DNA from: Taiwanofungus camphoratus
Taxonomy: Eukaryota > Basidiomycota > Agaricomycetes > Polyporales > Taiwanofungaceae
Reading direction: 5' to 3'
Length of the DNA: 64,000 bases
Assembly: GCA_003999685.1 (NCBI GenBank)
Contig: CP021220.1
Span: forward strand, 2,666,001 to 2,730,000
Under the pieces are notes generated by a model. The model saw only the letters and a list, made by a program, of their open reading frames with translations, was not told where the DNA came from and made no database searches. The translations under genes and the position numbers were made by a program. Numbering within the stretch: position 1 is the first letter of the stretch; every line of letters starts with the position of its first letter. Shown in pieces: positions 1-64,000 of this stretch.

Positions 1-1325
1 CTTGTCGCATTATTCATGATAATGGCGGCCAAGTCTATCTCGATGGTATGTCGGACCCCTGGGTGAGATGCTTATCGCGATGGCTTCCATTCTCTGTTCT
101 AGGTGCCAATCTGAACGCTCAGATCGGCTTGACAAATCCTGCCACATGTGGCGGGGATGTTTGTCACATGAACCTTCACAAAACTTTTGCCATGTAAGCA
201 TATGTATAATTTCGCATGACCGGGAACTCAAGCTTTTAAATTCTAGCCCTCATGGTGGCGGTGGTCCCGGAGTTGGGTCAGTACTACTGATAGCTTTCTT
301 GACCTCCCAATCCTGAAACTACTTTTCCAGACCTATCTGCGTTGCAGAGCACCTCGCTCCGTTCCTTCCCAGCCACCCCGTTATTCCGACCGGCGGAAAT
401 CAAGCGATCAATGCTGTATCTGCTGCACAGTATGGGAGTGCATCAATCCTTCTCATTTCTTGGGCATACATAAAGATGCTTGGCGGCAAAGGCCTATATG
501 AAGCCTCCAAGATTGCCTTATTGAATGCGAATTATATGGCCCATCGTCTTTCAGGATACTACAACCTTCGATATAAGAATGGAAATGGTCGGGTGGCTCA
601 CGAGCTCTTGATTGATCTAGCAGAATTCGACAAGGCAGCAGGGCTCAAGGTGACCGACTTCGCAAAACGCTTGCAGGTATGCTTCAAGTATTCTCCGTCG
701 AATATATCAATAAACCCACATTATGATGCAAGGACTACGGTTTCCATCCTCCAACATGTTCCTGGCCTATTTCTACCTGCATGTTAATTGAACCTACTGA
801 GTCGGAAACTCTGGAAGAGATCGATAGGTATGAATCGCTTTCCTACCATTTGTGGGCACCGTTGACGTGTTCACCAAGATTCTGCGATGCAATGATACAG
901 ATCCGGCGGGAAGCTGAAGATATAATTACAGGCAAACAACCCAAAGATAACAATGTATTGAAGAATGCCCCGCACCCCATTTCTGTGATTGCATTCTCCG
1001 AGGAAGCTTGGAATCGGTGGGCGCTCCATTGAGCGGACACATCAAACGAAACTCATTGTTCTACTTATATAGCCCATATTCTCGTCAGATAGCAGCATAT
1101 CCGGTGCCATGGCTTCTTGAAAAGAAATTTTGGCCAACCGTATCCAGAATTGATGACGGTAAGTGTCAGAGATGTATATTTGCTCAGTACTGACTTGCTC
1201 TTCGCAGCCTATGGAGATTTGAACCTCATCGTAGGTGCTCTGCTCTGCTGCTCCTAACTCTTTATTGATGCTCGTGGTAGTGTGACTGTCCTTCAGTAGA
1301 AGAATCGGCATCGCCCATTGCGTAG
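1..1325 (+). CDS. GLDC/GCV2: Glycine dehydrogenase (decarboxylating), P-protein, 3' part
   Basis: This is the C-terminal part of the P-protein of the mitochondrial glycine cleavage system, which decarboxylates glycine with pyridoxal phosphate and passes the aminomethyl group to the H-protein. The gene enters from the left edge. Exons are <1-45, 103-193, 247-276, 331-676, 733-827, 879-1016, 1073-1158, 1208-1230 and 1281-1325; every intron is GT-AG, 49-57 bp, and the frame stays open to the TAG at 1323-1325. The PLP-binding motif NLHKTF is encoded at 171-188, with the Schiff-base lysine codon at 180-182, followed by the glycine-rich [10 protein letters not shown] loop. Other family blocks are [22 protein letters not shown] and the terminal CDCPSVEE. 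It converges on the PPR gene with only 142 bp between stops. Two exons are very short (30 and 23 nt). Family assignment is secure. Confidence 0.96.
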
Positions 1326-1467
1326 ATACTGGCTGCAGATGTTTTCGCGTGGTACTTTCTCAGATATCCTACTCCTTTTGCGTTCCGCTCAACCGCACGC
1401 ATCACCCGCATTATTTATTATTACGTTGCATATCATATTAATCAGCAATAGATGACTCCGAGCTTGT

Positions 1468-3789
1468 TCATCGGTTAGAACGAAAGTCGTCTTGTAGTTT
1501 CATCCACAAGTCTGGTAGGTATCGCTTCAAACGTAAGCGGACTTCCAACTCCTGGTTTGTGTGAGAGGCAAATCGAAGTAGGATTCGTGCGGTTTCTTCG
1601 TCCGGTTCAATATCATCCCTCCCTTTTCCCATTTCCAAGCACATCTCTTTGAGAGCCTCGTGGATCACATCCATCCGGCATAGACATTCGATCCAATTCT
1701 TCCAATTCTGTTGATTGAGACAAAATCTATCGTCGTTCAACCTCGCCCAAATTTGCCAAGCTTTGCCATATGCCTTGGTATATGCACAAACATCCAGGAT
1801 GATACTCACACTGGCATTGTCGTGTTGGCCGGAACGGTATAGCGTTTCCCAAACTTGGAATGCCTCCGCAAAGCAACCTGCACGTTGATAGGTGTCCATC
1901 AACTGGTTCCACAAAACGGTGTCCGGTGTCACAGATGCATCAACAGAGAGGAAATGATGGGCCCGTCGAATCGATTTTACTAGTTGGTCCAGGGCACTGA
2001 TGTCGTCCGGAGAGAGTCGAGTCGCCAGAATGGCGAGTTGTTGTAGAAGTATGGTATACACCTTTGGAGTCATTGTATGACCGGCCACACGCATGTCCTG
2101 GACAATTTCGAAGTAGAGGCTAGGTGGAGGTATACTTGTTGGATCTGGAGAGAGCTTGCAGAATGCATTTAATACCGCAATATAACCCTCTCCATCGAGG
2201 GCAGACGCGCCATCTGGGGCTCGACAAACGAGACGGTACACTTTGAAGGCTTCCGCAAAATCCGATGAACAGCGTATGAGGAGCACAACGAGAGAAGTCG
2301 ATGTCATGTTATCCATTCTTACACCACGCGAGTGCATATCCTCCAGGAGAGCCACAGCTCTTGGATGATACTTCGTCGTGTTATTGGACGAACAAAGAGC
2401 ACGAAGCAGAGTATTATATATAGGGGCATCAGGTCGGGTAAGGTTTGAATGGGACTGAGACCGCGCCTCGTCTGAGCCCGTGGAGTTCTCTCGTATAGTT
2501 GAAAAATGTACAAATTCTTCATACAGTTCGAGTGCACAATCGATTGCTGCATCGTTAGGAGGCCGCAGGGGAGTCGCACATAGGCTACGAAGGATGGGAT
2601 GAAGCATCGCATTGGTAGGGCGGACACCTAAAGCTAATGCAGACTTATAGAGATGAATAGCTCTCATAGTTTGACTTTTCCAAGCGGCATTGCGGATCAA
2701 CTTCGCGAACGCGGGAGAATCGGCTTGAATATCCAATATCTTTTCCCAATACTGCAGAACAGATAGATCGGTAACCTCGAACAGTACAGCCAAGAGTGTA
2801 TCCTGTGAAGCCCGGAAACCTTGCGCCTTGTACTGGTTATATAGTCGTATTGCAGCCCACTTGCCTTCCCCTTTGGCTGTTGCCGCCAGTCGCCGATCCC
2901 TTTCCATGTCCGAAATCTGTGATTCGGTTGACATACCAAAGGCCCGGCGATAAATGTGCTCAGCCTCCATCCCAAGCCCGGAGTGCTCTGCGTCAGTGTA
3001 AAATTTGACGAGAAGCTGTAAAAGAGCAGGGTCATACGGCAGCCCCTCTTCCTTCATGATGTCAATGGTGATCTTGAGGATGTGCATGCGGGGATTGAAG
3101 CCACTTTTGAAGAGCTCCTGAAAAAGGAGTCGGAATGTAGACGGTGTAGACGGGCAACCAAGCCGTCGCATCGTTTGTATTGTCGACCATGCGAGTTTGA
3201 TGTTTCTCTGAGCACCGCATCCCGCTATCAGATCGTGCCATTGCTCGAGAGTAGCAGAACAAGCCCCGGGTTTGGAACCCATCTGAGACAACCAGTTGTA
3301 CGCAGTCTGGACTTTACCGCGCGCAAGGAGGCTTTGGAATATAGAGTTATGCACCCGAGAGTCTATCTCCAAGCCTAAACGCGTTGGCATGCCGTCGACT
3401 ATCTTGTCCATTAGCGTATAATCCTGCGGACGTCCTGACGCGGCTAGGATGCCTAACGCTTCAATGACAACATCCTTACCGATGTCTACTCCACCTTGCA
3501 ACGAGTTATTAAGATTGTCTACGAGAAGGGCGTAAGATTTATGGATGCCGTTTATATTCCTATCGTGGACATGGGATCGGAATCGTTGACATGCAACGGC
3601 GACATCTGTGACCGAGGGCGAGTCGTGGGTGTGGTATTGACCGCGAAATGGTGATGGTGACAACAAAAAACGAGCACGGTGCAGGGAGCCATGATGCGGA
3701 GAGTAGTGTCTGGATAACGAAAAATGACCGAGGATGAAACGTAAGAAGCCAACGCAATGTCTGGCTTCAGTGCAGCTCTTTAGGAACAT
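1468..3789 (-). CDS. Pentatricopeptide-repeat (PPR) protein, probably mitochondrial
   Basis: A single uninterrupted 773-residue frame from ATG 3789-3787 to TGA at 1470-1468. The first 60 or so residues are rich in Arg, His and Ser and poor in acidic residues, as in a mitochondrial targeting peptide. The rest is made of helical pairs in the PPR style. Examples are the segments around VHNSIFQSLLARGKVQTAY (about residue 145), PIYNTLLRALCSSN (about 430) and VLWNQLMDTYQRAGCFAEAF (about 625), each followed by an amphipathic second helix. PPR proteins bind organellar RNA in a sequence-specific way and act in processing, stability or translation; the RNA target cannot be told from the sequence. It is divergent from SEC61 gamma with 277 bp between start codons. 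No intron is needed, which is unusual next to its intron-rich neighbours. Confidence 0.85.
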   Translation of the reverse strand: MFLKSCTEARHCVGFLRFILGHFSLSRHYSPHHGSLHRARFLLSPSPFRGQYHTHDSPSVTDVAVACQRFRSHVHDRNINGIHKSYALLVDNLNNSLQGGVDIGKDVVIEALGILAASGRPQDYTLMDKIVDGMPTRLGLEIDSRVHNSIFQSLLARGKVQTAYNWLSQMGSKPGACSATLEQWHDLIAGCGAQRNIKLAWSTIQTMRRLGCPSTPSTFRLLFQELFKSGFNPRMHILKITIDIMKEEGLPYDPALLQLLVKFYTDAEHSGLGMEAEHIYRRAFGMSTESQISDMERDRRLAATAKGEGKWAAIRLYNQYKAQGFRASQDTLLAVLFEVTDLSVLQYWEKILDIQADSPAFAKLIRNAAWKSQTMRAIHLYKSALALGVRPTNAMLHPILRSLCATPLRPPNDAAIDCALELYEEFVHFSTIRENSTGSDEARSQSHSNLTRPDAPIYNTLLRALCSSNNTTKYHPRAVALLEDMHSRGVRMDNMTSTSLVVLLIRCSSDFAEAFKVYRLVCRAPDGASALDGEGYIAVLNAFCKLSPDPTSIPPPSLYFEIVQDMRVAGHTMTPKVYTILLQQLAILATRLSPDDISALDQLVKSIRRAHHFLSVDASVTPDTVLWNQLMDTYQRAGCFAEAFQVWETLYRSGQHDNASVSIILDVCAYTKAYGKAWQIWARLNDDRFCLNQQNWKNWIECLCRMDVIHEALKEMCLEMGKGRDDIEPDEETARILLRFASHTNQELEVRLRLKRYLPDLWMKLQDDFRSNR

Positions 3790-4066
3790 TCATACGCGAT
3801 CTGAGCGTGAACATCAGACAGACAGATTTGAGCTTTGATTGAAAGACAACTCGCAAGTGCACGCACTTTCACTCCAGGGAAGTGTTCCTCGCTCAAGCGA
3901 GACTAAGTATGCCGCGGTGAAGTGTATGCTTAGAAAGGTGTAGCACGCGAATCGGCAGGTTAAGTCTGTCCACGTGATCTGTGCCTCCACGTCGCAGCCT
4001 GGGCGTTGAAGAATACATGCGGTACAATTCACCTCAAGAAGAACATTGACATATCCCATTGCCACA
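3790..4066. promoter_or_regulatory. Shared divergent promoter region, PPR / SEC61 gamma
   Basis: The 277 bp between the divergent start codons of the PPR gene (-) and SEC61 gamma (+) must hold both promoters and 5' leaders. I see no clear TATA box. The claim rests on gene orientation only. Confidence 0.5.
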
Positions 4067-4493
4067 ATGTCCGAGAAACTCAAAGAGTTTGTGGAAATTC
4101 CCCAACAGTTTATAAAAGATGGGAACCAGGTACTTATTATCTTTATACCTCCAACATGGTCCTAATCTCCCCTAAAGTTCTTGACGCGTTGTACGAAGCC
4201 CTCACAAAAAGGTCTGTTTTTGTCTTCGTGGTTGCTTAAGATATTTCATTAACCGTGCTCGACCGCCCAGAATTTGTGCAGATCTGCAAGGCTGTAGCAA
4301 TTGGGTTTGCAGTCATGGGCTTCATTGGTTACTTCGTGAAACTCATACATATCCCGATGTGAGTGGTTTACTTGGTTTCTCTAATCCAGACAATAACTCA
4401 TATGCCATAGCAATAATATTCTTGTGTATGTGCATTACGATTGTCCGTATGCATGGCTATTGATCTTTGTAACGGGACAGCGGTGGTGCATAA
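4067..4493 (+). CDS. SSS1: Protein translocon subunit Sec61 gamma / Sss1
   Basis: A 70-residue tail-anchored subunit of the Sec61 channel in the ER membrane, which clamps the Sec61 alpha pore. Exons are 4067-4129, 4178-4211, 4271-4358, 4411-4425 and 4481-4493, a total of 213 nt, all with GT-AG introns. The spliced protein starts [19 protein letters not shown], continues [20 protein letters not shown] and ends in the family's conserved membrane helix and tail ([20 protein letters not shown], then INNILVGG). Length and sequence match the family throughout. The last two coding exons are only 15 and 13 nt, so plain ORF callers miss the end. It diverges from the PPR gene and converges on COG1. Confidence 0.97.
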
Positions 4494-5585
4494 GTATCGT
4501 CTGTCAGACTGGCCGACAACGTGTACATAGTGACAGCTTCATTACCTTTCACATTCATCTCTTTCTTTCAAAATTTTGAAATGATTTAGCGAAAATCCTT
4601 TTTTTTAAGTCAAAGAAGGCTGATCACCCTCTATTCCTGGTTAGCAACATGCTTCTGGTCTCATACCGGTATAGCTGCGCGGAATGTCCTACCATGATTC
4701 GACGGGGTTGTGATGGTTTCCTTTGAAGCTCCTCTAGATATTTGCACACCAATAGTTCACACAAGCTGTCGCCTTTCTGCCAGAGCTTCACGAAAACAAG
4801 CGTCCACACAGACGCTGTCATCCTCATGTCGCAACTCGGTCCTTTCTCGTGTGGGTATCACTGAGCGTCATAGCCTTCCTACGTTGGCTGTTGTTGCCCG
4901 AGAGTCCACGGACTGGATCAACCTTCCTACGCTCTTCGCTCGTCTTCTGAAATCGCCAAATATATGGTACACCCTGGTCTGTTCAGATTGATTGATCTTT
5001 GGTAATGTCAAACTGCACACTTCCTGGATCCGAGAGGTGAGACCAACAATATTGTTCCGAAATGAGAATCGTTCTCTGGATACTTCGTTATGATCACTCA
5101 CAAGCCGCTTGAGACTTTTCAGATATCTGAGCTTACTGACTTGCTATGCTGCCTACTATTCCTATATCAGCGTATATTACGAACTGACCGCAGTCTGGAC
5201 AGGTCTTCATAGTTGCTCCAAGGGTTACATGAAGAATGGACGCGTAATCAATATGCTTACAATGAATAGCAATTGACACGATAATATCATTACATCCTTT
5301 TACGTCATGAATTTCTACTTGTCTCCACAGGAGATGTGAATTTTGCGAGTTGGCAGCTGTAGTAGCCTTCGCACACCTCATACATATGGGTGTTATCAGC
5401 ATATGTTATCCCCATCAGATCCACGACGGTAATCGAGGTCGCAAGTGCGTTGCCAAATAGTTGTCAGCTTGCAACGCATTTCGGCAGATCAGATATCAGT
5501 CTGCAAGTCACGCACTAACACCACCGATGACTCTTCCGTCTGTCTTACTGTAACAAACAACAATCCGCACAGGATATATGTGTAT
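4494..5585. other. Intergenic region, no supported gene
   Basis: About 1.1 kb between the convergent 3' ends of SEC61 gamma and COG1. It contains only short frames on both strands, none with a domain I recognise and none joined by convincing splice sites into something longer. A T-run lies near 4600. A minus-strand 89-residue frame at 5133-5402 has two CxxC pairs but nothing else to support it. Confidence 0.6.
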
Positions 5586-8500
5586 TCATAGGACAGGAGT
5601 GTTATCGACAAGCAGCAATCCAAATCGTGGCGAAGGTTTTACGACTTCCACCGCAGGCTGGTATTGCTGCTCTACCACGGGCAAGCCATGATGTAGAAGA
5701 CTGGCTGATCTCTCCGTCTTGCCCTGTGCAGGTAAAGATATTGCACACTGCGGAAGTATGTGGGAGAGAAGAATCTGGGTCCGCGCTAAGTAGTCCGACA
5801 GACTTTTGTCCATATCCAGTTGTGACTGGTCTGTGCCTTCGGCGATTAGCTAGTCAGAAGCGCATTAGACTTAGTGGTGGATTGTTTCCGAGTGGACGAA
5901 GATATACCTTTTTTGTTATTCGTGAAAGAGGCATGTCCAAACTCTGGACAACTTGTGTTGATTCGACGCCCCACAAACGAGCGACTACCCGGAGAAATGT
6001 CAAATCCCAGAGGTATTGCAGATAACGCTCTCGTTGATACGTGACCTCGCCATTGATATATTCCTGCACTTTATTGACGAAGGATCGAAAAGTAGTCCAC
6101 ACTAGATAACGACATTGCGTCGGATCTATGTTGACTCCTAGCTCTTGCATCGACGTTGATAAGGAGAACAGCGCTTGCATTAGAGCAGATGATGGTTGCG
6201 CAGGGACAACATTATTAACTGGTCAAATCTAGTCAAACACTGGAACATTTGATAGTCAAAGAACAAGCACGTACATGTATCTTCATGTGTTAGTCGAACC
6301 GAGTAGCTCCCTTCAGTTAGTCGCCGAATGGCGTTTTCTCGCCATCGCTCAATCGTTAGGTGATATATAGCAGACATCCTTCTCTGAAATTCTGATGGAA
6401 CCATTAAACATATAGCGTTGAGAGGGCAATTTGGGAGGCCTTACTATCGATCGTTGCTGGACTACAACCAATGACATTGACGAAGGTGGACGAACAGACG
6501 AATTCATTGGCAATCCGTCCGAGAAAGACAAGGGTCCACATATAGCAATCTGTATAAGAGTTCAAAGAAGAGCTCCACTATGACGCGGGACCCACTCGCC
6601 TGAATCATCAGGAATGTCACTGGCGGTATACTCAAGAGCTGTCGCGACTCTCATGGAGAGCGCATCAGCATCAGGTCGATACATTTCCGACAACCGATTG
6701 ATCAGTATTCTAATTGGTCACCTGGTGGTCAGCTTTGCTCATAGTGGCTTCTGACATGCTTTTCTGCATACCGAGTTACCTCGTCGTCTCCTTGCATTGC
6801 ATTCAAGTCCTCCTGCAAGCCATTTGCATGGTCCTCGACTGCATGGACGACATCCTCCAAAAGTGGTGTTCGCCCACGAAGCTGCCGTGTCAAAGCAGAC
6901 TTATACCGTGAAAACGAGGCCGTGGGTACGGAAGGATTCTGAGACAAAAGAGGTATAGGAAGGGATTGAAACATATAATCAGTGGGTCGGGTATCTGGGG
7001 AACGTAACTCGTAGTGAATTTCGTCAATGCACTCATAACTGACATTCAAACATACCGAAGCCGCTGCTATCTGAGTGATCTCTTAGCAAAGTGAGTGCTG
7101 ACGCCAGACGTTCTATGAATGCGACTTCCGCAACCGCAAGCGCCGACTTCCACACGGCAGTAATTCGCTGCTGCGAAATCTCATCTATGGCAGATTTGAT
7201 ATGGGTCTTCTCATATATCTTAAATGCATCTGCTCCTTCTAACCACCGCCACGACGAAAACCGGAGCTCCCAAACTTCTCGAATACTTTGTAGCCGTGAG
7301 AACAACCCTTCCATGACCACGAGAACATCCTCCATTGTTTGGTGAAACCAGCTTCCTAACTTCTGATGAAGCTGTGACTGTAAAATGGGTGACATTGGAG
7401 ACACGCCATCGACGTATGGCCTGTAAGACCTGATAATGGGCGGGAGAAGAAGATAATGGGCGGAAGAAGGAAGTGTTGTGAGTAGCGACTGAGTCGTTAT
7501 TTGAAGCTCGGTCGGGAGAGTTTGGAAGGATAATTTCTCTGTTTGTATGTACTGGAGGGCCAGCTTCATCATTGAAAGATGATCTGTTTCTGTGCTATCA
7601 GCGAAAATGGTCCGCGCGGCCCCGAGTGTTCGTGAAACGATGTCAAGTACTGCTTGCAGTTTTTGCTTGGCTCCACGTAGTTCTGCTTTGCGAGACCTAA
7701 TAGAGGTCATCCCGGGAACCTCAGATGGATTTGCGTTCGCAAGGGACTCCTGTGTCCGCGACAGCACTGTAGATATTGTCTTTGACCGTTGGCCAAGAAA
7801 AATGACGAGCGTTTCCGGGAGTGGCCGAGATTCAAGCAGGTGGAGAGTCAGTAGAGCAGCACAAACCTCCTGCAGATGCAAGTTAGACGCCATCTTGAGA
7901 AATTCAAATTGTCATCGTACACCTGGTGATGTCGCATGCTCCCGAAGTGAAAGTGTCGCCCTATGTGTGACCTGAGAACGGAACTGCGAGACGATATCCC
8001 ATTGCCGCTGTACCAATGGCAGTTGCTCCTGTGACATGAGGTCGTGGTGAATGCCCTGACAGCAACTCAAACGGACATACCGACACAATTATGCCGCATG
8101 CGTGCCAACTATTCTCCACTTCTTCATCGCGGATGAGTGCTCTGTGTACTACACGGGCCAACAGGAAGAGCCAAGTAGCATGAAGGTACATCCTTCGCTC
8201 CATCAGTCGCCAAAGATGTTCTGGGGCATCCAAGAGAAGTTTCAAATGGGCTGATAATGACTGGAGTGTCTGGAGATGTTTGTCTAAATGGATACGGAAC
8301 TATTAATGACTCATGCATTAAAAAGGGGACAACACACAACCTTCTTCCCTTGCAGAAGAGCGCTTCGGAGTACGCGGCAACTCTGCTGCACTTATGATGT
8401 CACGTATGTCACTGAAAGCGTCCAGGACACGCTTTGAGGATTGTGCAATTGATATGATTGAAGTCGAGGCCTGCAGAAGGTCACGATACCGTTCCCTGTG

Positions 8501-8913
8501 CTTTCAAAGTATGATTTAAAGAAGAGCAGGAAGAGGTTGCAGCATTCCAGTCTACGCACCCAACCATAACACGCAGCTCCTGTTGCTTTGCATCGGCATC
8601 GGTCCTGAGTGGTTAGTTGTCAAACATTCCAATTCATTGTTTCAAGGCCAGATGCCAACCTCAAACGTTGCTGAGTTGTCTTCACTTCTAAGATTGTGTG
8701 CTGAACGAACAGCTCGTCCGGATCGAAGTCATTTGTGATCCCATTCGAAGCGACGTAGGTATCCGACTTCAGGGATCGAGGTGGATACCATGCTTGTCCA
8801 TTCTCTCCAGAAACAGCATTTCGGGCAGCTTCCTGAAGCTTCCCTGGTTGCAAACCTGGAAGTGATGATGATGGCAAAGAGGCAATAGAAACAGAAGAGG
8901 GACGGCGAGCCAT
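5586..8913 (-). CDS. COG1: Conserved oligomeric Golgi complex subunit 1
   Basis: Subunit of the COG tethering complex, which docks retrograde vesicles at the Golgi. Twelve exons on the minus strand (forward coordinates, 5' to 3'): 8660-8913, 8560-8604, 8341-8495, 8081-8283, 7921-8028, 7056-7893, 6772-6994, 6592-6709, 6445-6549, 6275-6383, 5908-6218 and 5586-5849. All introns are GT-AG and the exons sum to 2733 nt, 910 residues, close to the roughly 980 of animal COG1. The N-terminal Vps51-type block is clear: DPDELFVQHTILEVKTTQQR, then DADAKQQELRVMVGERYRDL and QASTSIISIAQSSKRVLDAF. The C-terminal half is helical and less conserved. ATG 8913 is the first in-frame Met; the frame stays open upstream to about 9050, so a 5' intron with an earlier start is possible. 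Least certain junctions are those around 6592 and 7921. Confidence 0.88.
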
Positions 8914-9280
8914 GTGAGGACCAATACTTAGTCTGTTAACGATTCGACCGGAAGACGGTACCACAACACGTGGACGACTGGTGAATTCGTGGGAGTTGCT
9001 GACCAAGCCATACCTCGCTGGATCATCACGCCGTCTCCGTCTAGTGTTCAATGTTAGACTATACTACGATAGATCTTCTTCCCGACAAAGATATTCGTAC
9101 TTCAGACATGCTTTCTAGTCTGGCTGTTCCTGCAAGGTCGAATAGTGCAGAATCCAATGACCCTGATTCTATGGTTAGGCGCGACAAAAGCACGTGAAGA
9201 TTGATACAATCACGTGAAAACATAGCAAACATGACAAGCAGGTCAGAAAATAATCTCAATCCCTGTTTGCATTTTTGGAG

Positions 9281-10653
9281 TTATCTGGCCCCCTTTGCAT
9301 CTTCCACTGCAGAACCACCCCCTTCTGTGACAACAACATCTGCCGATGTCTTCTTAGAAGGAGATAGATCCCCACTCGCCGTGGGTGGTGGCCGCGAGGG
9401 GACAGAGGAACCATTTGCAGTCCGTTGTGGTAGAGGCGAAGATGCGCTCCCAGCCAATCGTTGATCAAGTGCCTTCAAAGCCATTGCTCTGCACCGTGTA
9501 GAATAATGGATGATAAATTCGTGAACTTCACTATACAATTGCCAGCTCACCGTCTTCTTTCGGCCTCAGCACGCGCTCCTCCTGGCAATTGGCTATACCC
9601 ACCTGATTCCAAGTCACCCCCTGACAAAGGAATCAAATGAAATCTCGTCGCTAAGGAGTATACTGTATTAGATAGCAATGTGATGGGGTAACTAAAACGC
9701 AGATTAAACGGAATGAGCAGAGCTCATCAGATCAAACAAGGAGACCTCCAAGATGACTTACTGGATGAAAGGAGGGAACCAGTTTACGAATACAAAGGTT
9801 TCACTCCTGTCCCCATACGCTGGTCCACCACTAACGACATCGCCGGTATTCTTCTTATAAAAGCGTAGCCATACATAGGACACCAGCCAACCGAATTGGA
9901 TGACAATGTATGGACACTGAAAGCCAATGATGCACATCACAGTCGAGAACGTGACGTACGACATGGGTAACGTCTGAGGAAATCAGAGTCACGCTACAGC
10001 CAGGCTCTACGCTCAGTACTCACGCACCTTCACTCGTGCCTTCAGAACTCCAAACAGCTGAACCTGATGTTCAGGGATGATCTGAGTAAATGCAACAAGG
10101 ACTGCTATCTGCAGTGCCATTTGACCATGGTATTGCTGCCCATAACTATGAAGTTAGGCGTGGGTTTAATGTGAGTTTAAGTTTGTGTCTCCAAGGTTTT
10201 TACTTACAGGAATACAGGATATCTCAACACCACGAACTCTATCCAATTTAATCCGAACGCAATTATGTTAGAGACAGTGATGGACACTGCGATGAATTTG
10301 AGCGTTTCCACAGCCCCCCATAGACGCTCCAAGTACCGCAAGGAAGCGGGAATTACTAAGAGTGTAACAATAAGCTGAGAGTAAGTCAGTCAAGACTCTA
10401 CGACCTTCAAGTAGCAACGCATACGAACCTCGATGACTGTCGTTTCCACGAATGCGGAAGTGAGGAAAGTCCATGGGTAGAATATGCTCGAGCCTGGGAT
10501 GAGGACAAGGTATGGTGCAGAGAACTCGTCGTCGCCCGTCCACCGTAAGAAGTAAAACAGCAACGAGAATCCGATCGTAGCAGCAGTAAAGACACGCGTC
10601 GCAGGTGGAATTGAAGCAACAAATTGCAATGGTGGGGTCGAAAGAACTGCCAT
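9281..10653 (-). CDS. TMEM115/DUF1751 rhomboid-like Golgi membrane protein
   Basis: Six exons on the minus strand: 10429-10653, 10208-10374, 10028-10145, 9762-9973, 9551-9691 and 9281-9488. They sum to 1071 nt, 356 residues, the usual length for TMEM115 (human about 350). The N-terminal part has the rhomboid-like fold signature: IPPATRVFTAATIGFSLLFY, then GSSIFYPWTFLTSAFVET, then further hydrophobic segments such as FIAVSITVSNIIAFGLNWIE and MSYVTFSTVMCIIGFQCPYI. The family lacks rhomboid protease residues and is a Golgi membrane protein linked to retrograde traffic and COG function in animals. It lies in tandem with COG1, 367 bp upstream of the COG1 ATG. The C-terminal tail is Ser/Pro-rich and probably cytosolic. 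Start ATG 10653 precedes the conserved block by only about 15 residues, as in the family. Confidence 0.9.
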
Positions 10654-10879
10654 CCCTCCGAGTTCAGGTCGTGTTTCACGAGAAACTTTGTTTCGGACGC
10701 GCAGCTAATGACGGCCTCAGACAAGCGCGTGGTCGCGGGCTGGCAGTAGAGAGAAGACCGTGTAACGAATTTGGCGCCTGTGCTTGATGTCACGCGTGAC
10801 ACGCTGCTACACATGAGTGCCAGCGCTTTGAGCGCCTTGTTGTCTTCTATGGACCACCCTCTTGGCATCGGCCACCGCG
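10654..10879. promoter_or_regulatory. Shared divergent promoter region, TMEM115 / FAM32A
   Basis: 226 bp between the divergent start codons of the TMEM115-like gene (-) and the FAM32A homologue (+), so both promoters must fit here. No TATA box seen. Confidence 0.5.
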
Positions 10880-11439
10880 ATGTCTGACTACGATTTTCGC
10901 CCCGGTGGCTCGCTCAAACTCAAGCGTGGTGTTACTGAGGGTGGTATTGTTAAGAAGTGAGCACATCCATCGATACATCGTCGCATGCTTATACACCGGA
11001 TAATCACCAGGAAGAAGTCAAAGTCGAAGTCGAAAGACAAGGACAAGGTAGTTGAAGAAGAGCGAGTAAAGGAAGCGGAGTTAACCACGCAAGATGAAGC
11101 AAAGATGGGTTCACCTTCAGGAAGCGGTAGGAGTTCTCCAGCAATTGGAAGCAGCGACAGGAAGACTGCAGCTGAAAGAAGGTTTGAGGAGGTACAGAAG
11201 AAGAGGGTGTGTTCTCGTCCTATGTTCAGCCATTCCTTTCCTAACATTATGTGTCTATTTTTTTTTCAGCTCGCAGCTAGGGTGGCGAAATTAGCTACTA
11301 AGACACATAAGGACCGTGTCCACGAATTTAACTCGAAGCTGGAGGCTCTCAGTGAGCACCACGACATACCAAAGGTATGATTGTGGCTTTTGCATCATCA
11401 CTCACATACTCATCAAGTGCTCAGGTTGGACCTGGATGA
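10880..11439 (+). CDS. FAM32A homologue (DUF1754), spliceosome-associated
   Basis: Four exons, 10880-10956, 11011-11206, 11270-11374 and 11425-11439, sum to 393 nt and encode 130 residues. The protein has the FAM32A layout: an N-terminal LKLKRGVTEGGIVKK motif, a Lys/Ser/Asp-rich linker (KKKSKSKSKDKDK), the TAAERRFEEVQKKR helix and the conserved C-terminus KTHKDRVHEFNSKLEALSEH followed by HDIPKV. In animals FAM32A acts in late spliceosomes at the exon ligation step, and the C-terminal end reaches the active site. Here the tail after HDIPKV is VGPG, encoded by a final 15 nt exon. Divergent from the TMEM115-like gene. Confidence 0.93.
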
Positions 11440-12394
11440 GATTCTTGTATCGATTTCGCCTGTATCTTGTGCTATACACATGTAAACATCCAGCTATCTT
11501 CTTCGATGTCGTCGTCGTCGTAGCATCTTTATAAATGGCTGTTTTTCTGGCACATTCGAAAAGTTATCGAGCAATACCCTGTCTGAGTAGTGGATGACTT
11601 TCCGTAAGGATTTACAGCACACAGAGCGCTGTAAATCCTAAATTTGTCACCAGACGCGTCCTGGAGGACCGCCGTAAAACGTCTGAGTTACAATTTCAGA
11701 GCTGCAAAAGGCATAGTGCCAGTAGTTGCCGCCCATGCCGCCGCGACAACATATTTGCATATTATATTGAACACCATCGGGCTGTTTCGGTAGGCGTGAA
11801 GCATGGTTACCAGTTCCGATCTCATGAGATCTCATGTTGATGCTGTCCGATAATGAGGAATTTAGAACGAGGGGGGTAACCCCCCCTTCTAAAGTCTGTA
11901 ATTTACAGCCAGAGCAGTTGGGCGGACTAACCATATATGGGTTGCTACCATCTATATATGGTATAGCAAGCTGTCGGTGTCCAAAAATCGAGTTCAGCGA
12001 AGAGTCAGACAAGGGGTAAAAATATATCCCAGATGGTCTCTATGTGGCCATTCAAGTGTTCATAAGGACGAAGTGGTTTCATACCAAGTAGGGACACAAC
12101 ATGCATCATCTCACACCAGTTCCAATTCTTACTTTGATTCTCATTTAATCTAATGTTTTATGTCTCTTACCATGTGCTATCTTTACAAGGCTTAGGTGTG
12201 AGCTCAGGAAAGGTAGAGCTGCTGGTGTCAGGACTCCCTAGCTTGCTGCGCTTCTTCAGCACCTAGGAGCAAGGTCACAGCAAGTGCAGCTCACTGAAGA
12301 CATTTGTTATCTTCCTGTTCATCTTCTATGTCAATAAAAGGACCCAGCATCGGAACTCAATAACAATGAGAGCAATGGCCAGTGTGTAGCAGCA

Positions 12395-13070
12395 ACTGCA
12401 GCCACCGCGCGTCGATTTGCGCCAATTTGTAGTGTTGTTGGCAAAACGTCGCCGGCGACGGCGATCGCCAGCCTGGCGACGCACCTCCTTATGGCGATAC
12501 CTGGCGAAACTCATAAGAGCTGCTGTGAGGTATTCGGCACCCCCCCAAAGTCGGCATCCTCATGATTATTGCATTCACTACACTCAAATTTCTTCACTCT
12601 TTCTATGTACATATATTTTCATAATCTTGCTCTTATTTCGAACTTGAACAACAGTAAAAGATGGTTGAGGAGTCCCTTTTTCTCGGTACACCTTGGAATC
12701 ATGCATGCCAGCGGAGTATACTGTTGACGACAAAGTCCGATCATCTCCGTCTACCTGTCCTGCTCTGAGTTTCAGCTGCCTGTGAAATGTGCGCTCACAT
12801 GCGGCAGCCCCGACTTTGGGGGGGGAGACAAGCGCCGAGAAGTGGGATTCAACATCATTTATTATCATCATTATACTTGTAGCTACCTGCAGTACCATTC
12901 CATTAGAACGAGCAGTTTCATAGTTTCGCCAGTTTCGCCATCATCACCAGCAGTCGCCAGGCAGCACCGACGACAGTATTCGCCGGCGATTGGCAAGGTC
13001 TCCTGGAGTTTTGCCCACCGCACTACCAATTTGCCACCGCACGTTGTTTGGTGAAACTAGCAATATCATG
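12395..13070. repeat. Long imperfect inverted repeat with GGCGA-rich arms, inside the transposon
   Basis: The stretch at about 12395-12530 resembles the reverse complement of about 12910-13070. Shared blocks in the same order are GTAGTG, GGCAAAAC, CGCCGGCGA, GCCTGGCGAC, ATGGCGA, TGGCGAAACT and CTGCT, separated by small length differences. It may be a second, older foldback or MITE nested in the outer element. Confidence 0.55.
12540..12825. repeat. Inner inverted repeat CCCCCCAAAGTCGG
   Basis: CCCCCCAAAGTCGG at about 12541-12554 recurs inverted at about 12811-12825 (CCGACTTTGGGGGG). It is centred in the GGCGA-rich inverted repeat and so forms a third level of inverted symmetry. It could be a roughly 290 bp MITE; no target duplication is clear. 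Confidence 0.5.
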
Positions 13071-13322
13071 CTCTAAATGAGCTTACGGTTTACAGCATCA
13101 GTCTGTAAATCGGTTCAAGCTCCGCCAGGCAACATTTAGAGCTAAACTATCGGTTCTAAATCCTTACGGAAAGTCATCCAGTAACGTGCTTGAGTATATC
13201 ACTGTTTACCACATATTTGTCCATCGCGACAGAATTAGAATACTTGTGTCGGGGTACCAACGTGACTTGCCCCTTGTGCACCTCATTCTCGTTCATGCAC
13301 GTCTTCGGGCTACATTGCCAAC

Positions 13323-15584
13323 ATGAAAACTGTGTCTGATCCTGCTAATGACAAAAAGGGCCATATATGTCCTCCTTCAAATGCGACACATCCATCGGAC
13401 CGTTGGGAATCGCTCTTCGTGTATTCATTCATATGTAAATTCACTCAGCTGCGGGGCAAGGTAGAAGGATTGGATACACCTATGGAGTGAGTGGCTCATA
13501 ACCGTCTGGAACAGTATCTTCCTGGTCTTATCTTGCTGGGGAAATGCTTTTAGCTTTGAAGAGGCGTTGCTTTCACCAGAACCAAATCCTATTATGACAC
13601 AGGTCCTTTCGCGGTTTGTTCTGAACCTGAGACCTCAGACGCGTAATTTGAGGTGAGATAACTTCGCATAACCCTTTTTCGCGACGGGAACGTCTGTCCG
13701 ACGTGTTGGGGCCTTCAGCTCAGATGTCATATCGTCGACCGCGGCCAGTGTACTTCAAGAGTACTTTAAATCGTCAGAGAGGACAGTGTTTTGGAACGAT
13801 GAGTTGAAGATGAATGTCGATCCCTTTCAAGGGATGGAATCCGGTTTTTTCTCCGCTGACTGGGATCTCAAGGTGCGTTCGTTTCATGATGTGCATTCCT
13901 TTCAATCATAAACTACGGGCTAAAATATACTCTGTAGCTCAAGGTGCTTCGTCAACTGGTGGAATTGCAGTTGTGCCATAGTCCGGAGATCAAAGGCATG
14001 ATAGATCGCGCCTGGGGCGTAATTCACAACAAACACAAGAAGACGGAGACAGCGTCCATACCACCGCCTCCGGGTGATCCCCATAGTCAGGAGAAGCTGC
14101 AACTCGTTCCTCTTGGACAAGACAAAGACCGCAAACGCTACTGGGCTGTAGATGGTCCGTGCACTCTTTCCCCTTCTTTCCCGCTCATATTCGGTATTTG
14201 CGTGTATTTGCAATCCGATGTGGGATATTTCAAGTTGACTCGGCATCTCGCGGCTTCCGTTCATTTGTTCCGGTTTTACCTCATTTTTTACTGACCGTCG
14301 TGTTCTCTTTTTTTTCCAGAGTCACCGCGTTTGTATATGTCTACCAATCCTTGGAAGATAACTGCGACCTTCCAAACAATTGCATCAACCCGAGGGGAAT
14401 ACATAGGTATCATAGAGAAGCTGAAAGGGACTACTCCTTCAGAGCCAAAGGAGGGTGAACGAAGAACAAAATTGGAACAAGCTCACATTACATTACTCAA
14501 AGTCCTGCAAGACAGAGTAGAAGCTATCGACGCTGAACTGGCGGTAGGTCACATTATTCTATGGTGGATCTCATGCGGAATATGTACCCGGGATAAAGAC
14601 CTGATATGTCGAACAAAAACCCCAACGGTTATTGATTTGATTTCCAATTTCGCAATGAACGATCATCAATTCACGTGACTCGCTGACTTGCTATATCCAG
14701 CGAATACAACGGGCCCGAAAGAAGATAGAACAACGAAATCTACTCATTGCCCAAGCAGAAGTACGAGAAACCCGAACTCGACGGCGAACGACTCGTCCAG
14801 ATTACGCTTACATGAATGATCCTATTAGCGAGGCATGTGATAAGATTTTCTCGTTGTCGTAGATTTATCTGACGTAAACGCTATCTCGCAGGACGATCAA
14901 GATGACTACACTTATCAGGAGCAAGAGGACGATGACTATGATGATCAAGTGGAGTACGATGACCTTGCAAACTTCCGTGTCGCGGATTCTTCTAGTCGCC
15001 GCACGCAAGCAAGCACGGCGAGACGGCGATCAACACGAACCTCGAACGCAAGCAGCAATGGAAGGCGTGCCACTAACGCAAATGATGACTGGATTGAATG
15101 GCGAGGCGAGCGCCGTTCAAGTCGATTAGGCGCTCCCACCGAGATGCAGTTGGACGGACCGCCTCCCAAAAGGGCGCGGACAGAAGAAAGTACTGTCAGC
15201 ACAAGTTCTATTGATGTGCAACCAGCGGTCCCGGCTCCACAAGGCGGAAGTGGCTTGAAGATCAAGATTCATGGCGCAGCAGCAGTGAAACCGACAGAGA
15301 CCGCGGTAGAGGTACTAGCGGGAAAGAAAAAAAGTAAATATTGGTACTACGCTGTCGAGCCAGTGGCCGCGCAAGGCGTGGCAGCGGTCCATCCACCTCC
15401 GAGTGATGACGCCTCAGCATCTTCCTATGGCACTGGATTATCAGCGACGAATGGCCAACATAACGACGCACTCTCCGAAGGATCTAATGGAAGCAGGGTG
15501 CATCATCACAACGGTGATCTCGATATGTACGAGAAGAGTATAGAAGGAAGCTTGTCACCAACTTCGAGCATGGACGAATCGTGA
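13323..15584 (+). CDS. DDT/WHIM-type chromatin-remodelling-associated protein (RSF1/CECR2-like)
   Basis: Seven exons, 13323-13486, 13554-13652, 13719-13872, 13938-14154, 14320-14543, 14701-14832 and 14892-15584, sum to 1683 nt and encode 560 residues. The first 180 residues look like a DDT domain (DFEEALLSPEPNPIMTQVLS) followed by a WHIM-like block (LKVLRQLVELQLCHSPEIKG). The conserved motif PLGQDKDRKRYWAVDESPRL follows. A charged coiled-coil region comes next, then an acidic patch and a basic Ser/Arg-rich disordered tail with a likely nuclear localisation stretch (PPKRART). Proteins of this layout are partners of ISWI-type remodellers; the complex here is an inference. Intron 6 must be GC-AG (donor GAG|GCATGT at 14830-14838) to keep the frame; the others are GT-AG. 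The 5' neighbour is a DNA transposon. Confidence 0.75.
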
Positions 15585-15992
15585 TTTTTTTTACATTGGT
15601 TAATCTACTTGTTTGCGAGTCTTCTTTGTAGCATTTTTTCCGTTATTCCGCATCTCCACAGCATCGTATTACTCACCATCGTTGTCCTGTTACAAGCCGC
15701 AATTTCTTTCCGTTCTGAGAGCTGTCATTTCCACTCCGCGCTATTTACTGTTACCATTATTAATACCATCCCGCAAGACTCTCGACCTTATGTGAATGGA
15801 ACTAGACAACGGTTCTTTGGGTGCTGGTTAAGAGCGTCGTCTTAGCTAGAGTCGATATAGCCGAGTCCGAGTTAGAGTGGATCTAGATCGAATACGATTG
15901 CCGGCATACGCCGATGCGCGATCTCGAATTTACTTGGTGCGACTCTTGACAGCAGACTTGTCACTTGTCCGTCGACACTCATCACAAGATTT

Positions 15993-18505
15993 ATGCTCGC
16001 AAGGACTGCGAGGGATGTGCTATCCAAGCGGGCCAGACTGCCTTTTAGGTTTCGAGGCTGTCTCAACGCCAGACGTGAATCGGTCAAAGTCATCTCTCGT
16101 TCGACCACAGCAAGCGCCGTACTATCTGCACCAGCCGACGATGCAGACCTCATAGCGCTTTTCGATCAGCCCAAGGTCGCTCAGACGTCGAGCTCGTTGT
16201 CCTCATCTGGGCTCTTTGGCCTTTCTGCTTTAACTAGTCCCTCCGCTTTCAACGCTCTAGCAGATTCCACCCTGCGCCGCGCCCAACTTCTCACCGAACG
16301 CGTGCTTAGAGCACGCGAGTCCCGGGAAGAACTCTTCAAAGTGGTCAAAAATCTTGACAGAGTCAGTGACCTGTTATGCGGCGTTATAGATCTCGCCGAA
16401 TTTGTCCGGAATGCACATCCTGATGCATCATGGATTCGAAGTGCCGACGGGGTGTACGAAAAGTTGTGTGAATTTATGAATGTCCTCAATACTCATGTTG
16501 GCCTGTATGAAGTATGCTTGCAACATGTGATGCCTTTGTATATAAGAGCTAAATGGCTTGGCTCAGGTCCTACGTGCGGTACTTTCTGATCCGGACGTTG
16601 TCGATTCCCTCGGTCCGGAGGCTTACCAAACTGCCCTCATATTCTGGCGAGATTTCGAGAAGTCTGGGATAGACTTGCCTCCCCAGCAGCGTAACCGATT
16701 CGTTTCTCTATCAACAGAAATTCTCCTACTTGGCCGGCAGTTTCTTAATGAAACTGCAAGTGCTCGACCACCCGCAGCGATCAAGCCGTCAGAACTGCAG
16801 GGACTCAAGGATATGGGCATGGGAGCTAGACTTAGACTACAAGCTCAAGTCACGCAGAGAGACCTCCTTATATACCCCGGCTCGCTACAAGCACAGATGA
16901 TCATGCGTGCTGCACCTGCGGAGGAACCACGAAGAAAGGTGTACCTGGCGGCTAATGCAAGTACACCAGAGCAAGTCGAGACTTTGGAGAAACTTCTCCG
17001 TGCGCGAGGTGAACTCGCTCGGCTAGTAGGAAAGGACAGCTTTGCACATATGACACTCGCTGATAAGATGGCGAAATCACCGGGTATGCTCTGCCACCTT
17101 TGCTTCCGTTGTCCAATGACTCTGTTGACAATCGTTGTATATATGATGTATATGCAGAGAATGTTCAGCATTTTCTAGATGCCTTAATGGACCACACACG
17201 CCCATATGCCAAGAGCGCTCTTCGCACGCTCAGTATGCGGAAGCAAGCTCATCTGAACACGGCGCCCTTTCCCATCATTCAAGCGTGGGATAGAGATTAC
17301 TACTGTCCCCCCGAGCCGCCTGCACCTCCAGTCACCTTACCACCGCTCACACTCGGTACAGTGTTTATGGGCCTCTCGCGCCTTTTCCAAAGTCTGTACG
17401 GCGTATCCCTGCGCCTTGCAGATGTCGCGCCTGGGGAAGTCTGGCACTCCGATGTCCGAAAGCTCGAGGTTGTCGATGAGGAGACAGGGCTGTTGGGCTG
17501 GATATATGCTGATCTTTTCGCGAGACGAGGGAAACCCAGTGGTGCCGCACATTATACGGTCAGTTGCTCTCGGCGAACGGACGACGACGATATCATGGGC
17601 GACCTCAAGCATGCCGACGAAGGTGACATGGCGCTAGTGAAGATGTCCTACGAGTTCGAGGCCGTCAACAGACATCGAATACCAGGCCAGGAGGGGACTT
17701 TCCAGCTCCCTGTGGTCGTACTCTTATGCGAATTTGTGAGGCCCACGGTCGGTCGAGGGGCGACCGTTCTCGAATGGCATGAGGTGTTGACGTTGTTTCA
17801 CGAGATGGGCCATGCCATGCATTGTGAGTACCGTCTAGTAGACATTGTGAGGATGCTCAAGAGCCTTCATACACAGCGATGATCGGCCGTACAGAGTACC
17901 AAAACGTCTCTGGCACGCGCTGTGCGACTGACTTCGTCGAACTGCCCTCCATCCTGATGGAGCACTTCCTCCAGTCCCCCGCTGTGCTCTCTCTATTCGA
18001 CCTCCACGGCACATTTGCCGTTAGACAGACCGGTAACGATCATGAAGACCCGTGTCGTTCGATCGATACGCACACACAAATACTCCTGGCGGCGCTCGAT
18101 CAGATCTACCACTCTCCCGAAGTGCTGAGTCCCGGGTTCGACTCGACAGTCGCACTAGCCAAGCTATACGAGACCCGCGGACTTATCCCTTACGTCCCGG
18201 GGACGTCCTGGCAAACACAGTTCGGACATCTGTTCGGGTACGGGGCGACGTACTATTCATACTTGTTCGACCGTGCGATTGCCTCGCGGGTGTGGCGCAA
18301 GGTCTTTGCGCACGACCCGTTAAATCGGGAGACAGGCGAGAAGTACAAGCGCGAGGTTCTGCGGTTCGGAGGAGGGAAGGACCCCTGGGTGATGGTAGGC
18401 AAATTACTAGACGCGCCGGAGTTAGAGAGCGGAGACGCGCAGGCCATGGCGGAGGTGGGGAGATGGAAGATAGAGGACGAGGTCTCAGTGCCCGGAAGGC
18501 ATTGA
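15993..18505 (+). CDS. MIP/OCT1: Mitochondrial intermediate peptidase, M3 zinc metallopeptidase
   Basis: Removes an octapeptide from imported mitochondrial precursors after MPP cleavage. Exons 15993-16511, 16567-17083, 17158-17823 and 17877-18505 sum to 2331 nt, 776 residues, the usual fungal length. The N-terminus ([20 protein letters not shown]) is an Arg-rich targeting peptide. The zinc motif HEMGH is at about residues 560-564 and the third ligand Glu in [13 protein letters not shown] at about 589, 29 residues on, as in thimet oligopeptidase. The C-terminal [20 protein letters not shown] matches the family's substrate-binding Tyr loop. The exon 3/4 junction falls within [12 protein letters not shown] is the best known marker gene next to the A (homeodomain) mating locus in Agaricomycetes. 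Here its 3' side faces repeats. Confidence 0.97.
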
Positions 18506-20321
18506 TTCGTAATGAAGGCGGTCTGGCCCGTGAGTTGCTCGTGGGCCTTGATATGACGACGGGCTACATGGTATATCTGCTATCCGCATTAATGTCATCA
18601 GGCTTTCCAGGACGCTGTTTTTACACACTGTATCGATGCACTAACATGTATTAACAGTGCAGCTGGACTACGGCTATAGATCCAGGATGCGACAATGTAT
18701 CGTGGTGGTATGAGCGAGGACGATAGGTGGGGGGGAAGGATGCATGAGCTGGTGGAAGACCAGACACATCAGATCGGTAGTCGTGCAAGGACAGGAGCCG
18801 ATAGTCATGGGATAAGTGCGTTCGATCACAAACAATGGGCCCCAGTACAATCATGAGCGAGGTAAGATATGCCCATCTCATTTTCGACTACTATCATCAA
18901 AGTGTGACCATCACGTGTAACAGCCGGACAAGTGTTTGTTAAGACATTAGTTACATGATAAGTACTGAATATAAACATAACTAATGCAGTTGCGCTACAG
19001 TACTAGCTTTGTAAAACGAACAGGCTTTGCAAAATAGTCTCCTGAGCACGACAAACCTCACCAAACCTAAAGGAACTTGTTGGGTATATGTTTCTAGTAA
19101 TACTCTATTGTACTATCAACTTAAAGTATGAAACCATTCACTGTAGCCATCTTACGAGACACAAATGCATCATTGCGAGTCTCAGATAAGGCCATGTATG
19201 AACCATGATGAGCAGATCTAGTCCGATCCTGCCCATGGTTCTTCCTAAAAATTTCAGTGCATCAGGGCTTCATTCCTTTCATTCAGGCCCTCCACTGAGT
19301 GAAATATTAAATTAGCTCTTTTTTGTGTAGAAAGCAGGACATTGTGCAAGAGTGACAAATGACAGCCACATTGCTCAGAAAGGGAATCACGCTAGATAAC
19401 CCCGATTCGGCCAGTGGCGGCAGCAGCACTAACTGAAAGCTAGAGACGGCACACCATATCTCACCTTGAAATATGCTCGGCAAATACCATAATGCTGAGA
19501 GCTTTATTCACGCGGCATATGGTTCTGCAAACTCTAGATATGTAGATGAATATTCACGAGTCATAAATTCTAGGGCGCAATTTATAAATTCTTATTGTTC
19601 TAATATATAGCATTTGCTGGTTCAAATATGTGAACACCTGATAGCGTTACACATATGGTAAATGTGGTGTTCAATATGGTATCAACCCATATGTTCTCCC
19701 AATTTTATGAATATGCGAGCTTGGATTATTCTGAATTTGTCCACTCACTGATGTTAGAATATGCTACAACTAAATACATGAAGAGATATTATAAATGTGG
19801 ATTTACATATGTCAGGGTGTGATAGTGATTGGCACATGCAGAATATGTAGACACCGCAAATTGAGCGGTCCACTGAGCGGTCCACTGAGGTTAACTTAAA
19901 AGGCCAAACCATGTTTCGCAAACGCACCAGATGGCTCTAAGTACAGTGCATTTTGTTCGCACATCTAAGGCCATTGTTCTACAGGCCGGGAACTGGTTTT
20001 GCTGTAGTAGAGTGATCTTACCATGCAGCACTAGCCAGACAGAATCTACCAGGGGCACAAGCTCAAGCTCAAGTCTCGAAGCACAATCAAAGCAGACAGA
20101 GATACATTTGCAGGTATAAATGTAAAAAGGGATACAGAGAACTACACTACATGTGGAAGCAACAGAGCATTTGTCAAAGCATGAGCGCAACGTAAGAAAA
20201 TGAGGGCAACCGGAAGACTATCTATCTATCTCCTCCTGGGCTTTACCCTTGGATCGACAATCCATACCAGATTCCTTTGATCTTCCGGTATTTTCTGACG
20301 ATTACCATCCACCTGCAACAT
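18506..20321. other. Intergenic region past MIP, no supported gene
   Basis: About 1.8 kb, AT-richer than the genes to its left. I see only short frames without recognisable domains. A 13 bp unit (GAGCGGTCCACT-) is doubled near 19863-19888. No homeodomain motif is visible in any frame. Confidence 0.6.
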
Positions 20322-22537
20322 TCACGGACCCTCTTGCCCAGAATTTTGACTACTTGTTGCCTTGCCTATTAATCCTGCATTGGGACCAGCGATAGTGATT
20401 GCAAGGGCTCCAGCACAAGCTGGAGAATGTTTCAAGTAGCGAGGGGGGACCCACAACAGCGTCACCAACAATTGTGTCTTGAACGCGACAGCCACCTTAC
20501 CATCCTGGGGTAGAAGGCCAGGGACAGTGTTCACCCATGTACCTTCGTGCCTGCCATCTTTGAAGCCCACAACACCCTGTTCTTTGTGGGGCTTGGTATT
20601 GACGAGCTGCATTGGCACAACATACGTCTCTAGTGCACCGGCAAATGTTGGCAGTAAGAGCCACTCTGCAGTTCCAGCTGCCAAGATATATATCAATGTC
20701 GGTCAACATCTACATGAAACATCAGTACTCACATGTGGGTACAAAATCCACAAGCACAACTGGTGCTTCTGGTGTCCATTCGTGAAGTAATGAATGCAGG
20801 TCTGATGAACCTGGCATTTGAGAGGATGAATCCCACGTGGGATCAATGGCTGACACTGATGACAATCAAGTGGATGCTTCAAGTTTGAGGACAGAGGACT
20901 GGGGAGTGGAGGGCTGGAGAGTAGAGGGCCAAGGAATGGAGGGCTGAGGAGTGGAAGGCCCAGGGAATTGTGCCCCCACACCCTCAGACCTGATTTGAAT
21001 TGATGGGTCGAGAGGGAGAAGTCGACTGCCATGGGACCTGAGCAGATATACATCAGCATCCATTTCAATGTTAAAAGGGGGATACATATACCAGAACACT
21101 AGCTGCAAGAAAGAAAATGCATACAACCGTCCAACTGGTGTCACCATCTTGACATCAATTGTCAAGACATTGACACTTTTAATGTATCCCAGATAGCCCT
21201 TGAATGGGCCTGAGATGACCTGGACCATCTGCATAATCCATGAATTATGCATTGGACAGTTAGAAAATAAGCGCATATCACTCGGTATGCTCTCTGGATT
21301 CGCTGATAGGCGCCAGGCCCTTCTAGGCCCCATGGAGCGCCTTCACTCGACCCTAGGACCTTAGTCATGGCTTCGACACCACTCGACGTGTCCGATACAG
21401 CCCGAAAAGCCACCGCGGGACTCTCCGATAGCCTCGAATCACGCCACCGACACTCCGCCAGTCCCGGTCCAATGTTCTGGTGTACCGGTCCCTCTATGCA
21501 CAATACGCCACATGCAGTTGCCACTCAATGTCCTCGCACGTGACCGGTCTCGCCACTCCAATATCGCTCGATCTGCTACGACACGCCACTCGATGTACTC
21601 GATAACGCTACGGCCCCAGGTCTTGTCTTAGTATATTTCATGCCACTCCGTAGTTCGTAGTACGCAAGTAGTTAGGATGCCACTCGTACTATGCCACTCC
21701 CGATGCGCCTTACATTATAGTACAGTAGTATAAACGTGAGGTATGGTGTCTCGGAACAAGAGAGAAGTTTTCCCCTATCCTGCAGAGCTCAAGAAGAGCA
21801 CCTTCGATTTAGTCACCTACTGCGTTCCACTGCGTCCTTCCGTCTTCAATTACGTTTGAAGAGTTGCGTCTACTATCCGCCTTCTACAGTATCTTGAAGG
21901 GTTGTGTCTCATCTGTCTTCGACATCCGTCGAAGAAGTTGCGTTCAGTCTTACATCCGCCTTCGAGCCACATCGAAGGGTTGCGCTAGCATCTCTCTCTA
22001 ACCCAAGTCCGCCTTCTACAGTATTTCGAAGGGTTGCGTATCAGCTAAGTTCTCACGTTTAAGTCTCTCCCTAGTATAGTACAGCATAGTAGCACATCGA
22101 AGCTATGTCGAGCAGTCGCGACACACGTAGAGGGTCGTCGAAGACCTGTGTAGACGTCTCTCAACCCATTTGAGATCGGGAACCCTTTGCTGCTGACTCT
22201 CCCTCCACACTAACTAGTTCTATAGCCTTTCAGCTTCTCTAGGTTGTACCCAGTTGGGGTTGGAGTGTTATAGTGCGCATCATCGCAAAAGTTAGTTGTG
22301 GGTCATGCCATGTAATGTTGTCTTGCAACACTTTGACCTGTGAGAATGAATGTCAGCAGTTATAGAAGGTTTCAAAAAAAAAAGGTGCACACTCTCATTT
22401 GTGCGATGCTCGGTGAATGTCAAGTCTGCCGTGCCTACAACTATGATGATACCCTCTTGCCCGTACTGAGCACCTGCTTGTACTCTCACATTGTCGCCAA
22501 CTTTGAAGTGGCACTGCAAGCATCCGAGAGGCACCAA
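20322..22537 (-). pseudogene. Decayed KOW-domain (Spt5-like) gene copy
   Basis: Three separate minus-strand stretches carry KOW-type motifs in the expected order. The first, at about 22540-22290, has FKVGDNVRVQAGAQYGQEG and, after a plausible intron, KVLQDNITWHDPQL. The second, at about 21330-20870, has VISGPFKGYLGYIKSVN. The third, at about 20680-20320, has DGKVAVAFKTQ and a VPPRYL motif. KOW domains occur in Spt5/NusG factors, and diverged Spt5-like copies are common in repeat-rich parts of basidiomycete genomes. The stretches are out of frame with one another and the first two are separated by about 0.9 kb of unrelated repeat-like sequence, so I call it a pseudogene. A multi-intron working gene cannot be excluded. 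Confidence 0.5.
21340..22262. repeat. Repeat-like insertion with degenerate CTTC/GAAG hairpin units
   Basis: Non-coding sequence separating two parts of the KOW gene copy. The left half repeats GCCACTC many times. The right half has about five diverged units at about 21835, 21884, 21920, 21957 and 22008. Each has the form CCGCCTTC, then 10-14 bases, then CGAAGGGTTGCG, so each unit could fold on itself (CTTC with GAAG). Ends are approximate, and no terminal repeats or target duplication could be fixed. A solo LTR is one possibility. Confidence 0.4.
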
Positions 22538-22861
22538 AACAATGTCGACTGCAACATCTTCACCTCGTACAGTGACTCACAAAACCGTTGCAATGTTTGT
22601 CACTTTCTGACTGTTTGATCTATATCTCAGCAACCAGATATGTGATAGCTTCAAATGTTATATCATTAGAAAGCCCTGCATTGTGGTGTTCCAATGCGAT
22701 ATCTATTATAAAAAAAATACAAGTATATGTGAAGATATGTACCATTCTTTCAGAAAGTCCATTGCAACAGTTTTGTTGCTGGCATTTTACAGATCAAATA
22801 TTGGCAGATGACAGGACATTATGTTTGCTGGGCTTGAATCTTTTTGTACAAGTCATGTAAC
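22538..22861. other. Short interval with no feature
   Basis: About 320 bp between the KOW gene copy and element A. AT-rich, with an A-run near 22720; nothing recognised. Confidence 0.5.
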
Positions 22862-23362
22862 TGTTACCATTGGGTAGGACCAGAGACTTGTTCATTTTTT
22901 CTTTCCCTTTGTTTGTCACACCATGGACATGCAGCATCCCTTCCACACCTTACTTACCCAGATTGACTGACGGGCCGACCGTCCCCGCTTACGCCATGGT
23001 AGTTATGTACTTTTGGGCCGCTGACTCCTCTTGCCTTATGCAGTCTCTGGGGGGGCTGCTAGTATACCTGGGGGTTGGCGGTGGCAGTATAAAGGAGGGT
23101 CCCACTGCTGGAGGTTCCCCTAGTCGTATTCTCTTTGTTCATCCTTTCCTAAAGTGTACTATGCATTAGTACCAATACACGCTTTTCTTTACACATCTTC
23201 TCGCACCAGAAGAAGCCCGTAAAGACTATCACGACTACATAGGGCTTGTAGTTGAAGACTACCGAGGATCGTGACTTGTCGTCACCATCGCTCCTCTTTG
23301 ACCCTTCGCTGCATACTGCTCCAAGCTTCTGCAGCATTACCAGGGTGAACCCCCCGGTAACA
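22862..23362 (+). repeat. 5' LTR of element A
   Basis: 501 bp, starting TGTTACCATTGGG and ending CCCCGGTAACA. It aligns along its whole length with the 502 bp LTRs of element B. Like them it has a TATAA box and the AGTCGTATTCT motif at the likely transcript start. Confidence 0.85.
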
Positions 23363-24420
23363 CTAGAATATGACTCCACAAACCCGAACCCGTCCAGGTT
23401 CGAGAAGTCACAAGAAGACAGTGCCTAAAAAGACCTGTATCGGTCTCAAAGAAGGCGAGGTCAGCGTACTCATAGGACTAGTACTGACCACCACGGATTA
23501 TCAACAACCTTTTGATATCGACTACGAACAAGAAGAAGAGCTGGATCATGCAGCATTTGACCCTACTCTCCCGACTTTAGAAGAGGTCTTGGATCGAGCT
23601 GAGTGCAACCTCAGAGCCATTCTCCACGCCGATAGTTCCACCAGTTTCCTCCCAGCCGAACAGAGGGAGCTGATTCTTTACACCTGCTCCCACATCTCCA
23701 GAGCCAGCGACGCTTGACAAGCTGTATTAGAAAATCACGACAGGCTGACAAGTAGGGAAGGGAGCCGACCTCTGCCCCCCACTCCCTCTGAAGATTTTGA
23801 TGAAGTCCTTGACCACCGTATCCTCACTGCTCGGAAGGTGCTCTCAAACCCACGTTTCTCATTTCAGTTGGCTGTTCCCATAATCGTGAACCTATATCAA
23901 AGGCTACTGAGCGCCCGAGATTTCTATCGCCGGTGGCAAGCTGGATCCATCCTCCAAAACGAGGCGGAGGTCGACCCTGATGTGCGCCGGGAAGGCTCAT
24001 CATTATCAAGCGGAGAACAATTGGGACGTACACCGACATTACACGAGGACTTCTAACTGGAGGGTCTGCTCAACGCAACCGTGCCCTCACTGCTATGACT
24101 CTGCACTCTACAGGGGAAGTGATTTCGAACCTTGTACTCCAACCAATCGTGCCCTCATCCAGGCCCGCTGGACAACCTTTGACGAAACTGACCCACCTTC
24201 TGATGAAGGCTTCAGCTCAGAACTGACCGATCCTGACATTGAACGGACAGAACAACAAATGGAGACTGAAGGGACAGGAAAAACATCCCCTTCCACCCCG
24301 GAAACGCCCTGTGGCTTGAGCTCTTTCCGATCAGGAATAGGGGAATCAGGGCCACCGCCCGACGATGGGCTGGGAGAAGAAGGCCCCCTCGAGGGAGGGC
24401 CACCTTATGATGAAAGTGGA

Positions 24421-24610
24421 GGACCCCCAGGAAGACCACCTGGCGGAGGAGGACCACCTGGCAGAGGAGGACCACCCGGCAGAGGAGTGCCCGGTGGAGG
24501 AGGACCACCTGGTAGAGGAGGACCACCTGGGGGAGGAGGACCCCCTGGAGGAGGACCCCCTGGAGGAGGACCCCCTGGAGGGGGGCAGCCTTCTGGAGGA
24601 ACACCCCTTC
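24421..24610 (+). repeat. Pro/Gly-rich minisatellite in Gag of element A
   Basis: Tandem GGACCACCTGG- and GGAGGACCCCC-like units encode runs of GGPPG. The matching tract in element B (about 42184-42360) has fewer units. Confidence 0.7.
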
Positions 24611-25145
24611 CACAAGGAACTGTACGGATAACAGATCGAAAAGAGCCAGAAATTACTAAGTTCTCTGGAAAACGAGAAGATGCCTGACACTTCCTCATCC
24701 AGTTTTCCCAAAGATTCGACACCAAGCGATGGGCCTCCGCTTCCGAATGAGAAAAGGTCGGCAATTTCCTTGGCCATCTCGAAGGCCATGCCGGTGCTTG
24801 GGCCGATACTCTTACCGAAAGGGCACTCGAACCCCACCCCCTCATCAGAGGAGCGAGCCGGGGGTACGGCACTTTCAGGAACGTCGCTCTCGAGTTCATC
24901 AAAAGGTTTGGGGTAATAGAGGAGGAGGTCTCTGCAGCCATCGAACTACGGAACTTGGTCTACACCTACAACAAACCCATTGCTGACTTCAACGAGGAGT
25001 TTGACCGACTGACCCGCAGGGCAGAAATCACTGAAGAGAGTGCCCTCATGGCCTGGTACCAAGAAAAACTACCCAGCACCATGCGAGTCCGAATTATGGA
25101 ACAAGATGTAGCCCCCACAACCCTAGAAGGATGGAAGGAAGCTGC

Positions 25146-27623
25146 ATCCTTTTTTGCCACAAAGAATGCTGGGGAGGCCATGGATGACTTCGAGTCCCGT
25201 AGATATCCTTTCGCCAGGTTCTCGTCAAGGAACTTATCCATCTCTGCTTGTTCAGCCAGGGATAATGCAATTACCCCGCACTTCCTAGGTACAAAGTTAG
25301 GCTTTGTCTCCACAGCGTGGTCCCATGGTCTCGAATCAGGGAATCGAGCAGCGGCCGCCTTTTCAAAGCGGTCCCGGTAGTCGAGCAAGTACTCAGGCAC
25401 CAGGTCTTCGATCTGTGGCCCCTCCTCAGGGGGTGTCAGTGGTGCGCTTGTCTGCCTGGCGGTGGCTATGAACCGTTTTGAGCCCTTTACATGGCTGTTT
25501 CGATCTAACGATGGTTGAGACTTCTTGGGTGGCTGCAGCAGGCCCATTTCATCGAATAGGGGTTCCGGTTGATCGTTGAACATGCCTAAGACCCCTTCTC
25601 CCCTTGTATAAGCACATAGGATGGTTTCTAGTTCGTCATCATCCTCGTGTGCAGAGGCTCGGCACAATGGGATGCCATCCGTGGTAGGCTGGTCCATGAT
25701 CCAAGCATAGTACCCCTGCCATTCCTTAATCCTGTCTGGGTCAACCATGAGGGTCCCTTTTGGCCAATCGATCTGCGGGTTGACTTGAATCAACCAAGGG
25801 TTGCCCAGCACTACTTCGAGGTCCCCGATGTCCGATACATAGAAGTTTGTGGGTATGTCATACCCTTCAAGCTGTATGCTCCCTTCAACTCGATGGGTAA
25901 TCGGTCCACCCCTGTTGGGGGTCCCATCAATGGTCGTACTTCGTACCTTCCGAGATAGTGGTCGTGTGGGCAGTCCCCATCGTTCCACAAGGTCAGGGTG
26001 TATGAGGTTGGCATCGGCTCCACTATCGATTAGTGGTCTCACAGCGATGGCCTTTTTCCCTGCAACGACATAACCCTCTACATACAGAGTGGTTCCTTTC
26101 CGATATCCTGTGATTGTGGCCCCCATTGAGATGGTCGGGTCCTTACCGGTCTTTGGCTTGTCCAAGTTTCTTTGCGCCGGTTTCCCTGTGCCTTCAGCCA
26201 TTGATTCCCCTCCTGGGGCATCAGTGAAGTGTTTAAAATGAGGGAACCGTTTCTGTTCAATGGACTCTACGGTGGACGTTTCTAAGGACTCCTCCGTTTC
26301 TTCACTGCTCCAGTAGTCCGCTGGTGGGACTGGATATGGCTGGGTTTCCTCCAAGGCGAAGTCATCTGAGTTTGACGAGTGGTGCAGTTCCAGTTCCCTG
26401 TCTCTCCTGGCATCATTGGAAGGTTGTGGAAGTCTGGGTTCACTTTTGTGTGGACTATCATGTTCATCGTCAGCTTCCCCTAGGGCCATGTCTCTGTGTC
26501 CTTCCTTTCTGGTTTTCCTGGGCTCCGGGCATGCCTTGACCAAGTGTCCTGGCTTCCTGCATCGGTAGCAGCTCCTCTTCTTTCAGTGATGAGGTGTCAG
26601 AGCTGTATTGGGGTGGTTGTGTCGGTGTCCTTGCCTGGAGCCTGTGCCTCTCTGCCCCTGTTCGAGGGCTTCAGTGGAGGGCTGAGAAAGTCTGAGGTCG
26701 TTGTCACTTGGGGTAAGCGGTCCATCCCAGGGGATTCCTAGGGCTGCTTCTTCTGTTGTTTCTGGTCGGGGTATGTGGTCTTCCTCCCTTCCTTCCTTCA
26801 ATTTTCTTCGCCAGGTGATAGCTCTCCGGACTATCACCAGGAACTTCTCCATCTTTCCGGTGTTTCTTATCCTTCAATTCAACACTGATGGTACGCACTT
26901 GTAGTCAAGTGATCCTCCTGCCAGTCCCTTCCAATGGGGACACTGGTCTTACCCAATCCTTCCTATGGGGACGTTGGTGAGGGTCCGGTTTCTTCCGCTT
27001 GTTCACGTTCTAATTCGTCCTGAGATAGAGTTTGTAGGGAATCTTGTCCTAATGTTACGGGGGGTCTACGCCTGTAGGTGACTACCGTGATGAGGGGTCG
27101 TTGAGTAGTCAGGCGTGAAGTGTAAACGAGGAGTCAGCCTGGCTGACGACGAGTACACGTCTAAGTCTTCAACCGCTAGCCTGACGGTCTTGAGAGAGTT
27201 GCGGGCTAAGTCACAGCCTAAGTCCTAGTGTAGTCACAAGGATATAGATGGTCTAAGGCGACCCGTTGAATAAACGAAGGTATAGGGGCCTAAGCCCAGT
27301 CATAAAGTACAAATGGTAACGATGGCACCAAAGTACACAGTGTAACTAAGGAGGACAAGATTGGGGTGCTCCACAGTGAGCCAACCCCTTAAGTACTACG
27401 GTGGGTTTAGGGCAAGCCAGCCCTCGCTCCCACAGGTACCAGCACCTAAGCGTCCATAAGTCAGAGGCCTGAGTGGTCCCTCCTGAGGAACAGTCCATGA
27501 CTAAGCGGGTGACGGTCGGCCCGTCAGGAATAATGGTGATGATTGTAAGTGTACACGACCCGCTAGTCCGGTATAGTGAAGAGAAACGAAAATGTATGTT
27601 CGCACCATTACTGCCTTGTAACA
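25146..27623 (-). mobile_element. Element C: Ty3/Gypsy LTR retrotransposon, 5' part (D family)
   Basis: Fossil minus-strand copy, nearly identical over its length to the 5' part of element D: 5' LTR at 27053-27623, short leader, Gag zinc-knuckle region and protease (DSGAD motif, about 26035), ending near the start of the reverse transcriptase. The 3' half and 3' LTR are absent. It meets element A at its left end and the old element H at its right end. Broken, with few breaks in what remains. Confidence 0.85.
27053..27623 (-). repeat. 5' LTR of element C
   Basis: 571 bp, same length as the D LTRs, bounded by TGTTAC and GTAACA. A few percent of positions differ from D. Confidence 0.85.
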
Positions 27624-30600
27624 GCAAGACATCAAGGATGGCAAGTGCAAGCGCAACCCAGATGGAAAGATAGTACTGCCAAATGGAAATTTTGTACCCA
27701 GAACGATCCCAGGACGTACGATTTGTGATAGGCTTTATGAATACCATCGACGAAATGGCACGAATTCCTCCCCACAGCTCCTATTCGAAATCGACAATCG
27801 CCTAAATGTGCCTGCATTCTCACTATCCGCCGAGGATCGTATAGCCGCTTTAGAACATGAGATTTACCAACTTCGGAGACATCGCGAAGTCTTCGATGGT
27901 GTGGAAGTACCCCAGCGCAGAAGGCAGGGTGCTCCTAACGTGCAGTCTGATCCTAGAAACCCACCCATAGCCAATGCACCTCCGGTAGGACACGCTCAGC
28001 ATCCAGTAGTGGATCCCCCTGCTAACCAAGATGCCCCAGTGGCAGAGGCGCAGAACCAGACCCCTCCTACCATTCTAAGGTGATCCAATTATCCTTCTAA
28101 TTCAGCACCTTCGCCTCCGAAGCCTGCAAATGCGTCCGATCCACACACGAATTCATCGGAGCATGCCTCGTCTACACCTAACGTACCAGCCCAACCAGCA
28201 TCACAGGCAGCCATTCCACCACCCGCTCCACCAGTACATCCTTTCGCTAATGCTCGAGATGCTACTTACGCACCTCCGAATCTTCGAAATTTCGCAGCAG
28301 CTCCGAAGCCTACAGCAGACAAAGGCAAGAACGTGGCCTATAAGACGATCACACCGGTTCATCAGGAGAAACTTACAGAGGAAATATTCGCGTGATCTAT
28401 GAGAACACCAGTGGTTACACTAACGCCCGAGGAGCTACTATCTATATCCCCGGATGTTCGTGCACGATATCGCGAGGCTATCACCCCTAAACGTGTGCCT
28501 ATGGATCCTAAGGCTACTCACATGGCTCAAATTACGGAACTCTCAGACGATCTCGCTTCTAAAACGACGCTAGCAACCTCCAAACTATCGTGCCACGGTG
28601 AACCCCTTGTCCCTGGTTCGACCATCATTCCAGACCCCTACAAAACGTACTTACGACATGTACCTGGAAAGGAAGAACCCTCCAAAATCATAGTAGCCCG
28701 CGACTCGAACTCTATCTGTTCTATCGAAGCCCTAATCGACAACAAAGAGCGAATCGAATGCATTGTGGACCCTGGTTCACAAGTGGTTGCGATGTCAGAG
28801 CAAGTCTGTCATGCCTTAGGACTAATCTATGACCCTTCCGTGCAGCTAAATATGCAGTCTGCTAATGGCAGTATTGACCGTTCCTTAGGACTGGTTCGAA
28901 ATGTCTCGTTCCAAGTAGGTGACATTGTGTTGTACCTACAGATGCACGTCATACGCAATCCCTCCTACGATATCCTTCTAGGCCGTCCCTTCGATGTGGT
29001 AACTGAGAGTGTGGTTAAGAACTTCGGAAACGAGGAGCAGACCATCACGATCGTATGCCCGAACACGAGTGAAGTCGCGACCATCCCTACGATGCCTCGA
29101 GGACGTCAAAAGTTCTTACCAGCCCATCATCATAGTTGCCCCCACGCGAACTCTTTGAATCATTTGCGATCGGGTTTTTAGATTTCGAGGATTTGAGAAA
29201 TCAAGGAGAGGTCGCCCTGGTCGTTGAGTATGAATGCGATACCCCTAAAATCGTGTCTTTCGCTGCTGTAAATGCGGCAGATAACAATTCTGTTCCTGCG
29301 CTCTATCTATCAGTCTCTAACTCTGTGTCTAGCTATCTGCAGTCTCTCTATTTTAGCGAAACTTCGAAGGTTTCAGAAGGTCCTGCGGATCATACTAGGT
29401 GGCTATCTGGCTTTCTAGCAGCAGCAACACCGCCTGAGGCTCCCTCCCTTTCACACGATAATCCGAATTCTCTCCCTATGCTTTCACTTTCCACCTCTAG
29501 AAACATATCCTCTATCCCCATTCCAGGTCCCAGGAACGCTACGAAGGTCACGAAGTCAGCCCGAAGACCTTCCCTTGCTCCTAATCTGATGGTATCCCTT
29601 CCTAAGTTGTCAGATTCTTCCCCTATTCCTACATTTGCAGCATCGAAAAAGAAGTACAAGCCTGTAGCGCTGAAGACTCGCCCTATTCTGGGAGCTTTGG
29701 ATGAACAATTCCAAATCATTCACGAAATTAAAGGCGACCCTTTAGCGACGATGCCTACCCTATCACCGACTCCACCACCTTTCAAACCTACTTCGCGATA
29801 TACGCAAGAATGGCATGATCTCACGGACAAGCTACACAGTGGAGACTTCCTACAACCAGCAGAGAGGGACCTCCTACATCATTTTATGACCCTACATGCT
29901 GATGCGTTCGCTTGGAATGACTCCGAAAGAGGGTGCTTCAAGCCAGAGTACTTCCCTCCTATCGACTTTCCGGTAGTACCGCACACGCCATGGGTACAAA
30001 AGAACATTCCTATCCCACCCGGAATCTACAACGAAGTGTGCACAATAATCAAAAAGAAGATCGCAGCCAGGGTCTACAAACCTTCGAATTCTTTCTATCG
30101 TTCATGATGGTTTTGTGTGGTGAAGAAAGATGGAAAGTTGTTACGCCTCGTACATAGCCTAGAACCCCTGAACGCTGTCACGATTCAACACTCAGGCATT
30201 CCCCCGACTCCTGAACACCTTGCAGAACAATTTGGAGGATGATCTTGTGGTGCTATGTTGGATCTATATGTAATCTATGATGGGCACCTGATAGCGGAGA
30301 CTTCGCGCAATCTTATGACATTCCAAACACCCTTCAGAGCTATGAGACTGGTCACTCTACCTATGGGGTGGACTAACTCGGTCCCTATCTTCCACAATGA
30401 TATATGGGGGCTGGGGGATGTACCCATATCCTACAGCCTGAAATTCCTCATCTAACGGTTCCCTATATCGATGATGTTCCGGTCAAAGGCCCTGAAAGTT
30501 CGTACAATTTTGTATCTATTTCGGAGAATCCAGGCATTTGAAACTTTGTTTGGGAACATTTTACGAACCTCAATAGGATAGTTACACGCATGCGCTACGC

Positions 30601-32163
30601 AGGAGGTACCTTTTCTAGAGTCAAAAGCATTCTAATTGCCTGCAAAATCACCGTTGTAGGGCATAGGTGTACTCTGGAAGGTCACCTACCGGACGAGTCT
30701 TGAGTTGCAGCTATACGCAACTGGGGACCTTGTGTGACCCTATCTGATGTTTGAGCCTTTTTAGGAACCATTGGAGTGGTCCATATCTTCATCCAAAACT
30801 TCGCACATCGCACAGATGCTTTAGTATGTCTAACTCACAAGGTGGTACCCTTCGAATTTGGTCCAGCGCAAATCACAGCGCAGGAGGACCTTAAGGATGC
30901 TTTGCTGTCCTCTCCAGCTCTCCAATCCATTGACTATTCTTCAGGTGTGCCCGTAATCTTAGCGGTTGACACTTCCTATATTGCAGTTGGCTATCACCTT
31001 TGCCAATGCGATGAGGACAACCCTAAAGTCCGATTCTACAATCGTTTCGGATCCATCACCCTAAATGATCGCGAGCAGAGGTTCTCGCAACCGAAGTTAG
31101 AGATCTATGGATTGTTTCGAGCACTTCGCGTACTACGAATCTACCTAATCAGAGTTAGGAACCTTATAGTAGAGGTTGACGCACGCTATATCAAAGGGAT
31201 GTTGCAAAATCTGGACATCGCACCCAGTGTGAGTATAAATCACTGGATCGTATTGATTCTAACATTCCATTTCACCCTAGTACATGTACCAGGTATGATG
31301 CATGGACCAGATGGACTATCAAGATGAACCCCCCAGCCAGGAGATCAAGAAGAGAGTGGTGAAGAAGACTTTGAAGACTGGATAGACAAAATGCACTCGT
31401 TCCTACATCACATCCAAGCCCCCCCTTCCCATCCTATACCATCAATTTCTACCCTATTCCCTTACGAATTCGCCTCTAACATTCCTATCACATCCCCCAC
31501 ACCTCCGATAGCTCCAACCTTCATCTCTGAGTTGGCTGAGGACAGCCAAGATTTCAATAGGGAGGAGGAGAGCTACGATAGCATCCCAAGATCTGAAATG
31601 GCTAAGAAAGCTGACGCAAGACTGGACTTAGTAGCAAAATTCCTACGAAGCCTCGCAAGACCTGCCAACCTATCGGATTCAGAATACGAAGGTTTCGTAA
31701 AATACTGTCTTCTATTCTTCCTCGATGAGGACATACTATGGCGCAAAGATCCACAAGGAGCTCACAAACTAGTTTTAAAGCAGGCAGATCGTCTATGAAT
31801 CCTCCGAGAATGTCACGATGCAGTCACGCATCGAGGAATACACGCTACAAAGGTGCTAATTTCAGAGTGGTTTTGGTGGCCCTACCACCATATCGACATT
31901 GCCTGGTATGTTTGAAGCTGCCACCTATGCCAGATTTGCCAAGTGCGGCAGATCCTAATCCCTCCTACGGTCGCTACGCCTGCTCCGATCTTTGCAAAGG
32001 TTCATATAGATACCATGCATATGCCCCCTTCTAACGGATTTAGGTACTTGGTGCAAGGCCGGTGTTCTCTAACCCAATACCCCAAATTTCGGATGCTTCG
32101 CAAGGAGACGGCTAAAGCTTTGGCAGAATGGCTCTTCGAAGACTTTGTTTGTAGGTGGGGCGC

Positions 32164-32639
32164 TGATACAAATTGGTATCTCGGATCCTAGACGTTGCCT
32201 CACACGTGAGGGCCTGACCACGATAGAAGGTGGCGAGGTCTTATGGTCGATATAGACCGGGTGTCGTGAAGTCCGTAGACTCGAGCGAGTATCACTCAGA
32301 TGTGAGCGAGAGGATACAAGACACGAATAGAATGGTAACAAGATCAGACTTAAGGTCTGAACTAAACTAAGTACATGCTATATATACAAATACGTATCCT
32401 GAGCACGGACCAAGAACTACTCTAGGGCAGGAGGTCCAAAGTGTGGTACGACTATAGATAAATGCAAAGTGGTACGATCCGGGCGTATTAGCAATACGTA
32501 TGAGTGATGAGGAATGTGGTAAGCGGCCCGGATATGAGTCAGAGTCCTATGCGTAAGCGGGGCCGATTCCGGGGCCCGTATAGTAATAGTCCGTGAGTAA
32601 TCAATGACGTGGTAATGATAAGAAATAGAAATTGTTTCA
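32164..32639 (-). repeat. 3' LTR of element G
   Basis: 476 bp. On the forward strand it begins TGATACAAATTGG and ends AATTGTTTCA. A GGGGGTAA polypurine tract (in the element's own direction) precedes it. Confidence 0.9.
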
Positions 32640-32709
32640 TTACCCCCTTACTAAGGTCGATCTCTGAACGACCCTACTTTATTTTCCGTTAAATAAAATG
32701 TTCATCAGC

Positions 32710-32801
32710 CATGCGGGTGTTTCACCGCGTACCATGAGGGTGTTTCACCTCGAACCGTGAGGGTGTTTCACCTCGTACCGTGAGAGTGTTTCATCTCATA
32801 C
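32710..32801. repeat. Four tandem 23 bp units in the 3' region of element G
   Basis: Four head-to-tail units of the form CGTGAGGGTGTTTCACCTCG + TAC, with one to four differences each, lie between ORF3 and the 3' LTR. Each contains GTGTTTCA. Element E has only one related unit at about 61690. Confidence 0.85.
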
Positions 32802-33350
32802 CTTGTAGGCATGTGGGCGGCCGGGTAAGGACCCAGCACCGCTTGCAACCTACCGCCTCAAGCAAACAGCACCCCTACTGTTCACCATCACCGTACAGTG
32901 TAACTCCACTGTACCCTGCTAGCATGTGGCTCAGCGTTAATACTTCCCGCTGAGTTGCAACTAGCCGCCTCCGGCAAGCAATCCCTTTCATTGCTCGCCA
33001 TCACCGTACAGTTCGAACTCGTAATCGTCCCAGTCGTTGTCGTTCAAGTAGGAGTTAGAGGGCGGGTGGTAATTCCCGCGGCGATAAACAGGTGGTGGAG
33101 AAGCGACATGGGGGACGTGATAACTGGACGGGGGAGGTGGGATGACTGGGGGAGGAGTGAATCGGCCGTCGGGGCCATGAGTGAAAGGGCCAGTACTTGC
33201 CCCGGGTTCTGTGAGGTGTTGATTGGGCGGTATTCCCGGGCCAGACAAATGGCTGCGTGATGGCCCGGGTGCGTGTTGGTGAGGGTAGGGAGTATCGGTC
33301 CGCGATGGACCGGCTGTTGCATTGGTGTGAGGGGCGGGCGGCCCATTGCT

Positions 33351-34397
33351 TCAGGAGCGGGATGGGGTCGGGGGGAGGGGTTGTTCTCTTCTGGACATAA
33401 GAACATGTGGAGGGTTGGTGGCGGACATGACGGGGATGGGTGCTTGCGTGGGGCGGTGAATCGAATCGACCATTTCGCGGCGGCGTCCCTCCCCCGGAGC
33501 GGACAGGATGGGTGGAGCGGAGGCGTGGCGTGCTACTGTGCACTCTCTGGATAGATGTCCCGGAGCAGTGCGATGGCATCTGGCACAAGTGTAGTCTGGG
33601 CAATCACGTACCCAGTGCATCATGCTGCCGCAGGCGTGGCAACGTCCTCGTGGTCTCCAGTTTGGTCCGGGGCGCATGTAATTCGGGAGGGAGTCGATCC
33701 GGCTAGGTATGGCTCCGATGGACTGCTGTCCGGCGGGGGTGTCAATGAAGGCCTGTAGGGGGTCCGCAGGTTCAGGCGGCGGGGTAGGTCCGCGTGTGAC
33801 AATGTCGGGTTGGGAGCGTCGTACGAACCGGTGGTGGTCGGTTCGTCGGTGTGGGGCGATCATGTCTTGCAGGTGGCGGGCCATTGACATGTCGTCCATC
33901 CTTCGTAAGGTGCGGACCACCTTAAAGTCCAATTGCCAGATCTTGTCCTTCCATATGGCCAACTGTTCGGTCGCGTCATCCACCGCTCCTAAGTATTGTA
34001 ACCTGGCATCGATGTACTCTCCGTATGCCTCTTGTTCATCCTGGTTGTTCCGTGTGTTCGGCATGGAGCAAAGCAACCGTGCGATATCCCTCGAGTGTCG
34101 AGTCAAGATGTCGAGAAGGATAGGATTTACGTCATAGATCCAATGAGGGTAGTATAAGACGTCGGCTTGTCGAGGTAGAGCGCCTTCTCCCGGTACGGGG
34201 TTGCGAAACTGGGCGGCGGTTGGAAGTCCAAAGAGTGGGCCATAGCCAGAGGATGCCGAGGACGCCGATGACGAGGATGGTATTGCCGTAGGGGATGTGG
34301 TTGTCTGAGGTGTGCGGGTAGCACGTCGACTGGCGAGGAAGGCGCGGGCTCGGCCACGAGCGGCAGCTTGGGCAGCGGTGTTGGACTGGCGAGGCAT
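33351..34397 (-). CDS. ORF3 of element G: CCHC zinc-knuckle protein
   Basis: A 348-residue open frame starting 42 nt after the preceding frame's stop. It has a Ser/Thr/Ala-rich N-terminus, a helical middle part (about residues 85-185), then two adjacent zinc knuckles, CHACGSMMHWVRDC and CARCHRTAPGHLSREC (about 255-290), and a Pro-rich tail. It is not Gag, which is a separate frame upstream with its own knuckle. The knuckle pair matches the short ORF3 of element E (CYLCGSTSHSHSTC and CLHCSRPSPGHFTCEC). Role unknown; RNA binding is an inference from the knuckles. Confidence 0.8.
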   Translation of the reverse strand: MPRQSNTAAQAAARGRARAFLASRRATRTPQTTTSPTAIPSSSSASSASSGYGPLFGLPTAAQFRNPVPGEGALPRQADVLYYPHWIYDVNPILLDILTRHSRDIARLLCSMPNTRNNQDEQEAYGEYIDARLQYLGAVDDATEQLAIWKDKIWQLDFKVVRTLRRMDDMSMARHLQDMIAPHRRTDHHRFVRRSQPDIVTRGPTPPPEPADPLQAFIDTPAGQQSIGAIPSRIDSLPNYMRPGPNWRPRGRCHACGSMMHWVRDCPDYTCARCHRTAPGHLSRECTVARHASAPPILSAPGEGRRREMVDSIHRPTQAPIPVMSATNPPHVLMSRREQPLPPTPSRS

Positions 34398-34439
34398 GTT
34401 GCGAGTGGGTGGTAGTTCGTCTGAAGGAGTGAACTGATC

Positions 34440-34871
34440 TTAGCCCAAGTCCTTTCGTTCCTTATATGCTCCCAGGAGCTCCTCCGCAGTACCGGCTAGA
34501 TTTGCTTCCGGTTCCCATGAGTCATCCGCCGAAGAATACCCTTTCCACCTGACCCTGTACTCGCGGCGTTTTGTCCGATGGTTCTCCCAATGTCCGATGA
34601 TGGTATCTTCTTTTCCTATGCTGGCCACATAGGCTTTAACGAATCGGGGTTCTCCTCCTATTTTGTACGAAAGAAGGGCCCTCTTTGTGATGACAGCTTG
34701 CTTATTAGCCGTCCCGTCCACATTGAACACGGGCATTGGGCGAGGTAGAGCCTCAGTGCGGATGTTGTGTTCTTTAACAAATTTGGGATGTATGAATATC
34801 CCAGAGGCGCCGCTATCGATGAAGGCGCGCGCTTCGACGTCTTTTCGTCCCACAGTAATCGGAATGTGCAA
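34440..34871 (-). CDS. Protease and chromodomain frame of element G
   Basis: A 143-residue frame. The N-terminal 90 residues are a retroviral-type aspartic protease region (AFIDSGASGIFIHPKFV). The C-terminal 50 residues are a chromodomain tail (REYRVRWKGYSSADDSWEPE). The polymerase and integrase domains that normally lie between are absent from this element. Both parts match element E. Confidence 0.85.
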   Translation of the reverse strand: MHIPITVGRKDVEARAFIDSGASGIFIHPKFVKEHNIRTEALPRPMPVFNVDGTANKQAVITKRALLSYKIGGEPRFVKAYVASIGKEDTIIGHWENHRTKRREYRVRWKGYSSADDSWEPEANLAGTAEELLGAYKERKDLG

Positions 34872-34954
34872 AGCCCTTTCATTCCGGACTACTAGTACAA
34901 CACGGGACAGTGAAACTGAAATGGGCAGCGGTTGCGTCGACTCACCCTGCCCCT

Positions 34955-36286
34955 TTAAAAATCCTCCGTGGCCAATTCTTCCATGACCTCCCTCTTTTCG
35001 TCGGCCGACAGGCTCTTGATGTAAGAGCGATAGTCCGTGGGGTGCGAGTCCTGCGCCTTGGGCGTGCTCTTCGTTCCGGCTGCCGCTTTCTTGCGACAGT
35101 CACGTGCCGAATGTCCCCTATTGTGGCAATAGAAGCATAGGTTATTGTTACGGTGGTATTTCCTTTCGCTTTCGTTCAAGGAGCAACCATCCGTCCACTG
35201 CTTCCTATTAGGGGTGGATGGCGATGTGCGTGCGGGACGTGTGGCGACTGCGTCAACGTCCATGGGTTCCCCATAGTCGATTGAGGTGGTGACGTTGGAG
35301 ATCTGGTCGATCCCCCTGTAAATTGCGTCCAAGGATAGGACGTCCCTATACCATTTGTCCATGGTGTCCGGCCTTTCGGATGTGGCCCTTCCGGCTAAGG
35401 TGGCGTAGATCTGGCGGTCTAGCCCCTTAATGAATATCGCCCTAAGGGTAGGGTAATCGTTTTCGGTGCGTTGTCCGTTCGCATCGACGGTCGCGTCCTT
35501 CAACTTCGCCTTTTCGGCCAAAAGTCGGAATCTCTCCACATACATCTTGGTAGTGGCCCTCGTTTTCTTGTTGAGCTGCTTGGCTGGCAACTCCATGAGC
35601 ACCTGATGTGCCCGCTGCACCCCCTCATGCTCAGGGAATGCTAACTTGAGAGATCCCTTGAACAGGTCCCATGTCCTGTAAGGTGCTTGACCCCCCGCTG
35701 CTCGTTTGTAGAACGTGTCACGCCATATACGGGCGTCCTGCCCTCCCTTCATGAGGGCGACCGTGAATGCGATCTTTGCGTCGTCGCTGAGGTTGGTGTT
35801 GTTCGTGGCGGTGAAGTAGTGCTCCACCCGCTGGATAAATCGATCCAGGTCTTCCCCTTGCCCGGTGAAGGGGTCCGGCGCAGGAATGTCAAGCTTGAGG
35901 GCTCGAGCTCCTTGCTGCTGGGTCTGGAGGCGAGCGATAAGTGCCTCCAGCTGCTGTTGTGTCATATTCCCAATCGTCGCCATTGTGACTCGTCGAGGTG
36001 TAGGTGCGGATATGATAGGAGCGGATGTGGAAGAGGATGGGGTGGGAGTGGGTGTTCGAGAAGTCGAGGCGGTGAACGTGCCTTCAGGGATGGGTTCGAT
36101 AGGTGTGGATTCCTGTGATCCTCCCGTGAATAAGATGGCGATGTCCTTCCCTTGGTCGACAGGGTTTCGCTGGAAGTAAGCAGCGAGGTTGGCCTGTGCC
36201 TGTTGGATTGGTCGTCTGGATGTTGTTCTAACCCAGGTAAGCGGTGAACTCGGATAGATCGGGTTCCGGTTCGCGTCTACGAACAC
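34955..36286 (-). CDS. Gag of element G
   Basis: A 443-residue open frame. Its capsid-type core (LKLDIPAPDPFTGQGEDLDR, then FPEHEGVQRAHQVLMELPAK) is followed by a zinc knuckle CFYCHNRGHSARDC and a C-terminal segment ending ELATEDF. It is about 70 percent identical by eye to Gag of element E. The frame may start downstream, at the Met of MATIGNMTQQQ. Confidence 0.88.
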   Translation of the reverse strand: MFVDANRNPIYPSSPLTWVRTTSRRPIQQAQANLAAYFQRNPVDQGKDIAILFTGGSQESTPIEPIPEGTFTASTSRTPTPTPSSSTSAPIISAPTPRRVTMATIGNMTQQQLEALIARLQTQQQGARALKLDIPAPDPFTGQGEDLDRFIQRVEHYFTATNNTNLSDDAKIAFTVALMKGGQDARIWRDTFYKRAAGGQAPYRTWDLFKGSLKLAFPEHEGVQRAHQVLMELPAKQLNKKTRATTKMYVERFRLLAEKAKLKDATVDANGQRTENDYPTLRAIFIKGLDRQIYATLAGRATSERPDTMDKWYRDVLSLDAIYRGIDQISNVTTSIDYGEPMDVDAVATRPARTSPSTPNRKQWTDGCSLNESERKYHRNNNLCFYCHNRGHSARDCRKKAAAGTKSTPKAQDSHPTDYRSYIKSLSADEKREVMEELATEDF

Positions 36287-36433
36287 TCGTTGTTCGATGT
36301 CGTAGAGAAGTGGTTCCTCTCCCCGTGAAGGTAACCCCCAATACTCAGGATCGACGGTCCTGAGGTAAGACGTGGTAGTGGATGTAGGCCCGCTAGATGG
36401 TACTAGGGGCGACTTAGCGTAAGTCTGATCTTT

Positions 36434-36909
36434 TGATACAAATTGGTATCTCGGATCCTAGACGTTGCCTCACACGTGAGGGCCTGACCACGATAGAAGG
36501 TGGCGAGGTCTTATGGTCGATATAGACCGGGTGTCGTGAAGTCCATAGACTCGAGCGAGTATCACTCAGATGTGAGCGAGAGGATACAAGACACGAATAG
36601 AATGGTAACAAGATCAGACTTAAGGTCTGAACTAAACTAAGTACATGCTATATATACAAGTACGTATCGTGAGCACGGACCAAGAACTACTCTAGGGCAG
36701 GAGGTCCGAAATGTGGTACGACTATAGATAAACAGAAAGTGGTACGATCCGGGTGTATTAGCAATGCGTATGAGTGAGGAGGAATGTGGTAAGCGGCCCG
36801 GATATGAGTCAGAGTCCTATGCGTAAGCGGGGCCGATCCGGGGCCCGTACAGTAATAGTCCATGAATAAGCAATGACCGTGGTAATGATAAGAAATAGAA
36901 ATTGTTTCA
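36434..36909 (-). repeat. 5' LTR of element G
   Basis: 476 bp. In the element's own direction it has a TATATATA box and then TAAGTCTGATCTT at the likely transcript start (forward 36622-36610). That motif is complementary to the 13 bases next to the LTR (forward 36420-36432). Confidence 0.9.
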
Positions 36910-37760
36910 GGCGCGCTATCAGAGATAGTCACGGACAACGGCGCTCCCTTCATAAAAGCCACGAACTACATAGCGAAGAAGTACCAGCTACGACACATCC
37001 GAATTAGCGGGTACAATTCGCGTGCCAACGGACTGGTGGAGAGGCCTCACTTCGATGTTAGGCAGGCTCTATTCAAGGCCGTGGATGGTGAAGAGTCTAA
37101 ATGGTCTCAGGCAATGTACTCAGTCTTCTGGTCCGAAAGAATCACGACTCGAAAGCGCATGGGATGTTCGCCCTATTTCACGGTCACTGGCACCCACCCT
37201 GTTATCCCTTTGGACGTCGTAGAGGCCACCTATATCCTTCCTCCTCCATCCTCCATGCTATCCACGACCGATCTTATCGCACATCGAGCTATCGCATTGC
37301 AAAAGCGGGTGACTCAGGTAGCAGAACTACATTCGAAGGTCTACGAAGCGTGAAGACAAGCTGCTCTGCGATTCGAAGAAAAGTATAAGCACTCCATCCA
37401 CGATTTCAACTTCAAAAAGGGCAATTTAGTACTAATTCGCAACACGCAGATAGAAAAGTCCCTAAATCGGAAGATGCAACCTCGCTACCTCGGCCCAGTA
37501 CTCGTAGTATCTAGGAACAGAGGTGGTGCTTATATCCTATGCGAATTGGATGGTTCAGTACTCGACAGGCCTACGGCAGCCTTCTGAGTCATCCCCTACT
37601 TAGCGCGAAAAGCCCTCGAACTTCCTACCGAACTCTTGGACGTGTCGACAGAGCGACTTCACGAATTGGAGCTATCTACTACCCAAGGCAATGACGAAGA
37701 ACTAGGATCATACCCCTACTCTCCTAAGTCCAACTCTAGTCCATCCGAAGCTCACTAAAG

Positions 37761-38163
37761 AATCAGAGGAGCAATCGACGATACCCCGACTTTAGCTAAG
37801 ATTACACTACGTCCATTTTTACTTTTCACTTACCTTCCGGTCATGTTTTACTTTCCCCAACAAGCCCCCACTCAGTTTTGATAGCTACGAAGTCTCGAAT
37901 GTTTACGAAATTTTACTTACATTGTCTTCTATTTTCTACTATAGTGATTCAACTCACAAAGTCGTGATATCGTTTTAAAAGGCTTCTAAAACACCAAGCG
38001 GAGCAAAGATTGCATGAGGGGCCTTAAGCCCTTCAAGGCCATGATGATTTACTGAGCCTAAACAAGTGCATTTTATCTGCTTAAGTCTTCTAATTCATCT
38101 TTGTGCTATTTGGTTATATCACACACTTAGGAACCGATTTCTCAAGGACTAAGATTGTATCTG
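37761..38163. other. Non-coding stretch after element H
   Basis: About 400 bp, AT-rich, with no frame of note. It may contain the H untranslated end; I could not fix an LTR edge. Confidence 0.5.
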
Positions 38164-39672
38164 CTATATACAGGCTACAGTACACACATTGGAGAAGGTC
38201 CCATAGCAAAGGGATGCGCAACGAAAAAGAATACAGCACTTTGGTGCAATGGATACAGAACAGGCGAGAAGATGAACTATGACCCCCCAAATCTTCTGAA
38301 CCATGGCCTCGGCCTCAGCCTCACCCTGCTTGGACTCACTGGAAGGACCAGGATCAGTGGAGGAGGCAGCGACGTGATGGCGAGGAAGAGGAAGGGAGCT
38401 CAGGTCGAGTGGCACAGGAGTACAACAGGTTAGAGTGGTTTCGGTGCAATAGAGCCCCGAGATGTAGTCCTCAAGGTGCATCATGTGACTCTTGGCCATC
38501 GCGTGGTCATACCACAGGCCCTCAACAATGGCTTGATGTGCAGGAGTGAGGCTGTCCAGGTACTCAGTGCCATTGAGGGCCAGCGAGGCTTCGAGCAACA
38601 TCGTAGGTGCAGGGGTTGACTTTGCCTTCTTAGGCTCCTGGACACGAGACGGAGACACCTGGGGAGGCTGGCCAGCATCTGAGTAATGTTCTAGTATTAG
38701 CAATCAGGCAACAATGGAGGCACGAGGAGTCCTACCGCGCTTCGAAACATGCACTCCATGCTCCTTACTGTCTACAGAAAACCCATCCCAATAACACCCT
38801 TGTGACTCCCGCAGGCACTTACTGCACTTCACAGCGCCTGCAGGGAGATCGCACTCGAAGTCGGTGGTGTAGGTGCTGCAGCGGTCACACTGGGTAGCAG
38901 TGATAAGTCACAAACAATCACGAGAAGAGTGCACACTCACCTTGGCATGGGTTCACCAATGTTCTGCTGCTTTCGCCATGTTAGCTAAGGCCTCGGGTGT
39001 CAGAGGAGCCTTCGCCTTAGCAGCATCCTTCCCTTGAGTAGGAGGGGCCCCTACGAAGACACCCAAACTCATGGAAGAGGCGAGTTCACCTACCTGGCCG
39101 CTAGAAATGGAAGCCATAACAGAACTAGCCTGGGAAGTCACATGAGTAGAAGAGGCTGCCTTGGCCTCAGATGAGGGACAATGAGTGTGAGATGAGGTGC
39201 AGCTAGGAGCTGGAGAAGGAGCAGAGGACAAGGCAGCAAGTTGGGCAGCACGCTCAAGTGCAGTGTGCTCAGCCACCTCTGCACAAAGTCATTTGGTCGT
39301 GTGGGCGAGTTCGCGCTGTGCATCTCACTCTTGAAGCATGGCGGTGAACTGAGAGAAGCTGGTGCGAGCCCACAAAATCCACGACAAATCCACGAGAGGG
39401 AGGATCGCCGTTAAGCCTTCAATGATGGCAGCTTCCAGGGCAGGGTCGAGTGGCACGTTCGAAGCTTGAGAAAGGACACACCAGTTGCCCTGTAGCGCAG
39501 TGAGACCAAGTAGCAAGCGATCAAACAGGATACGCACCACCTGACATCCTAAATTCCTCACCCACCGCAAGTAATCCTTGGCCTCCGCTACACCCTCTGG
39601 ACGTGAATCGAGGAGCGTGAGGACATCGCTATGAGCCAGGTCAACACCATCAGAATCCATGTCATCAAACAT
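38164..39672 (-). pseudogene. Decayed multi-exon gene with Zn2Cys6-like cluster
   Basis: Minus-strand blocks that look like exons of one gene: 39672-39331 (MFDDMDSDGVDLAHSDVLTL onward), 39276-38950 (Ala/Ser-rich, AEHTALERAAQL), about 38890-38735, and 38703-38164 (PPQVSPSRVQEPKKAKSTPA onward). The third block has CDRC, CDLP, CSKC and QGC in the spacing CX2CX8CX8CX2CX6C, close to but looser than a fungal Zn2Cys6 cluster. GT-AG borders fit around the third block, but the first junction does not splice cleanly and the second block runs into an in-frame stop, so I call it a pseudogene. I do not recognise the family. It lies between pieces of H-type sequence. Confidence 0.5.
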
Positions 39673-39801
39673 GATGGGAAAGGGAAAGGCAAAAGTGGGG
39701 GAGGGGAAAAAGATAAGAGACACCCATGGTTAGCTTCTATCATGATATTGCGCGCTTCACAGATCGGATGCGATAGGCTACAAATTCCCACAGTTACGTG
39801 C

Positions 39802-40481
39802 ACTGACTGAGGACAGTCAGGATTTCAATAGGGAGGAGGTGATGAGTCCTGTAGCCTCCTGGGCTCTGAATTGCGATTTTAGGAGCTTTCTAATCCCCTC
39901 ACAGACCATCCTATGACTCTTCTACAGCCTACGACAGGTGGGATAGGTTTCTATGATGTTCCTAACACCTCCTTTGCCTTCTAAACCCTTCTAACATCCT
40001 ATGAAGTTCTGTGAAGTCACATGAGGTGCTATGAAGCTTCAAACACTAGCCACGAAGTCTCTAACTTCTACTAAGTCCACTATTGGACACTGTTGGCCCT
40101 CCCATATTGTTCTATTGGGTCCAGGCCCCAGCTGCTACATCACTCATCCCAGGTTTAGCTAAGAAGGCTTAGCTAAGTCTCTCCAATCTCTTGTGATTGC
40201 AGGCACCTCCGATAGGCTCCAAAATGGTCTGAAGTTCTGAGGGCTGGACTTAGGAAGCCTTGCGCACCCCCTGGGTCTTGATCCTATGCCATAAGGTCCT
40301 TCTATGGCACATCTATATGATCCTCTACCCATTTAGGGCATCTCCTACCTCAATTAGAACAAGTCCCACTGCTAGAAACTTCGTACACTCTTAGCCCACT
40401 AAGACAGTTGATCATGGCGCATGGCCACTCTCAGATAGTCATCCCGCCCTCATGGATGGACTTGGTCATCTTTCTACCATA
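39802..40481 (+). repeat. Second H-family fragment and repeat-rich sequence
   Basis: 39804-39839 nearly repeats a stretch of the H pol region (31536-31571; shared GATTTCAATAGGGAGGAGG). The rest is non-coding with many CTTC/GAAGT motifs. Probably a small piece of another H-type element. Confidence 0.45.
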
Positions 40482-40630
40482 TGTAGTTCCCCTGTTTCAG
40501 TTCCTATTTAGTTCCTATCCTCCTCATGTTCACTTCAGAGCCCATGCGCTTTAGTACACATTTTGGACTTGTAAGGATCACTTTGTGCAAGAATAGTTCA
40601 CCTCACTCTCTCCTATTTAGTCAGAGGTAG
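40482..40630 (+). repeat. Repeat F copy 1, left piece
   Basis: Begins TGTAGTTCCCCTG and matches 62413-62565. It is cut at GGTAG by element B and continues at 48370. Confidence 0.75.
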
Positions 40631-41132
40631 TGTTACTGTCGGGTAGGACTAGAGACGTGTTCGTTTTTTCTTTCCCTCTGTTTGTCACACCATGGACGCG
40701 CGGCATCCCTTCCACACCTTACTTACCCAGATTGACTGACGGGCCGACCGTCCCCGCTTACGCCATGGTAGTTATGTACTTTCGGGCCGCTGACTCCTCT
40801 CACCTTATGCGGTCTCTGGGGGGCTGCTAGTATACCTGGGGGTTGGCGGTGGCAGTATAAGAAGGGGGTCCCACTGTTGGAGGTTCCCTTAGTCGTATTC
40901 TCTTCGTTCATCCTTCCTAAAGTGTACTACGCATTAGTACCAATACACGCTAGTCTTTCTCACGTCCCTTTGCACCGCAAGAAGCCCGTGAAAGACTATC
41001 GCGACTACATAGGGCTTGTAGTTGAAGACCACCGAGGACTGTGACTCGTCGTCACCGTCGTTCCTCTTCGACCCTTCGCTGCACACCGCTCCAAGCTTCT
41101 GCAGCATTATCAGGGTGAACCCCCCGGTAACA
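40631..41132 (+). repeat. 5' LTR of element B
   Basis: 502 bp, TGTTACTGTCGGG to CCCCGGTAACA. TATAA at 40856-40860 and AGTCGTATTCT at 40891-40901 mark the likely promoter and transcript start. Confidence 0.93.
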
Positions 41133-41134
41133 CT

Positions 41135-41145
41135 AGAATACGACT
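41135..41145 (+). promoter_or_regulatory. Probable self-primer binding site of element B
   Basis: AGAATACGACT, 2 nt inside the 5' LTR edge, is the exact complement of the 11-base motif at the likely transcript start (40891-40901). Self-priming of this type is known from Tf1/sushi elements. No tRNA-type primer site is needed. Confidence 0.7.
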
Positions 41146-41676
41146 CCATAAACCCGAACCCGTCCTGGTTCGAGAGGTCACAAGAAGACAGTGCCTAAAA
41201 GACCCGTACCGGTCTCGAAGAAGGCGAGGTCAGCGTACTCATATGATTAGTACTGATCACCACGGATTATCAACGACCTTTTGATATCGACTACGAACAA
41301 GAAGAAGAGCTGGATCGCGCAGCATTTGACCCTTCTCTCCCGACTTTAGAAGAAGTCCTGGATCGAGCTGAGCGCAACCTCAGAGCCATTCTCCACGCCG
41401 ATAGTTCCACCAGCTTCCTCCCAGCTGAACAGAGGGAGCTGATCCTTTACACCCGCTCCCGCATCTCCAGAGCCAGCGACGCTTGGCAAGCCGTATTGGA
41501 AAATCACGACAGGCTGGCAAGGGAGGAGAGCCGACCGCTACCTCCCACTCCCTCTGAAGATTTTGACGAAGTCCTTGACCACCGTATCCTCACTGCTCAG
41601 AAGGTGCTCTCAAACCCACGTTTCTCATTTCAATTGGCCGTTCCCATAATCGTGAACCTATATCAAAGGCTACTGA

Positions 41677-43254
41677 GTGCCCGAGATTTCTATCGCCGGT
41701 GGCAAGCTGGATCCATCCTCCAAAACGAGGCGGAGGTCGACCCTGACGTGCGCCGGGAAGGCTCATCGCTATCAAGCGGAGAACAATCGGGACGTACACC
41801 GACATTACACGAAGACTTCTAACTGGAGGGTCTGCTCAACGCAACCGTGCCCTCACCGCTACGACTCTGCACTCTACAGGGGAAGCGATTTCGAACCTTG
41901 TACTCCAACCAATCGCGCCCTCATCCAGGCCCGCTGGACAACCTTTGACGAAACCGACCCACCCTCCGACGAAGGCTCCAGCTCAGAACTAACCGATCCT
42001 GACATTGAACGGACAGAACGACAAATGGAAACTGAAGGGACAGGAAAAACATCCCCTTCCACTCCGGAAACACCCCGTGGCTTGAGCTCTTTCCGATCAG
42101 GAATAGGGGAATCAGGGCCACCGCCTGACGATGGGCTGGGGGAGGAAGGCCCCCCCGAGGGAGGACCACCTTATGACGAGAGTGGAGGACCCCCAGGAGG
42201 ACCACCTGGTGGAGGAGGACCACCTGGCGGAGGAGGAACACCTGGCGGGGGAGTGCCCGGTGGAGGAGGACTACCCGGTAGAGGAGGACCACCTGGGGGA
42301 GGAGGACCCCCTGGGGGAGGACCTCCTGGAGGGGGGCAGCCGCCTGGAGGAACACCCCTCCCACAGGGAGCTGCACGGGTACCGGACCGAAAAGAGCCAG
42401 AAATTACTAAGTTCTCTGGAAAGCGAGAGGATGCCCGACACTTCCTCATCCAATTTGCCCGAAGATTTGACACCGAGCGATGGGCCTCTGCTTCCGAACG
42501 AGAAAAGGTCGGCAATTTCCTTGGCCACCTCGAAGGCCATGCTGGTGCCTGGGCCGATACTCTCACCGAAAGGGCACTCGAACCCCACCCCCTCATCCGA
42601 GGGGTGAGCCGGGGGTACGGCACTTTCAGGAATGTCGCTCTCGAGTTCATCAAAAGGTTCGGGGTAATAGAGGAGGAGGTCTCTGCAGCCATCGAACTAC
42701 GGAACTTGGTCTACACCTACGACAAACCCATTGCCGATTTCAACGAGGAATTCGACCGACTGGCCCGCAGGGCAGAAATCACCGAAGAAAGTGCCCTTAT
42801 GGCCTGGTACCGAGAAAAACTACCCAGCACCATGCGAGTCCGAATCATGGAACGAGATGTAGCCCCCACAACCCTAGAAGGATGGAAGGAAGCTGCTGCC
42901 CAACGGGACCGGGCCTATCGAAACAACAAGGCCATCGATGCCGCTCAAAGAACTTCGAAAACCCCTCCGCGAGTCGCAGCAAGGGCATTTGACAGTGGGA
43001 AGCCAGACCATCAGCGCTTGCAAGACCGAAGGACGGGCTCCTGCTACAAATGCCACAATAAGGGGCACCTGGCCAAAGACTGCCCGGAGCGAACCTCGGG
43101 TCGGGGAACAGGACCCCCAAACCGAAGGGCCAACATGAAAGATGAAAACGAGGCGGATGATGAAGCCTCTGAGCAGGAGGAGCAGGGGCAAGAAACGAAA
43201 GGAGTAAGATTCCCCCACTTCTCTCAGCACCACGACTTTGTGGATTTTCTGTAA
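41677..43254 (+). CDS. Gag of element B
   Basis: A 525-residue open frame. It has an acidic Ser/Thr-rich first part and a Pro/Gly-rich tandem tract (about residues 170-230). A capsid-type core follows (ITKFSGKREDARHFLIQFAR, FNEEFDRLARRAEITEESAL), then a zinc knuckle CYKCHNKGHLAKDC (about 453-466) and an acidic tail. Gag forms the particle and binds the element's RNA. Pol follows after 12 nt in another frame, so expression probably needs the kind of recoding or reinitiation known in this family. Confidence 0.88.
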   Translation: MPEISIAGGKLDPSSKTRRRSTLTCAGKAHRYQAENNRDVHRHYTKTSNWRVCSTQPCPHRYDSALYRGSDFEPCTPTNRALIQARWTTFDETDPPSDEGSSSELTDPDIERTERQMETEGTGKTSPSTPETPRGLSSFRSGIGESGPPPDDGLGEEGPPEGGPPYDESGGPPGGPPGGGGPPGGGGTPGGGVPGGGGLPGRGGPPGGGGPPGGGPPGGGQPPGGTPLPQGAARVPDRKEPEITKFSGKREDARHFLIQFARRFDTERWASASEREKVGNFLGHLEGHAGAWADTLTERALEPHPLIRGVSRGYGTFRNVALEFIKRFGVIEEEVSAAIELRNLVYTYDKPIADFNEEFDRLARRAEITEESALMAWYREKLPSTMRVRIMERDVAPTTLEGWKEAAAQRDRAYRNNKAIDAAQRTSKTPPRVAARAFDSGKPDHQRLQDRRTGSCYKCHNKGHLAKDCPERTSGRGTGPPNRRANMKDENEADDEASEQEEQGQETKGVRFPHFSQHHDFVDFL

Positions 43255-43265
43255 GGCGACCCGAC

Positions 43266-46200
43266 GTGACGCACGAGTCGCCTAAGCTCTCTGTACGAAA
43301 TGTAATTACCGGAACGCGCAAGCGCAATACACTTTATCTACCGGGCTACATCGTCGTAGGAGAGAAAGCCGTCGCTGCATGCCCCCTATTGGATAGTGGG
43401 GCTGACGCCAACCTAATTCACCCCGACTTTGTAAGGAAGTGGGGACTCCCCACTCGACCGCTTCCCAGGACAGTAACCTCAACCACCATTGACGGCTCTA
43501 CAAACAAAGGGGGACCGATTACCCACAGAGTCGAAGGGAGCATACGATTAGAAGGGAATGACATCCCAACCAACTTTTATGTCTCAAACATTGGAACGCT
43601 CGATGTAGTACTCGGCAACCCCTGGCTCGCACAAGTCAACCCACGCATCGACTGGGTAGAAGGAACACTCGAGATTGACCAAGCTCGACTCACAGAATGG
43701 CAAGGATACTATGCCTGGATCATGAGCCAACCCACGACAGACGGAATTCCCCTGTGTCGAGCTTCCATTCATGAAGACGATGAGGAGCTTTCGGACATAA
43801 TGTGTGCTTACACACAAGGAGAAGGGGTTCTGGGGATCTTCCAACAGAAAGGGCAGCCGCTCGTACGTGAAGACGGGCTACTGCAGGCCCTAAAGCCCAC
43901 ACAACTAGGGCTCAATCGACTAACACGCCTCCCTGACTCCCCACATGTGGTATGGGATGCCCCAGAGCTCACGGAATTGGTGATCCCCAAGGACCCACCC
44001 CCATCCGTAGAAGACCTTGTCCCCGAATACCTGTGGGACTATAAACGGCTGTTCGAAAAGGAGGCTGCCAACCGGTTCCCAGAATCCAAGCCCTGGGACC
44101 ATGCCATCGAATTAAGGCCAGACTTTGTCCCCAGGAAATGCGCCGTAATTCCTTTGTCTCCCAATGAACAGGCAGCGATGGACAAATTTTTGGAAGAAAA
44201 CCTGGCCAAGGGCTATCTCCGAGAATCGAACTCACCAATGGCGTCACCAGCCTTTTTTGTCAAAAAGAAGGATGGTACCTTGCGCCCATGCCAGGACTAC
44301 CGATACCTGAACAAGGGCACGATCAAAGATGCCTACCCCTTACCCCTCATAGGAGAGCTAATCGACAGGCTCCAAAGGGCCACTGTGTTCACTAAATTAG
44401 ACCTCCGAAACGGGTACAACAACGTCCGGATCAGAGAGGGCGATCAATGGAAAGGAGCATTCATGGTCAAACATAGGAATCAGGACAAGATCGTCGAACC
44501 CACTGTCATGTTCTTTGGGATGTGCAACTCGCCGGCCACGTTTCAGCGAATGATGAATGACGCGTTCCAGGACATGCTGGCCGAGGGGTGGATCGCGATC
44601 TATATGGACGACATCCTCATTTTCTCCGACAATATGGAAGCCCACCGAGAACGAACCAGACGCGTCCTACAACGGCTGCAGGAATGGGATCTATTTGTCA
44701 AGCCAGAGAAATGCGCGTTCGATGTCGTCGAAGTTGACTTCTTGGGAATGACCATCTCACCTGGACAGGTGCACATGGACAAGGACAAACTGGCAGGAAT
44801 CGCAGATTGGCCCATTCCTACTAGGGTCAAGGATGTGGAACGATTCATGGGTCTCGCCAACTACTACCGACGCTTCATCCACAACTTCTCCCACATCGCT
44901 CACCCCTTGAATGTCATCAAGAAGAAACGCGCGGAGTGGAACTGGACCAAAGCCTGCCAGGAGGCCTTCGACGAGCTCAAACGGTGTTTCCAGAGCATGC
45001 CTATCCTTCGCATGCCCGACCCGTCCAAACCATTCACCATTGAGGCCGACGCCTCTCTGGTAGCCACTGGTGCAGTGCTGCAACAACTTGATGAAGAAGG
45101 GCGGCTACACCCTATAGCTTTCCTCTCGAAGAGCCTGAAAGAAGCGGAGCGGAATTATCAAGTATATGACAGAGAGCTGCTGGCCATTGTCCGAGCACTC
45201 GAGGAATGGCGCCACCACCTTGAAGGAAGTGGACATCCGGTCACGGTGATCACCGACCACAAGAACCTCACCTATTTCCGAGAAGCACAACGACTCAACC
45301 GACGCCAGGCCCGATGGCAGTTATTCCTGTCGCAATTTGACCTGCAACTATTAAACAAGAAAGGCAGTCGACTCATAGTCGCCGATGCACTCTCCCGGCG
45401 ACCTGACCACCCAGGAGGGAAACATGACAACGAAGATGTCATCCTGTTACCGACAGACCTCTTTGTCAACGCCACCAACACTGCAATCATCGAAAAGATA
45501 CGTGAATGTCGTACCCGTGACAGGATGGTCATCGAGACGATTGACGCTTTAAAACGGGGGAAGGTACCGCCATTCAAGGGCACAGGCTTTGCGCACACAA
45601 AGCTGGCAGACTGGGACATTCTGGAGGGACTAATTTTATACAAAAACAGAGTTTACGTACCCCCTGATGATGATCTGCGCCGAGAAGTCATTCAACTCTG
45701 TCATGACACACCAGCAATGGCACACCCAGGGGCACAAGGTACAATGGCCATCGCCCGAAGGGACTGGTTCTGGCATGGAATGTCTTCATTCATCGAGAAA
45801 TATGTTGAGGGGTGCGCCAAATGCCAGGAGAGCAAGATCAACACACACCCAACGAAACCCCCCCTGATGGCCATCCCCACAGAGCCGAACTCAAGGCCAT
45901 TCTCGCACATATCAGTAGACTTCATCACTGACCTACCAGAGTCACAGGGCTTCAATGCACTCATGGTAGTGGTTGACAGAGAACTCACCAAGGGCATCGT
46001 GCTCATACCCTGCACCAAGAACATAGACGCGGTAGGGACGGCAGAGGCCCTACACCTCAATGTATACAGGCGATATGGCCTACCTGACCGGATGATATCT
46101 GACCGAGGACCACAGTTCGCAGCGGCTGCATTTCGAGAATGGTGTAAGCTGACAGGAGTCAAGGCGGCAATGTCCACTGCCTACCACCCCCAATCAGATG

Positions 46201-47384
46201 GGAGTACAGAACGGGTCAACCAGGAACTGGAGGCGGCCTGGAGAATCCTATGCGCAAATGACCCCCACACCTGGGTCAAACACATCCCCGAGTTCGAATT
46301 CGCACACAACCAGGTGCCGCATGCTGGAAGGAAGGAATCGCCATTCAAGCTCACCATGGGGTACGACCCGAAGGCCATCGGATCCCCACGACCCTCCGAC
46401 AAATACCCCACGCTCCAAGACCGCCTGACCCGGATCTCCGAATCCCGCAAAGAGGCTCTTGCAGCGCAAGAGCTAGCCCAGAAGCTGATGGAGGAACGAA
46501 CCCCTTTTCCCTGGAAACCTTTCCAGGAAGGCGACAAGGTTTGGCTAGAAGCCACGAACCTCCGGCTAAGGACAATAAGTCGGAAATTTGACCCAAAGCG
46601 GCTTGGACCCTTCAAGATCACGGAAGTCAAGGGGCCACTGACGTACAAGCTACAGCTCCCGAGAACCTGGAAGATTCACCCGGTGTTCCATGCATCGCTG
46701 CTCACCCCATACAGGGAGACGGCGGAACACGGACCCAACTTTCTGAAACCACCACCTGATCTGGTCGAGGGGGAAGAAGAGTACGAAGTCGAGGCCCTCC
46801 GCGGGCATCGTGCCCGACGTGGGAAATGGGAGTTTCTCATCAAATGGAAGGGATGGCCGGTCTCTGCCAGCACCTGGCAGAAGGAAGATGATCTACGGCA
46901 TTCCCCTGACCTGCTGAGGCGTTATAAGAAGGCAAACCACCTAGGCATCAACCCAGTCGACAACCGTTCAACTGCCCTGCAAGGAGTCGTTCCGCAGCAC
47001 TTCAAAGCCACCTCCCACCATGTCCCATCGAACCAACGCCGCCCGAGCCCGCCTTGCCGCCTCCATCCTCACCGCAGGGAATGCCCGCACACTAAATCCC
47101 TTTCTTCGGGGACCGCAGAACCTCCCCAACTTCGCCGAGGGGATTGTCGTCCCCCTATCTCGCCAAGCAACATCTGGCCTCGCCGCCGACTTTCTGACCC
47201 CCGCCGACCGCCTCGGATGGGTGCTGGCCAACGAACGACTACGCCCGGCGGTGGACACCGCCCTCGTTGTCTGGCCCGATCTTGCGGCCCAGGTTGCCAT
47301 TTTTCGACATCAGGCCGAGGTCGTCTTACACCTCGATCAGGTGATAAGGGGGTACAGAGGGGAGAGGGAGAAGGGAGAGCATGA
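43266..47384 (+). CDS. Pol of element B
   Basis: 1372 residues. Domains in order: aspartic protease with DSGAD at 43-47; reverse transcriptase with YMDD at about 446-449; RNase H with its first Asp (EADAS) near 595; integrase with an HHCC zinc region from His 813 (HDTPAMAHPGAQGT to CAKCQ) and a DD-E core (VDFITDLPES, SDRGPQFAA, TERVNQELE); and a chromodomain at about 1172-1225 (EYEVEALRGHRARRGKWEFL). The chromodomain places it among chromovirus-type Gypsy elements, whose integrases favour particular chromatin. The last 150 residues are low-complexity and overlap ORF3 in another frame. Confidence 0.93.
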   Translation: MTHESPKLSVRNVITGTRKRNTLYLPGYIVVGEKAVAACPLLDSGADANLIHPDFVRKWGLPTRPLPRTVTSTTIDGSTNKGGPITHRVEGSIRLEGNDIPTNFYVSNIGTLDVVLGNPWLAQVNPRIDWVEGTLEIDQARLTEWQGYYAWIMSQPTTDGIPLCRASIHEDDEELSDIMCAYTQGEGVLGIFQQKGQPLVREDGLLQALKPTQLGLNRLTRLPDSPHVVWDAPELTELVIPKDPPPSVEDLVPEYLWDYKRLFEKEAANRFPESKPWDHAIELRPDFVPRKCAVIPLSPNEQAAMDKFLEENLAKGYLRESNSPMASPAFFVKKKDGTLRPCQDYRYLNKGTIKDAYPLPLIGELIDRLQRATVFTKLDLRNGYNNVRIREGDQWKGAFMVKHRNQDKIVEPTVMFFGMCNSPATFQRMMNDAFQDMLAEGWIAIYMDDILIFSDNMEAHRERTRRVLQRLQEWDLFVKPEKCAFDVVEVDFLGMTISPGQVHMDKDKLAGIADWPIPTRVKDVERFMGLANYYRRFIHNFSHIAHPLNVIKKKRAEWNWTKACQEAFDELKRCFQSMPILRMPDPSKPFTIEADASLVATGAVLQQLDEEGRLHPIAFLSKSLKEAERNYQVYDRELLAIVRALEEWRHHLEGSGHPVTVITDHKNLTYFREAQRLNRRQARWQLFLSQFDLQLLNKKGSRLIVADALSRRPDHPGGKHDNEDVILLPTDLFVNATNTAIIEKIRECRTRDRMVIETIDALKRGKVPPFKGTGFAHTKLADWDILEGLILYKNRVYVPPDDDLRREVIQLCHDTPAMAHPGAQGTMAIARRDWFWHGMSSFIEKYVEGCAKCQESKINTHPTKPPLMAIPTEPNSRPFSHISVDFITDLPESQGFNALMVVVDRELTKGIVLIPCTKNIDAVGTAEALHLNVYRRYGLPDRMISDRGPQFAAAAFREWCKLTGVKAAMSTAYHPQSDGSTERVNQELEAAWRILCANDPHTWVKHIPEFEFAHNQVPHAGRKESPFKLTMGYDPKAIGSPRPSDKYPTLQDRLTRISESRKEALAAQELAQKLMEERTPFPWKPFQEGDKVWLEATNLRLRTISRKFDPKRLGPFKITEVKGPLTYKLQLPRTWKIHPVFHASLLTPYRETAEHGPNFLKPPPDLVEGEEEYEVEALRGHRARRGKWEFLIKWKGWPVSASTWQKEDDLRHSPDLLRRYKKANHLGINPVDNRSTALQGVVPQHFKATSHHVPSNQRRPSPPCRLHPHRRECPHTKSLSSGTAEPPQLRRGDCRPPISPSNIWPRRRLSDPRRPPRMGAGQRTTTPGGGHRPRCLARSCGPGCHFSTSGRGRLTPRSGDKGVQRGEGEGRA

Positions 47385-47826
47385 CGAAGCCAAATGGTGG
47401 GCCAGCCCCATCCGGGAAATTGGTATATCGTACTGGCAGGCCTGTAACGCTACGCGCTCCCATCTCAATTTCCTCCTTCGCACCGACGTCGTCTCCGCCC
47501 TCGAGCATCTCCTACCACCCTCCTCCGTCATCACGCGCCCAGCCCCCTCCACGCAGGACGAATGGACAGTTTGTCTCCACCCCGAGTGCCGCCCCCTGGA
47601 CCGATGGGCTGGGGCCTGTGAGTTCTGCATGGGCCTCGATCACGTTGCTGCTGATTGCATCCACCGGCCACGACTGGGGGAGCCGGCTGTTGAGCCCGTC
47701 GTCCCGCCTCGCTGTCTGGATTGTTTCGCTGACGATCACGACACCGACCAATGCCCCAAGGCTGGGGCCGCCTGGTCGGAAATCAGTGGGTCGAAGCAGC
47801 CTGACGAGGAAGCTACCAGGTCATGA
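47020..47826 (+). CDS. ORF3 of element B: zinc-knuckle protein
   Basis: A 268-residue frame, +1 relative to pol and overlapping its end by 365 nt. A helical region (about residues 60-170, including RLRPAVDTALVVWPDL) is followed by two knuckles, CEFCMGLDHVAADC and CLDCFADDHDTDQC. The core clearly matches ORF3 of element D (DLRPEIDTRLLAWPDL). Function unknown. Confidence 0.78.
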   Translation: MSHRTNAARARLAASILTAGNARTLNPFLRGPQNLPNFAEGIVVPLSRQATSGLAADFLTPADRLGWVLANERLRPAVDTALVVWPDLAAQVAIFRHQAEVVLHLDQVIRGYRGEREKGEHDEAKWWASPIREIGISYWQACNATRSHLNFLLRTDVVSALEHLLPPSSVITRPAPSTQDEWTVCLHPECRPLDRWAGACEFCMGLDHVAADCIHRPRLGEPAVEPVVPPRCLDCFADDHDTDQCPKAGAAWSEISGSKQPDEEATRS

Positions 47827-47867
47827 GGGTAGGTGTCGGGGCGACACCTGAGAGGAGACGGGGGTAG

Positions 47868-48369
47868 TGTTACTGTCGGGTAGGACTAGAGACGTGTTCG
47901 TTTTTTCTTTCCCTCTGTTTGTCACACCATGGACGCGCGGCATCCCTTCCACACCTTACTTACCCAGATTGACTGACGGGCCGACCGTCCCCGCTTACGC
48001 CATGGTAGTTATGTACTTTCGGGCCGCTGACTCCTCTCACCTTATGCGGTCTCTGGGGGGCTGCTAGTATACCTGGGGGTTGGCGGTGGCAGTATAAGAA
48101 GGGGGTCCCACTGTTGGAGGTTCCCTTAGTCGTATTCTCTTCGTTCATCCTTCCTAAAGTGTACTACGCATTAGTACCAATACACGCTAGTCTTTCTCAC
48201 GTCCCTTTGCACCGCAAGAAGCCCGTGAAAGACTATCGCGACTACATAGGGCTTGTAGTTGAAGACCACCGAGGACTGTGACTCGTCGTCACCGTCGTTC
48301 CTCTTCGACCCTTCGCTGCACACCGCTCCAAGCTTCTGCAGCATTATCAGGGTGAACCCCCCGGTAACA
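47868..48369 (+). repeat. 3' LTR of element B
   Basis: 502 bp, same sequence as the 5' LTR by eye. Confidence 0.93.
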
Positions 48370-48765
48370 GGTAGTTTACCATGTACGAGAGAGACCCCTC
48401 AGTGCACGCTTCTCCCTTTGGAATACAAGTTCTCCTGTAGCTCCAATCTCAGAAAAGTGCCGTGAGTACAACCTTAGGAACAGTCCTAAGCCCCTAAAGT
48501 CTCCACTCTAGCTCCGTTTCAGTATCTTTGAACTACGTCTACACTTGCAATATATCTACAAACTACATCTACGCTCCTCGAACTGTGCACCACGATCCAC
48601 GAAGTCGACGTGACTTTGCACTCTTCAGTACATCCTATAGCACCTATCTGGTGGGCCTCTGCCTTAGTTATACCCAAAAGGCTCACATTGCATCATCCCT
48701 ATGTCCCACGATAGCACTATGACTCTCCTATAGTTCCCATTTCAGGTCATAGTACATCCCCCTAT
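48370..48765 (+). repeat. Repeat F copy 1, right piece
   Basis: Starts with the GGTAG duplication and then matches 62560-62950. Ends where the 5' LTR of element E begins. Confidence 0.75.
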
Positions 48766-49319
48766 TGATACAATTTCTTTCATCGCATATCTTATCGGTC
48801 GGACCTCGGATCGGTCCTGTGACCTTTTGCTTCTAGGACGGGCCTCAGGTAGGCCCAGCTTCTTCACGCAGCATCTTGACTCATCGCTGCTTACGGTACG
48901 GCCCCCGGACAGGCCCCGGTTACTCATGGACACTGACTCATATCGGGCCCTGGTTACACATTCTGTCTTACGCTTACTGATTGCTAATACGGCCCGATGA
49001 CTCATATTTCCTTACTTACGCTTACTCATGCTGATTCTTAGACCATGTGCCATGGTCCATGCGCAGAGTAGAATACGTATATAAGGCCGTGTACTTTGTA
49101 GGTCGGACCTTAAGTTCGATCTGGTTACCAAGTAGCTAGTTACCACTAGCAATCTTATACTTGTATCTTGCGACCTCTTGCTTCGTACCTGAGTACTTGC
49201 TCGACTCTATCAACTTCGCCCAGGAGGACATACACAGTGTCCATAAAGCCTCGCTACTATCGCTAGTAGTCAGGTCCTCACGTTCAAGGCTTTCCGGTCG
49301 TTGATACCAGTTTGTATCA
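48766..49319 (+). repeat. 5' LTR of element E
   Basis: 554 bp, TGATACAATTTC to TTTGTATCA, with TATATAA at 49078-49084 and AAGTTCGATCT at 49112-49122. The latter pairs with AGATCAAACTT just after the LTR (49322-49332) at 10 of 11 bases. Confidence 0.9.
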
Positions 49320-51594
49320 AAAGATCAAACTTACGCTAAGTCGCCCCTAGTCTTATCTAGTAGGGCTAACCATTAGACACCACGTCTACCATCGAGACAG
49401 TCGACCCCACCGCTTGGGGATTGCCGACTCAAGTAAATGACGCGCCGCTTCTGTACAATCGTCTTCGTTGGACTTTCGTTGACCAGAACCTCGATCCGAT
49501 CTACCCGAACTCTCCACTAGCGTGGGCAGGGACAATTTCAAATCGATGAGCACAGGAGAAATTAGCCTCCTACTTCAGACGTAACCCTCCGCCAGACAGA
49601 AGAGACCCAGCTGGTTTCTTTCCCGTGTCGATACCTTCGACACCGTTGATAGCCACTCCGACCACTCCCATGTTCCTGTCACTTCCTTCCACACCCATAA
49701 CCCCTACTACCCCTACCACGATGGCTACTATCGCAACAATGACCAGGGCGGAGCTTGAAGCGCTCATAGCGCACCTTTCAGCGCAACAGCATCAGGGGAG
49801 TCGACCCCTTAAGCTCGACATTCCTGCACCAGAGCCGTTCACCGGGCAAGGAGAAGATCTGGAGCGTTTCCTCCAGCGGGTGGAGCATTACCTCACTGCC
49901 ACCAACAATCAAGGGTTAAGCGATGATGCAAAGATCGCTTACACAGTCGCTCTCATGAAAGGAGGGCAGGACGCACGTATCTGGTGCGATACGTTTTACG
50001 AACGGGCCGTGGGAGGGCATGCTCCCTACGCTAGCTGGGACATATTCAAGGCGAGCTTGCGACTCGCGTTCCCCGAGCACGAAGGAGTTCAGAGGGCTCA
50101 TCAAGTGCTAATGGAGTTGCCAGCCAAGCAACTAAACAAGAAGACCAGGGTCAGTACAAAGATGTATGTGGAGAGGTTCCGACTCCTGGCAGAGAAGGCC
50201 AAGTTAAAGGACGCTGTTGTGGGCCTCCAAGGCCAACGCACCGAGAACGATTACCCCACGCTGAGGGCAATCTTCATCAAAGGTCTGGACCGCCAGATCT
50301 ACACAACACTCGCAGGCCACACCAATACGGAACGACCCAACTCCATGGAAAAATGGTACGCAGATGTCCTTCATCTCGACACCGTCTACAGAGGGATTGA
50401 CCAAACCCTCTCCACTACCACTGACGTCGACTATGGCGAACCCATGGAGGTGGACGCACTTGTTACCCCGCGTCCCACGCCGTTCACCAAGAAGTGGGAG
50501 GACGGATGCAGCCTCAGCGAGAAGGAAAGGAAGTACCACATGGACAATCGTCTGTGCTTCTACTGCCACAAGGGAGGACACGCGGTGTGCAAGTGTCTGA
50601 AGAAGACGGCCAAGACAGGCCAAAGGAATACCTCGAAGGAACCCGAGGCGCGATCCCCCATAGATTTCCGCTCGTACATCAAGACGCTCTCATTGGATGA
50701 GAAGAGGGCGATGTTCGAGGAGTTAGGAACGGAGGATTTTTAAAGGGGCAGGGTGAGCCGACGCAACCACTGCCCATATTCATTTCACTGTCCCGTGTTG
50801 TACTTGTAGTCCGGAATGACAGAGCTCTTCACATTCCGATTACTGTGGGATGAAAAGCCGTTGAAGCCCGCACCTTCATTGATAGTGGCGCATCAGGAAT
50901 ATTCGTGCATCCACGATTTGTTAAGGAACACAAGTTACGGACAGAGGCGCTACCATGCCCCATACCGGTGTTCAACGTGGACGGCACTGCCAACAAGCAA
51001 GCGCTCATCCACAAGTGAGCCTTGCTGTCGTACAAAATCGGGAACGAGCCCTGGTTTGTCAAAGCATACGTGGCCAGCATAGGAAACGAAGACATCATCT
51101 TCGGACACACCTGGCTCAAACTCGAGAACCCCAGTGTCGACTGGAAGGGAGGTCGTGTGGAACTGAAGCACCGCATGACCTTGCAGGAATCTCGAGAGTG
51201 GAAAAAAGGGATCATCACGCAATGAGTAGCGCGACTGGAGCTGAAGAAGCTAGCTGAACGAGAACAGGAAGAAGCCCTGGATCCCGTGCTAGACTATGAG
51301 GTAGACTGGTCAGCACCCCCTTGTCCACAGGTAGCGGCATTCCTTGCCGAACGAAACGGACGCCTCAAGCAACAATGGCAGCCCACCATTGAGGAGGTAG
51401 AAGACGAAGGAGACTTCGAGGTGATCGACACCATGTCTCCTGTCTTACCAACGACAGAAATGTCTAGGCAGACCGCACGCTGCGACATCCCAGTCGCACC
51501 CCTGGTAGAAGAATCGGTCAATGATATCACATTGGATCAGGCGATGGAAACGATCGACGACGACGAACTGGTCATAGCGTTCATCGAAGGCGAC

Positions 51595-52165
51595 TGTTAC
51601 GGGGGGTCTGCGCCCGTAGGTGACTACCGTGACGGGGGGTCGTTGAGTAGTCAGGCGCGAAGTGTAAACGAGGAGTCAGCCTGGCTGACGACGAGTACAC
51701 GTCTAAGTCTTCAACCGCTAGCCCAACGGTCTCGAGAGAGTTGCGGGCTAAGTCACAGCCTAAGTCCTAGTGTAGTCACAAGGATATAGATGGTCTAAGG
51801 CGACCCGTTGAATAGACAAAGGTATAGAGGCCTAAGCCCAGTCGTAAAGTACAAATGGTAACGGCGGCACCACAGTACACAGTGTAACTAAGGAGGACAA
51901 GATTGGGGTGCTCCGCAGTGAGCCAACCCCTTAAGTACTATGGTGGGTTTAGGGCAAACCAGCCCTCACTCCCACGGGTACCAGCACCTAAGCGTCCATA
52001 AGTCAGAGGCCCGAGTGGCCCCTTCTGAGGAACAGTCCATAACCAGGCGGGTGACGGTCAGCCCGTCAGGAATAATGGTGATAATTGTAAGTGTACACGA
52101 CCCGCCAGTCCGGTATAGTGAAGAGAAATGAAAATGTATGTTCGCACCATTATCGCCTTGTAACA
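51595..52165 (-). repeat. 3' LTR of element D
   Basis: 571 bp, bounded by TGTTAC and GTAACA. Matches the other LTR throughout by eye. Confidence 0.93.
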
Positions 52166-52176
52166 TTACCCCCCTC

Positions 52177-52932
52177 TCAAGGACTCGTCGCCCCGACGAT
52201 CGAACCCTCAGCGTCTGACCCCACTTGTTCTGATTTGACCCTGGCTCGTGGTCGGAGGGTGTTGGACTGGTCGGAAAGGATATCGTCATCACTGGTATGC
52301 ATGCAGTCGTGGCTCCAATGTCCCATTTGTCGGCATCGTATGCAGAAGGGGGAGTTCCCCCCACTGGTCGAGCTAGGGGCACCACCAGTGATAGAGTTGG
52401 ATGGGCCCTCACTGACAGAAGGGGCCTGTGTTCTGGCCTGATGTCGTGGCGGTATCAGGTTGTCTATGACGCCCATTAAAGGGGAGCGCATGAGGACGGC
52501 GAGCAGGTTGCGGGCTGCTCGGCTTGCATCCATGTGGAGAGTGGCCAACTGCCACGTTGTCGGATTGTTGCCATTTGGCCCAAGGCCTGTTTGCCTTCGT
52601 TCGAGTGTGGCCAAGCTGCCAGCCTCTCGCGCGACAATGACCAGTGTCCGGTAAATGTTCGTCAACTCCCACAGGTCCGGCCAAGCCAGCAGCCGGGTGT
52701 CTATTTCTGGCCGTAGATCGGCATCCACCAGGGCCCATGCAGTGCGATGCGCAAGCCTCCACTGATCGTACGGATCGTCGGACGCCGCCAATGGGGGCAC
52801 TGTCTCCTGGATGTTTCGGTATGGGTGTGCACGTGTGTGCCTTGCTCGTACTCGGGGTGCGAGGTCTCGTACCGTTGCTGCGCTGTGGTTCAAGTAGACG
52901 GATAGCTGTCGGGGGTCTGTATGAGTGGACAT
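52177..52932 (-). CDS. ORF3 of element D: zinc-knuckle protein
   Basis: A 251-residue frame, +1 relative to the long frame upstream and overlapping it by 524 nt, the same relative frame as in element B. A helical core (about residues 55-155, with DLRPEIDTRLLAWPDL and LMRSPLMGVIDNLIPPRHQ) is followed by a Ser/Gly linker and one knuckle, CIRCRQMGHWSHDC, then an acidic tail. The core matches ORF3 of B, which argues against a chance frame. Confidence 0.78.
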   Translation of the reverse strand: MSTHTDPRQLSVYLNHSAATVRDLAPRVRARHTRAHPYRNIQETVPPLAASDDPYDQWRLAHRTAWALVDADLRPEIDTRLLAWPDLWELTNIYRTLVIVAREAGSLATLERRQTGLGPNGNNPTTWQLATLHMDASRAARNLLAVLMRSPLMGVIDNLIPPRHQARTQAPSVSEGPSNSITGGAPSSTSGGNSPFCIRCRQMGHWSHDCMHTSDDDILSDQSNTLRPRARVKSEQVGSDAEGSIVGATSP

Positions 52933-55900
52933 CGTAGTGCCGTGCCTCCGCTGAATGTCGGTTGTATGCAGCTCTGCAGATCCGGGTGTAGCGGGCGTTG
53001 ACCTGGGGCCTTGTAGGCAACCTGTTGACCTTCTTATATTCCTCCAGAAGGTCGGGCGAGTTCGTTAAGTCCGCCTCGGACTGCCATGTATTAGCCGAGT
53101 TCGGCCATCCAACCCATTTGATCAGGAACTGCCATTTCCCACGTTGGGCACGATGCCCGTGAATGGCTTCGACTTCGTATTCTTCATCGCCATCGACTAA
53201 TTCTGGGGGCGGCCTTGTGAAGTTTGGACCATGTTCCTTGGTTTCCCTGTATGGTGTCAACAGTGATGCATGGAATACTGGATGTATCTTCCATGCCCTT
53301 GGTAGCTGAAGCTTGTACGTTAGCGGTCCTAGGACTTCGGCTATCTTGAGTGGTCCCACTCGCTTTGGGGAAAACTTCCTCGGGGTCTTTAGGCGGAGGT
53401 TAGTTGCTTCTAGCCAAACCTGCGTCCCCTTCTCAAATGGCTGCCATGTGGTTCGAGCCCTTTCTGCCATCAACTGTGCAGCTAGATCCTGTGCTGCCAG
53501 TGCTTCCTTTCTGAACTCTCCGATGGCTAAGAGTCGGTCCTTGATTGATGGGTACCTTTCCGATGCCTTTGGTGATCCGATTGCCTTTGGATCATATCCC
53601 ATAATCAGCTTGAATGGTGATTCCCTTCTTCCAGCATGCGGCACCTGATTGTGTGCGAATTCAAATTCCGGGATAAACTTTGCCCAGTTATGAGGATTGT
53701 TGGCACACAGGATCCTCCATGCGGCTTCGAGTTCCTGATTGACACGCTCAGTGCTTCCATCAGACTGCGGATGGTAGGCAGTGCTCATGGCCGCTTTGAC
53801 ACCTGTCAGCTTGCACCACTCCCGGAACACCGTTGCTGCAAACTGTGGGCCTCGGTCCGATATGATTCTGTCAGGTAGCCCATATCGCCGGTAAACGTTC
53901 TGATGGAGTGCCTCGGCTGTTCCTACTGCATCGATGGTCTTGTTGCAAGGAACCAGGACTATCCCTTTGGACAGTTCTCGGTCCACCACTACCATTAGTG
54001 CGTCAGATCCACGCGATTCTGGCAGGTCTGTGATGAAGTCGACTGAGATGTGTGAGAACGGCCTGGAGTTCGGTTCCGTTGGGATGGGTTGCATTGGTGG
54101 TCGTGTTGGGTGCGTGTTGACCTTATTCTCCTGGCATTTGGCGCAGCCTTTCACGTATTTTTCGATAAACGTGGCCATGCCATCCCAGAACCAGTCCCTT
54201 CTGGCAATGGCAAACGTTCCCTGTGCTCCTGGATGGGCCATAGCTGGGGTGTCATGGCAAAGTCGAATGACTTCTCTGCGCAAGTCATCACTAGGGGGTA
54301 CGTAGATTCGATTTTTGTACAGAATCAATCCATCCTGCACCTCCCAATCGGCCAATGTTGTGTGCGCAAATCCAGTGCCCTTGAATGGTGGTACTTTCCC
54401 CCGTTTTAAAGCGTCAATCGTCTCGATGACCATGCTGTCACGACTTCGGTGTTGCCGGATGCGCTCGATGAGGTCAACATTAACTGCCTTTGCAAACAGT
54501 GTTTCTGGTAAGAGGACAATGTCCTCATTGTCCCTCTCACCCCCTGGGTGTCCTGGTCTACGTGATAGGGCGTCCGCCACTACGAGTCGTTTACCCTTTC
54601 GATTCTCCAGTAGTAAGTCAAACTGTGATAGCAGCAGTTGCCATCGTGCCTGGCATCGTGTTAGCCGTTGGGCTTCTCTGAAGTATGTCAGGTTCTTGTG
54701 GTCCGTTATAACCGTGACCGGGTGCTTTGCGCCCTCCAGGTGGTGACGCCATTCCTCAAGTGCTCGTACGATTGCCAGTAGTTCTCTATCATAGATCTGA
54801 TAGTTCCGTTCTGCTTCCTTCAGCGATTTTGAAAGGAATGCCACCGGGTGAAGTTTCCCATCAGGGCCCTCCTGTTGCAGTACTGCACCTGTTGCAACCA
54901 GTGAGGCATCGGCCTCGATTACAAACGGTTTCTCAGGGTCGGGCATGGTGAGTACTGGGGCTTCACAAAAACGGCGTTTAAGTGTCTCGAAGGCTGCCTG
55001 GCACTTGTTCGACCAGTTCCAAGCTACCCCCTTTTTCTTAAGTGCATTCAGGGGGTGGGCGATGTCCGAGAATCCGCGTATAAACCGTCGATAGTAATTG
55101 GCAAGGCCCAGGAATCGTTCCACATCCTTGACTTTGGTCGGTATGGGCCATTCATCGATGCCCCGCAGCTTGCCAGTGTCCATATGGATGTGGCCCGGTG
55201 TGATGGTCATTCCCAGAAACTCAACTTCTTGTACATCAAAGGCACACTTTTCCGGTTTCACAAAGAGGTCCATCTCCTGCAAGCGTTGCAGTACCCGGCG
55301 TGTCCGTTCTCGGTGGATGGTAGCATCATCGGAGTAGATCAGGATGTCGTCCATATAAATGGCTAACCATCCTTCCGCAAGCATGTCTTGAAACCCATCA
55401 TTCATAAGCCGCTGGAAGGTGGCCGGGGCATTGCACATGCCGTAGAACATTACCGTTGGTTCAACTAGCTTCTTGGTTCCGTGGTGATTCACCATGAACG
55501 CTCCCTTCCACTGGTCGCCCTCCCTGATGCGTACATTGTTGTAGCCATTTCGGAGGTCCAGCTTCGTGAATATGGTTGCCTTTTGCAGGTTGTCGATGAG
55601 CTCTCCAATGAGTGGGAGTGGGTATGCATCTTTTACCGTGCTGTTGTTGAGGTATCGGTAATCCTGACAGGCCCTGAGTGTACCATCCTTTTTTGCCACA
55701 AAAAATGCTGGGGAGGCCATGGGTGACTTTGAGTCCCGTAGATATCCTTTCGCCAGGTTCTCGTCAAGGAACTTGTCCATCTCTGCTTGTTCAGCCAGGG
55801 ATAATGCAATTACCCCGCACTTCCTAGGTACAAAGTTAGGCTTTGTCTCCACAGCGTGGTCCCATGGTCTCGAACCAGGGAATCGAGCAGCGGCCGCCTT

Positions 55901-57391
55901 TTCAAAGCGGTCCCTGTAGTCGAGTAAGTACTCAGGCACCAGGTCTTCAATCTGTGGCCCCTCCTCAGGGGGTGTCAGTGGTGCGCTTGTCTGCCTGGCG
56001 GTGGCTATGAACCGTTTTGAGCCCCTTACATGGCTGTTCCGATCTAACGATGGTTGAGACTTCTTGGGTGGCTGCAGCAGGCCCATTTCATCGAATAGGG
56101 GTTCCGGTTGATCGTTGAACATGCCTAAGACCCCTTCTCCCCTTGTATAAGCACATAGGATGGTTTCTAGCTCATCATCGTCCTCGTGTGCAGAGGCTCG
56201 GCACAATGGGATGCCGTCCGTGGTAGGCTGGTCCATGATCCAAGCATAGTATCCCTGCCATTCCTTAATCCTGTCTGGGTCAACCGTGAGGGTCCCTTTC
56301 GGCCAATCGATCTGCGGGTTGACTTGAATCAACCAAGGGTTGCCCAGCACTACTTCGAGGTCCCCGATGTCTGATACGTAGAAGTTTGTGGGTATGTCAT
56401 ACCCTTCAAGCCGTATGCTCCCTTCAACTCGATGGGTAATCGGTCCACCCCTGTTGGGGGTCCCATCAATGGTCGTACTTCGTACCTTCCGAGGTAGCGG
56501 TCGTGTGGGCAGTCCCCATCGTTCCACAAGGTCAGGGTGTATGAGGTTGGCATCGGCTCCGCTATCGATTAGTGGTCTCACAGCGATGGCCTTTTTCCCG
56601 GCGACAACATAACCTTCTACATACAGAGTGGTTCCTTTCCGATATCCTGTGATTGTGGCCCCCATTGAGATGGTCGGGTCCTTACTGGTCTTTGGCTTGT
56701 CCAAGTTTCTTTGCACAGGTTTCCCTGTGCCTTCAGCCATTGATTCCCCTCCTGGGGCATCAGTGAAGTGTTTAAAATGAGGGAACCGTTTCTGTTCAAT
56801 GGACTCTACGGTGGACGTTCCTAAGGATTCCTCCGTTTCTTCACTGCTCCAGTAGTCTGCTGGTGGGACCGGATATGGCTGGGTTTCCTCCAAGGCGAAG
56901 TCATCTGAGTTTGACGAGTGGTGCAGTTCCAGTTCCCTGTCTCTCCCGGCATCATTGGAAGGTTGTGGAAGTCTGGGTTCGCTTTTGTGTGGATTATCGT
57001 GTTCATCGTCAGCTTCCCCTAGGGCCACGTCTCTGTGTCCTTCCTTTCTGATTTTCCTGGGCTCCGGGCATGCCTTGACCAAGTGTCCTGGCTTCCTGCA
57101 TCGGTAGCAGCTCCTCTTCTTCCAGTGATGAGGTGTCAGAGCTGTATTGGGGTGGTTGTGTCGGTGTCCTTGCCTGGAGCCTGTGCCCCTCTGCCCCTGT
57201 TCGAGGGCTTCAGTGGAGGGCTGAGAAAGTCTGAGGTCATTGTCGCTTGGGGTAAGCGGTCCATCCCAGGGGATCCTTAGGGCTGCTTCTTCTGTTGTTT
57301 CTGGTCGGGGTATGTGGTCTTCCTCCCTTCCTTCCTTCAATTTTCTTCGCCAGGTGATAGCTCTCCAGACTATCGCCAGGAACTTCTCCAT
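52409..57391 (-). CDS. Gag-Pro-Pol of element D
   Basis: A 1660-residue frame. A short Gag remnant or variant with knuckle CYRCRKPGHLVKAC (from residue 95) leads into the protease (DSGAD at 276-280). Reverse transcriptase (YMDD at about 679-682), RNase H, integrase (HDTPAMAHPGAQGT zinc region, VDFITDLPES core) and a chromodomain (EYEVEAIHGHRAQRGKWQFL) follow. Pol is very similar to that of element B. The tail beyond the chromodomain overlaps ORF3 in another frame and is low-complexity. Confidence 0.92.
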   Translation of the reverse strand: MEKFLAIVWRAITWRRKLKEGREEDHIPRPETTEEAALRIPWDGPLTPSDNDLRLSQPSTEALEQGQRGTGSRQGHRHNHPNTALTPHHWKKRSCYRCRKPGHLVKACPEPRKIRKEGHRDVALGEADDEHDNPHKSEPRLPQPSNDAGRDRELELHHSSNSDDFALEETQPYPVPPADYWSSEETEESLGTSTVESIEQKRFPHFKHFTDAPGGESMAEGTGKPVQRNLDKPKTSKDPTISMGATITGYRKGTTLYVEGYVVAGKKAIAVRPLIDSGADANLIHPDLVERWGLPTRPLPRKVRSTTIDGTPNRGGPITHRVEGSIRLEGYDIPTNFYVSDIGDLEVVLGNPWLIQVNPQIDWPKGTLTVDPDRIKEWQGYYAWIMDQPTTDGIPLCRASAHEDDDELETILCAYTRGEGVLGMFNDQPEPLFDEMGLLQPPKKSQPSLDRNSHVRGSKRFIATARQTSAPLTPPEEGPQIEDLVPEYLLDYRDRFEKAAAARFPGSRPWDHAVETKPNFVPRKCGVIALSLAEQAEMDKFLDENLAKGYLRDSKSPMASPAFFVAKKDGTLRACQDYRYLNNSTVKDAYPLPLIGELIDNLQKATIFTKLDLRNGYNNVRIREGDQWKGAFMVNHHGTKKLVEPTVMFYGMCNAPATFQRLMNDGFQDMLAEGWLAIYMDDILIYSDDATIHRERTRRVLQRLQEMDLFVKPEKCAFDVQEVEFLGMTITPGHIHMDTGKLRGIDEWPIPTKVKDVERFLGLANYYRRFIRGFSDIAHPLNALKKKGVAWNWSNKCQAAFETLKRRFCEAPVLTMPDPEKPFVIEADASLVATGAVLQQEGPDGKLHPVAFLSKSLKEAERNYQIYDRELLAIVRALEEWRHHLEGAKHPVTVITDHKNLTYFREAQRLTRCQARWQLLLSQFDLLLENRKGKRLVVADALSRRPGHPGGERDNEDIVLLPETLFAKAVNVDLIERIRQHRSRDSMVIETIDALKRGKVPPFKGTGFAHTTLADWEVQDGLILYKNRIYVPPSDDLRREVIRLCHDTPAMAHPGAQGTFAIARRDWFWDGMATFIEKYVKGCAKCQENKVNTHPTRPPMQPIPTEPNSRPFSHISVDFITDLPESRGSDALMVVVDRELSKGIVLVPCNKTIDAVGTAEALHQNVYRRYGLPDRIISDRGPQFAATVFREWCKLTGVKAAMSTAYHPQSDGSTERVNQELEAAWRILCANNPHNWAKFIPEFEFAHNQVPHAGRRESPFKLIMGYDPKAIGSPKASERYPSIKDRLLAIGEFRKEALAAQDLAAQLMAERARTTWQPFEKGTQVWLEATNLRLKTPRKFSPKRVGPLKIAEVLGPLTYKLQLPRAWKIHPVFHASLLTPYRETKEHGPNFTRPPPELVDGDEEYEVEAIHGHRAQRGKWQFLIKWVGWPNSANTWQSEADLTNSPDLLEEYKKVNRLPTRPQVNARYTRICRAAYNRHSAEARHYDVHSYRPPTAIRLLEPQRSNGTRPRTPSTSKAHTCTPIPKHPGDSAPIGGVRRSVRSVEACASHCMGPGGCRSTARNRHPAAGLAGPVGVDEHLPDTGHCRARGWQLGHTRTKANRPWAKWQQSDNVAVGHSPHGCKPSSPQPARRPHALPFNGRHRQPDTATTSGQNTGPFCQ

Positions 57392-57594
57392 CTTTCCGGT
57401 GTTTCTTATCCTTCAACTCAACACTGATGGTACGCACTTGTAGTCAAGTGATCCTCCTGCCAGTCCCTTCCAACGGGGACACTGGTCTTACCCAATCCTT
57501 CCTATGAGGACGTTGGTGAGGGTCCGGTTTCTTCCGCTTGTTCGCGTTCTAATTCGCTATCCTGAGATAGAGTTTGTAGGGAATCTTGTCCTAA

Positions 57595-58165
57595 TGTTAC
57601 GGGGGGTCTGCGCCCGTAGGTGACTACCGTGACGGGGGGTCGTTGAGTAGTCAGGCGCGAAGTGTAAACGAGGAGTCAGCCTGGCTGACGACGAGTACAC
57701 GTCTAAGTCTTCAACCGCTAGCCCAACGGTCTCGAGAGAGTTGCGGGCTAAGTCACAGCCTAAGTCCTAGTGTAGTCACAAGGATATAGATGGTCTAAGG
57801 CGACCCGTTGAATAGACAAAGGTATAGAGGCCTAAGCCCAGTCGTAAAGTACAAATGGTAACGGCGGCACCACAGTACACAGTGTAACTAAGGAGGACAA
57901 GATTGGGGTGCTCCGCAGTGAGCCAACCCCTTAAGTACTATGGTGGGTTTAGGGCAAACCAGCCCTCACTCCCACGGGTACCAGCACCTAAGCGTCCATA
58001 AGTCAGAGGCCCGAGTGGCCCCTTCTGAGGAACAGTCCATAACCAGGCGGGTGACGGTCAGCCCGTCAGGAATAATGGTGATAATTGTAAGTGTACACGA
58101 CCCGCCAGTCCGGTATAGTGAAGAGAAATGAAAATGTATGTTCGCACCATTATCGCCTTGTAACA
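57595..58165 (-). repeat. 5' LTR of element D
   Basis: 571 bp. The forward stretch 57894-57904 (AGGACAAGATT), which is the likely transcript start on the minus strand, is the exact complement of 57582-57592 just inside the LTR. Confidence 0.93.
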
Positions 58166-61100
58166 GCGACGATCGGATCACAACGTACGGGCGAGACTCA
58201 TACCCGGTGTACCGGGACACCCTGCTTACGGAAACGAAGTACCCTCTTAACGGAACTTATCATCGTCTCGAAAATGGTCTTATCTGGCAGGTCAAGCACG
58301 ACATCGGCCGACTCATCACGTCCACGGAATTCGCTATCAAGGAACACGCCAAGAAAGAGGAGAAGCCGGTCATGGAACTCGTCCCCGAGTATCTACACGA
58401 TCTCCTCCTGGTGTTCGACAAAGCCAAGGCAGCGAGACTTCCCCAACATTCGGAGTTTGACCACGAGATCAATCTCAAGCCAGATTTCAAGGACTTCAAG
58501 CAGACGACATATTCTCTTAACCAGGACCAATGAGCGGAACTGGACAAGTTCCTCAAAGAGAATATAGAGAAGGGGTACATCCGACCGTCCAAATCACCAC
58601 TCGCAAGTCCGTTCTTCTTTGTGGATAAGAAGGACGGCGGATACCGACCATGCCAGGACTACAGGGAACTTGACGAGGGAACGATCAAAGACAGATACCC
58701 TCTCCCCCTCGTAACGGAACTTCTGGAATGCCTCAATAACGCCACGATCTTCACAAAGATGGACCTTCGTCAGGGATACAACAACCTTTGCATCAAGGAA
58801 GGTGACAAATGGAAAGTGGCTTTCGGTGTTCCAGCAGCTGGGGAAGGACCTCCCTCGTTCTACAAACCCCTGGTAATGTTCTTCGAGATGTGTAACTCAC
58901 TGGCAACATTCCAACGGATGATGAACACGGTCTTCACAGACATGTTCAAGGAAGGATGGTTGGCAATCTATATGGATGACATCCTTATCTACTCGACAGA
59001 CCCCAAGGAGCATAAGAAGTGAACACGGCGAGTTATCGAACAACTTAGAGATACCGATCTGTATCTCAAACTGGAGAAATGCAAATTCGACGTGCAAGAG
59101 GTCGAATTCTTAGGCATGATCATCAGACCCGGACAACTCGCCATGGACCCAGTCAAGGTGGCTGGCATCAAGGACTGGCTGGTACCTAAGAACCTCAGGG
59201 AGGTTCGGTCATTCATCGGATTTGGGAACTTCTACCGCCAGTTCATACACAGCTTCTTGCATCTGGCCCAGCCCCTGGTCTCACTTACGCAAAAGGTCGT
59301 CAAATGGCACTGGGACGATGAACAGCAGGAAGCTTTCGAGGCATTGAAGAAAGCCTTCCTGGAACAACCGGTTTTACAGATGCCTGACCCGGAGAAGCTG
59401 TTCGTGCTGGAAACAGATGCATCGAAGTTTGCCACAGGCACTGTCCTCAGGCAAAAGGACGACAACGGCGATTGGCATCCATGCGGTTATATTTCCCAGA
59501 GCATGACGCCAGCGGAACGAAATTATGACGTCTATGACCGAGAACTCATGGGCGTCATGAGGGGACTCAATGAATGGAGTCACCTTCTCATCGGTAGCCC
59601 ATATCCAGTCACAATTTATAGCGACCACAAGAATCTGATGTACTGAAAAACAGCACGGAACCTTAATCGAAGGCAAGCGCGATGGGCTCTTCGCTTGTCC
59701 GAATTCGATTATAGGTTAATTCATGTACTGGGCACGCAAATGGTGCAAAGCGACGCGCTCTCCTGATGCCCCGACCATGATGACGGTTCATCAGACAACC
59801 AGGATGTAACCATCCTACCAGATAAGGTATGGGCAGCAGCAATTGACACGAGTCTCAGGGCTTCCATCGTGGAAGCATGCGTAAATGACTCGGTGTATAC
59901 AGAAGGGATGCGCAATGCACGAAACGGCTCAAATGACCACTGGACAATTCGAGACGGAGACCTCCTCTATGATAATTGGGTGTATATTCCACTGGATGAG
60001 GATCTACGACAACAAACGGTCTCAAATTATCACGACCTCCCCTCCGCCGGCCACCCTGGAATTCAGAAGACTCTCTCGTCTATCCGACAAGACTACTGGT
60101 GGCCTGGAATGGCTGACTTCATCACGCGATACGTCAAAGGTTGTGGCACTTGCCAGCAAATGAAAGTTAACACGCACCCCACCCGACCGGCCCTACTCCC
60201 GATCAAATCCACGCAGCACGCCACCCCGTTCAGTACATTCTGCTGCGATTTCATTATGGATTTGCCAACCTCAGAGGGCTACGATTCAATTTTGGTCGTT
60301 GTGGACCACGACCTTATGAAGGGGGTAATTTTCATTCCTTGCAACAAAACGATTGACGCATCAGGAACAGCCGAGGCATTATATCGTGAAGTTTACAAGT
60401 GGTTTGGTCTTCCGGACAAGATCATTAGCGATTGAGGACCACAATTTGCATCAAAGGTATTTCAGGAGCTCTGCCGTATGACCGGAGTCAAGTCGGCTAT
60501 GAGCACGGCGTTCCACCCTCAAACGGACGGAGAGACGGAATGAGTCAACCAAGAACTGGAGATCTACCTGCGATGCTTCACGAGCAACAACCCGGACAAT
60601 TGGTCGTCGCTGCTGGGCTCAGCACAGTTCGCTCACAACTCGCGTGAGCATTCGACAATTAAGGCATCACCCTTCAAGGTCATGATGGGCTATGAACCTC
60701 GAGGGATTCCCGTCGTACACCCCGGATCAGACACACCAGACGCTGCTTATCGACTGCAGAACTTGCAGAAGATTCGGGAAGACGCACACTCAGCAATGGA
60801 GCTAGCACAGGCGGTGTTAGCAAGACGCGTGAAACCCAAAGGAATGGGTTTCCGCAAGGGACAAAAGGTATGGCTAGACTCACGGAATCTAAAGCTGCCA
60901 TACCCGATGAGGAAGCTGGCTCCCAAGCACGAGGGCCCCTTCAAAATCACAGACGTTCTAGGACCGGTGTCTTACAAGCTAAAACTCCTGACGACATGGC
61001 GAGTGCACCCCGTTTTCCACGCCGCACTTCTTTCGCCATACACCGAGACGGACACCCATGGTCCCAATTACACGGAACCACCGCCGGAGCTTATCAGTGG

Positions 61101-61283
61101 CGAAGATAACTACGAAGTCGAAGCTCTGGTCGGACATCGTGAGAATCGCCGAAGGAATTGCTGAGAATATCGAGTCAGGTGGAAAGGTTACTCATCTGCC
61201 GATGACTCATGGGAACTGGAAGAGAACTTAGCTGGTACTGCGGACGAGCTGCTGGATGCATATAAGCAGCGCAAGAATCTACG

Positions 61284-61580
61284 ATGAGTGAAATCAGTCG
61301 CATTTTCACCCCACTCATCATCTGCATGTCTCAGTCAAACGGTCCTTCATCCTCGTTCACTCGCTACGGTCCATGCTACCTCTGCGGTAGCACTTCTCAC
61401 TCGCACAGCACGTGCCCCGACTACACATGTCTCCATTGTAGTCGCCCATCGCCTGGGCACTTTACATGCGAATGCCCCACCATCAACTACGCATTCACAT
61501 ACAACCCGGTACCACCATATCATCCAGAGTGGTTCCTGCATGTCGTTAAACTGCAAGGGAACGACCGTGCACGTCATTAA
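61284..61580 (+). CDS. Short ORF3 of element E: double zinc knuckle
   Basis: A 98-residue frame whose ATG overlaps the preceding stop as ATGA (61284-61287). It holds knuckles CYLCGSTSHSHSTC and CLHCSRPSPGHFTCEC, matching ORF3 of G. It lacks the long helical part seen in B, D and G, so it is a reduced version. Confidence 0.65.
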   Translation: MSEISRIFTPLIICMSQSNGPSSSFTRYGPCYLCGSTSHSHSTCPDYTCLHCSRPSPGHFTCECPTINYAFTYNPVPPYHPEWFLHVVKLQGNDRARH

Positions 61581-61855
61581 ACTACAACGTACAACCAACA
61601 TGTCGTAAAACTGTAAAGTTCGAGCTGAAAGGATGCTCACAGTTGGAGGGGTCATCCCCTATGGGTTCAAGGGTCATCCCTTATAGGTCGCGGTGAAACA
61701 CCCGCTCGTCACTTTCAGGAAAGTTTTTCAAGTTCGTCCTCGGAAGTTCATCAAGTTTGTTGATGGTCGCCAAAAGTTCGACTCGGAGAGACTTGATGCG
61801 TCCCCATTGGAGTTTAGTTGATTGACCAGGCATTCAATCATAAGTAGAGGGGTAA

Positions 61856-62409
61856 TGATACAATTTCTTTCATCACATATCTTATCGGTCAGACCTCGGA
61901 TCGGTCCCATGACCTTTTGCTTCTAGGACGGGCCTCAGGTAGGCCCAGCTTCTTCACGCAGCATCTTGACTCATCGCTGCTTACGGTACAGGCCCCGGAC
62001 GGGCCCCAGTTACTCATGGACACTGACTCATATCGGGCCCTGGTTACACATTCTGTCTTACGCTTACTGATTGCTAATACGGCCCGATGACTCATATTTC
62101 CTTACTTACGCTTACTCATGCTGATTCTTAGACCACGTGCCATGGTCCATGCGCAGAGTAGAATACGTATATAAGGCCGTGTACTTTGTAGGTCGGACCT
62201 TAAGTTCGATCTGGTTACCAAGTAGCTAGTTACCACTAGCAATCTTATACTTGTATCTTGCGACCTCTTGCTTCGTACCTGAGTACTCGCTCGACTCTAT
62301 CGACTTCGCCCAGGAGGACATATGCAGTGTCCATAAAGCCTCGCTACTATCGCTAGTAGTCAGGTCCTCACATTCGAGGCTTTCCGGTCATTGATACTAG
62401 TTTGTATCA
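61856..62409 (+). repeat. 3' LTR of element E
   Basis: 554 bp, preceded by a purine-rich AGTAGAGGGGTAA tract. About 3 percent different from the 5' LTR. Confidence 0.9.
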
Positions 62410-62412
62410 GTA

Positions 62413-62950
62413 CGTAGTTCCCCTGTTTCAGTTCCTATTTAGTTCCTATCCTCCTCGTGTTCACTTCAAAGCCCATGCACTTTAGTACACATTTCGGACT
62501 CGTAAGGATCACTTCGCGCAAGAATAGTTCACCTCACGCTCCCCTATTTAGTCAGAGGTAGTTTACTATGTACAGAGAGACCCCTCAGTGCATGCTTCTC
62601 TCTTTGGAATACAAGTTCCCCGGTAGCTCCGATCTCAGGAAAGTGTCGTGAGTACAACCTTAGGAACGGTCCTAAGGCCCCTAAGTCTCCACCCCAGCTC
62701 CGTTTCAGTACCTTTGAACTACATCTACGCTCGCGGTATATCTACGAACCATGTCTACGCTTCCTGAACGACACACTACGATCTACAAAGTCGCCGCGAC
62801 TTCGCGCCCTTCAGCACCTCTTATAGCACCTATCCGGTGGGCCTCCGCCTTAGTTATACCCTTAGGCTCACGTTGCGTCATTCCTACGTCCTACGAATAA
62901 CCCTACGACTCCCCCATAGCCTTCATTACAGGCTATAGTACATCTCTCTA
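62413..62950 (+). repeat. Repeat F copy 2
   Basis: Matches copy 1 (40482-40630 plus 48370-48765) along its length with roughly a tenth of positions changed. It starts 4 bp after the 3' LTR of E. F may be part of an LTR of an older element, perhaps H; no internal region could be tied to it. Confidence 0.7.
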
Positions 62951-63442
62951 CGCCCTTGAACTCTCTGACCTACACCTCAAAGTCATCAGACACTTCAGAG
63001 CTTCCAGCAACCTCGTTCTCCCATTCCTATTCCAAGTATTAGCTCTCCGAACCATCCGACCTCTCCTACAAGTCTCCTACGCTAGCCAAACCTCGCTCTA
63101 ACAAACCTCTAAGCCGTACGCCCTTTAGCTAACTTTAGCTAAAAGGACTTTGCAGCAGTCTTGTACCCTCTGCCGCTTAGTAGAAATTATAGTCCATTGG
63201 CTTATTGCTCCCTAACTCCATACAGCCTACGAAGTCAGCTCGCGCGATTTAGCTAAAACTTCAAAGGACTTCGCAGAATCTCAAAGAACTTCGCGTACTT
63301 CAGAGGGCCTCGCAAGGCCTTAGGGATCGTATAGCACTTAGGAACAAGATCCTGTTGTGCAGGACCCTTGACCCCTTACTCCCCCACTTACAAAAACAAG
63401 ACATACAGGTTTCCCGGTATCATACAGGTTGTAGCTCCTACC
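62951..63442. other. Non-coding repeat-like stretch
   Basis: About 490 bp without frames. Contains several ACTTCGC and TTTAGCTAA motifs like those seen near 40 kb. It may continue repeat F beyond the part present in copy 1. Confidence 0.45.
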
Positions 63443-63600
63443 TGATACAAATTGGTATCTCGGATCCTATATGTTGCCTCACACGTGAGGGCCTGACCAC
63501 GATAGAAGGTGGCAAGGTCTTATGGTCGATATAGACCGGGTGTCGTGAAGTCCGTAGACTCGAGCGAGTATCACTCAGATGTGAGCAAGAGGATACAAGA
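63443..63600 (-). repeat. G-family LTR piece, interrupted
   Basis: Begins TGATACAAATTGG and follows the G LTR for about 158 bp up to the point where the next G-family LTR is inserted. Confidence 0.85.
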
Positions 63601-64000
63601 TGAAACAATTTCTATTTCTTATCATTACCACGGTCATTGCTTATTCATGGACCATTACTGTACGGGCCCCAGATCGGCCCCGCTTACGCATAGGACTCTG
63701 ACTCATATCCGGGCCGCTTACCACATTCCTCTTTACTCACACGTATTGCTAATACGCCCGGATCGTACCACTTCTCATTTATCTATAGTCGTATCACATT
63801 ACGGACCTCCTGCCCTAGAGTAGTTCTTGGTCCGTGCTCACGATACGTACTTGTATATATAGTATGTACTTAGCTTAGTTCAGACCTTAAGTCTGATCTT
63901 GTTACCATTATATTCGTGTCTTGTATCCTCTCGCTCACATCTGAGTGATACTCGCTCGAGTCTACGGACTTCACGACACTCGGTCTATATATCAACCATA
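63601..64000 (+). repeat. G-family LTR in opposite orientation, running off the window
   Basis: Begins TGAAACAATTTCTATTTC and follows the reverse complement of the G LTR to the right edge. This is the start of a plus-strand G-family element or a solo LTR. Confidence 0.85.

Follow-up and report, generated by a model that had tools for sequence, protein, structure and literature searches.

A zinc-knuckle third gene under purifying selection in Gypsy retrotransposons of Taiwanofungus camphoratus

Four Gypsy families (B, D, E and G) of Taiwanofungus camphoratus carry, between the chromodomain and the 3′ LTR, a third open reading frame (ORF3) encoding CCHC zinc knuckles, and this ORF3 is a genuine third gene under purifying selection. 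The usual description of an LTR retrotransposon is gag plus pol. In this fungus, four families have a separate accessory gene as well, present in two unrelated forms at a single position. A selected role had been proposed in the original prediction, made from a 64-kb window of this genome (the window, here, is that whole stretch of DNA), and dN/dS values of 0.08 to 0.38, depending on the family, strongly support it. The genome searched comprised 33.2 Mb in 15 contigs; a burst-like Gypsy expansion has been reported for T. camphoratus genomes (PMC8865532).

The four elements and their ORF3 frames

All four ORF3 frames are present where they had been predicted. In family B, ORF3 (47020..47826, + strand; 268 codons) runs from an ATG at 47020 to a stop ending at 47826, 36 nt before the 3′ LTR (47863..48369, +), and its product has a predicted helical N-terminal domain and, towards its C-terminal end, two CCHC knuckles of the form CX2CX4HX4C. 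The 3′ LTR shows 100% identity with the 5′ LTR (40626..41132, +) over 507 bases, and the gag frame (41677..43254, +) encodes a Retrotrans_gag domain and a knuckle of its own, followed by a pol frame (43173..47384, +) encoding protease, RT, RNase H, integrase and chromodomain. In family D, ORF3 (52177..52932, − strand; 251 codons, ATG at 52932, stop ending at 52177) is homologous to that of B, has one CCHC knuckle and stops 11 nt before the 3′ LTR (51595..52165, −), which shows 100% identity with the 5′ LTR (57595..58165, −) over 571 bases. The first ORF of D, taken from its ATG (52409..57391, −), encodes about 93 residues, one knuckle, a linker, and then the domains from protease to chromodomain.

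The window copy of family G has an ORF3 of 348 codons (33351..34397, −; ATG at 34397, stop ending at 33351) with tandem knuckles spaced CX2CX4HX4C and CX2CX6HX4C, and the proline-rich tail typical of the family (32988-33350) lies downstream of it in another frame. This ORF3 is shortened: among the 30 G loci fetched, 12 have 469 codons and 5 have 461. In family E, ORF3 consists of the tandem knuckles only, with 84 codons from an invariant ATG (61326..61580, +) or 98 codons from the start at 61284 (ATGA) originally proposed; it follows the second part of pol (58132..61287, +), which is split among several frames in the window copy and has a chromodomain at its end. Full-length pol scans with Pfam covered B and D and gave the domain order protease-RT-RNase H-integrase-chromodomain, that of a chromovirus (a chromodomain Ty3/Gypsy element), and the chromodomains of E and G were recognised by eye and by alignment. 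The presence of CCHC knuckles in all four ORF3s was borne out by Pfam in D and G and by motif in B and E. The zf-CCHC match was above the cut-off in G and below it in D; on B ORF3 the Pfam zf-CCHC scan gave no match, and the knuckles were assigned by motif. The motif is retained in relatives of the B, D and E ORF3s.

The cores of the B and D ORF3s align as predicted (BLASTP, 25% identity over 159 columns, E of 4e-12 for the single comparison), and their profiles match with an hhalign probability of 96.8% over 192 columns. The tandem knuckles of G and E likewise align (39% over 61 columns, E of 2e-14). Between the B/D and G ORF3s, however, profile and sequence comparison confined the similarity to the generic knuckle. 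This rules out one common ORF3 in B, D, G and E, as had originally been supposed, and sequence comparison thus divides ORF3 into two types, B/D and G/E, with the generic knuckle as their common part. The integrase-chromodomain regions of G and E are 85% identical over 198 residues, and because the two families also share the tandem knuckles, E ORF3 is best read as a reduced, knuckle-only form within the G lineage. The pol proteins of B and D are 73% identical over 1300 columns, whereas their ORF3s reach only 25%.

G had been described as having lost its enzymes while keeping ORF3. For the window copy this is correct: its pol remnant (34440..35099, −), which stops 45 nt before the ORF3 ATG, has the protease fused in frame to the chromodomain by a deletion, and a genome search for the 35-base junction, with up to 3 mismatches allowed, found it once. 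The description does not extend to the family, as the other 29 fetched G loci have an alignable integrase-chromodomain reading within the 1.5 kb fetched upstream. As the deletion is unique and these 29 loci keep the integrase-chromodomain, the retention of ORF3 in one deleted copy is no evidence of a special role. By eye, the break sites of the deletion share bases, which would fit a template switch or a microhomology deletion.

Purifying selection on ORF3

Copies and open frames were counted from genome match lists, and all counts are lower bounds. B ORF3 has at least 51 near-full-length copies (identity at least 78%), at least 29 of them without a stop, and all 24 copies at 99-100% identity are open. 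At least 29 of at least 42 copies are open in D (identity at least 87%) and, over the query length, at least 29 of at least 42 in G (identity at least 86%); E ORF3 has at least 78 matches (identity at least 49%), at least 64 of them open. The original prediction was to be given up if dN/dS lay near 1 and most frames were closed, and the opposite was found on both counts. TGA accounts for 35 of 40 stops in closed B copies and for 22 of 22 in closed D copies, the pattern expected of C-to-T change at CGA.

Since the window copies of B and D are young, as their identical LTR pairs indicate, diverged subfamilies were used for dN/dS, which was calculated by the Nei-Gojobori method. B ORF3 gave 0.18-0.21 at dS 1.1-1.4 against four diverged relatives, and pairs among the relatives gave 0.16-0.20. 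D ORF3 gave 0.12-0.26 against five diverged relatives at dS 1.3-2.6, which is near saturation, and pairs among these gave 0.17-0.40 at dS 0.26-0.71. Read in two shifted frames, the B/D ORF3 region gave 0.57-2.23; for the integrase-chromodomain, B and D were each compared with three relatives and gave 0.06-0.12. This pol range excludes L077, which was misaligned because of a broken pol frame, gave 0.29-0.41 and was also left out of the test of codon phase described below, and L075, whose upstream part is rearranged, was excluded from the pol and phase tests. L071, with an LTR-like insert before ORF3, was excluded from the nucleotide tests.

In G, codons 1-300 of ORF3 gave a dN/dS of 0.08 across 29 copies (the window copy, L039, being excluded); the other frames gave 1.58 and 2.57. 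The integrase-chromodomain of the same copies gave medians of 0.06-0.10 (406 pairs), and the constraint on G ORF3 is therefore on par with it. Along G ORF3, dN/dS was 0.01 in the helical core, 0.02 in the knuckles and 0.57 in the proline-rich tail. Against two diverged relatives, three comparisons gave 0.12-0.13 and a fourth was saturated; the two relatives, both decayed, gave 0.32 against each other. Selection on E ORF3 is weaker than in B, D and G: 13 copies, hand-picked from the 78 matches, gave 0.38, with 0.94 and 0.84 in the other frames and 0.17 in the E chromodomain. The matching constraint on G ORF3 and integrase, and the occurrence of two versions at one place, suggest that something encoded between the chromodomain and the 3′ LTR pays off repeatedly.

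In B, about the last 120 codons of pol overlap ORF3. The codon phase that changes fastest is pol position 3 through the integrase-chromodomain and ORF3 position 3 from the ORF3 ATG onward, even where pol stays open; in the overlap, for example, the comparison of B with the relative L069 gave 0.16 changes per site at ORF3 position 1, 0.14 at position 2 and 0.41 at position 3. The switch at the ORF3 ATG was seen in six of six comparisons, with and without CpG sites, and a chi-square test over the whole ORF3 without CpG sites, applied to four comparisons, gave p values no higher than 6e-10. The pol frame is thus unconstrained in the overlap, which rules out dual coding in B and D and makes the overlapping pol tail incidental. 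The common +1 register of pol and ORF3 that had been noted in the two families does exist. It is nevertheless no sign of coupled translation, because of the phase switch and because pol frames among B/D relatives end anywhere from before ORF3 to well inside it, some of them by decay.

Translation and possible roles

Pol runs on past the ORF3 ATG for 362 nt in B and 521 nt in D before its stop, which makes ordinary reinitiation unlikely in these two families. In G, the distance from the first base of the pol stop to the beginning of ORF3 is 44-48 nt in 28 of the 29 loci with a readable pol end (L045, without one, was left out); in the remaining locus, in which the usual stop is changed, it is 7 nt. 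Pol and ORF3 are in the same frame in 13 of these 29 loci and in different frames in 16. In E, the pol stop lies 39-44 nt before the ORF3 ATG in 13 of 13 copies, with the same frame in 2 and another in 11. This variable register rules out frameshifting or readthrough from pol as a general route in G and E. The ATGA overlap from which E ORF3 was originally thought to start is present in 12 of the 13 copies; it is in frame with ORF3 in only 9, which rules out an ATGA stop-start as the rule, and the start present in all 13 is the second ATG (61326), about 41 nt past the pol stop.

Given the variable register in G and E and the position of the B and D pol stops deep within ORF3, we infer that ORF3 would be a cistron translated on its own, and that its most likely template is a subgenomic or spliced mRNA. 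A separate mRNA would be the simplest route common to all four families, and reinitiation is possible in G and E. Reinitiation in these two families would also be compatible with the short distance of 39-48 nt from pol stop to ORF3 ATG in nearly all their copies. No acceptor site accompanied by a branch site was found to be conserved across all four sets (B, D, G and E): wherever 90% or more of a set retained a YAG, branch-like sites were absent from part of that set (present in 3 of 4 in D, the best case, 1 of 4 in B, 2 of 29 in G and 2 of 12 in E). On these sequences, an ORF3 mRNA may or may not be spliced.

We favour, with modest confidence, the reading that ORF3 encodes a separately translated accessory nucleic-acid-binding protein acting on the RNA or cDNA of the element. 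The frame starts from an ATG of its own directly behind the chromodomain and, in B and D, ends near the 3′ LTR. The helical N-terminal domain predicted in B, D and G would oligomerise or dock on an element protein, and the C-terminal CCHC knuckles would grip element RNA or cDNA for packaging, chaperoning, export or chromatin delivery. ORF3 would in this way form a second nucleocapsid-like module, of which E has the knuckle pair only. A helical bundle is predicted at residues 61-168 of B (pLDDT 46.5 for the B model overall), with low confidence outside this bundle and across the whole G model. RNA binding, packaging and silencing evasion, the roles originally suggested, are plausible candidates.

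It is unlikely that ORF3 is an anti-silencing or defence-suppressing protein with knuckles directed at small RNAs, at RNA of the element or at a silencing factor, a role comparable to that of the VANC proteins of plant VANDAL transposons. The divergence of the B and D ORF3s beside well-conserved pol proteins would indicate fast change or module swapping, two unrelated ORF3 types stand at one place, and the TGA-rich decay of old copies means that the host may methylate these elements. The constraint on G ORF3, however, equals that on integrase and is not the mark of an arms race, and no match to a known suppressor was seen in general searches, which included no dedicated suppressor library.

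Still less likely is a second Gag, a small capsid and nucleocapsid module that would build or modify particles and, in D, take the place of a missing capsid. Gags are laid out in the same way, with a helical domain ahead of CCHC knuckles, and D does lack a capsid-type domain in its first ORF: the B Gag matched Retrotrans_gag (2e-6), the scan of the first ORF of D for Retrotrans_gag gave no match, and the two proteins matched each other at the knuckle only, over 42 columns. The 1667-codon first frame of D recurs in 20 of 61 matches and, by eye, two of two diverged D relatives have the same short start; the lack of a capsid-type Gag is a trait of the family and not of a single copy. Against a second Gag, families B, E and G have a Gag already, the ORF3s of B, D, G and E gave no Pfam Gag match, and hhalign comparison of ORF3 with the B and E/G Gags found a match at the knuckle only. 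Fold comparison of ORF3, with the low-confidence B model, gave only middling helical matches among the 50 listed, which bear neither way on a capsid fold. A wider version, which we regard as improbable, is that basidiomycete chromoviruses have at least twice gained a third gene as a second particle or packaging module, and that in D this 3′ gene has replaced the Gag capsid, so that the assembly function would now lie at the 3′ end of the element instead of the 5′ end.

That ORF3 limits the copy number of its own family, like p22, a truncated Gag that does so for yeast Ty1, is very improbable: a separately started small knuckle protein could poison particles, but ORF3 has no likeness to its own Gag beyond the knuckle and there are dozens of copies per family. 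An envelope-type third ORF, as in errantiviruses and Athila, was rejected since hydropathy showed no transmembrane segment (highest 19-residue values on a simple scale of 1.42 in B, 1.37 in D, 0.72 in G and −0.01 in E). Accidental open frames in young copies are scarcely credible, rejected for B, D and G and disfavoured for E, for although an open frame beside identical LTRs proves little by itself in the window copies of B and D, and the overlapping pol tails are just such by-products, comparisons between subfamilies with dS above 1 give dN/dS values far below 1 and the shifted frames do not.

Relation to known elements

The accessory nucleic-acid-binding reading places ORF3 beside the nucleocapsids of retroviruses and retrotransposons, with which it shares the CX2CX4HX4C spacing; the B/D knuckle gave weak PDB matches to retroviral nucleocapsids (E 0.03-0.4). 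It differs in lying outside Gag, in having its own helical domain without Gag similarity and in the CX2CX6HX4C spacing of one G/E knuckle. Typical nucleocapsids are basic. The ORF3 proteins are not (K+R against D+E of 27/34 in B, 26/25 in D, 52/43 in G and 5/4 in E), which counts against the nucleocapsid-like reading.

By analogy with BARE2 and BARE1, D may borrow the Gag of B. BARE2 is described as a Gag-deficient parasite of BARE1 in barley, and D resembles it in having no usable Gag and in multiplying beside a relative with an intact one (PMC3735527). BARE2 has lost a start codon, whereas the first ORF of D is without any capsid-type region and ORF3 is kept; packaging in trans has been shown for BARE2 (PMC3735527), and the likeness of D to it is seen here in sequence. 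Within a single cultivable species, the coexistence of families with long, short and capsid-less layouts offers a natural comparison for function.

An extra ORF in fungal Gypsy elements was already known in 2010, when Novikova et al. labelled an "additional ORF" of unknown function in a figure legend; their survey found many chromoviruses among the elements and included the polypore Postia placenta (PMC2864245). This may be the very gene described here, although it appears there as a legend label and the accessible text mentions no knuckle, type or selection (PMC2864245). A 2009 review, citing the dUTPase paper, also mentions additional genes in a clade of fungal chromoviruses (PMC2774666). 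The dUTPase-bearing basidiomycete chromoviruses likewise carry an accessory function, but in the described families the dUTPase is an enzyme domain inside Pol, whereas ORF3 appears to be a separate cistron with no enzyme match (PMC2864245, PMC2774666). A literature search, with most subscription journals outside its reach, found no description of this gene beyond that legend and no account of its knuckles, two types or selection. Relative to the accessible text of the 2010 survey (PMC2864245), the zinc-knuckle form, the two types and the purifying selection are new here.

Some protein-database searches gave no match, which says little as the host's own G copies are absent there too. The search with the B/D ORF3 returned three proteins, two of them from T. 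camphoratus (one being AcW1_010174) and the third near-identical to a host copy. Since this search returned only two host proteins despite the many copies, such genes may be lost to repeat masking; both T. camphoratus proteins are named hypothetical.

The D family and its first frame

No capsid-type Gag domain was found in the first ORF of the D family (57391-52409 on the reverse strand), and this capsid-less frame is common to many copies as well as to two diverged relatives (L093 and L094). Despite this, the family has reached at least 42 copies; the Gag of the B family may be supplied to it in trans. The D element (51595-58165) has inserted into the E element (48763-62409, forward strand), whose LTRs (48763-49319 and 61853-62409) are 96.8% identical to each other.

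Rearranged copies and database entries

An internal deletion in the window copy of G (35099-34440, reverse strand) has fused the protease in frame to the chromodomain, a junction that was found once in the genome. In the B relative L071, an LTR-like insert lies between the chromodomain and ORF3, the extra zinc-knuckle frame, which is still open. Two B-type ORF3 copies, P0001 and P0003, have been entered in the database as host genes, under the names "hypothetical protein" AcW1_010174 and AcV5_009884.

Decay and further frames

Nearly all stops in decayed genome copies of B and D are TGA, which suggests C-to-T decay at CGA codons through methylation or a RIP-like process. Read by eye, frames at 28396-31327 (forward strand) resemble another retroelement, with protease- and RNase H-like stretches.
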